A stretch of 39,658 nucleotides of DNA from contig JAFVOP010000075.1 in assembly GCA_017505745.1 (NCBI GenBank), positions 1-39,658 of the forward strand, given 5' to 3'. Origin of the DNA: Clostridia bacterium. Its GTDB lineage: Bacteria > Bacillota > Clostridia > Oscillospirales > CAG-272. The notes beneath the pieces were generated by a model, which ran no database searches, was not told the DNA's origin, and saw only the letters and a program-made list of their open reading frames with translations. Shown here one piece after another: positions 1 to 39,658 of this stretch. The stretch's first letter is position 1. Each line of letters starts with the position of its first letter. Both the position numbers and the translations under genes were made by a program.

Positions 1-244
1 CTTCATTAGCGTAAAAACAGATAGTTGCTTATATTAAAACTATCTTGTGGAGCGTTTTGGGTGGTGGTACCAAAACGCTAGCGGGAGCTATTGTTTATCC
101 ACCGCGCACGAAAGTAGCCAATTTCGCAATAAAAATGTGTGTAAAGTTCTTGAAGGGGCGTGGGGGAACTTCTTTAAATAAGTTCCCCCACAAAAATATT
201 ACGCTAACAAAGCTTATGTTCAAGAAGTTCCCCCACAAAATGTG
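1..244 (+). repeat. Structured intergenic repeat element, copy A
   Basis: This stretch holds no credible gene. It contains ordered hairpins: an 8-bp stem at 19-26/38-45, a 10-bp stem at 51-60/70-79 (AGCGTTTTGG with CCAAAACGCT), then a 52-nt block at 103-154, then a G/C-rich stem at 160-170/181-191. The 52-nt block is identical to 34580-34631, and the flanking hairpins sit in the same order there with different bases, so this is a dispersed element and not chance similarity. The left arm of the last hairpin (160-174) can also pair over 15 bp with 222-236, giving two mutually exclusive folds. It lies just downstream of the beta-galactosidase gene on the other strand, so it could also shape that transcript's 3' end. 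Function unknown. Confidence 0.7.
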
Positions 245-3376
<3,132 letters not shown>

Positions 3377-3406
3377 TCAAGGGTGAATAATGGGTATTCC
3401 AAGGTA

Positions 3407-3435
3407 ATTATGCCATTCTTTTCGATGTTTGTCAA
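3407..3435 (-). promoter_or_regulatory. SigA-type promoter of the beta-galactosidase gene
   Basis: On the minus strand, TTGACA (3430-3435) and CATAAT (3407-3412) are separated by 17 nt, about 50 nt before the lacZ start. The -35 is perfect and the -10 has one mismatch. The rest of the 325-nt divergent intergenic region (3356-3680) is AT-rich and may hold an operator, but I could not pick out a convincing one. Confidence 0.75.
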
Positions 3436-3579
3436 GAAGAACCGTGCACATCGTAAAGTATTTTTTTATTCGTGCAGAATAATACAATTTTTTGAATGTC
3501 GGAGGTCCGTTTTCGACGTCTTATTTGCATTTGTTTACCAAATGTTCAATTGTATACCTGTATAAATCTCCCTTTTTGC

Positions 3580-3608
3580 TTGACAAAGACGGAACGAGGT
3601 GATAAAAT
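3580..3608 (+). promoter_or_regulatory. Probable SigA promoter of the giant lipoprotein gene
   Basis: TTGACA at 3580-3585 is followed after 17 nt by TAAAAT at 3603-3608. A perfect TATAAT at 3610-3615 is present too but would need a 24-nt spacer. The predicted leader of about 65 nt contains the palindrome GCGCAAGCTTGCGC (3631-3644) before the ribosome binding site GGGAGG at 3666-3671. Confidence 0.7.
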
Positions 3609-3680
3609 ATATAATGAACAAATATTTTAAGCGCAAGCTTGCGCGATCATTTATTATTTCATCTTGGGAGGTTATCCGAA

Positions 3681-6600
3681 ATGAAGCAAACGAAAATCCT
3701 TTGGAGTTGCCTGTTTTGTCTGGTGGCTCTGGTGATCGGACTGACGTGCTTGAGCAGCTGTGGATTCAAATCCCTGTTCTCCAAGAACGAACCCGATACC
3801 GAGACCGAATCTGCAACGGGCGATGACTCCTGCAATCACGCATGGAGTCCGTGGGCGGTTGTAACCCCGGCTACCTGTACCGAGGGCGGTGTGCGGGAGC
3901 GCATATGCTCGAAGTGTCAGAAGCTGGAGCCCGGCAACATTGCTCCTCTGGGACACGATTGGGGCGAATGGGAAGAGACCGTTGCTCCAAGCTGTCAGGC
4001 CCATGGCGTACTGACCCGTGTTTGTAAGAACAACGATGCACACGTGGAAAGCAAGCAGACGGAGGAGCGTCAGCACGTGTTCGACCGTGAGGTTGTCGAC
4101 GCGAAGTATCTGAAATCCGAGGCTACCTGTACGGCGCGTGCGGTGTACTACAAGTCCTGTGTGTGCGGCCTGCATGAAACCGGCGACTATGCGGCGGTCT
4201 TTACGTTCGGCGCGCCTCCTGCGCACAGTGTATCGAACTGGGTAAGCATCGGAAGTGCCGGACACCGCGGCTCCTGCGAGTGCGGCAGAACCGAAACACT
4301 GCCTCACGTATGGAACGACGGTGTAACGATCAGCGAGCCCACCCATACGCAGGATGGACAAATGCTGTATACCTGTGTGGATTGCGGTGCAACCAAAACG
4401 GCGAAGCTGGCGGCCACCAAGGACCATGAATTCCCCAACGAGTGGACCATGGACGGGGACCTGCACTACCGTGAGTGCTCTTGCGGAAAGATCGAAATGT
4501 ACCCGCACGAATGGGGCGACGGTGTGATCAGCGTTGCGCCCGATTGCAGCAAAGAGGGCGTGAAGACCTATATTTGCGGCAGCGGATGCGGAGCTACCAA
4601 GGTAGTTTCGATTCCCAAGACCACCGACCACAAATATACGGTCTGCGAATACATGGATGAGGCCCTGCACACCTTGACCTGCGATTGCTGCGGAAAGGTG
4701 CTGTACCAGGATCATGATTGGCAGCGCAACGAGAAGAAGGATGTTGCTCCTACGCACGTGGCGGTTGGCGTTGAGGCCTACCTTTGTGTAGGATGCGGCG
4801 CGGAAAAGACCAAAACGGTTGCTCCCTCGGAGGAGTTGGCCAACGCGCATACCTTCAAGAACTCCTGGTTGCCCTTTGACTCCACGCACCACCGCCTGAT
4901 CTGTGATTGCGGTGAGGTGGAGCTTGCCGTTCACGAATGGGACGTTGAGGTAACGAAGGAGGCTACGCACACCGAAGAGGGTGAGCGGAGATATACCTGT
5001 AAGTGCGGCGAAACCAAAACCGAGGTTGTAGAAAAGCTGGAGGGCCATACCTTTGGTGAGTGGACCGAGGCGGAGAGTGGACACAAACGTGTCTGCGCGT
5101 GCGGCGCTTACGAGGAGGCTGAGCACGCGTGGGATGCCAAGGGTGAGATCACGCTGCAGCCCACCCACCTGTTGGAGGGTGAGATCGTCTTTACCTGTAC
5201 CGATTGCGGCGCTACCGCCGCCAAGGTGTTGGAAAAGACGAAGGAGCACACCTTTGGTGAATGGTATCACGATGAGGATCCCGACGTTCATGTGCGCAAG
5301 TGCGCGTGCGGGGAAACCGAGCGTGAGGCGCACGCCTGGGATTCCGGACGTGTAACGCTGGCTCCCACCTGCTCGAAGGAAGGTGAGCGGACGAAGATCT
5401 GCACGGTTTGCGGCGCAAAGAAGATCGAGAGCGTGGAAAAAACCGAGCATGCAAATCTGGTGTATATCTCCAAGAGCGCGCTGATCCACGAAGTAAAGTG
5501 TATGGATTGCGAAACCTCCGTTGAGGAAAAGCACGTATGGGATAACGGAAGAGAAACCAATCCCGCAACCTGTCAAAAGGGAGCGGTTTGGGTATATACC
5601 TGTAAGCTCTGCTCACATGAGGTAACCGAAGAGAAGACCGAGCTGGCCGACCATACGTACGGTGATTGGGAGATCGCGGAAAACGGCGGCTCCGTACGCT
5701 ACTGTACGGTCTGCAACGATAAGGACACCTCCGAGCACCACTGGGATCAGGGAACCGTTACAAATCCCGCTACCCATACCGGCGAAGGAACCAAGCTGTA
5801 TACCTGTACCGATGAGGGCTGCGACGCCACCTTTGAGGCATCCATCCCCAAAACTCCCGAGCATACCTATAACGTGAAGGATCCTACCAACGAGGATGCT
5901 TTGAAGAGTAAGGCCACCTGTCAGGCGTATGCCCTTTACTATTACGTCTGCGCGTGCGGACACGTCCCAACGGACGGGGATGCAACCACCTTCCCGTATG
6001 AAGAGGGCAGTCTTGCTGAGCATGTATTCCAGCGTGAAGATTTTGATCCGAAGTACATCCGAAACGAAGCAAGCTGCGGCGTTGACGCTACCTATTACAA
6101 GTCTTGTCTCTACTGTGAAGCGCACGGAACCGAGGAGTATTTTACCGAGGAAGGCTCTGCGCTGGAGCATAACTATACGGAGAGTCTGATCCCTGCCCGT
6201 TGCGGACAGAGCGGCTTGCGGACCTATACCTGCGGCAACTGCGGGGATATCCAAACCGAAGAGATCCCCGCACTGGAGCATGTTTGGGTAGAAGAGAAGA
6301 AGGCCGCCAGCTGCTTGAACGGTGGCACGTCCGGCTACATAAAGACCTACTGTAAGAATGACGGCTGTACGGCCGGCGAATACACGGAGATCCTTCCCGA
6401 GCACAGCTACCTTGTGGAGATCACCGCGGCAACCTGTACCAAGGACGGCGAAGAGCGTAGGGTGTGCACCGTGTGCGGACACGAGCCCGAGCCGATCAAG
6501 CTGGAGGCTACCGGTGAGCACGATTACAGCCGCAAGATCGTGGAAAGCGTGCAGACCTGCACCACGCCCGGTATTACCAAGTACATGTGTAAAGGGTGCG

Positions 6601-9600
6601 GCGAGTTCAAGCGCAACGAAGAGGGCACCGAGATCTACGTAGATTACGAGCCCGCGCTGGAGCACGAGCATTTTGCATACGATTACGTAGAGGCTACCTG
6701 TTTGACCCCGAAGTACAAGAGAAGCGTGTGCAAATGCGGATACGTTCTCCAATCGGTCGCTCAGGGCCAGGCAAACGGTCATAGCTGGACCGATGGCAAG
6801 AAGATCGATCCCACCTGTACCGCCGAGGGCTCGTTGGAGCAGCATTGCTCGGTCAAGGGATGCGATGCCGAGCAGACTGTACCGCTCGATAAGCTCGCGC
6901 ACGAGCTGAAGATCACGCCGGTAGCGGCAACCTGTGAAACCAACGGATATGAAGTGACCGAGTGCTCCAACTGCGACTATCGTGTAGAGAAGACAACGTC
7001 GGCCGCATTGGGACACCGCTATCCCGTAGATACCACCGTAACCGTTCCTCCCACCTGTGAGGAGGAGGGATACAAGCTTAAGACGTGTATCGGATGCGGC
7101 AAGGAAGATAAGAGCGAGGTGATCCCTCCGCTCGGACATCTTTGGGAGGTGAATGACGCCACCTGCTATACGCCCGATTACTGTGACCGCGGATGCGGCA
7201 AGGAGGGCGACGGAGCCACCGGACAGCACGTCTACGCGATTGTGGATTCCGAAACCGTAGAGGCAACCTGTGAAACCAACGGATCGCAGACCTGGCGGTG
7301 TACTACCGAGGGTTGTACGGCATCCTACACCGTAGAAACTCACGCGTTGGGTCACACGCTCGATCCTTCTACCACCGAGATTAAGACCAACACCACGGTG
7401 GGAACCGACGCGGGCTGCATTACGCAGGAGATCAAGTGCACCAAGTGCAGTGTGCCCACCTGTGGAAAGGTGGTAGAGGTTGTTTACGATTCCTACAACT
7501 CCTGTCACTACAACAAGCAGCTGACCAAGGCGGCAACCTGTCAAGTACCCGGTCTGTATACCTACACGTGTAGCGTAGAGGGCTGCGGCCATTCCTACAC
7601 CGAGGAGATTCCGGTTCCCGAGAATCCCGAGCATAAGTGGGTTGACGGCCCCCAGTCCCTGAACACTGGCAACACCAAAATCATGGTGTGTGGGTATGAT
7701 GGTTGTAAGGCTACCAAAACGGTGGTGGACGCCTCCAACGGCGTAACTGCGGATGACCTGGATAATTCCAAGGAGCTGGTGCTCGGCAACGCGTCGATCA
7801 CGCTGGACGATGCCACCAAGGAAGCCCTGAAGGAAACGGCCGGCAGCGGCTCGCTCAATCTGGCGGTGGACGCTCTGAAGGGAGAGGATCTTGGAAATCT
7901 GGTGGATCTTCCCGAGGGAAGCACCGTATACAACCTGACGATGTCGGTTGGAGAGGATCAGAATATTTCGCAGTTCGACGGCTTGGTTACCGTTCGAATT
8001 CCGTATACGTTGGAGCCCGGTGACGATCCCGATGCGATCATCATCTGGTACATCAACGATCTGGGTGAGGTTGACGAGATCAAAGCCCGCTATGTAGAGA
8101 TCGACGGAGAGGGATATGCGGAATTCCAAACCAATCACTTCTCCTATTACACCGTTACCCGTTTGACTCCCGCGCAACGCTGCGAGAAGTACGGACACTC
8201 CGTAAAGGAAGTGGTGCAAAAGGCCAACTGCCTGATCGACGGCTACGTGCTCCACGTTTGTACCCGTTGCGGAAACCGCGAAACCAAAGAGACCACCGAA
8301 GCGTACGGCCACGATTGGCAGGATACCGTGATTCCCGCCACCTGTACCACCTCGGGCTGCACGGTATCGGTTTGTCTCCGTTGTCAGCTCAAATATGAGC
8401 ACGACGCGGTAAAGGCCTTTGGTCACAGCATGCTTCATTCCGTGGAGGATAGCAAGGATGCATCCTGTGCCGAGGCGGGATATAAGCGCTATGTATGTAC
8501 CAACGAGGGGTGTGAATATACGCGCGACGTAGCGCTCGCCAAGCTGGCGCATGCATACACCAAAACGGTGATCGAGCCTACCTGTACTACCGGTGGCGTT
8601 ACCGTTTATACCTGTGAAAACTGCGGACAGAGCCACGAAAGCGCGCTTACCGTTGCCAAGGGACATCGCACGGTAGATCGGGTGGTTGCTCCCACCTGTA
8701 CCTCCGGCGGATATACCGAGCATTTCTGCGAGATCTGTAACGCCCGTTTCGAAAATACCAACGAAACCGAAAAACGCGCGCATAGCTGGAACGTCAAGGA
8801 GCCCACCTGCGGCGTGGGACAGACTTGTACCGTTTGCGGTGCTAAGGGCGCGGAAGCAACCAATGCGCACGTATACGGCAAGGATGGCCTTTGCAAAACC
8901 TGTAAAAAGGCGTGCGAGCACGAGTGGTATGACGGTGCCGTTGTGCTTCCCACCTGTGAAACCGACGGATACACCAAGCGCATTTGTCTCCATTGCGAGC
9001 AGGAATACACCGGCGAAGGCTATGAGGAATACAAGAAGCAGGAAAGCCACGGCGGACATCAGTGGATGCTGGTGGATTCCAAAACGCCTACCTGTAAAGC
9101 CAACGGATACGGCTATCGCAACAGCCGCTGTCAGCTTTGCGGAGAGACGCAAAAGGAAACCCTGGAGCCTCTGAGCCATGAGATCGTAAAGGAACACATC
9201 GCGGCAACCTGTACGGAGGACGGATACGTTCGCGAATACTGCAAGGGCTGCGGCGAAACAATGAATTCTGAGGTGCTTTCTGCCACCGGACACAAGTACG
9301 AAATTCTGGAAAAGACCGAGGTTTCCTGTGAGACCAACGGTTACAGCAAATCGAAGTGTACGGTTTGCGGCAACGTGCTGGAGGAGACCGTTGCGATGAC
9401 CGGACACAACATGGTGCTGAAATCCCATGTTGATCCTACCTGTACCAAGGAAGGCTACCAATATTTCGTTTGTCAAAATAAGCACTGTAATCATAAAGAA
9501 GAGATCACGCTGGAGAAGCTTCCGCATGCGTTTGGCGGTTGGAAGAAGTTCGACGGTGAGAGCCATGTTCGTTCCTGCAGCTGCGGAATGACCGAAACCG

Positions 9601-12600
9601 CAGAACACGCATGGGAAGAAACCAAGATCCTGGAGCATGCAACGCATCACAAGGCCGGCGAAAAGCTGCTGACCTGTGCAGACTGTAAGGCAACTGCAAC
9701 CGAGGAGATCCCGCAGATCCCGCACGAATTCGGAGATTGGGTGAACCTTGACGAAAACCGCCACGCGCGCCGTTGCGATTGCGGAGACGTGGAGTATGAT
9801 GATCACGGATGGACCGTGAAGGAGCATGTGGAGCCTACCCACTATGCGGACGGCAAGACCCTGTACGGATGTGACACCTGCGGCGCTACCCGCACCGAGA
9901 TGCATGCGCAGATCGCGCACAGCTTTGGCGAATGGATCGCGGACGGCGACGTGCATAAGCGCGTGTGCAGCTGCTCCGAAACCGAAATCCAGGACCACGA
10001 GTGGCAACTCAAGCAGCACGTGGATGCAACCTGTAAGGACGACGGAAAGGACGTATTCGTCTGCCCCGTTTGCTCGCACGAGAGAACCGAGGTTCTCCCC
10101 AAGCACGAAAATCACGATTTTGGCGATTGGTTTGACGTTGAAGGCGGACGGAAGCGCGTCTGCAAGGTTTGTGGGAAGGAAGAAACCACGATCCACACCT
10201 GGGATCAGGGTGCGGTAACCAAGGAGCCCACCTGTAAGGAGGAGGGAATCCGTACCTACACCTGTACGGTTTGCGGCGCTACCGAAACCGAAAGCATTGC
10301 AAAGAAGGATCATGTATTCGGATCCTGGACCGACTACAACGGTACCAAGCACGTGCGCGTATGCGACTGCGGTGAAGCCGAGTATGCGTCGCACGAATGG
10401 GATGCCGGAAAGGAAACGCAGGCTCCCACACATGTCAAGGAAGGCGTTCTGACCAAAACCTGTAAAGATTGTAAGGCCACGAAGGAGGAGCCGATCCAAA
10501 CGCTTCCCGGGCACGTCTTTGCAAACGGTTGGGTATCCGTGGATGACAAGAAGCATGCCCGCGAGTGCGCGTGCGGCGAGATCGAGTATGCGGAGCATTT
10601 CCGTGATCAGGTAGAAGTGATCCGCGAGGCTACCCACTACGAGAGCGGCTTGAGACTGGAGACCTGTACGACCTGCGGCGACAGTCGCGAGGTAGAGATC
10701 CCGCAGATCAAGCATGTGTTTGGCGATTGGTATGAGGTTGACGGCAAGCAGCATGCAAGAAGCTGCTCGTGTAAGGAGACCGAATACGCCGACCACGAGT
10801 GGGATGAGGGCGTGGTGGTCACTCCCGCTACCCACTTGAAAGAGGGAGAGACAACGTACACCTGCGTTACCTGCGGTGCCGAAAAGACCGAGCTTCAGGA
10901 GAAGCTGGATGGTCACAGCTACAAGGAGACCAATCGCGTAGAGCCTACCTGTACCAAGGATGGCCGCGTGACCTACACCTGTGCATGTAAGGAGAGCTAC
11001 ACCGAAATCCTCAAGGCGCCCGGACACAGCTACGGAGACGGTGGCGCATGCACCGTGTGCGGAGAAAAGTTGCCCGAGGAGGGTGAATGCAATCACTCCA
11101 ACCTCGATTCCTTGAAGATCGAGACCGAATTTTTGACCAACGTGCATACCTGCAGCCAGGGTGTACGCGTGCGCTACGTTTGCCCGACCTGCGGAGAGAC
11201 GGTAAAAACCGAGGTGCATTTCAGCCACGACTACGAGGTTCAAGAGATCGATATGGCGGAATGCGGCTGTCCTTGCGAGGGCGCTCAGCTGATCATCGAT
11301 GCTTGTCGCTTCTGTGGCAGGGGAGACGCACATTTTGAAAGCGGATGTCGGTACTATAGTCAAGACGAGATGTACGTCGATTACGAGACCGGAATCCGTC
11401 ATCGCGTAATGACCCTCACCTGCGAGGAGCACAACTGGTCGTATCAGATCGACGAACAAATCGGCGAGGTCGTTGTGGGATGCGAATCTCGCATCGAAAC
11501 TGTCTATACGTTCGGCTTGAACTCCAAGCCGATGAAGATCACTCTTACGCATGTGCAAAGCCAGCACGAAACCGTAGGAAATACCTCCGAGTCGATTGAC
11601 ATGGAAACCGACGGGGACGGCAAGGAATGGCGCACCGTTACCCAGATTTACGAGAGCCGCTGTGCGAAGTGCGGCGCCCTTCTCGAGATCCGGACAATTA
11701 AGATACGCTACAACGAAGAGAACCTTCCGTTCTGGGCCTATATGCAGGAAAAGGTTCCCATGGATCCCTATAATAAAGAATGTAACGAGTTTATCATTAC
11801 AGGGGAGGCATATCAGGAGGCCGAATATGAGATCAGTGAAAGCGGCGAACCGATCTCCAGTCGCATGCGGATGCGCATGATCCAATACGCCCCCGACGGC
11901 AGCGTGCAATACGTGGAGGTAACGGAACAGCACGTAGATGCCAACGCGTACCGTACGTATGAGTCGGTTTCGATCTACGTTCCCATAAATGGGGAAGAGG
12001 TCCTGATCAATCAGGAGGAAACCACCTATTGCAACATTATCCGCACGGACGGTCATGTAGAGAATCTTCCCACCAAACGGGTAACGTCTCAGTATCAGGA
12101 AAACGGCGAGCTGACGTACAGCGCAACCGAGATCTGGGAATACACCACGTTTGAAGGCAATGATTGCAAGCTGCACATCAAGCACACGCTTCCCGACGGA
12201 ACCGTGGAGGAAGAGATGCGGTATCAGCACGGCGACACCGAGATTACCTATTCCTTTGAGGGTGATGAGCAAAACTGCGAAAGCGGCTATCGCGTGAACC
12301 ATGTATGTCAGGATTGCGGCGAGGTCACGATGAGCTATGTGGAATACGGTCACCGCTGTGAGGATGAGTACATTGACCTGTACGAGCTGGGCTGCCACTG
12401 TGGCGGCAAGGCTTACGTCTCAAAGTGCACCGTTTGTGGATATACCTCGGGTGAAGTGAGTCTGGGATGTAAGCTGCAGACGGAATCCAAGAACGTTGGC
12501 TACGACGAGGCAGGCAATCTGCACGTTACCGTTGTTTTCGTTTGCGAGGGCTGTGGCTTCCGTTATTCCGTTGAGGAATGGACGGTAAGAGAAAACTGCA

Positions 12601-15600
12601 CGGGCTACCGCTACGAGATCTATCGCTTGGGTCTTTCCGAGGACGGAAGCGAGGCCAAGAAGGAGTTTACTCTCCGCACGATGACGGAAAAGACCGAGCA
12701 CTCCTGGAACACCGAGGTTCTGAGCAGCGAGACCAAGACCGAGGTGGATGCGGACGGACGTACGGTAACCGTAACGCTTCTTGAAGAAAAGGTCTACTGT
12801 ACGGCCTGTGGCAACGGCTCCAAGCATACGCTGACCGAAACCAGGATCGACGAAAACGGCAATCTGCTCTACAAGTCGGTTTCCGAATTCGGGGTGGATT
12901 CCGATACCGACGAGTCCTATGTGATCCGCAAAACGATCATGGAGTATACGCTTGCAACTCCTGCAAACGAAGCCCCCTTCTATTATCTCTCCCTGAAGCT
13001 GGTGAATACCTACGACCGTGCGGGCGACGTGTTGATGTTCGACCGTTACACCTACACCTATCGAAACGGAGACTACTGTCATCTGGAGGAGAGCTATACG
13101 AATAGCGCCGGACTTGGCTTTGGCGGAACCACCACCACGCACAGAGGCGAAAGCACTACGACGGAGTTCCTCAACGGCGAGAACTGCGAGACGGGTGTGA
13201 TCGTGAAGCACTTCTGCACAAGCTGCGGCGAAACGATTGCTACCGATACCTATTACCATCATATCACAGAGGGTAAGACCGTAGATCTGAGCCAGTACGG
13301 CAATAAGTGCGGAACCACCGTATATGTGGGCGTTTGTCCTTGCGGCCGCTCCATGGATTGGTGGTTTGAAAAGCACAATTGCTCTTTTGAGTCCTCTTAC
13401 AAGTGCGTAGAGGGAGAGGATGGCTTCTCCCATGACGTTCACACCTTTGTTTGCACCCAGTGCGGATTTACCTACGTAGAGGAGATGTGGTCGGAGAAAA
13501 CGGAGGGCTCCTGCGTATTTGTCGATCATCACGTGATCCGCTTTGGCACGCAGTCTACCGAGAGCGAGCCCTACGTGGTGGAGACCGAGGTCGTCACGGA
13601 GAACCACTCGTTGATGCACCAGATCATTGTGGATGAGTTTACGGAGAGGGTTACGGAAACGGGCGCAACCGTGCAGGTACATACGTATGAAGCTGCATAT
13701 GTATGCCGGACCTGCGGATACTCCGAGAATCGTGAGAGAACCGTAACCGAGACCGATGCCAACGGCTTGGTGCTGTCCAAATATCACGCCTCCTATGCTG
13801 TGGAAAACGGGAAGGAATTCCTGTATATGGAATCCACACACACCTATGGTACGGCTGCAAATGAGGACGGAAGCTTCTTTACTTACCAGCTGGGATACAC
13901 CTGCTCGTATTATTCGGCTTCCGGTGAGAAGACGAACGGATGGACTGACGTTTATAGCTACACCGAGGGGAACTACTGTGTATATACCGTCACCACTACC
14001 GATTTCTACGGAAAGGAAACTACCGTGGAGAAGACTGCTCACGGCAAGACCGAGCCTCACTACGAGCTTGTAGAAAATGCCTCGAGCTGTGAGGACGGTG
14101 TGATCCAGAAGATCGTTTGCGTCAGATGTAACGAGGTTCTTTCCACAAAGACCCATTATTCGCACCTTACCGTATCGAAGCGCACCGACCTCTCTGAGTA
14201 CGGAGCCGTTTGCAAAGGATACATTCAGCTGTATAGCTGTATCTGCGGTCAGGAGCGCTCGATCCGGTTCTCCAACAACTGCAAAGCGATGCAAGAGGAC
14301 CTGAGCTACGAGCAGGACGGTGTTCACCATCAAAAAACGCGCTATACCTGTACCGATCCCAACTGCGGATTTGTGTACACCTATGAGTATTGGTACGAGA
14401 TTGATGAGGATTGTGAGCAGACCTATTACGAGCGCTACAGCCTGGGCGTTGATGAGGACGGTGGTGCGCTTGAGGAGATCGGAATCAAGAAAGAAAATGG
14501 GTACAGTCACTCGCTGCAGCCCGAAACGATCTCTCAATCGAAGACCACCGAAACCGATGCCAACGGCAATGAGCTGACGGTAGAGGTGCTGGAGGAGCGC
14601 TTGGTTTGCTCGAACTGTCAGTTGATGCAGAGTCATGTAAAGACCGTTCGAAAGACCGATGCCAACGGCAATGAGCTGTATTTCTACCGCGGCAACTATG
14701 CATACGATGAGGAGAACGAGCCTTATCTGGAAAGCGAAGAGGAGATCTCCTACATCCTGCGTACGCTTGCGAACGGGGAGCAGATGCTCTATACCGAATG
14801 TCGTACCTGTTCGAGCTATGATTCCAATCAGAATCAGACGGATTTCGAACGCCACACCTATCATTATTCCGAGGGTGATTTCTGTACGTACACGGTTACC
14901 CACGAGTATATGGGCGGAAAGGAATATGAGGAAACGGTTTCCGAGCATGCGAAGATCGAAATCACACAAACGCTTCTCGAAGGGGCTACCGACTGTAAGG
15001 AAGGATGGATCTATCGCGAGATCTGCGAAGCCTGCGGAAAGGTGACCTACGAGGATACTCGCTACGGACATGAGACCTATCCGAGAACCGTAGAGATGAC
15101 GCCCTACGGTGCTGTATGCGGCGGACATATTGTGATTCATTCCTGTGCATGTCATTACAAGTCGAGTGTGAATATCCTTTTGGGATGTAATTTTGAGGCA
15201 ACTACCGAACGAGTTCCTCAGGAGGACGGAGGTACCCGTACCTATTATTATTACACCTGTACAAACGAGGCTTGCGGATTCCGTTATGTAAGAGAGGTCT
15301 GCAATGAATACGATGCCTCCTGCAACCGCATCAACCGCACGCGCTATGCATTCGGTCTGGATGCCGAGAACAATGCGGCCTACGAATTTTCGTATCAGAG
15401 AATTACCGGAAACAATCACTCCTTTAGCTACGGTGCGGTTTCTACGGAGACCTCTACCGAGACCGATGCCAACGGCGCTCTTCTGAACGTAAAGATAGAA
15501 AAGCACCAAAGCATTTGCGAGCGTTGCGGATTGGTTGGATCGCAGGACTACATGCTGAAAACCGAAAAGACCGATTCCAACGGCAACGTGGTAGAGGTTA

Positions 15601-18600
15601 CGGAGGAGCATTACGGTGTATCCGGTGAATCCACCTATCTGCAAACGGTGTACCGGTACAAATACGTTGCGGTTCTCCTGCAGGACGGCACGTATCGCAC
15701 CTATCCTACACTGGAATCCTACGATCATTACTATGAAAACGGGGAGAAGTCCGAGTGGTGGAAGCACGAGTATACGTACGGAGAAAACAACTTCTGTATG
15801 TATACCGATGCCTACACCTCCTCGTACGGAGAAGCGTACATCAATGAGTATATCAATCACAGCGAACTGACGGACCGCTACGAATTCCTGAATGCATCCA
15901 ACCGTTGCAGTGACGGCGTACGGATCACAGAAACCTGTAGCGCTTGCGGCGAGCAGGTGAATGAGTACAATACCTACAGTCACTCCTATGATGTCAAATC
16001 CGTTCACGACCTGAGCGAGATCGGCAATGCATGCGGCGGTTGGATGACCGTGAGCGACTGTACGCGTTGCGAGTATGCAAGCATGGATTACCACTTCTAT
16101 TGCTCGATGACGGAATCGCAAACGCTCTACGAGCTCGACGAGAACGGACGCGAGCATGAGATCTGGTCTTATGAGTGCGAAAGCTGCGGCTTCAAATACA
16201 CACGCGAGGCCAAATACGTGGTTGTGGATCAGTGCTACGTAACGCAAACCCAAACGTACTCCTTCGGCATTGATGAGAATGGCGAACCCAAGTTACTGGT
16301 AGTCACCACTCCCACCTATTGGACCGATCACAACACCGAGCATTCGTCCACCGATACCGTGGAATCTACCGAAATCGATGAGAACGGCAACACCCTGACC
16401 GTGCGCACCTGGGAAAACAAGTGGCAGTGCACGAAGTGTGGATGGACGGAAAGCCGTTACGCATACGTCGAAAAGCTGGATGCCAACGGAATCATGCGGT
16501 ACTCTGCTGAGCAACGCTACAACACGCGTGGTGAAACCCCCTATGTGGAGTACGAATGGATTCAATATTACAACGAGGAAGGTCAACAGTACAAGACCGA
16601 GGAAAACCACTACACGTCCGATGGCAACGGGGAGTTCTATCTGTCGCAAAAGAACGTGTCGGAATATGAATCGGTCCGCCGCGCGGACGGAAGCAATCGA
16701 CAACTGCTGCTCTCGCGAGTATATGCTTCCTATAACAGTGCGGGCGAGCAGGTTAGCGGCGAGGTTTACACCTATGTGTATGCCGACGGTGATCCGTGCA
16801 ACCGTACCGAAACCTATACCGATTTCTACGGAAATGTCACCGAAAACCAGCAGACCGAGCATAGCGAGTATATCACCGTTTACGAGCTGGCAGAGGGCTC
16901 GGTTACCTGTGTGGACGGTGTGATCCAAAAGACGGTTTGCCGCGATTGCGGATATGAGATCGGACGAAACACCTATTATTCGCACTATTCCTTCTGGGAT
17001 GAACAAAGCTTTGCCACGTCCTGCGGAACGATTCATCTTTCGATCTATCGCTGCGCATGCGGGCAGAACTTCTCGGATTCGATCGGTACGTCGGGCTGTG
17101 ACTTCTCGAGCAACCGGACTTACGAGACCGATCCCAACGGCAACGAGCACGAGCTGATTACCTACACCTGCAGAAATTGCGGATTCGTTTACGTACGCGA
17201 TATCTGGTCGGAATACAGCGAAAGCTGTGAGCAGATGCGCTATACCCACTGCACGTTGACGGTGGACGGTCTGACCGTGTTCGACCGTTTGGTATCCCGT
17301 AACTGCGGAGTGTCGCACAATTCCGAAATCACCTCCAACGAGCCTACGGAGGAGGAGATCGACGGACTGCGTGTGGTAACCACCGAAAGCGCCACCACCT
17401 GCACGCGTTGTAACAAGCTTCTCCATACACAAACAACGGTAGAGTCCTTTGATGCGCAGGATCGCCTGATCAGCCGCGAGGAGATCCGTAAGGATCTCAA
17501 CGTTGAGGTGGAGGGAGGCCTGTACGAGGCGTACCGTAACAAATACGTGTACGGATACTACACCCTTTCCAACGGAATGGAAATCTGCTATCCTGTCCTG
17601 GAGCTCTATGCCGACTACAACGCGGACGGCACTCCCTGGAGCTATACGCATTACGAGTACACCTATCCCACCGCGGGTGATTTCTGCCATTCGATCCGAA
17701 CCCGCATCGATGTTGAAGGTAACGAAACCGCCGAGGAATACGAATCTCACGTTCATCACTCCGGGAAGTACGTGCTTTCCGAGGGAAGCGTTACCTGCGA
17801 GGACGGATTGGACCGTATCGAGTACTGTACGCTTTGTAAGGAAGAGCTGTATCGCCATGAGAACTGGACCAAAGGACACGTGATCGATCGCGAGAACGCC
17901 ATCGAGACCGTGGATCTGAGCGCATACGGCGCAGTTTGCGGTGCGTATGCCGAAATCTACGCTTGCCCGTGTCTGGCCCGTCAGTCGTTGTCAGTGGAGG
18001 CCGAGTGTCTGTTTGACTCCAACTACTACAGCTACGAGGACCCCGTAACCCAACAGGTGCACGGTGGATACCTCTACACCTGCGCAGTCACCGATCCCAC
18101 GCTTTGCGGTTTCCGTTATCTGCATTTGGAGTATACCGAGACCGATGAAAAGTGCAACGGCTATGATCACACGCTTTATCTGTTCGGATTTGATCCCGAG
18201 ACCCTTACATACGGGGAAAAATGGGAGAACGTCTATGCAAACGGACGGACCATGCACCATATGGTGAATACCACCACAACGTCCGAAACGGACGGCAGAA
18301 CCGTGGAGGAGAACACCACCGCCTGCGAATATTGCGGTATGCTTCGGGAGACTTACCGGTATACCTACTACACCGAAGACGGTGTGGATAGGTACGATTG
18401 GGAGCACTTCAGATATAATACCGAGGATATCGATCACAACTATCTGCTCCGCTACAACCTGCAGAAGAGCCGGATGCAGGTGAGCGAAAGAGGTGCATCT
18501 CGATACGTGTGTGTTCTTGATCTGATGGAGTATTACGATGAAGCCGGCCAGAAGATCGATTGGACGCGCTACGAATACGATTACAGTACATCCAACTGTC

Positions 18601-20033
18601 ATCCGATTTGCACGTACACCGATATAAACGGAGCAAACGAGATTTCGGAGGGCACCGATCACTGGTGGCATTCGAATGACAATGAGTGGAAGGACGGCCG
18701 TCCCGCCACCTGTACGCAGGACGGTATCTGCATCGAGCACTGCTACAACTGCGAGGAAACGCAGGAGTCTTACCATTCACGCCGTTGTCACTCCTACGGG
18801 TATGACAGCACCCTCGGCTGCTACGTTTGCTACCATTGCGGTCTTGAAAATCTCACCGGCGCCGATGGCTACGTTGAGCTGGAAGACCTGAGCAGCCGTT
18901 GGGGCGACGGTACCGAGTATCTTGTTGGCTTCTATAATCCGCATTTCCGCGACTACCTGATTGGACTCTATCTTGTGGTTGGCGAAGAGGAATACGATCT
19001 GAGTATAGAGCCCGTTGTGGAGGAAACGCTGATTGCGATCAACGTGCAAGCGGTGCTGGATGCGGCAGCGGAACTGGGACTGGATGCTTGCGCGTATATG
19101 ATCCGCGTAACCTTCATTCCGCTCAACGTGGATGAGGTATACGATTTTGCGATCACGCTCGATCCTCACGTTTACAAGGTGGATGATGCAAACTGCATCA
19201 TCCCCGAGGACGTATGTGATGCACATACGGTAATGGCGTATCGGTGTGAGCTTTGCGATCATACCTACAAGACCTCTGTGTATACCGGTCATTATTGGGA
19301 GAGCCATGACATCAGATTCCCGGATTCCTGCGGCGGTGAATTGACGCTCTATTTCAACGAATGCCGGGTCTGCGGCGATCAGATTTGGGGAGGATATTCC
19401 AGCAATTGCCGGCTGGAGACAGAAGAGCTGGAGCGCGAGGAGGGTGACGGCATGAGCCGTTCTCTGTACAAATATTCCTGCTCGGTTTGCGGAATCTCCT
19501 TCCTCTGCGAAGTCACGAATACCGAGATAGCCGGTTGTAAGCGCCGTCAAACAGAGACACTTTCTTGGGATTTGACCGAGGACGGCACCTATGCCAAGAG
19601 TAAAACTCTGGTTTCCGTCAATCCGAACCATGAATGGGAGCAGATCCTGATCGATGAGACCGTTGAGACTGACGAAAACGGAAATACGGTACGTAAACAA
19701 ACGTACGAGCACCGTTGCTCCGAGTGCGAACTTCTGGAATCGACCGTGGATCATGTCTACGTATCCGATGCGGACGGCGTAACGATCCGCGAGGAGGAGT
19801 GGTCAAAGCCTATAGCGTCCGATGGCGGCCGTAACGTTTACGAATATTTCATGGGCGAGAACGGACAACGCTACATGAAAACACAGATTTGGGAAAGCTA
19901 CGATCTTTCCGGAAATCTGACCGGCGGATGGAAGGTTATGCACGAGTATAACTTTGAAACCATGGTCCGTACGTCTACGTACTATGATTTCCACGGAAAC
20001 GTTACCGACGTAAGAACCAACTGTTTCTCGTGA
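3681..20033 (+). CDS. Giant (5450-residue) Cys-knuckle repeat lipoprotein
   Basis: One open frame of 16.35 kb. I chose the ATG at 3681 over the upstream in-frame ATG at 3639 because GGGAGG lies 9 nt before it and the protein then starts with a clean type II signal peptide: positive N-terminus, hydrophobic core, and lipobox LSSC with lipidated Cys27. A short Thr/Glu stretch (about residues 37-43) leads into repeats. Residues about 51-1347 and 1497-2469 are two arrays of short Cys-pair units, separated by a beta-rich domain (1348-1496). Residues about 2470-5450 are nine copies of a module of about 300 residues. I see no LPxTG motif, S-layer homology domain, transmembrane segment or enzyme motif, so it should be an extracellular lipid-anchored protein. 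Similar short Cys units occur widely as one or a few copies in clostridial surface proteins and have no established function; an array this long is unusual. It is apparently monocistronic, with its own promoter and terminator. Role unknown: metal binding, adhesion or a surface fibre are possible. Confidence 0.9.
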   Translation: MKQTKILWSCLFCLVALVIGLTCLSSCGFKSLFSKNEPDTETESATGDDSCNHAWSPWAVVTPATCTEGGVRERICSKCQKLEPGNIAPLGHDWGEWEETVAPSCQAHGVLTRVCKNNDAHVESKQTEERQHVFDREVVDAKYLKSEATCTARAVYYKSCVCGLHETGDYAAVFTFGAPPAHSVSNWVSIGSAGHRGSCECGRTETLPHVWNDGVTISEPTHTQDGQMLYTCVDCGATKTAKLAATKDHEFPNEWTMDGDLHYRECSCGKIEMYPHEWGDGVISVAPDCSKEGVKTYICGSGCGATKVVSIPKTTDHKYTVCEYMDEALHTLTCDCCGKVLYQDHDWQRNEKKDVAPTHVAVGVEAYLCVGCGAEKTKTVAPSEELANAHTFKNSWLPFDSTHHRLICDCGEVELAVHEWDVEVTKEATHTEEGERRYTCKCGETKTEVVEKLEGHTFGEWTEAESGHKRVCACGAYEEAEHAWDAKGEITLQPTHLLEGEIVFTCTDCGATAAKVLEKTKEHTFGEWYHDEDPDVHVRKCACGETEREAHAWDSGRVTLAPTCSKEGERTKICTVCGAKKIESVEKTEHANLVYISKSALIHEVKCMDCETSVEEKHVWDNGRETNPATCQKGAVWVYTCKLCSHEVTEEKTELADHTYGDWEIAENGGSVRYCTVCNDKDTSEHHWDQGTVTNPATHTGEGTKLYTCTDEGCDATFEASIPKTPEHTYNVKDPTNEDALKSKATCQAYALYYYVCACGHVPTDGDATTFPYEEGSLAEHVFQREDFDPKYIRNEASCGVDATYYKSCLYCEAHGTEEYFTEEGSALEHNYTESLIPARCGQSGLRTYTCGNCGDIQTEEIPALEHVWVEEKKAASCLNGGTSGYIKTYCKNDGCTAGEYTEILPEHSYLVEITAATCTKDGEERRVCTVCGHEPEPIKLEATGEHDYSRKIVESVQTCTTPGITKYMCKGCGEFKRNEEGTEIYVDYEPALEHEHFAYDYVEATCLTPKYKRSVCKCGYVLQSVAQGQANGHSWTDGKKIDPTCTAEGSLEQHCSVKGCDAEQTVPLDKLAHELKITPVAATCETNGYEVTECSNCDYRVEKTTSAALGHRYPVDTTVTVPPTCEEEGYKLKTCIGCGKEDKSEVIPPLGHLWEVNDATCYTPDYCDRGCGKEGDGATGQHVYAIVDSETVEATCETNGSQTWRCTTEGCTASYTVETHALGHTLDPSTTEIKTNTTVGTDAGCITQEIKCTKCSVPTCGKVVEVVYDSYNSCHYNKQLTKAATCQVPGLYTYTCSVEGCGHSYTEEIPVPENPEHKWVDGPQSLNTGNTKIMVCGYDGCKATKTVVDASNGVTADDLDNSKELVLGNASITLDDATKEALKETAGSGSLNLAVDALKGEDLGNLVDLPEGSTVYNLTMSVGEDQNISQFDGLVTVRIPYTLEPGDDPDAIIIWYINDLGEVDEIKARYVEIDGEGYAEFQTNHFSYYTVTRLTPAQRCEKYGHSVKEVVQKANCLIDGYVLHVCTRCGNRETKETTEAYGHDWQDTVIPATCTTSGCTVSVCLRCQLKYEHDAVKAFGHSMLHSVEDSKDASCAEAGYKRYVCTNEGCEYTRDVALAKLAHAYTKTVIEPTCTTGGVTVYTCENCGQSHESALTVAKGHRTVDRVVAPTCTSGGYTEHFCEICNARFENTNETEKRAHSWNVKEPTCGVGQTCTVCGAKGAEATNAHVYGKDGLCKTCKKACEHEWYDGAVVLPTCETDGYTKRICLHCEQEYTGEGYEEYKKQESHGGHQWMLVDSKTPTCKANGYGYRNSRCQLCGETQKETLEPLSHEIVKEHIAATCTEDGYVREYCKGCGETMNSEVLSATGHKYEILEKTEVSCETNGYSKSKCTVCGNVLEETVAMTGHNMVLKSHVDPTCTKEGYQYFVCQNKHCNHKEEITLEKLPHAFGGWKKFDGESHVRSCSCGMTETAEHAWEETKILEHATHHKAGEKLLTCADCKATATEEIPQIPHEFGDWVNLDENRHARRCDCGDVEYDDHGWTVKEHVEPTHYADGKTLYGCDTCGATRTEMHAQIAHSFGEWIADGDVHKRVCSCSETEIQDHEWQLKQHVDATCKDDGKDVFVCPVCSHERTEVLPKHENHDFGDWFDVEGGRKRVCKVCGKEETTIHTWDQGAVTKEPTCKEEGIRTYTCTVCGATETESIAKKDHVFGSWTDYNGTKHVRVCDCGEAEYASHEWDAGKETQAPTHVKEGVLTKTCKDCKATKEEPIQTLPGHVFANGWVSVDDKKHARECACGEIEYAEHFRDQVEVIREATHYESGLRLETCTTCGDSREVEIPQIKHVFGDWYEVDGKQHARSCSCKETEYADHEWDEGVVVTPATHLKEGETTYTCVTCGAEKTELQEKLDGHSYKETNRVEPTCTKDGRVTYTCACKESYTEILKAPGHSYGDGGACTVCGEKLPEEGECNHSNLDSLKIETEFLTNVHTCSQGVRVRYVCPTCGETVKTEVHFSHDYEVQEIDMAECGCPCEGAQLIIDACRFCGRGDAHFESGCRYYSQDEMYVDYETGIRHRVMTLTCEEHNWSYQIDEQIGEVVVGCESRIETVYTFGLNSKPMKITLTHVQSQHETVGNTSESIDMETDGDGKEWRTVTQIYESRCAKCGALLEIRTIKIRYNEENLPFWAYMQEKVPMDPYNKECNEFIITGEAYQEAEYEISESGEPISSRMRMRMIQYAPDGSVQYVEVTEQHVDANAYRTYESVSIYVPINGEEVLINQEETTYCNIIRTDGHVENLPTKRVTSQYQENGELTYSATEIWEYTTFEGNDCKLHIKHTLPDGTVEEEMRYQHGDTEITYSFEGDEQNCESGYRVNHVCQDCGEVTMSYVEYGHRCEDEYIDLYELGCHCGGKAYVSKCTVCGYTSGEVSLGCKLQTESKNVGYDEAGNLHVTVVFVCEGCGFRYSVEEWTVRENCTGYRYEIYRLGLSEDGSEAKKEFTLRTMTEKTEHSWNTEVLSSETKTEVDADGRTVTVTLLEEKVYCTACGNGSKHTLTETRIDENGNLLYKSVSEFGVDSDTDESYVIRKTIMEYTLATPANEAPFYYLSLKLVNTYDRAGDVLMFDRYTYTYRNGDYCHLEESYTNSAGLGFGGTTTTHRGESTTTEFLNGENCETGVIVKHFCTSCGETIATDTYYHHITEGKTVDLSQYGNKCGTTVYVGVCPCGRSMDWWFEKHNCSFESSYKCVEGEDGFSHDVHTFVCTQCGFTYVEEMWSEKTEGSCVFVDHHVIRFGTQSTESEPYVVETEVVTENHSLMHQIIVDEFTERVTETGATVQVHTYEAAYVCRTCGYSENRERTVTETDANGLVLSKYHASYAVENGKEFLYMESTHTYGTAANEDGSFFTYQLGYTCSYYSASGEKTNGWTDVYSYTEGNYCVYTVTTTDFYGKETTVEKTAHGKTEPHYELVENASSCEDGVIQKIVCVRCNEVLSTKTHYSHLTVSKRTDLSEYGAVCKGYIQLYSCICGQERSIRFSNNCKAMQEDLSYEQDGVHHQKTRYTCTDPNCGFVYTYEYWYEIDEDCEQTYYERYSLGVDEDGGALEEIGIKKENGYSHSLQPETISQSKTTETDANGNELTVEVLEERLVCSNCQLMQSHVKTVRKTDANGNELYFYRGNYAYDEENEPYLESEEEISYILRTLANGEQMLYTECRTCSSYDSNQNQTDFERHTYHYSEGDFCTYTVTHEYMGGKEYEETVSEHAKIEITQTLLEGATDCKEGWIYREICEACGKVTYEDTRYGHETYPRTVEMTPYGAVCGGHIVIHSCACHYKSSVNILLGCNFEATTERVPQEDGGTRTYYYYTCTNEACGFRYVREVCNEYDASCNRINRTRYAFGLDAENNAAYEFSYQRITGNNHSFSYGAVSTETSTETDANGALLNVKIEKHQSICERCGLVGSQDYMLKTEKTDSNGNVVEVTEEHYGVSGESTYLQTVYRYKYVAVLLQDGTYRTYPTLESYDHYYENGEKSEWWKHEYTYGENNFCMYTDAYTSSYGEAYINEYINHSELTDRYEFLNASNRCSDGVRITETCSACGEQVNEYNTYSHSYDVKSVHDLSEIGNACGGWMTVSDCTRCEYASMDYHFYCSMTESQTLYELDENGREHEIWSYECESCGFKYTREAKYVVVDQCYVTQTQTYSFGIDENGEPKLLVVTTPTYWTDHNTEHSSTDTVESTEIDENGNTLTVRTWENKWQCTKCGWTESRYAYVEKLDANGIMRYSAEQRYNTRGETPYVEYEWIQYYNEEGQQYKTEENHYTSDGNGEFYLSQKNVSEYESVRRADGSNRQLLLSRVYASYNSAGEQVSGEVYTYVYADGDPCNRTETYTDFYGNVTENQQTEHSEYITVYELAEGSVTCVDGVIQKTVCRDCGYEIGRNTYYSHYSFWDEQSFATSCGTIHLSIYRCACGQNFSDSIGTSGCDFSSNRTYETDPNGNEHELITYTCRNCGFVYVRDIWSEYSESCEQMRYTHCTLTVDGLTVFDRLVSRNCGVSHNSEITSNEPTEEEIDGLRVVTTESATTCTRCNKLLHTQTTVESFDAQDRLISREEIRKDLNVEVEGGLYEAYRNKYVYGYYTLSNGMEICYPVLELYADYNADGTPWSYTHYEYTYPTAGDFCHSIRTRIDVEGNETAEEYESHVHHSGKYVLSEGSVTCEDGLDRIEYCTLCKEELYRHENWTKGHVIDRENAIETVDLSAYGAVCGAYAEIYACPCLARQSLSVEAECLFDSNYYSYEDPVTQQVHGGYLYTCAVTDPTLCGFRYLHLEYTETDEKCNGYDHTLYLFGFDPETLTYGEKWENVYANGRTMHHMVNTTTTSETDGRTVEENTTACEYCGMLRETYRYTYYTEDGVDRYDWEHFRYNTEDIDHNYLLRYNLQKSRMQVSERGASRYVCVLDLMEYYDEAGQKIDWTRYEYDYSTSNCHPICTYTDINGANEISEGTDHWWHSNDNEWKDGRPATCTQDGICIEHCYNCEETQESYHSRRCHSYGYDSTLGCYVCYHCGLENLTGADGYVELEDLSSRWGDGTEYLVGFYNPHFRDYLIGLYLVVGEEEYDLSIEPVVEETLIAINVQAVLDAAAELGLDACAYMIRVTFIPLNVDEVYDFAITLDPHVYKVDDANCIIPEDVCDAHTVMAYRCELCDHTYKTSVYTGHYWESHDIRFPDSCGGELTLYFNECRVCGDQIWGGYSSNCRLETEELEREEGDGMSRSLYKYSCSVCGISFLCEVTNTEIAGCKRRQTETLSWDLTEDGTYAKSKTLVSVNPNHEWEQILIDETVETDENGNTVRKQTYEHRCSECELLESTVDHVYVSDADGVTIREEEWSKPIASDGGRNVYEYFMGENGQRYMKTQIWESYDLSGNLTGGWKVMHEYNFETMVRTSTYYDFHGNVTDVRTNCFS
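3831..7721 (+). repeat. Short Cys-knuckle repeat array I (in-frame, residues about 51-1347)
   Basis: By eye about 34 Cys-pair knuckles (CxxCG, CxCG or CxxxxC). The usual unit is: His plus aromatic residue, spacer, [A/P]-T-[C/H], a Gly four residues later, Y-x-C-x-x-C-G, a run ending in Ile/Val, then the next His. A second flavour (H-x-R-x-C-x-C-G-x-x-E then H-x-W) alternates with the first in part of the array, giving a compound unit of about 70 residues. At the DNA level codons such as ACC-TGT-ACC recur, but the copies are clearly diverged. Confidence 0.85.
7722..8168 (+). other. Beta-rich spacer domain inside the giant lipoprotein (residues 1348-1496)
   Basis: This segment has no cysteine and breaks the knuckle array. 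It has alternating hydrophobic strands, including TVRIPYTLEPGDDPDAI, then WYINDLGEVDE, and ends in HFSYYTVTRL. That closing pattern resembles beta-sandwich domains found in S-layer and other surface proteins of Bacillota, which often end in H-[FL]-S-x-Y. The family assignment is by resemblance only. Confidence 0.6.
8169..11087 (+). repeat. Short Cys-knuckle repeat array II (in-frame, residues about 1497-2469)
   Basis: The knuckle repeats resume right after the spacer domain, with roughly 28 more Cys pairs. The two-flavour compound unit is most regular between about 9500 and 10920, where H-x-F-G-[D/E/S]-W begins each unit. The array ends with HSYGDGGACTVCGEKL, the same closing motif type as HTYENGKCSVCG in the lipoprotein at the right edge of the window. 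Confidence 0.85.
11088..20030 (+). repeat. Nine tandem modules of about 300 residues (in-frame, residues about 2470-5450)
   Basis: An anchor of the form D-L-S-x-Y-G-x-x-C-G recurs near nt 11249, 12374, 13284, 14187, 15093, 16008, 17005, 17912 and 19308. Spacing is mostly 903-915 nt, about 302 residues, with longer first, sixth and eighth intervals. Each full module also carries C-x-x-C-G-F-x-Y with a following acidic/aromatic stretch, a T-E-T-D-x-N-G segment, C-x-x-C-G or C-x-x-C, a Y-x-Y-x-x-G-[D/N]-x-C stretch, a T-D-x-x-G-x-x-T stretch, and a closing Y-x-x-x-H. The last copy is truncated. Confidence 0.85.
18867..19173 (+). other. Inserted cysteine-poor segment between modules 8 and 9 (residues about 5063-5164)
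   Basis: The eighth anchor interval is about 1396 nt, not about 905. The extra length is largely this segment, which has one Cys, strands such as YLVGFYNPHF and LIGLYLVVGEEEY, and a helix-like Ala/Leu-rich stretch. I do not recognise a family. It may be a second spacer or a small ligand-binding beta domain. Confidence 0.5.
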
Positions 20034-20051
20034 TGGAGCAATTCCAAAAAA

Positions 20052-20095
20052 CGAGCACGGCTCCAAGGAAGCAATTCCTTGGAGCCGTGCTTTTG
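20052..20095. terminator. Bidirectional intrinsic terminator (giant gene / recG)
   Basis: A perfect stem pairs 20054-20068 with 20077-20091, extends two more pairs inward and closes on GCAA, a GNRA tetraloop. A T-run follows on the plus strand and an A-run precedes it (T-run on the minus strand), so it can end transcription of both convergent genes. Confidence 0.92.
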
Positions 20096-20115
20096 TTTAT
20101 TACCGGGTATGATTT

Positions 20116-22272
20116 TCAGCTGATCATTCCGGGGGCAAGATCAAACATTGCAAACACCCGGGAGCCGAGGAGTGGGTGATGCCGAAGCGTGGGATCGAGT
20201 GTGAGCAGCTCGCGCGCATCGGCGGTGGCATCGGTGAGGATCGAAACGTCCGCGCCCGAATCGGCCAGACGGAAGGTGAGTCCGCCGCTTTGCCGCACCG
20301 TGCCGGTTGCCGTGGAGCCAAGAAAATCACCGGGGCCGCGTTGCGCCAGATCCTGCTCGGCAATCGCGTATCCGTCGTAGGTTGAGCGCATGGTATCCAG
20401 CCGCGCGCGGGAGGTTTCTCCCACGGCTCCGGTTCCGCCCGTAACCAGCACGCAATAGGATTTTCGCGTACCGCGCCCCACGCGTCCGCGAAGCTGATGC
20501 AGCTGGGACAGACCGAAACGCTCGGCGTTTTCCACAATCATCAGACAGGCGTTGGGAACGTTCACTCCTACCTCGATGACCGTTGTGGAGACCAGAATTT
20601 GTACTTCTCCTGCCGAAAACGCCTGCATGACCGCGTCCTTTTCGGCGCTTTTCATTTTTCCGTGCAAAAATGCTACGCGCGCATCGGGGAATTCGGTCTG
20701 CAGATCCTTGGCATAGCTCACCGCTGCCTTGAGCGGCGCATGCTCCTCGCGGCGCGCGCCATCCTCACCAATCTCCGATAGCGTCAACTCGTCCGAGGCC
20801 GTTTCCTGCTCTTCTACCGCAGGGCAAACTACGTATACCTGTCCACCCTCGGTGATCTGTTTACGAATAAATCCGTTGAGCCGCGTGCGATAGGATTCGT
20901 CCACCACAAAGGTGTCCACGCGTTGCCTCCCGGGAGGCATCTCGTCGATTTTGGAAAGATCCAGATCCCCGTACAGCACCAGGGCCAGCGAACGCGGGAT
21001 CGGTGTGGCGCTCATCACCAACAGATGCGCGTGCAGGTTCTTTTCGGAGAGCAGGGCGCGCTGACGGGCGCCGAAGCGGTGCTGCTCGTCGGTCACCACC
21101 AATCCGGGGGCGGCAAATTCCACGCCGTCCGAGAGCAGCGCGTGGGTGCCGATCACCACCTGCAGGCGCTCGGATGGCTCGGGGGAGGCAAGGGAAGCCT
21201 TGATGTTGCGTTTCTGCGCCGCCGTAGTCGCTCCGATCAGGAGCGCGCAGGAAATGCCGAGACGGGTAAAGATCGGCTCCAGGTCGGCGTAATGCTGGCG
21301 TGCAAGAATTTCGGTAGGGGCCATGAGTGCGGCCTGTCTGCCGTTCTGCACGGCAATCAGCATGGCTGCCGCCGCGCAAACGGTCTTTCCGCATCCCACG
21401 TCACCCACGATCATGCGGCTCATCGGGATATCCTTGGCCATATCGGCGCGGATTTCGGCAATGGCGCGCTCCTGGGCGCTTGTAAGACGGTAGGGAAGCC
21501 GGGAGGTCAGGGCCGAGACATCACCGTTCGCACAGATCGGTGCCCCCTTCTCCCTGGAGGAGCGATGGGTGATCGCCGCACCGAGCGCAAAACAGAAAAA
21601 TTCATCGTATACCAGCCGCCGCCGCGCAATGGAAAGAGACTGCCAGCTGTTGGGGCGGTGGATGTGCTCCTCGGCGTAGGCCAGGGTACAAAGTCCGCGT
21701 CGCTCGCGGAGGGATGCAGGCAAAGGATCCTCCTTGGCGGCAGCCAGCAAGGCCAGTGCCGCGCCGATGTCCTTGGCAATCTGCTTTGGGGTAATCCCCT
21801 CGGTCATGCGATAGACTGCCCAAAGCGGAGGCAGCTGCGCAAATTCGCTCCACGGCTCGGCCACGGGGGAGGACATCGTAAATTTTCTGCCGCTTCGCTC
21901 CACCTTTCCGAAAAAGCGGAACACCGAGCCCACCGGAAACTGATTTTTCAGATAGTCCTGGTTGAAATATACGATCTCACAGCTTCCGCTTTCGTCAAAG
22001 GCGCGGAACTTGAGAAAGGATTTGTGACTGCGCAAACGGACGCACTTGGGTTCGCTTGCCACCGTCAGGATCAACGCGCTTTTGCCGTCGGGGAGCGCGT
22101 CGGCAAGCAAACGGATATCTCCGCGATTTTCATAGGCGCGCGGATAATGGCGGATCAGATCGCCAAGGGTACGGATGCCCAGCTTTTCATAGCTTGCGGC
22201 GCGCGCCTTTCCCACACCGGCCAAAACGGTGACGGGGGAGGATTCGCAAATTCCGATCGATTCGTCTGTCAT
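20116..22272 (-). CDS. recG: ATP-dependent DNA helicase RecG
   Basis: A 718-residue superfamily 2 helicase that remodels stalled forks and branched recombination intermediates. An N-terminal wedge/OB domain (about residues 1-260) precedes the motor. Visible motifs: Walker A GDVGCGKT at 290-297, DEQHRFG from 395 (the RecG form of the DEAD box), SATPIPRSLA at 421-430, STTVIEVGVNVP near 562, and LHQLRGRVGRG at 591-601. The length is slightly above the usual 680-700. The start has GGAGA directly upstream. It follows the antiporter gene by 81 nt containing a hairpin, so it may be cotranscribed with partial termination. No separate strong promoter is seen in that gap. Confidence 0.97.
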   Translation of the reverse strand: MTDESIGICESSPVTVLAGVGKARAASYEKLGIRTLGDLIRHYPRAYENRGDIRLLADALPDGKSALILTVASEPKCVRLRSHKSFLKFRAFDESGSCEIVYFNQDYLKNQFPVGSVFRFFGKVERSGRKFTMSSPVAEPWSEFAQLPPLWAVYRMTEGITPKQIAKDIGAALALLAAAKEDPLPASLRERRGLCTLAYAEEHIHRPNSWQSLSIARRRLVYDEFFCFALGAAITHRSSREKGAPICANGDVSALTSRLPYRLTSAQERAIAEIRADMAKDIPMSRMIVGDVGCGKTVCAAAAMLIAVQNGRQAALMAPTEILARQHYADLEPIFTRLGISCALLIGATTAAQKRNIKASLASPEPSERLQVVIGTHALLSDGVEFAAPGLVVTDEQHRFGARQRALLSEKNLHAHLLVMSATPIPRSLALVLYGDLDLSKIDEMPPGRQRVDTFVVDESYRTRLNGFIRKQITEGGQVYVVCPAVEEQETASDELTLSEIGEDGARREEHAPLKAAVSYAKDLQTEFPDARVAFLHGKMKSAEKDAVMQAFSAGEVQILVSTTVIEVGVNVPNACLMIVENAERFGLSQLHQLRGRVGRGTRKSYCVLVTGGTGAVGETSRARLDTMRSTYDGYAIAEQDLAQRGPGDFLGSTATGTVRQSGGLTFRLADSGADVSILTDATADARELLTLDPTLRHHPLLGSRVFAMFDLAPGMIS

Positions 22273-22311
22273 AGTCTCTCCTTTCCAAGAACAGTAATTC
22301 TAAAAGACAAT

Positions 22312-22342
22312 GTGGGAACTCTTTTCCGAAAAGGGTTCCCAC
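22312..22342 (-). terminator. Hairpin between the antiporter gene and recG
   Basis: GTGGGAACTCTTTT (22312-22325) pairs with 22329-22342 over 14 bp with one G-T pair. On the transcribed minus strand only a weak T-rich stretch follows, so it may be a leaky terminator or an RNA stabiliser. It resembles the hairpins at 160-191, 27081-27118 and 34638-34671 in having a GGGAA-type arm and a T-rich apex. Confidence 0.5.
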
Positions 22343-22353
22343 GGGTTGGTATT

Positions 22354-23349
22354 TTACATCACAAATTGCAGGGTGCAGAACGCAGCGTAGATTCCCAAAA
22401 GCAGGATGCCCTGCACGCGGGAAAGCTTTTTGCGAATGAGCGCGGGAACTGTCAGAATCAGCATCACGCCCAGCATTACGGGCAGATCCATCACCAGCGA
22501 TGCGGGGAGGGAGCCAATCGTTTTTTCGGCGGGTACCGGGAAGGGAGCAATCAGGGTGGATGCACCGCCGACCAAAACCAGATTAAACAGGTTTGCGCCG
22601 ATTACGTTTCCAAGCGAGAGCGCGCCGTGTCCTTTCACCAAAGCGGTGATCGCGGTCACCAGCTCGGGCAGCGAGGTGCCAAGCGCTACAAAGGTCAATG
22701 CAATCACGGTTTCGGGAACGCCGATCTTTTTTGCAATCTCGGTTCCGTTTTCCACCAAAAGATTTGCGCCAAGAGCGATGAGTGCTGCGCCAACCACCAA
22801 AAGCAGGATCTCCTTTACGAGAGAGCCCTTCTTCGGATTTTCCACAGCCACGGGAGCTTCTCCGTCCACAATGCCGTCGAGCTCGGTTTTGGGGGTCTTT
22901 TTCATTTGCAGGAAGGTTGCCAGCATATAAACCACAAAGGTTACGAGCAGAACAACGCCAACCCAGCGGCTGAAATAGCGTGCGGGAGAATAGGCAACGG
23001 CCATGTAAAATATCGCTGCGCCAAAGAAAAAGGTAACGGGAAGCAGCAGCGCGCGGCGCTCTACCTTTCCGGGTCGGATCGCAACGGTGAGCGCGGCGAT
23101 CAGAGAGGTGTTGCAGATGATCGAGCCAACGGCATTTCCGTATGCCATACCGCCCGATCCCGACAAGGCGCCCTGTACCGAAACCATGACCTCGGGAAGG
23201 GTGGTTCCAATCGACACCACCGTGGCGCCGATCAAAAGCTCGGGTAATTTAAAACGACGGGCGATTCCCGATGCACTGTCCACAAACCAGTCGCCGCCCT
23301 TGATCAACATCAAAAGTCCTAAAATAAACAGCAAAACGTTGATAACCAT
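22354..23349 (-). CDS. Sodium/calcium exchanger family antiporter (YrbG-like)
   Basis: A 331-residue polytopic membrane protein of the Ca2+/cation antiporter family, which exports Ca2+ or a related cation against Na+ or H+ influx. Both inverted alpha-repeats are present: residues about 40-75 with GTTLPE followed by GNAVGSIICN, and about 205-240 with GTSLPE followed by GNVIGANLFN. These carry the acidic cation-binding Glu residues. About ten hydrophobic segments are visible, with a charged cytoplasmic loop near residues 150-175. It is the first gene of a likely unit with recG, driven by a perfect consensus promoter. Which cation it carries cannot be told from sequence. Confidence 0.9.
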   Translation of the reverse strand: MVINVLLFILGLLMLIKGGDWFVDSASGIARRFKLPELLIGATVVSIGTTLPEVMVSVQGALSGSGGMAYGNAVGSIICNTSLIAALTVAIRPGKVERRALLLPVTFFFGAAIFYMAVAYSPARYFSRWVGVVLLVTFVVYMLATFLQMKKTPKTELDGIVDGEAPVAVENPKKGSLVKEILLLVVGAALIALGANLLVENGTEIAKKIGVPETVIALTFVALGTSLPELVTAITALVKGHGALSLGNVIGANLFNLVLVGGASTLIAPFPVPAEKTIGSLPASLVMDLPVMLGVMLILTVPALIRKKLSRVQGILLLGIYAAFCTLQFVM

Positions 23350-23385
23350 TTTTCTTCTCCTTCAATTTTGTTATCCGTATCTTTT

Positions 23386-23414
23386 ATTATAGCATACCCC
23401 TGTTTGGTTGTCAA
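23386..23414 (-). promoter_or_regulatory. Consensus SigA promoter of the antiporter gene
   Basis: Minus strand: TTGACA (23409-23414), 17-nt spacer, TATAAT (23386-23391). Both hexamers are perfect. The antiporter start follows about 36 nt downstream, with an AAGGAGA ribosome binding site in between. Confidence 0.9.
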
Positions 23415-23474
23415 GACAAAGTAACGGAATGTGGGAAAATTTACAAATGAAAAGAAGCTTGGTTTCATATATCC

Positions 23475-23504
23475 CAAAAGAGAGATCGCTTTCCATTCCT
23501 CTCT
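23475..23504 (-). terminator. Weak candidate terminator after the deacetylase gene
   Basis: Minus strand: AGAGAG, a 14-nt loop, CTCTCT, then TTTTG. The stem is only 6 bp (23479-23484 with 23499-23504). The 164 nt between the deacetylase and antiporter genes hold only this and the antiporter promoter. Confidence 0.4.
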
Positions 23505-23513
23505 GATGCGGTG

Positions 23514-24368
23514 TTATTCTAAAACCTTGATTTGCCCGGGCTCCACGGAGTAGAGCGTTTTGCCCATTTGAAACCAGACCGTTTGCGCGGTGGGGTTTTG
23601 CACGGTGCGCTGATCCAGGGAAAAGACCAGGCGGTTGAAATTTTGGACGTATTCGTAGATCTCCATGTTGGTGGCGTGCCAGATATCCTCTTTGCCGCTC
23701 ACGGCTTTGCAGAACTCTTCAATGACGTCCCAGTTGTTGTCGCGCGCAAACTCATAGGCATGTCCCCAAAGATAGAAGAGCTGGCTTTTGTCGTTGGAGG
23801 ATACCTTTTTATCCAGAAATTTCTTCGTCAGCTCGGGGAGCTTGGGACTTACGTGATGGCAGGTGGGATCCAGCCGCAGCCAATCGGTGGGAATATCAAA
23901 TTTTTCGGTGGAGCGGACCGTACGGCAATACGCCACGCCGCAGTTTTTCAGGATCTGTACGGTCTCATCGGTAAAGGTTCCGTAGGGATACGCCATGCCG
24001 CGTACGATACGGTCAAACTGCGCTTCCAGGATCTCGCGGTCCTTGAGGACCTGATAAGTGGCCTGCGCCGCCGGCATGATCTCCAGGCGCTGGTGGGTCA
24101 GCGCGTGCAGAGCCACCTCAATGCCGTCCTGTGAGTAGACCTCTACGGTGCGCGCCGCCGTCATGCGCTTGCCAACCTTCTTTTCGGGCGGGTATTCGTA
24201 GCCTTCCTCAATTTCCAGCCCCGAGTTGATGTTAAAGGTCCCCTTTACGTCGTATTGCTTCATAATCTCGATGAGGCGGATGTCCTCGTCCACACCGTCG
24301 TCATAGCTGAGGGTCACGGCCTTGGGAAGGCCGCCGGGAAAGCGCATAAAGATCGTGTTAAGTTTCAT
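23514..24368 (-). CDS. Polysaccharide deacetylase family protein (CE4, NodB homology)
   Basis: A 284-residue protein with the metal-dependent deacetylase fold that removes acetyl groups from N- or O-acetylated sugars in peptidoglycan or other glycans. Motif 1 is TLSYDDG (catalytic D23, metal ligand D24). Motif 2 is HALTH, giving ligands H88 and H92. A motif-3-like AYPYG segment follows near residue 145. There is no signal peptide or membrane segment, which is unusual for a peptidoglycan enzyme and suggests an intracellular substrate or a leaderless subfamily. AAGGAGG precedes the ATG. The gene lies 15 nt after rsmI and is probably cotranscribed with it. Confidence 0.85.
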   Translation of the reverse strand: MKLNTIFMRFPGGLPKAVTLSYDDGVDEDIRLIEIMKQYDVKGTFNINSGLEIEEGYEYPPEKKVGKRMTAARTVEVYSQDGIEVALHALTHQRLEIMPAAQATYQVLKDREILEAQFDRIVRGMAYPYGTFTDETVQILKNCGVAYCRTVRSTEKFDIPTDWLRLDPTCHHVSPKLPELTKKFLDKKVSSNDKSQLFYLWGHAYEFARDNNWDVIEEFCKAVSGKEDIWHATNMEIYEYVQNFNRLVFSLDQRTVQNPTAQTVWFQMGKTLYSVEPGQIKVLE

Positions 24369-24383
24369 AATGATCCTCCTTTT

Positions 24384-25265
24384 TTAGACCATGGTTTGAT
24401 AAACTTCGTTTTTCGGCAGTCCGCGATCCTTGGCGGTCTGCTTAATGGCGTCCATTTTGCTCATGCCGCGCTCCATGTAATAGGCCACGTGCGCGGGGAT
24501 ATCCAGATCCGACCAAAAGGCAGCCGCGGCTGGTGCATAGGAGGAGCCCTCCACCACCAGCACGTATTCACCGCGCGGGGCTTGGCTCTCATAGTAGGTA
24601 ACCGCTTCGGCAAGCGTCAGACGCAGGATTTCTTCGTTGAGCTTGGTCAGCTCGCGGCAAATGGCAATGCGGCGATGCCCGCCAAACGCGGAGCAAAGGT
24701 CCTTGAGTGTGGCTTGCAGCTTATGCGGAGCCTCGTGAAAGAGCATGGTACGGCGTTCGTTTGCCAGCTCGGACAGCCGTTCGCGGCGCTCGGCCTTGTT
24801 CACCGACAAAAAGCCCTCAAAGGTAAATCGCCCCGTGGGGAGGCCCGAAAGCGTGAGGGCCACGATCGACGCCACGGGTCCCGGAACCGACGTTACGGGG
24901 ATGTTTCGCTCGGCGCACAGCGCCACCATATCCTCGCCGGGATCACTGATGGCAGGGGTTCCCGCATCGGTGATCAGAGCGCAGGATTCGCCGTTTTGCA
25001 GGCGATCGGCGATCTGCTCGCCGCGTTCGCGCTTGTTGTGCTCAAAATAGGAGACCATCGGCTTGGAAATGCCGAGATGGGTGAGCAGACGCATGGAATT
25101 GCGCGTGTCCTCGGCGGCGATAAAATCGACCTCGGAGAGTACCTTTACGGCTCGCTCCGAAAGGTCTGCCAAATTTCCGATCGGCGTGGCGACGAGATAC
25201 AGCGTCCCTGCTTCCACGCGGTTTTTTTCTTTGGCGGCGATTTCAGTTTTTTTGACGGAGCTCAT
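24384..25265 (-). CDS. rsmI: 16S rRNA 2'-O-ribose C1402 methyltransferase RsmI
   Basis: A 293-residue enzyme using S-adenosylmethionine to methylate the ribose of C1402 in the ribosomal P site. Family signatures are all present: LYLVATPIGNLADLS near the N-terminus, AAEDTRNSMRLL, SYFEHNKRER, then ITDAGTPAISDPG and PGPVASIVALTLSGLP. The length fits the family. The ATG at 25265 has AAAGGAAAA upstream. It is divergent from the amidase gene across 79 nt and leads the deacetylase gene by 15 nt. Confidence 0.96.
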   Translation of the reverse strand: MSSVKKTEIAAKEKNRVEAGTLYLVATPIGNLADLSERAVKVLSEVDFIAAEDTRNSMRLLTHLGISKPMVSYFEHNKRERGEQIADRLQNGESCALITDAGTPAISDPGEDMVALCAERNIPVTSVPGPVASIVALTLSGLPTGRFTFEGFLSVNKAERRERLSELANERRTMLFHEAPHKLQATLKDLCSAFGGHRRIAICRELTKLNEEILRLTLAEAVTYYESQAPRGEYVLVVEGSSYAPAAAAFWSDLDIPAHVAYYMERGMSKMDAIKQTAKDRGLPKNEVYQTMV

Positions 25266-25344
25266 GTTTTTTCCTTTCTTTTGAACCGGAATATCTGTTT
25301 TTGCATAAACTGCAATGAGATTTTATCACTTTTGGGAGGGCAAT

Positions 25345-25908
25345 ATGGCAACCAAAATCTATATCGATCAGGGGCACAATCCGCAAAACCCCAATGCGGG
25401 AGCGGAGGGGAACGGCTTACAGGAGCAGACGATCACCTACAACGTGGGGCAGGAGCTGGCAACCTTACTTCGCGCAAATCCCGCATTTGAGGTGCGGCTC
25501 TCGCGGCCAACCCCCGAAACGTCGCTTGGGAGCTCCAATTCCACCAGTCTGCAAGCGCGCGTGAGGGATGCCAACGCCTGGGGAGCCGATTATTTCATCA
25601 GTATCCATACCAACGCCTCAGAGCTTCCCGAGGCCACGGGGGTGGAGGCGTTCGCATACTCGCGCCCGTCGCGCGCCTTTTCCCTGGGAGAGGATATCGT
25701 GCGTGGGGTGTCGGCGACAACGGGGCTGCGCGATCGCGGGATGAAGACCCGTCCCGGGCTTTACGTCCTGCGGCGCACCGATATGCCCGCCGTTTTGGTG
25801 GAGATCGGATTTATCAGCAATCCGTCCGATGCCGCCTTGATGGATTCCAATCCCGCACTCTTTGCGCGCGGGATCTACAACGGGATCGTGGAATATCTTG
25901 GCGTGTAA
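25345..25908 (+). CDS. N-acetylmuramoyl-L-alanine amidase (Amidase_3), no signal peptide
   Basis: A 187-residue stand-alone zinc amidase domain that cleaves the bond between N-acetylmuramic acid and the stem-peptide L-Ala. Zinc ligands H11 (IYIDQGHN), E27 (GLQEQ) and H88 (SIHTNA) and catalytic E153 (VEIGFISN) are in place. The ATG at 25345 is preferred over the upstream in-frame ATG at 25315 because GGGAGGG sits just before it and homology starts at residue 3. No export signal or cell-wall-binding domain is present. It is about 75 percent similar by eye to the catalytic domain of the next gene, so the two look like a tandem duplication. It could act after cell lysis, be exported non-classically, or act on turnover products. 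Confidence 0.9.
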   Translation: MATKIYIDQGHNPQNPNAGAEGNGLQEQTITYNVGQELATLLRANPAFEVRLSRPTPETSLGSSNSTSLQARVRDANAWGADYFISIHTNASELPEATGVEAFAYSRPSRAFSLGEDIVRGVSATTGLRDRGMKTRPGLYVLRRTDMPAVLVEIGFISNPSDAALMDSNPALFARGIYNGIVEYLGV

Positions 25909-25926
25909 AATTTCAGCAAGAAAACC

Positions 25927-25955
25927 TTGACAAAGTCACCGTTTGCAGATATAAT
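25927..25955 (+). promoter_or_regulatory. Consensus SigA promoter of the lipoprotein amidase gene
   Basis: TTGACA (25927-25932), 17-nt spacer, TATAAT (25950-25955), starting 18 nt after the stop codon of the first amidase gene. Both hexamers are perfect, so the second amidase can be expressed on its own. Confidence 0.9.
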
Positions 25956-25987
25956 GATGGGAGAAGAAATACAAGGAACGGTAAAGT

Positions 25988-26959
25988 ATGAAACAGACCC
26001 AAATCAAATGGATTGCTTGTATGCTGCTTTGCGCCATGCTTTTGGCAATGCTTGGCGGATGCATCCAATTGGTGGACCCACCCATGGAAACCGAATCGGA
26101 ATCCCTCTCCGAAGAAGAAACTAAAACGGAAACCGAATCAGAGACAGAAACCGAAACGGAAACAGAGACGGAGACGGAAACGGAAACAGACACAGAAACA
26201 GAGACCGAAACCGAAACAGAGACAGAGACAGAGACGGAAACCGAGACCGAAACAGATACAGAAACGGAGACGGAAACAGAGACAGAGACGGAAACCGAGA
26301 CCGAAACGGAGACCGAGACGGAAACCGAAACCGAAACAGAGACCGAGACGGAAACCGAAACCGAAACAGAGACCGGATCAACTCCGGACGGAGAGCGGAT
26401 CAAGATCTACATCGACCAAGGGCACAACCCCTCGGGGCATCACAACGCAGGCGCACAGGGGAACGGCCTCTTTGAGGAGAACGTTACCTATGCCGTTGGC
26501 ATCGCGCTTGCCGCGCTTTTGGAGGCCGACGGACGCTTTGAGGTGCGGCTGTCCCGTCCCACGCCAGAAACGGTGCTGGGCAGTGATAACACCTCCAGCT
26601 TAAAGGCCCGTACCGATGATGCCAATGCTTGGGGAGCCGATTATTTTGTCAGTGTCCACGCCAACTGGTTTGATCTCGAAACGGCAAACGGCATCGAGGC
26701 CTTTACATTTTCAAACGCGGGCGAGGCGTATGCGCTTGGAAGTAAGATCGTGGAGCAGCTCGTTTCGGCAACGGGACTTGCCAGCCGCGGTATGAAAACG
26801 CGAACCGACCTGTACGTCCTTAAAAACACCGTCATGCCCGCCGTTTTGGTGGAGCTCGGTTTTTTGACCAACCCCACCGACGCAGCGCTTATGGGATCGA
26901 GACCCGAGCTGTTTGCACAGGGAATCTACAATGGGATCACGGGGTATTTTCAATCATGA
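25988..26959 (+). CDS. Lipoprotein N-acetylmuramoyl-L-alanine amidase with Thr-Glu tether
   Basis: A 323-residue protein. Residues 1-25 form a type II signal peptide with lipobox LGGC and lipidated Cys25. Residues 45-129 are almost purely alternating Thr-Glu with a few Asp or Ser substitutions. Residues 138-323 are an Amidase_3 domain with zinc ligands H146 (DQGHN), E163 (FEEN) and H224 (SVHAN) and catalytic E289 (VELGF). The likely job is membrane-anchored cleavage of peptidoglycan, with the acidic tether spanning from the membrane into the wall. AAGGAA lies about 8 nt before the ATG. It has its own consensus promoter and a strong terminator. The catalytic domain is a close paralogue of the preceding gene, including shared RLSRPTPET and DANAWGADYF stretches. 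Confidence 0.93.
   Translation: MKQTQIKWIACMLLCAMLLAMLGGCIQLVDPPMETESESLSEEETKTETESETETETETETETETETDTETETETETETETETETETETDTETETETETETETETETETETETETETETETETETETETGSTPDGERIKIYIDQGHNPSGHHNAGAQGNGLFEENVTYAVGIALAALLEADGRFEVRLSRPTPETVLGSDNTSSLKARTDDANAWGADYFVSVHANWFDLETANGIEAFTFSNAGEAYALGSKIVEQLVSATGLASRGMKTRTDLYVLKNTVMPAVLVELGFLTNPTDAALMGSRPELFAQGIYNGITGYFQS
26120..26374 (+). repeat. Imperfect hexanucleotide repeat encoding a Thr-Glu tract
   Basis: About 42 copies of a GARACN-type hexamer (GAGACN or GAAACN) in frame. Because the period is a multiple of three, unit gain or loss by slippage would change tether length without a frameshift. All six frames stay open here, which produces spurious reading frames on both strands. 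Confidence 0.9.
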
Positions 26960-26965
26960 TTGCTT

Positions 26966-27001
26966 GCAGGTGACTTTTCTAAGAGGTTGCCTGCTTTTTT
27001 T
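26966..27001 (+). terminator. Intrinsic terminator of the lipoprotein amidase gene
   Basis: Stem GCAGGTGAC (26966-26974) with GTTGCCTGC (26986-26994), two G-T pairs, followed by seven T residues. Confidence 0.9.
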
Positions 27002-27060
27002 ATCATTTACTCGTTCACGATGCACCGCAGTAAGGACTCAGGCCAAAAACCATGCGTAAC

Positions 27061-27118
27061 AGTTTTTGAAGGATGGGGGGCGGGGAAGGAAACTTTTTGC
27101 AAAAAGTTTCCTTCCCCG
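27061..27118. repeat. Perfect 38-nt palindrome with repeat-family flank
   Basis: Positions 27081-27118 form a perfect palindrome (19 + 19, arms starting CGGGGAAGG). The left flank TTTTTGAAGG at 27063-27072 mirrors the TTCTTGAAGG / TTCTTGAAAGG that precedes the last hairpin of the two structured repeats at 1-244 and 34421-34671. It sits 21 nt past the lepA stop on the minus strand, where it could protect or end that transcript, though the T-rich stretch lies before the hairpin and not after it. Confidence 0.65.
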
Positions 27119-27139
27119 CAAAAAATAAAATATTCTTCC

Positions 27140-28960
27140 TTACTGATCGTCGTCCAGCTTGAGGACCGCCATAAAGGCTTCGGGGGAGACCTGAACGGAG
27201 CCGAGCTGGCGCATTTTCTTTTTGCCTTCTTTTTGCTTTTCCAGAAGCTTCTTTTTACGGGTGATGTCGCCGCCGTAGCACTTGGCAAGCACGTCCTTAC
27301 GCATGGCCTTCACGGTCTCGCGCGCGATGATCTTGGCGCCGATGGCAGCTTGGATCGGGACCTCAAACAGCTGGCGCGGAATGTTGTCCTTCAGCTTTTC
27401 GGCAATGCGGCGCGCACGCGCATACGCCTTTTCCTCGTGGACGATGAAGGAGAGCGCGTCCACCTGCTCGCCGTTGAGCAGAAAATCGAGCTTGACGAGC
27501 TTGGAGGGCTCGTAGCCGTGCAGCTCGTAGTCGAGCGACGCGTAGCCGCGCGAACGGCTTTTCAGTGCGTCGAAAAAGTCGTAGATGATCTCATTCAGCG
27601 GCAGGTTATAGTGCAATTCCACACGCGTGGGGTCGAGATATTTCATATCGATAAACACGCCGCGGCGGTTTTGGCAGAGCTCCATCAGTCCTCCCACGTA
27701 CTCCACGGGTGTGATGATGTTGGCTTTTACCAGCGGCTCGTACGCCACGTCGATCGTGTCGGTGGCGGGGTAGTTGGAGGGGTTGTCAATGCGCACGGTT
27801 TCGCCGTTTTTCAGCTTGATCTCATAAATAACGCTGGGCGCGGTGGTGATCAGATCGAGGTTGAACTCACGCTCAAGACGCTCCTCGATGATCTCCATGT
27901 GGAGCAGTCCCAAAAATCCGCAACGGAAGCCAAAGCCGAGAGCAATCGAGGTTTCGGGCTCAAAGAGCAGCGCCGCATCGTTGAGCTGGAGCTTTTCAAG
28001 CGCTTCACGCAGATCCTGATACCGTGCGCCGTCGGCAGGGTAGATACCTGCGTACACCATCGGCTGGACGGCTTTAAAGCCGGGGAGCGCTTCACTTGTG
28101 GGATTGGCGGCGAGCGTAACCGTGTCACCCACACGGGTGTCTCCCACGCTTTTGATCGAGGCAGTCAGATAGCCAACCTCGCCCGCATACAACGCCTCCC
28201 CCTTTTTCAGTCCAAAGGGCTCCATCGTACCCACGTCTACGACGTCAAACTCGGCCCCAGTGCTCATCAAACGAATGCGGTCGCCTGCCTTCAGCTTTCC
28301 GTCAATGATGCGGATATTGACCACAACACCAAGGTAGCTGTCGTAGTAGGAGTCGAAGATCAGAGCCTTGAGCGGCGCATTTTCGTCACCCACGGGCGCG
28401 GGAATGTCTCGCACCACGGCCTCCAGTACGTCCTCAATATTCAAACCGGTTTTGGCAGAGACCGCAGGGCAGTCCTCGGCGGGAATGCCGATCACGTCCT
28501 CGATCTCGGTACGGCATTTGTCTATATCTGCAGAGGGAAGGTCGATCTTATTGATCACGGGAATGATCTCGAGGTCTGCATCCACGGCAAGATAGGCGTT
28601 TGCCAAGGTTTGTGCTTCGATGCCTTGGGTGGCGTCCACCACCAAAAGGGCTCCGTCGCAGGCGTTGAGCGAGCGCGAGACCTCGTAGTTGAAGTCGACG
28701 TGGCCGGGGGTATCGATGAGGTTAAAGGTGTAACGCTCCCCGTTTTTTGCCTCGTATTCGAGCTTGACCGCGCGTGCCTTGATGGTAATGCCGCGTTCCC
28801 GCTCCAGATCCATATTATCCAGAATTTGCTCTTCCATATCGCGCTTGGCCACCGTTTGGGTGTGTTCCAGAATGCGGTCGGCAAGCGTGGACTTGCCGTG
28901 GTCGATGTGCGCGATGATGGAAAAATTGCGAATGTGTTTTTGACGATCGGATATTTGCAC
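27140..28960 (-). CDS. lepA: Elongation factor 4 (LepA) GTPase
   Basis: A translational GTPase of about 606 residues that promotes ribosome back-translocation or assembly under stress. I chose the GTG at 28960: the protein then begins four residues before [10 protein letters not shown], as in other LepA proteins, with GGAAAGG about 14 nt upstream. The frame is open further upstream, but that extension has no homology and contains the promoter. Motifs: G1 AHIDHGKST (residues 17-25), [17 protein letters not shown], and the LepA-type C-terminal domain ending in [14 protein letters not shown]. It is monocistronic and divergent from the oxidoreductase gene. Confidence 0.96.
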
Positions 28961-29006
28961 GTTGTTTGACCGTACCTTTCCAAAAAAATAAAGATAGTTA
29001 CCTTTT

Positions 29007-29035
29007 ATTATACAGTATTTTACTCCTTCTTGCAA
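29007..29035 (-). promoter_or_regulatory. SigA-type promoter of lepA
   Basis: Minus strand: TTGCAA (29030-29035), 17 nt, TATAAT (29007-29012), about 45 nt before the GTG start. This also argues against any start upstream of 29000. Confidence 0.78.
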
Positions 29036-29117
29036 GAGCTTTGCAATATTTTTCTCTAAAAAAAGAAAATAGAAGTTGCTCATAGCAATAAATGTCTCAA
29101 AAAAAGCAAAACATATC

Positions 29118-29146
29118 TTGAAAAGAGACAGAAAATGCGCTATACT
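29118..29146 (+). promoter_or_regulatory. SigA-type promoter of the oxidoreductase gene
   Basis: TTGAAA (29118-29123), 17 nt, TATACT (29141-29146). Predicted transcript start is near 29153, giving a leader of about 85 nt. Confidence 0.75.
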
Positions 29147-29161
29147 GAATACACAGGATCC

Positions 29162-29215
29162 AAACATCCGCAAAACGGATGTTTCCATCAGCAAATCTGC
29201 GCCGATCTTGGCGCA
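29162..29215 (+). promoter_or_regulatory. Two hairpins in the oxidoreductase 5' leader
   Basis: Stem 1: AAACATCCG (29162-29170) with CGGATGTTT (29176-29184), 9 bp. Stem 2: TGCGCC (29198-29203) with GGCGCA (29210-29215), 6 bp. Neither is followed by a T-run, so they are not ordinary terminators; they could stabilise the mRNA or serve in regulation. I do not recognise a riboswitch class. Confidence 0.5.
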
Positions 29216-29239
29216 TCAAGCGGAAAGGACTGTAGAAAG

Positions 29240-30286
29240 ATGAAAAAAATGAAGGTTGCCGTTGTAGGCTACGGCGGAATGGGCGGCTGGCACGTGGATA
29301 GAATCTCTCAGAATGACGTTGCCGAGGTTGCCGGTATCTATGATATCGACCCTGCCCGTTGTGAATTGGCAGAGAGCCGCGGAATCCACGTTTATGCCTC
29401 CTTGGAGGAGGTTTTGGCAGATCCCTCGGTGGAGCTGATTACGGTTGCAACACCGAACGACGTGCATGAGGAGATCGCCATTGCCGCAATGAATGCAGGC
29501 AAAAACGTGATCAGCGAAAAGCCGGTTACCATTTCTTTGGAATCGCTGGAGCGCATGATTGCGGCATCCGAGCGCAACGGGGTAAAATTCTCGGTTCACC
29601 AGAACCGCCGTTGGGATGCGGATTTTCTGGCTATGAAGCAGCTGTGCGATTCGGGCGAATTGGGCGACGTGATCAACATCGAATCCCGCGTGCACGGAAG
29701 CCGCGGAATCCCCGGCGACTGGAGAGGCGTGAAGAAATACGGCGGCGGTATGCTCTACGACTGGGGCATCCACCTCATCGACCAGATCCTGATGATCTTC
29801 GGCTTCAATCCCAAGCGCGTGAGCTGCATCTGCGATTACATTACCAACAGCGAGTGTGACGACGGCTTCCGTTTGGACATTTACTTTGAAAACGGCATTC
29901 GCGCAACCGTGGAGGTTGGCACCTACAACTTTATCAACATGCCGCGCTGGTATCTGCGCGCAAAGGGAGGCTCGGCATCCATCCCGGCATGGAAGACCCC
30001 CGTGGACGTGGTCAAGTGCGACAAGTGGCAGGAGCTGAACGTTACTCCCGTACAAACCGCTGCGGGTCTGACCAAAACGATGGCACCTCGCGACGATTAT
30101 ACCACAGATACCTACAAGATCGAGCTGCCGAAATCCGACGTGCACGATTACTACCGCAACTTCATCCGCGCGATCCGCGGAGAAGAGGAGCAGTTGATCA
30201 CTCACGATCAGATGCGCATGGATCTGAAGGTGATCCTGGCGGCATTCCAATCGGCAGAAACCGGCACGATTGTGGACATTCAATAA
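29240..30286 (+). CDS. Gfo/Idh/MocA family NAD(P)-dependent oxidoreductase
   Basis: A 348-residue sugar or inositol-type dehydrogenase. The N-terminal Rossmann fold shows GYGGMGGWH (residues about 10-18) and an aspartate after the second strand (YDID). The family motif EKPVT appears near residue 94, and HQNRRWDADF is the substrate-side segment. A C-terminal alpha/beta domain contains YGGGMLYDWGIHLIDQ with the likely catalytic/ligand His. The ATG at 29240 is chosen because GGAAAGGA precedes it and homology starts at residue 4; the open frame upstream overlaps the promoter. Substrate unknown. It converges on the ROK kinase gene, and a role in sugar catabolism beside the sulfatase operon is possible. 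Confidence 0.9.
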   Translation: MKKMKVAVVGYGGMGGWHVDRISQNDVAEVAGIYDIDPARCELAESRGIHVYASLEEVLADPSVELITVATPNDVHEEIAIAAMNAGKNVISEKPVTISLESLERMIAASERNGVKFSVHQNRRWDADFLAMKQLCDSGELGDVINIESRVHGSRGIPGDWRGVKKYGGGMLYDWGIHLIDQILMIFGFNPKRVSCICDYITNSECDDGFRLDIYFENGIRATVEVGTYNFINMPRWYLRAKGGSASIPAWKTPVDVVKCDKWQELNVTPVQTAAGLTKTMAPRDDYTTDTYKIELPKSDVHDYYRNFIRAIRGEEEQLITHDQMRMDLKVILAAFQSAETGTIVDIQ

Positions 30287-30292
30287 TTTTTA

Positions 30293-30330
30293 AGGAGGAT
30301 CTTCCGAAAAGAAGATCCTCCTGTTTTTTT
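30293..30330 (+). terminator. Intrinsic terminator of the oxidoreductase gene
   Basis: Stem AGGAGGATCTTC (30293-30304) with GAAGATCCTCCT (30311-30322), loop CGAAAA, then G and seven T residues. Confidence 0.93.
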
Positions 30331-30341
30331 GGAAAATGGGT

Positions 30342-30376
30342 GAAAAAGAGAGACCCCTTTTTCAAGGAGTCTCTCT
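30342..30376 (-). terminator. Intrinsic terminator of the HAD-sulfatase-ROK operon
   Basis: Minus strand: AGAGAGAC (30369-30376) pairs with GTCTCTCT (30347-30354), with further internal AAGG/CCTT pairing, followed by TTTTTC. It lies just after the ROK kinase stop. Confidence 0.8.
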
Positions 30377-30386
30377 GTCAAAATAT

Positions 30387-31346
30387 TTAAATTCCCAACA
30401 CGGCGGCGCCGATGATGCCGGCGTCGTTGCGGAGCTGAGCGATGCGGATATCGGGATTGGAAACAAGGCCGGTTCCGTACTGCTGCGCGCGCACAAGCGG
30501 GACCACGAGATCGAGCAGATACTGCCCCTCGTTGGAGATGCCGCCGCCAATCGAGAGAACCTCGGGCTGGAAAATGTTGATCATGCTGGCAAGTCCGCTG
30601 GCCAGGTACTTGACGTACTCGGTCACCACCTCCGTGGCTGCGGCGTCACCCATGCGCATGGCGTCAAATGCGATGCGGCCGTTTACCTTCCCCTTTTTCG
30701 CAACCAGCTCGGTCATTGCGGTTTCACGGTTTTCGGCGGTGCATTGCACCAGCTTTTCTTTTGTCATGTTGATCAGGCCGGTTGCCGAGGAGTAGGCCTC
30801 CCAGCATCCCTTGCGGCCGCAGGAGCAGGGGCGTCCGTCTACCTCAATCACGATGTGACCAAGCTCACCCGCTGCCGAGTTAAAGCCCTTGAACACCTTT
30901 CCGTCCGCAATGATACCGCCGCCAACACCCGTGCCGAGCGTGATCATCACCGAAGATTTGCTGCCCTTTGCCGCGCCTGCAATGGCTTCGCCCCATGCGG
31001 CGGCGTTGGCATCGTTTTCAATGTGCATTTCACGGGCGGGGAAGCGCTCCTTGAGCAAGGGAATCATCGGGAAGTGACGAAAATTGAGGTTGTTGGCGTA
31101 GATCACAACGCCGGTCTCGTCATCCACGATACCGGGGGACGCGATGCCAACCGATGCAATGTCCTCCACGGTCAGTCCGGTTGCCTCGCAGAGTTTGTGA
31201 CAGAGCATCGCAATGTCATTCACAATTTCCTCAGACGGGCGGGAGGGCAGCGTAGGTGTGCTGTCCTTTGCGATGATCTCAAAGCTTTCGTTTACCAATC
31301 CGGCGGCGATGTTGGTTCCGCCAAGGTCAATGCCGATACGGTACAT
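30387..31346 (-). CDS. ROK family sugar kinase (probable glucokinase)
   Basis: A 319-residue ATP-dependent hexose kinase. Visible signatures: phosphate-binding DLGGTN (residues 7-12), ENDANAAAWGEA (catalytic Asp), TLGTGVGGGII, and the ROK zinc motif with His then CSCGRKGCWE. Length and zinc motif fit GlcK-type glucokinases, but ROK members also phosphorylate fructose, allose or N-acetylated amino sugars, so the substrate is not certain. It lies 41 nt after the sulfatase gene and is the last gene of that operon. That context suits phosphorylation of a monosaccharide released from a sulfated glycan. Confidence 0.9.
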   Translation of the reverse strand: MYRIGIDLGGTNIAAGLVNESFEIIAKDSTPTLPSRPSEEIVNDIAMLCHKLCEATGLTVEDIASVGIASPGIVDDETGVVIYANNLNFRHFPMIPLLKERFPAREMHIENDANAAAWGEAIAGAAKGSKSSVMITLGTGVGGGIIADGKVFKGFNSAAGELGHIVIEVDGRPCSCGRKGCWEAYSSATGLINMTKEKLVQCTAENRETAMTELVAKKGKVNGRIAFDAMRMGDAAATEVVTEYVKYLASGLASMINIFQPEVLSIGGGISNEGQYLLDLVVPLVRAQQYGTGLVSNPDIRIAQLRNDAGIIGAAVLGI

Positions 31347-31387
31347 AATGTAGGTTCCTTTCTGAATCGGGTAGTATTTTTATATGT

Positions 31388-32881
31388 TTATTTCTTTTTT
31401 CCGTACTTGGTGGGGTCGGGGGGATTAAAGGCGATGCGCTTGGTGGCGTCGGGGCCTACCATGCAAAGCTGCCCTCTGCCGTACACCGGCTCGCCTTTTC
31501 CGTCACGCGTTGGCTTTACGTATTCCAAAAACCACGCTTGCATCTCGTGGAAGAGCTCGTCGGCCTTTTTCTCTACAAAGGCGGGAGAATGGACGAAATT
31601 GCGAGTCTCCCACAGCAGATTGAAGCGCTCGTCGGGATCGTTTTTCAGATCGTAGAGCTCGTGAGGTCCGTAAGGGTAGCGGTGAATGTATTTCCATTCC
31701 TTGGTGCGGATCATGCGGGCGGGGCCGTATTCGTCAAACACCGTTACGGCCTCCCGATAGTTTCCGCTCTCTCCGCTCATAAGGGCGGGAAGAAAGCTTC
31801 TTCCCGGAAGCTTGTCGGCGTTGGGGTTCCGGATCCCAACGAAATCCAGCAGTGTAGGCATAAAATCGTAGGCCGAGAGCAAGGAATCGCAAACCGCGCC
31901 CTCCTTCACTGTACCGGGCATACTGATGATACAGGGAACCTTGCACGAGGTATCGTAGAGGTTGAGCGGTGTGGAGCAGTTGCCCTTGCCCCAAAGCCCG
32001 TGATGCCCGCAGTTGTAGCCGTTGTCGCTGGTGTAGATGATCAGCGTGTTTTCGAGAATACCGCGCTCTCTCAGCTTGTCCACCACGCGTCCCACGCCGT
32101 CGTCCACGCCTTGCACCGCCGCGTAGTAGCCGGCGAGCAGATCGCGCAGTGTGACGTATTCGCGATCGGGGTTCATAAAGGCTTCGGTATGGCGGATCTC
32201 CACGGGGTGTTGTTGGATCCATGGGCTTCTCGGTTCCTGTGGAATATCGGAGAAGGTGCAGCGCTCCATGTAATCATCCACGTATTCCTGCTTGTGTTGA
32301 TCCACCAGAGGGCTGTGAGGAGCGGTGTAGGCAAGGTTGAGGTAAAAGGGCTTCTTCTTGTCACAGCATTCGTCGATAAAGGAGAGCGCGTCGTCGGTAA
32401 TGATATCGGTGATGTAGCCCTTCGTTTCGGTCAGCTCCGTACCCCGAAATACGTTGGCGTCGCGGTAGGTGCCACTTCCTTTCAGGGTTGCAAACCAGTG
32501 CGAATATCCCTTTTGCGGCGTACAGGTTGCCCCCAGGTGCCATTTCCCGGATTGCCCGCATACGTATCCGTTGGCGGCCAAAAGCTCGGTGTATCCGGTG
32601 CATTCGGCCAGATATTCGATAGGAGGATCGGAGGGGGATTCTCCGCCGCCTCCGTGGATCCAGTCATGTACGCCGTGCTGGGAGGGGATCTGGCCCGTCA
32701 GGATCGACGCCCGTGCGGGAGAGCAGACGGGGGAGGCGCAAAAGAAATTGGAAAAATTGGTGCCGTTTGCCGCCAGCGCGTCGATATTCGGCGTTCGGAT
32801 CTCGCGGTTTCCGTTGCATCCAAGAGACCAATATCCCTGATCGTCGGTCAGAATCATAATGATGTTTGGCTTTTGGTTCAT
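31388..32881 (-). CDS. Type I sulfatase (cysteine type)
   Basis: A 497-residue arylsulfatase-superfamily enzyme that removes sulfate esters. The N-terminus has the metal-binding ILTDDQG. The signature VCSPARASILTG gives C-x-P-x-R, whose Cys must be converted to formylglycine; in anaerobes an anSME radical-SAM enzyme does this, and none is in this window. A second conserved metal region is YTSDNGYNCGHHG. No signal peptide is seen, so it should be cytoplasmic, acting on an imported sulfated sugar. The ATG at 32881 has GAGG upstream. It sits 28 nt after the HAD gene and 41 nt before the ROK gene. Some C-x-P-x-R proteins are phosphonate monoester hydrolases, but sulfatase is favoured. Confidence 0.9.
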   Translation of the reverse strand: MNQKPNIIMILTDDQGYWSLGCNGNREIRTPNIDALAANGTNFSNFFCASPVCSPARASILTGQIPSQHGVHDWIHGGGGESPSDPPIEYLAECTGYTELLAANGYVCGQSGKWHLGATCTPQKGYSHWFATLKGSGTYRDANVFRGTELTETKGYITDIITDDALSFIDECCDKKKPFYLNLAYTAPHSPLVDQHKQEYVDDYMERCTFSDIPQEPRSPWIQQHPVEIRHTEAFMNPDREYVTLRDLLAGYYAAVQGVDDGVGRVVDKLRERGILENTLIIYTSDNGYNCGHHGLWGKGNCSTPLNLYDTSCKVPCIISMPGTVKEGAVCDSLLSAYDFMPTLLDFVGIRNPNADKLPGRSFLPALMSGESGNYREAVTVFDEYGPARMIRTKEWKYIHRYPYGPHELYDLKNDPDERFNLLWETRNFVHSPAFVEKKADELFHEMQAWFLEYVKPTRDGKGEPVYGRGQLCMVGPDATKRIAFNPPDPTKYGKKK

Positions 32882-32909
32882 AGTGAAGCCTCGTTTCCTT
32901 GTATTTGTG

Positions 32910-33560
32910 TTAAGCGTTCAGGATGGCAAGCAGCTCCTGCGGCGCTTGACAAAGCATAACGGCGCCCGCATCGGTAAGCTCCTTCTCGGAGCCAAAGCCC
33001 CAAAGCACACCTGCGGCATCCACGCCGAGAAGCCTCGCGTCGGTGATATCGCTGGCGCGGTCGCCAACCATGAGCACGGACGTGGGGTCGGTGATCCCGA
33101 GGTGCTGCATCGCATAGACGATCACCTCGTGCTTTTCTCCGCGTGTGCCGTCCAGCTCGGGACCCGAGACGAAGGTGAAGTAACGGTCGATCCCGAAGTG
33201 CCGCAGAATTTGCTCGGCAAAGCAATGCGGCTTGCAGGTGGCGAGCACACAGGGGATCCCGGCAGCTTGCAGAGACTTCAGCAAATCCGCAATCCCCTCG
33301 TACACGCGGCACTCAAACATTCCGCCTGCGCGGTAGTTTTCACGGTAAAAATCCACAGCTCTGTGTGCGGCTTCGTTGTCCATACCGAAGAAGTGCGCAA
33401 AGCTCCAGGAGAGCGCGGGACCGATAAATCCGAGCAGCTCCTCTGCAGGGGGCGGAGTGATACCGCTTTTGCGCAGGGCGTACTGTACCGATTGCGTAAT
33501 TCCGGGGGAGGAATCGATCACGGTGCCGTCCAGGTCTAAAAAACAGTATTGATACTTCAT
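32910..33560 (-). CDS. HAD-superfamily hydrolase (phosphoglycolate phosphatase-like)
   Basis: A 216-residue subfamily IA phosphatase. Motif I is DLDGTVID with the nucleophilic Asp, motif II is the T in LATCKP, and motif III-IV is MVGDRASDI. The helical cap lies between about residues 15 and 85. The ATG at 33560 is chosen because homology begins at FLDLDGT a few residues later; the upstream extension overlaps the promoter. The ribosome binding site is weak (AAAGAG). It is the first gene of the operon with the sulfatase and ROK kinase, suggesting a sugar-phosphate substrate, but this family is promiscuous. Confidence 0.88.
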   Translation of the reverse strand: MKYQYCFLDLDGTVIDSSPGITQSVQYALRKSGITPPPAEELLGFIGPALSWSFAHFFGMDNEAAHRAVDFYRENYRAGGMFECRVYEGIADLLKSLQAAGIPCVLATCKPHCFAEQILRHFGIDRYFTFVSGPELDGTRGEKHEVIVYAMQHLGITDPTSVLMVGDRASDITDARLLGVDAAGVLWGFGSEKELTDAGAVMLCQAPQELLAILNA

Positions 33561-33593
33561 AAAACTCTTTCTTTCGGTTTTTTTCAAAACCTC

Positions 33594-33649
33594 TTGCAAG
33601 GTCTTGCATAGTATGATATAATTATACACGATAAACAAACAAAAAGCAA
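33594..33649. promoter_or_regulatory. Symmetric bidirectional SigA promoter
   Basis: Plus strand: TTGCAA (33594-33599), 17 nt, TATAAT (33617-33622) for the DUF6062 gene. Minus strand: TTGCTT (33644-33649), 17 nt, TATAAT (33621-33626) for the HAD operon. The two -10 elements overlap in the palindrome TATAATTATA (33617-33626), so the same 10 bp would serve both directions. Confidence 0.72.
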
Positions 33650-33674
33650 TATATCTGAAGAGGTTTTTTTAAAA

Positions 33675-34376
33675 ATGGATATGAATTTTACCATTCCGGT
33701 CAACGAGGCGTTTGAAGCGTCCGCTGCAGACCCTGCCTGCGGGTGCGCGCTCTGCGCCTTGCATCGGAAGCTGGAGGAGGACGAGCTGGATCTGATCCTC
33801 GGCGCATCAATGATGGAGCCCGACATCCGGATCCAAACCAACAAAAGCGGCTTTTGTCGCACACACTACGATATGATGTTTGTGCGAAAGAATCGCCTGG
33901 GAATGGCGCTCACCCTGGAGAGCCATTTGGCGGAATTGCGGAAGGAGATCAAGGACGGCGGACTTGGCGGCGGGCAGGGAAATAAGCCGATCAAGCGCAT
34001 TGAAGAGCTGGAAGAATCCTGCTACGTTTGCAACCGTATTTCACGCAATTTCGAAAATATGGTCGACACGGCGGTCTATCTTTGGGAAAAGGACGAGGAC
34101 TTTGCGCCCAAATTGAAGGCGCAGCCCTATTTTTGCCTGCCGCACTACCGCAAGCTGCTGTGGTACGGCCAAAAGCGCCTTGGCAAAAAGAAGCAGCCCG
34201 AATTTGCAAAGCAATGCGCCACGGTGGTGGAGACCTATTTTGACGAACTGCAAAAGGACGTAAGTTGGTTCTGTAAAAAATTTGACTACCGATACGATGC
34301 CGAGCCCTGGTACAACTCCAAGGACGCCGTGGAGCGCGCTTACAAGTTTTTGCGCTCGGATCTGCATAGTAAGTGA
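33675..34376 (+). CDS. DUF6062 family protein
   Basis: A 233-residue soluble protein common in Clostridia, of unknown function. Cys/His clusters are regularly placed: CGCALCALH near residue 16, GFCRTHYDMM near 55, CYVCNRI near 116 and FCLPHYRKLL near 152. The repeated C-x-x-C then C-x-x-H-Y pattern in each half suggests two related metal or redox sites from an internal duplication. AAGAGG lies about 11 nt before the ATG. It is divergent from the HAD gene and followed by a structured repeat. The family name is from recall of these motifs. Confidence 0.8.
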   Translation: MDMNFTIPVNEAFEASAADPACGCALCALHRKLEEDELDLILGASMMEPDIRIQTNKSGFCRTHYDMMFVRKNRLGMALTLESHLAELRKEIKDGGLGGGQGNKPIKRIEELEESCYVCNRISRNFENMVDTAVYLWEKDEDFAPKLKAQPYFCLPHYRKLLWYGQKRLGKKKQPEFAKQCATVVETYFDELQKDVSWFCKKFDYRYDAEPWYNSKDAVERAYKFLRSDLHSK

Positions 34377-34386
34377 GCGCTTTTTT
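34352..34386 (+). terminator. Candidate terminator overlapping the end of the DUF6062 gene
   Basis: GCGCTC (34352-34357) pairs with GAGCGC (34375-34380), then six T residues. The stem is short and the loop long (about 17 nt), so it may be weak. Confidence 0.55.
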
Positions 34387-34680
34387 GCGGAGAAACTTTT
34401 TATACGAACACTCCATTTGTGTAAAAACAGAAAGTTTTCTCTGTCAAACGAACCTGTAAACTCTTTTGGGTAGCGATCCCAAAATGGTAGCGGGATCATT
34501 GCGGCTATATCGTTCAGAGCGAACATCATTTGCCGCTATGGCAATTTGAGCGTTGCTCAAATTGAGAAGCGAAGCAAAACGCGCACGAAAGTAGCCAATT
34601 TCGCAATAAAAATGTGTGTAAAGTTCTTGAAAGGGGTCCGGGGAAAACTTCTTTCAAGAAGTTTTCCCCGGAAAAAACCG
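34387..34680 (+). repeat. Structured intergenic repeat element, copy B
   Basis: No gene is supported here. The element core is 34421-34671. It parallels 1-191: ACAGA/TCTGT stem (34427-34431/34440-34444), TTTTGGG/CCCAAAA stem (34464-34470/34478-34484), GTAGCGGGA stretch, the 52-nt block (34580-34631, identical to 103-154), then a 16-bp hairpin (34638-34653/34656-34671). Compared with copy A it has an extra insert of about 80 nt before the 52-nt block that includes a 10-bp stem CAATTTGAGC/GCTCAAATTG (34542-34551/34555-34564). It ends 9 nt before the mnmM ribosome binding site, so it would be in the mnmM leader if transcribed. Confidence 0.72.
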
Positions 34681-34693
34681 AAAAGGAGCACGT

Positions 34694-35248
34694 ATGATCG
34701 ACTTACTGGAATTACACAAATATTTTATCCGCAACCATTTGCGCGAGGGAGACGTAGCGGTCGACTTTACGATGGGAAACGGATACGACACCGAGTTTTT
34801 ATGCCGCACGGTGGGGGAGCGCGGACATGTATACGCGTTTGATATTCAGGCGCAGGCGGTGGAGTCCACGGCAAAGCGGTTGCGAGAGGTTGGCTGCCCC
34901 GAAAACTACACCCTGATACATGATTCGCACCACAACGTGAAAAACTATGTAAAAACGCCGATCAAGGCAGGGATGTTCAATCTTGGCTGGCTTCCGGGCG
35001 GTGACAAATCGGTTACCACGTTGCGAGAGACCACCATGCCTGCCATCGAAGCCGCGATCGAGCTGCTGGACCGCGATGCGATTTTAAACGTGGCGGTGTA
35101 TCCCGGACACGAGGAGGGCGATGCCGAGGGCAAAATGATCTGCGAGTATCTCGCGGGGATCAGCCGCCATCGGGTCTGCGCCACGCAGATCAAGATCGTC
35201 AATTCTCCCACGTCCCCCTATTTTATTGTGATTGAGACGAAGCCGTAA
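34694..35248 (+). CDS. mnmM: tRNA wobble-uridine methyltransferase MnmM (YtqB family)
   Basis: A 184-residue class I S-adenosylmethionine-dependent methyltransferase of the rRNA_methylase/YtqB family. In Bacillus subtilis this family performs the last methylation in mnm5s2U synthesis at tRNA position 34. Motifs: DFTMGNGYDTEFL (SAM-binding loop, residues about 24-36), the acidic end of strand 2 in YAFDIQ, and the family hallmark FNLGWLPGGDKS. AAAGGAG is 8 nt before the ATG. It is followed after 1 nt by the carboxypeptidase gene, implying translational coupling. Confidence 0.92.
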   Translation: MIDLLELHKYFIRNHLREGDVAVDFTMGNGYDTEFLCRTVGERGHVYAFDIQAQAVESTAKRLREVGCPENYTLIHDSHHNVKNYVKTPIKAGMFNLGWLPGGDKSVTTLRETTMPAIEAAIELLDRDAILNVAVYPGHEEGDAEGKMICEYLAGISRHRVCATQIKIVNSPTSPYFIVIETKP

Positions 35249-35249
35249 A

Positions 35250-36113
35250 ATGAAAAAACGATATATACCGTATTTACTCACCGTGTTGGCCCTTGCGATT
35301 TCTTTTGGGGGCTGCATTCGGTTATTACCCGATCAAGGGGAAGAGACAAGCATGGAACAACCCACTCTGCCACAGGAGCCACAGCACGAATATGAAACCG
35401 CCGTTTACGTTTACCAATCGAACGTGGATGAGGACGTATTGCTTACGGGCTTGGATCAGACCTATCTGCTGTTAGCAAACAAGATCTATATTTTGGGAAG
35501 CGATTACGAGCCGGCGTCGCTTTCCACGTTGACCTGCGCGACCAACGGAGGGAAAACAGTGGAGCTGGAAACGCGGACCGCCCAGGCCCTGTACGAAATG
35601 CTGCAGGAGATGGAGGCGGACGGTGTTTCGGATCTTGCGGTCACCAGCGGTTACCGCTCGTATTCTTATCAGGTGTCGTTGAATAATTATTATTTGAATC
35701 TGGAGGCGAGTGGGATCTCTGCCGATGCCTACCGCCATTTCGGAGCCGCATATATCAAAACGAATTATACTGACAAGGGGCTCTCCGCCCTGAGCGCCAA
35801 GGATGCCGAGGCTGTGGTGCGCTCCTATTCTGCCGAGCCCGGTAAAAGCGAGCATCAAACGGGACTTTGCATCGATTTCGTAACCTCCACGGCGGGCCTC
35901 ACCGAGGCCTTTGAGAATACCGAGGCCTTTGCATGGCTTTCGGAAAATGCTTACAAATTCGGCTTTATTTTGCGCTATCCAAAGGGAAAAGAGGGGGTTA
36001 CGGGATATACCTATGAGCCTTGGCACTACCGCTTTGTGGGGCGCGAGGCCGCAACCGACATCTATTATAGGGGCTTGACGCTGGAGGAATACCTCGGCGC
36101 GTCACAGACCTGA
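35250..36113 (+). CDS. VanY/LdcB-type D-alanyl carboxypeptidase lipoprotein
   Basis: A 287-residue zinc peptidase of family M15B that trims terminal D-Ala or an L-D bond from peptidoglycan stem peptides. Residues 1-22 form a signal peptide with a lipobox-like FGGC and Cys22; Phe at -3 is slightly atypical. Catalytic motifs: SGYRSYSYQ, GKSEHQTGLCIDF (the S-x-H-x-x-G-x-x-x-D ligand motif, with Cys where Ala is usual) and EPWHYRFVG. The ATG at 35250, one base past the mnmM stop, is chosen over the upstream 35232 ATG because it begins a clean signal peptide. The ribosome binding site is poor, which fits coupling to mnmM. Confidence 0.9.
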   Translation: MKKRYIPYLLTVLALAISFGGCIRLLPDQGEETSMEQPTLPQEPQHEYETAVYVYQSNVDEDVLLTGLDQTYLLLANKIYILGSDYEPASLSTLTCATNGGKTVELETRTAQALYEMLQEMEADGVSDLAVTSGYRSYSYQVSLNNYYLNLEASGISADAYRHFGAAYIKTNYTDKGLSALSAKDAEAVVRSYSAEPGKSEHQTGLCIDFVTSTAGLTEAFENTEAFAWLSENAYKFGFILRYPKGKEGVTGYTYEPWHYRFVGREAATDIYYRGLTLEEYLGASQT

Positions 36114-36139
36114 TTTTTCAAAGACAGGAGATAGAACAC

Positions 36140-36814
36140 ATGATTTTGAAGGGAAAGACCGCCTGCTTTTTGGGCGATAGCATCACCCAGGGCGTGGGTG
36201 TAAAGGACTGCCCAAACAACCGCTACGACAACCGCCTCGCGAAGGCGTGCGGAATGGAGGCCGTGTATAACTACGGCATTGGCGGCACGCGCATTGCCCA
36301 CCAATATCAGCCCTCCGAGGAAGCCTGCCGCGACATGACCTTTTGCGGCAGAGCCTTTTTCCTCCATCCCGATGCCGATCTGTACGTGGTGTACGGCGGC
36401 ATCAACGATTACATCCACGGCGACGCGCCCTTTGGGCAGATCGGCGACCGTACCCAAGGCAGCTTCTGCGGCGCGGTGTGGTATTTGATGAACCTGTTGC
36501 GCACGCGCTACGCGGGCAAGACCGTGGTATTTCTCACGCCTGCACGCAGCTGCTTTAAGCACGTGTCGGACACCGAGGTGTCTCCGCGTCCCATGAAGGC
36601 GCCCGATTCCAAGCCCGTGCTGGGATATGTGGACGCGATCCTTGAAACCGCCAAGGAATTTGATATTCCCGTGCTGGACCTTTACCGCAATCTTGGAATC
36701 AACCCCAACGAGGAGGAGGACCGCGCAAAATATACCACCGACGGTCTGCATTTCAACGATGACGGACACGCCGTGATCGCCGAAAGACTGAAATCCTTCC
36801 TGGAGGCACTTTGA
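36140..36814 (+). CDS. SGNH/GDSL family hydrolase
   Basis: A 224-residue esterase/lipase-type hydrolase. Block I is FLGDSITQG with nucleophile S14, block II is the Gly in GIGGTR, block III is GGINDY, and block V is DGLHFN with D201 and H204. No signal peptide is visible. The substrate is unknown; deacetylation of sugars is common in this superfamily. AGGAGA lies 10 nt upstream of the ATG. It follows the carboxypeptidase gene by 26 nt and closes that operon before a strong terminator. Confidence 0.9.
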   Translation: MILKGKTACFLGDSITQGVGVKDCPNNRYDNRLAKACGMEAVYNYGIGGTRIAHQYQPSEEACRDMTFCGRAFFLHPDADLYVVYGGINDYIHGDAPFGQIGDRTQGSFCGAVWYLMNLLRTRYAGKTVVFLTPARSCFKHVSDTEVSPRPMKAPDSKPVLGYVDAILETAKEFDIPVLDLYRNLGINPNEEEDRAKYTTDGLHFNDDGHAVIAERLKSFLEAL

Positions 36815-36867
36815 AGCACCTCACCCGCTTCGCAACGGGAAAAATCAGGAACGAAAAACAGTCCTTT

Positions 36868-36912
36868 GAGCGGTGGCTGATGCAATCCTGCATCGGTTGC
36901 CGCTCTTTTTTT
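36868..36912 (+). terminator. Intrinsic terminator of the mnmM operon
   Basis: A 17-bp stem (36868-36884 with 36889-36905, several G-T pairs), ATCC loop, followed by seven T residues. Confidence 0.93.
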
Positions 36913-36931
36913 ACGCTTTTTTCACAAATAG

Positions 36932-36963
36932 TTGACGTTCCGTTATTGTTTGAAAGGTATAAT
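36932..36963 (+). promoter_or_regulatory. Possible promoter of the zinc-ribbon membrane protein gene
   Basis: TTGACG (36932-36937) and a perfect TATAAT (36958-36963) are 20 nt apart, longer than optimal. The -10 is convincing; the -35 may be weak or activator-assisted. Confidence 0.45.
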
Positions 36964-37001
36964 GAAAGCAGAATCAAACGGGACAGAAAGGAAGCTATGC
37001 A

Positions 37002-37418
37002 ATGAAAAATTGGTTTCGCAGAATGGGCGAGCGCCTGGCGCGCATGATGTACGGTCGCTACGGAAACGACGCGCTCAACAACTGCTTGCTGATCGTGGGC
37101 ATGATCCTGCTTTTGTTGGCGTATCTGCCGCACATGTGGATCTGCCTGTTTTTCTCGGTCGCGCTGCTTACCTGGAGCAACGTGCGGTGCTTTTCGAGGA
37201 ACATCGGGAAGAGAAGAAAGGAGCTGATGCGCTATCTTTCGATCCGCAATCGCATCAAAGACTTTTTTACACTCCGGAAGCTGATGTGGAAGGATCGCAA
37301 GACCCACTGCTATTTCAAATGCAAATCCTGCAAGGCCGTGTTGCGCGTGCCAAAGGGGAAGGGTGAGATTGACGTCACCTGCCGTTGCTGCCACACCGTA
37401 ACGGTGAAAAAAACGTAA
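37002..37418 (+). CDS. Small membrane protein with C-terminal zinc ribbon
   Basis: A 138-residue protein. A basic N-terminus is followed by one hydrophobic stretch long enough for two transmembrane segments (about residues 26-60), then a strongly basic cytoplasmic region. The C-terminus has CKSCKAVLRVPKGKG and CRCCHTV, a four-cysteine zinc-ribbon pattern like those in clostridial zinc-ribbon membrane proteins. No enzyme motif is seen. AAGGAAG precedes the ATG. Function unknown; a nucleic-acid or protein contact by the zinc ribbon is an inference. Confidence 0.82.
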   Translation: MKNWFRRMGERLARMMYGRYGNDALNNCLLIVGMILLLLAYLPHMWICLFFSVALLTWSNVRCFSRNIGKRRKELMRYLSIRNRIKDFFTLRKLMWKDRKTHCYFKCKSCKAVLRVPKGKGEIDVTCRCCHTVTVKKT

Positions 37419-37459
37419 CCCGAGGTATTCTCGGCAAAAAAGAAAACCGGATCCAATCA

Positions 37460-37501
37460 CAGAAGCCGAGGGGGATGACTCTCGGTTTCTGTTTCTTATT
37501 T
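37460..37501 (+). terminator. Intrinsic terminator of the zinc-ribbon protein gene
   Basis: Stem CAGAAGCCGAG (37460-37470) with CTCGGTTTCTG (37481-37491), then TTTCTTATTT. Confidence 0.82.
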
Positions 37502-37544
37502 AGAGTACACAATTTCCACTTTTTGTTTTTGTGGAGATTGCGAA

Positions 37545-37573
37545 TTGAAAAACAGAGGTTGATTCGGTATAAT
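37545..37573 (+). promoter_or_regulatory. SigA promoter of the acyltransferase gene
   Basis: TTGAAA (37545-37550), 17 nt, TATAAT (37568-37573). The predicted start of transcription near 37580 would leave an ATG at 37583 almost leaderless, which helps place the real start at the TTG downstream. Confidence 0.85.
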
Positions 37574-37603
37574 GTAATCACAATGCGGAGAGAGGGTGAT
37601 CGT

Positions 37604-38782
37604 TTGAAGGCGTATACAGAGAGTCCGGCACCGCTGCCGTTGGAAAAGCGTTCCGAGCGCAATATGGGAGTGGAGCTTTTTCGCGTGGTGTCAATGATGA
37701 TGGTGGTTTGCCTGCATTTGCTCGGGCACGGCGGTGTTCTGTCGTCTACCGCGCATTTGTCTGTTAACTATCAGCTGGCCGTTTTTCTCAATGTGATCAT
37801 GTATTGCTCGGTCAATTGCTACGCGTTGATCTCCGGCTATGCAAACGTGAAAACCGAGTTCCGGTTCCGCCGCTTTGTATATCTTTGGCTCGAAACCGTA
37901 TTTCTGATCACGCTGACCAATGCAGCGGTTCATTGGTTGATTCCCTCCGTAGAGGTGAAGCGGGAGTGGTGGATCGCCGGCTTTTTCCCGCTTCGCAAGC
38001 GCGAGCTTTGGTATCTTTGTGCCTACTTTTTTATGTATCCGCTGTTGCCTGTACTGAACAAAGGGCTTTTGTCGCTTCAAAGGTGGCAGCACGTTTGCGT
38101 GATGCTGCTGTTGCAGGTGCCCACACTGTTTCGGGTGCTGGAGCATAAGGATAACTACGCGATGAGCAGTGGGTATTCCGCCATCTGGTTGATCTGCCTA
38201 TACGTCATTGACGCGTATTTTCGTATTTACGGCGCGCCCAAATGGGCGAAATGGTTTGTAACGCTGCCCGTGTTCTTCCTTTCCGCACTGGGCGTGTGGC
38301 TATCCAAAATCATTCCCGAGCAGCAATACAAAAACGGATGGATCGGGAAGGATTCGGCTGCTTATGAGCACCGCGGGGAGCTGCTCAGCTATCTTTCGCC
38401 GCTGATCGTGATCATGTCGGTGATGCTGTTGCTCTTCTTTATGCAGGTGCGCATTCGGGGAAGAGTGACAAAGGCCGTGATCGCCAATCTGGGACGGGCC
38501 ACGTGGGGCGTCTTTGTTCTTCACGTCACGTCGGCGTTTTGGTATTGGTCGGATTTTTGGGATTGGTTTGAACGGTTTGCAGACTATTCCGCCCCCAAGA
38601 TGCTGCTTTGCTTGCTGGGAGCCACGTTGGTGCTTTATTTGGCTCTGTCGGCGGTTTCGCTGGCGAGGTTCTATTTGTTTCGGTTGCTTCGTGTGCACAG
38701 AGGAATCGATTTTTTGGCGGAGCTTCCCAAGCGGTGCGTGCAAGAAAAGCGTGCGGCTGACCGGGAGGCGGAAACGAAATAG
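37604..38782 (+). CDS. Membrane acyltransferase (acyltransferase family 3), TTG start
   Basis: A polytopic protein of about 392 residues that likely transfers acetyl or succinyl groups to a surface glycan. The first membrane helix contains the conserved basic/His region (ERNMGVELFR then VVCLHLLGH), and about ten hydrophobic segments follow, as in the OatA/NodX family. I chose the TTG at 37604 because GAGAGAGGGTGATC immediately upstream is an excellent match to the 16S anti-SD. The in-frame ATG at 37583 has no ribosome binding site and lies about 3 nt after the predicted transcript start. The C-terminal tail is basic and cytoplasmic. It could modify a capsule or teichoic-acid-like polymer; no pathway genes are adjacent. 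Confidence 0.82.
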   Translation: MKAYTESPAPLPLEKRSERNMGVELFRVVSMMMVVCLHLLGHGGVLSSTAHLSVNYQLAVFLNVIMYCSVNCYALISGYANVKTEFRFRRFVYLWLETVFLITLTNAAVHWLIPSVEVKREWWIAGFFPLRKRELWYLCAYFFMYPLLPVLNKGLLSLQRWQHVCVMLLLQVPTLFRVLEHKDNYAMSSGYSAIWLICLYVIDAYFRIYGAPKWAKWFVTLPVFFLSALGVWLSKIIPEQQYKNGWIGKDSAAYEHRGELLSYLSPLIVIMSVMLLLFFMQVRIRGRVTKAVIANLGRATWGVFVLHVTSAFWYWSDFWDWFERFADYSAPKMLLCLLGATLVLYLALSAVSLARFYLFRLLRVHRGIDFLAELPKRCVQEKRAADREAETK

Positions 38783-38989
38783 GCGCCCGCAGCTACGGGG
38801 CATGCTTGATGAAAGGACGAAGAAGGATGGTTTTCTTCGCCCTTTTCAGGATCAGAAAAACGCCGGACAGACGGTATGACTGTCAATTTTTTTCAATGCC
38901 TTCGCATATTGCACAAAAACAAAGCGTTTTTTGCGCCCGTTTTTTTTTGTGCAAATATACAGTATTTTTCGTCACCGAATGAAAAATAA
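38783..38989 (+). other. Intergenic stretch after the acyltransferase gene
   Basis: No gene is supported. A weak hairpin CGAAGAA/TTCTTCG (38818-38824/38833-38839) followed by CCCTTTT may end acyltransferase transcription. The rest is AT-rich, with T-runs before the next promoter. Confidence 0.45.
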
Positions 38990-39018
38990 TTGACAAAATC
39001 GAAAATCCTTGCTATAAT
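38990..39018 (+). promoter_or_regulatory. Consensus SigA promoter of the right-edge lipoprotein gene
   Basis: TTGACA (38990-38995), 17 nt, TATAAT (39013-39018), both perfect. The leader to the lipoprotein start is about 100 nt and contains a tiny open frame. Confidence 0.9.
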
Positions 39019-39052
39019 AAAAGTGGAATAAACAGGAAAGGAGCGAATTGCG

Positions 39053-39064
39053 ATGGTTCTTTAA
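39053..39064 (+). CDS. Possible three-codon leader ORF (Met-Val-Leu-stop)
   Basis: ATG GTT CTT TAA is preceded by GGAAAGGAG ending 9 nt upstream, a ribosome binding site as good as that of the real gene (AAAGGAGG before 39123). It lies between a perfect promoter and the lipoprotein start. It may be a regulatory minimal ORF or chance. Confidence 0.35.
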   Translation: MVL

Positions 39065-39122
39065 GCTTGGGGTTCAGGATCGTTTCTATTTTTCATCATA
39101 AATAACAAAGGAGGAAATTACT

Positions 39123-39658
39123 ATGAGAAGGCTGTTAAGTTTCTTTTTGTTGATTTGTTTGTTGCTTGGATGCTTTTCGGCGTGTGATCTCTCCGGAAAC
39201 AACCCCAAGGACACCGAGACGGAAACCGAATCGGAAAGCGTAAGTGAGACCGAAACGGAACAGGACGAACACGTGGAGCACACCTACGAAAACGGAAAAT
39301 GCAGTGTTTGCGGCGATCAGTTGGCATACGAATTGAAGTTCACCTCCAATGGGGACGGCACCTGCTACGTGAGCGAGATCATCACGTACCCCGAATACGA
39401 TGCCGAATTTACGTTGGTGATTCCCGAAAAATCTCCCGCCGGCGATACCGTAACCGAGCTCCGCTGCGAGGCGTTGGCTTATTGTATTCCGCTGATGCTT
39501 TTGGAAGAGGATCTGGACGAGATTTGTGACGAAGTACGGAAAGAACATTCGTATTATGCAGATTACGTAGATCAACGCTTTCTCTATATGACATTAGAAG
39601 GAATATCTGACGCAGCAAAAGAACAAATGTTGCAACTGTACCCGCTCACAGAATTGAC
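39123..39658 (+). CDS. Cys-knuckle lipoprotein, probable BspA-like surface protein (3' truncated by window edge)
   Basis: The first 178 codons are visible and open to the window end. Residues 1-21 form a type II signal peptide; two Cys candidates exist (LLGC at 14-17 and FSAC at 18-21). An acidic Thr/Ser-Glu linker follows, then HTYENGKCSVCG, the same knuckle type that fills the giant lipoprotein. Next is a segment of the form LKFTSNGDGTCYVSEI leading to LVIPEKSPAGDTVTEL, which is typical of the lead-in to BspA-like leucine-rich repeats (LRR_5) in clostridial surface proteins. AAAGGAGG precedes the ATG. Whether true LRR units follow cannot be seen here; the last residues are less LRR-like. 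Confidence 0.8.
   Translation, partial: MRRLLSFFLLICLLLGCFSACDLSGNNPKDTETETESESVSETETEQDEHVEHTYENGKCSVCGDQLAYELKFTSNGDGTCYVSEIITYPEYDAEFTLVIPEKSPAGDTVTELRCEALAYCIPLMLLEEDLDEICDEVRKEHSYYADYVDQRFLYMTLEGISDAAKEQMLQLYPLTEL

Follow-up and report, generated by a model that had tools for sequence, protein, structure and literature searches.

Several described systems come close to the protein reported here. The proteins Giant1-5 of Apilactobacillus kunkeei are likewise bacterial and extracellular, with 3000-8000 aa, and some are limited to a few related species; Giant1-4 have predicted β-solenoid domains, and there is no mention of cysteine units or of a lipid anchor in the abstract (PMC12863079). 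Staphylococcal Aap is reported to be a long tandem-repeat surface protein for which zinc matters; it consists of G5 and E repeats and has an LPXTG-type anchor (PMC9802226). Cohesin- and dockerin-bearing surface proteins of gut Clostridia and the knuckles of rubredoxins and zinc fingers in the PDB complete the comparison. Here we describe a predicted lipoprotein of 5450 residues from an uncultured gut Clostridia bacterium, encoded in a window of 39,658 nucleotides (the whole stretch of DNA that was analysed), and set it against these systems.

Gene and assembly

The window corresponds to positions 1-39658 of contig C69 in a metagenome-assembled genome (2.34 Mb, 121 contigs, 87% complete). The gene for the giant lipoprotein occupies 3681..20033 (+) and is, as a first-pass annotation of this DNA had stated, a single uninterrupted frame of 5450 residues, with one terminal stop and none internal. 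The mature chain has a computed mass of about 612 kDa and a net charge of about -453, and the protein contains 313 cysteines (5.7%) and 221 histidines. There is no N in the window and the longest exact direct repeat of the gene has 24 nt, and because no exact repeat reaches 25 bases, collapsed repeats are unlikely.

The expression and export signals lie where they had been placed before, with the promoter to be called promoter-like. This site (3580..3608, +), TTGACA-17-TAAAAT with a TG preceding the second hexamer, matches the consensus at 11 of 12 positions and is functionally putative. The ribosome binding site GGGAGG (3666..3671, +) stands 9 bases 5' of the ATG at 3681, and a pattern on the translation identifies a lipoprotein signal peptide (3681..3761, +) with the lipobox LSSC, in which Cys27 is predicted to be lipidated. 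An intrinsic terminator with an 18-pair stem and a T-rich tail (20053..20092) lies in the 82 bases that separate the gene from a convergent recG-like gene. Since the scan returned fewer promoter-like sites (6 against 12.8 expected from shuffles) and fewer terminator-like sites (10 against 14.5) than shuffled sequence, both calls depend on place and quality, not on numbers.

Long antisense frames of 1277-2701 aa face giant genes in the window (5613-12398 and 12420-16253, both -) and at L046. We rejected the antisense genes opposite the giant gene, for instance the 2261-aa frame at 5613-12398 (-), as a by-product of codon bias: the frames arise because TTA, CTA and TCA codons are avoided (together 6 of 5450), and 95 of 200 synonymous resamplings of the gene gave an antisense frame of equal or greater length.

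Anatomy of the protein

Behind the lipobox, an acidic Thr/Glu-rich tether read by eye (aa 28-52; 3762..3836, +) resembles the tethers of two further lipoproteins predicted in this window. Profile matches then define a first block of A-type and B-type cysteine units (aa 53-1340; 3837..7700, +) and a second block of short units (aa 1500-2480; 8178..11120, +). Between them lies a 140-aa domain without cysteine (aa 1353-1492; 7737..8156, +), which has HFSYY near its end and was aligned over seven proteins (alignment A7). The remainder is made up of nine long modules, located with a module profile: module 1 (aa 2488-2862) at 11142..12266, module 2 at 12267..13187, module 3 at 13188..14084, module 4 at 14085..14987, module 5 at 14988..15896, module 6 at 15897..16901, module 7 at 16902..17789, module 8 at 17790..18704 and module 9, the last of the protein, at 19209..20030 (all +). 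A terminal degenerate unit with a CGLEN-EDL domain (aa 4994-5170; 18660..19190, +; alignment A2, four proteins) is placed before the last long module and has 62% identity to its best relative. The earlier description of the protein as almost entirely cysteine repeats is mostly right; the exceptions are the 140-aa domain and most of aa 5060-5165.

Four pieces spanning the whole protein were compared with Pfam-A and NCBIfam, and nothing scored above a curated cut-off; the architecture check proposed in the first-pass annotation thus returned no curated family that fits. These scans gave no cohesin, dockerin, solute-binding or G5 match and no recognised head domain, and the C-terminus, TNCFS, has no sorting signal.

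The type A unit follows the pattern HxW ... PT[C/H] ... G ... C-x-x-C-G ... H and the type B unit the pattern HxF..W ... H.R.C-x-C-G ... H, and the two frequently alternate along the chain. Profiles seeded from units of the giant protein and iterated over it and six related proteins found 52 A-type and 14 B-type matches at i-E < 0.05; when the protein was shuffled five times, 0-2 A matches were obtained, a control that covers A only. Two A matches coincide with B matches, and the distinct places therefore number 64: the two short-unit blocks contain 56, and the other eight, mostly degenerate, lie in the long-module region. The earlier figure of more than 60 short units is thus reached only when the weak ones are counted. 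In the short-unit-bearing proteins that we scanned, the giant protein and its relatives, no curated Pfam or NCBIfam family covers the units.

The long modules have about 270-375 residues and pairwise identities of 24-33%, and nine of their 13 invariant columns are cysteine. Each scores between E 5e-83 and 2e-109 against the nine-module profile, a circular result because the profile was made from them; their number, as claimed before, is borne out by the shared invariant columns and by matches in other genomes. The start of the module resembles a degenerate A unit, with a weak profile comparison (hhalign probabilities of 34.5% and 45.3%).

One relative, the giant of genome G018, helps to judge the integrity of the array. 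Window residues 4702-5007 pair with residues 920-1232 of G018 at 48% identity, against 28% for the next best, and two further C-terminal modules have position-specific partners there (40 against 33% and 35 against 25%). For earlier modules the pairing is less clear, since several have one best partner in common and the G018 protein breaks off where its contig ends. The same comparison gives pN/pS values of 0.50-0.65 for the modules and 0.35 for the terminal domain, synonymous change being saturated. Could the gene be an assembly chimera or a functionless, decaying array? A metagenome-assembled source in 121 contigs invites the suspicion, yet the C-terminal modules matched by position, the pN/pS values, the absence of N and of exact repeats reaching 25 nt, and an uninterrupted 4557-aa cousin in the same genome render this explanation extremely improbable. 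The collapse or breakage that the first-pass annotation had named as the danger to its reading is likewise made unlikely by the repeat lengths, the absence of an internal stop and C-terminal modules matched in another species.

The domain with the HFS motif was found by profile in 37 of 196 genomes searched (window 7737-8156, L086-L115), and by reading the motif is present in 25 of 30 domain copies, among which are three of the seven proteins used to build the profile. HFS-x-Y recalls what we take to be the autoproteolysis sites of ZU5/FIIND domains, with cleavage presumably occurring in FIIND. A relationship to ZU5/FIIND received no support from Pfam (best E 0.065, to an unrelated family) or from the PDB, where the best match (E 0.031) covers a different part.

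Metal or disulfides

Extracellular cysteine-rich repeats are mostly disulfide-bonded, and by this general rule disulfides formed after export would turn the array into a disulfide-rigidified adhesin rod. Metal ligands, on the other hand, exchange cysteine for histidine while the partner cysteines are kept, which disulfides do not. We therefore compared the ligand slots of the A units using 283 matches at i-E < 0.01 in 29 frames, of which 261 span the slots. At slot 13, the first ligand, 185 units have Cys, 62 His and 14 another residue, so that histidine makes up 62 of the 76 non-Cys residues; in the window protein all 41 are either Cys (31) or His (10). The later CxxC cysteines are retained in all 261 units, in part because the profile selects them. 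A histidine follows 12-13 residues after the last cysteine in 162 of the 261, and within 26 residues in 249, compared to 52% of random 26-residue windows.

The B units show a related pattern. Among the 67 of 69 that were counted, 52 combine the His with CxC, nine have no His and CxxC, five have His and CxxC, and one is different. Nine of the ten units without that His have CxxC, and the association of His with CxC has a Fisher p of 5e-8 over the first three classes, the units not being independent of each other. Regular expressions for a Cys/His quartet matched at 51 A-type starts (mean of 6.2 and at most 14 in shuffles) and 13 B-type starts (mean of 0.5, at most 4), overlaps being possible in both counts. 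By these sequence statistics the units have the four Cys/His positions and the Cys/His interchange of zinc knuckles. In PDB searches the units matched zinc proteins and rubredoxins, the matches being short and weak (best E 0.006).

We also searched the genus for enzymes of disulfide formation. Each of four families, DsbA, DsbB, VKOR and Thioredoxin_4, was found in 0 of 35 genomes, only nine of which are at least 90% complete with at most 5% contamination; in 14 control genomes the same search was positive in 8, 6, 3 and 9, respectively. DsbA or VKOR homologues are reported from some Clostridia (PMC12453122), which would suit the disulfide rod. Because histidine replaces cysteine at one slot and the four families were not found, metal is favoured over disulfides: we consider the units more likely to be metal-coordinated than disulfide-bonded, and the rod held by disulfides is in our judgement unlikely. 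The word knuckle in the first-pass annotation is upheld by these results and sharpened to a probable metal knuckle.

There is a reported tendency of obligate anaerobes to keep cysteine out of the proteins that they export (PMC12453122). The amidase lipoprotein of the window fits such avoidance, all three of its cysteines being in the signal peptide and lipobox; a VanY-like protein with two more cysteines further along speaks against it.

Relatives and distribution

The giant gene had been treated as isolated. This does not hold: it stands at the long extreme of a family whose members have overlapping domain sets, and it is the longest open frame among the matches listed in the unit, module and HFS searches. 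In the same genome, C106 encodes an uninterrupted cousin of 4557 aa with a lipobox-like FGAC that fails the strict pattern, C103 a second cousin of at least 1069 aa that is cut by the contig end, and C19 a protein of 710 aa in which a cohesin-like head is followed by units, a membrane segment read by eye and a tail. Elsewhere we found the G018 giant (at least 2222 aa), a 2254-aa relative with a lipobox at L084 in genome G002, a 2442-aa relative at L053 with a dockerin-like N-terminus by eye, a 2775-aa relative in G319, an open frame of 5087 aa in G024 and one of 3359 aa at L081 in G027. In the G319 protein, 75 residues of the N-terminal region match dockerin 3ul4 (E 0.002). The G319 and L053 giants carry the HFS domain and long modules as the giant lipoprotein does. 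The gene is thus not unique, and one relative, G018, has matching C-terminal modules. Named records among the relatives bear the labels roe deer, water deer and sheep colon, and one is labelled an Oscillospiraceae genome; isolate and sample names link the relatives' RGIG genomes to a short-read study, as it is described in PMC8199421, from which they probably come.

Short units are common close to this genome and less so further away: they are present in 85 of 118 nearby genomes, against 11 of 299 genomes drawn from the phylum, three of these 11 within the order, and both counts include the genome of the window. For the long modules, a single-protein query detected 3 genomes of 60 and a nine-row profile 3 of 394 drawn from the order, once more with that genome included. 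These are undercounts, as the 60-genome search missed G002, whose L084 protein has seven module matches, and the 394-genome search scored at most five candidates per genome. A phage or plasmid origin was considered and rejected: a 203-aa stretch of short units matched nothing among 50,697 phage records and, weakly, two hypothetical proteins among 72,556 plasmids, and the terminal domain had no confirmed relative among viral contigs.

By eye, the giant gene is flanked by a divergent beta-galactosidase-like gene (lacZ) and the convergent recG-like gene. When 16 window frames, some of them on the wrong strand, were compared with 11 loci at nine places, the only match at E 1e-10 was a beta-galactosidase in L051 with 24% identity, and no conserved neighbourhood was found.

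Further genes of the window were noted in passing. A lipoprotein with an Amidase_3 domain (25988-26959, +) adjoins a second amidase gene and has a tether of about 95 residues, nearly all Glu/Thr, that is encoded by a 6/30/54-base tandem repeat. On the minus strand, reading by eye indicates a LepA-like GTPase gene (27140-29194), a ROK-type sugar kinase gene (30387-31346) and a sulfatase gene with the motif CSPAR (31388-32881). Another predicted lipoprotein (39123-39656, +), which combines an acidic ETETES tether with a short cysteine unit, HTYENGKCSVCG, is cut by the contig end. Downstream of the G018 giant, L052 6908-14186 encodes a membrane-like protein and two proteins that match Camelysin (TasA-like), the match being below the cut-off for one and just above it for the other (1712 aa); these are possible extracellular matrix genes.

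Domains found beside the units

Twenty regions with unit-bearing matches hold 21 frames with at least three units, and 13 of these, chosen by size, were scanned against Pfam. Two contain cohesin (E 6.3e-8, above the cut-off, and 0.0019, below it), the weaker one together with a dockerin just above the cut-off (7.1e-5). Leucine-rich repeats occur in four of the 13, a Listeria-Bacteroides repeat just above the cut-off in one, and in another a solute-binding match below the cut-off accompanies a COMMD8 helical match above it that is likely spurious. In five, L084 included, Pfam recognised no surface head.

In C19 a weak cohesin match (E 0.0017, below the cut-off) is followed by units and then the membrane segment; a PDB search with this cohesin-like head returned nothing. 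At L053 (1789-11284) the gene directly preceding that of the dockerin giant codes for a cohesin-like protein (E 0.0004, below the cut-off), which has eight A and two B matches, partly overlapping, and a membrane segment at its C-terminus; a lipoprotein encoded downstream combines a trypsin-like domain with five A matches. The cohesin-like protein and the giant are a possible attachment pair with units on both partners. Two dockerin matches are present on contig C109 of the giant lipoprotein's own genome.

Solute-binding-like tails were seen on C106, L081 and G018 (E 0.0045, 0.0021 and, for TIGR03850, 0.0003; all below cut-off), that of G018 following a proline-rich linker; PDB searches with the tail found nothing. 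The C-termini of three giants, L046, L081 and L049, share one solute-binding-like domain below curated cut-offs (alignment A6). We examined loss of a C-terminal head by truncation and rejected it, as L084, G319 and L053 also end without a tail and no more than 82 bases lie between the giant gene and recG; the tail is taken as optional in the family. Its presence in three cousins, one from the same genome, suggests carbohydrate capture; the window protein does not have it.

The units occur with cohesin, dockerin, leucine-rich, protease and solute-binding-like domains, a mixture to be expected of a spacer, and to judge from their company they look like a generic spacer. This arrangement also bears on the idea that the protein is a metal sponge, in which roughly 60 or more sites on a single chain store or buffer zinc or iron for the cell. 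The Cys/His quartets, well above shuffles for both unit types, would be suited to it; against it, units also stand in short arrays beside unrelated heads, as structural sites would, and the immediate neighbours of the gene are lacZ- and recG-like, not metal genes. We regard storage as very unlikely.

Proposed mechanism

We are inclined, with modest confidence, to see the giant protein as a lipid-anchored, zinc-stabilised surface stalk that carries the long modules past the cell wall. The chain would be exported by the general pathway and kept in the membrane by lipidation of Cys27, with the acidic tether leading from the anchor into 56 tiny units. Most units would offer four ligands, namely the Cys or His of the first slot, the CxxC or CxC cysteines and a His that lies early in the following unit. 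A single metal ion, with zinc the likeliest candidate, would shut each of these units in place of a hydrophobic core or a disulfide. Folding could then proceed by metal capture, unit after unit. Stacked head to tail, the units may form a long rod-like spacer; if a unit spans 2-3 nm, which is an assumption, the two blocks alone would exceed 100 nm. The size, the single anchor signal and the cysteine-unit build claimed in the first-pass annotation are supported; its filament is, like the rod, a putative shape. This spacer would display the nine long modules and the terminal domain outside the wall, where the long modules may bind an outside target such as plant polysaccharide, mucus or another cell.

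Alternatively, the arrays of adjacent cells could zip together in a zinc-dependent manner, as in a homophilic intercellular adhesin. Metal-binding units are compatible with this, and Aap, itself a long repeat protein, is reported to form zinc-dependent homophilic bonds (PMC9802226); since the giant protein has no G5 family match in Pfam-A or NCBIfam, we hold it to be quite unlikely.

More generally, and only tentatively, we propose that strict anaerobes lacking disulfide enzymes use tandem metal knuckles as a substitute for disulfides, in a zinc-clamped spacer that bears cohesins, dockerins, proteases, leucine-rich adhesins and solute-binding domains. If this is true, a 612-kDa lipoprotein with about 60 or more sites would mark the extreme, and ambient zinc could set how stiff it is or how far it reaches.

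Comparison with known systems

The significance of the locus is that a protein with 313 cysteines is predicted to be exported in a genus where none of the four disulfide-enzyme families searched for was found. Should the units be metal-clamped, they would represent a different route to rigid extracellular proteins, and a common one nearby, as the count of 85 of 118 genomes indicates. They would also give a family name to surface proteins now called hypothetical and offer a spacer module. A search of open-licence papers found no description of such units, of such a lipoprotein or of a metal-knuckle lipid-anchored stalk.

With the gut-Clostridia cohesin and dockerin surface proteins the giant lipoprotein shares the short units, and with the G319 and L053 giants, which have dockerin-like N-termini, also the HFS domain and the long modules; it differs from them in that it has a lipobox and matches neither cohesin nor dockerin. 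The knuckles of rubredoxins and zinc fingers have in common with the units a Y-x-C-x-x-C-G turn, the match being weak and covering only about 9-19 residues. Compared to Aap, the giant lipoprotein has neither a G5 match nor a sorting signal, and while zinc is reported to join two Aap molecules (PMC9802226), here it would sit within each unit. Known kinds already include giant surface proteins and long stalks made of repeats, and we rate the proposed lipid-anchored metal-knuckle stalk as a variant of them.
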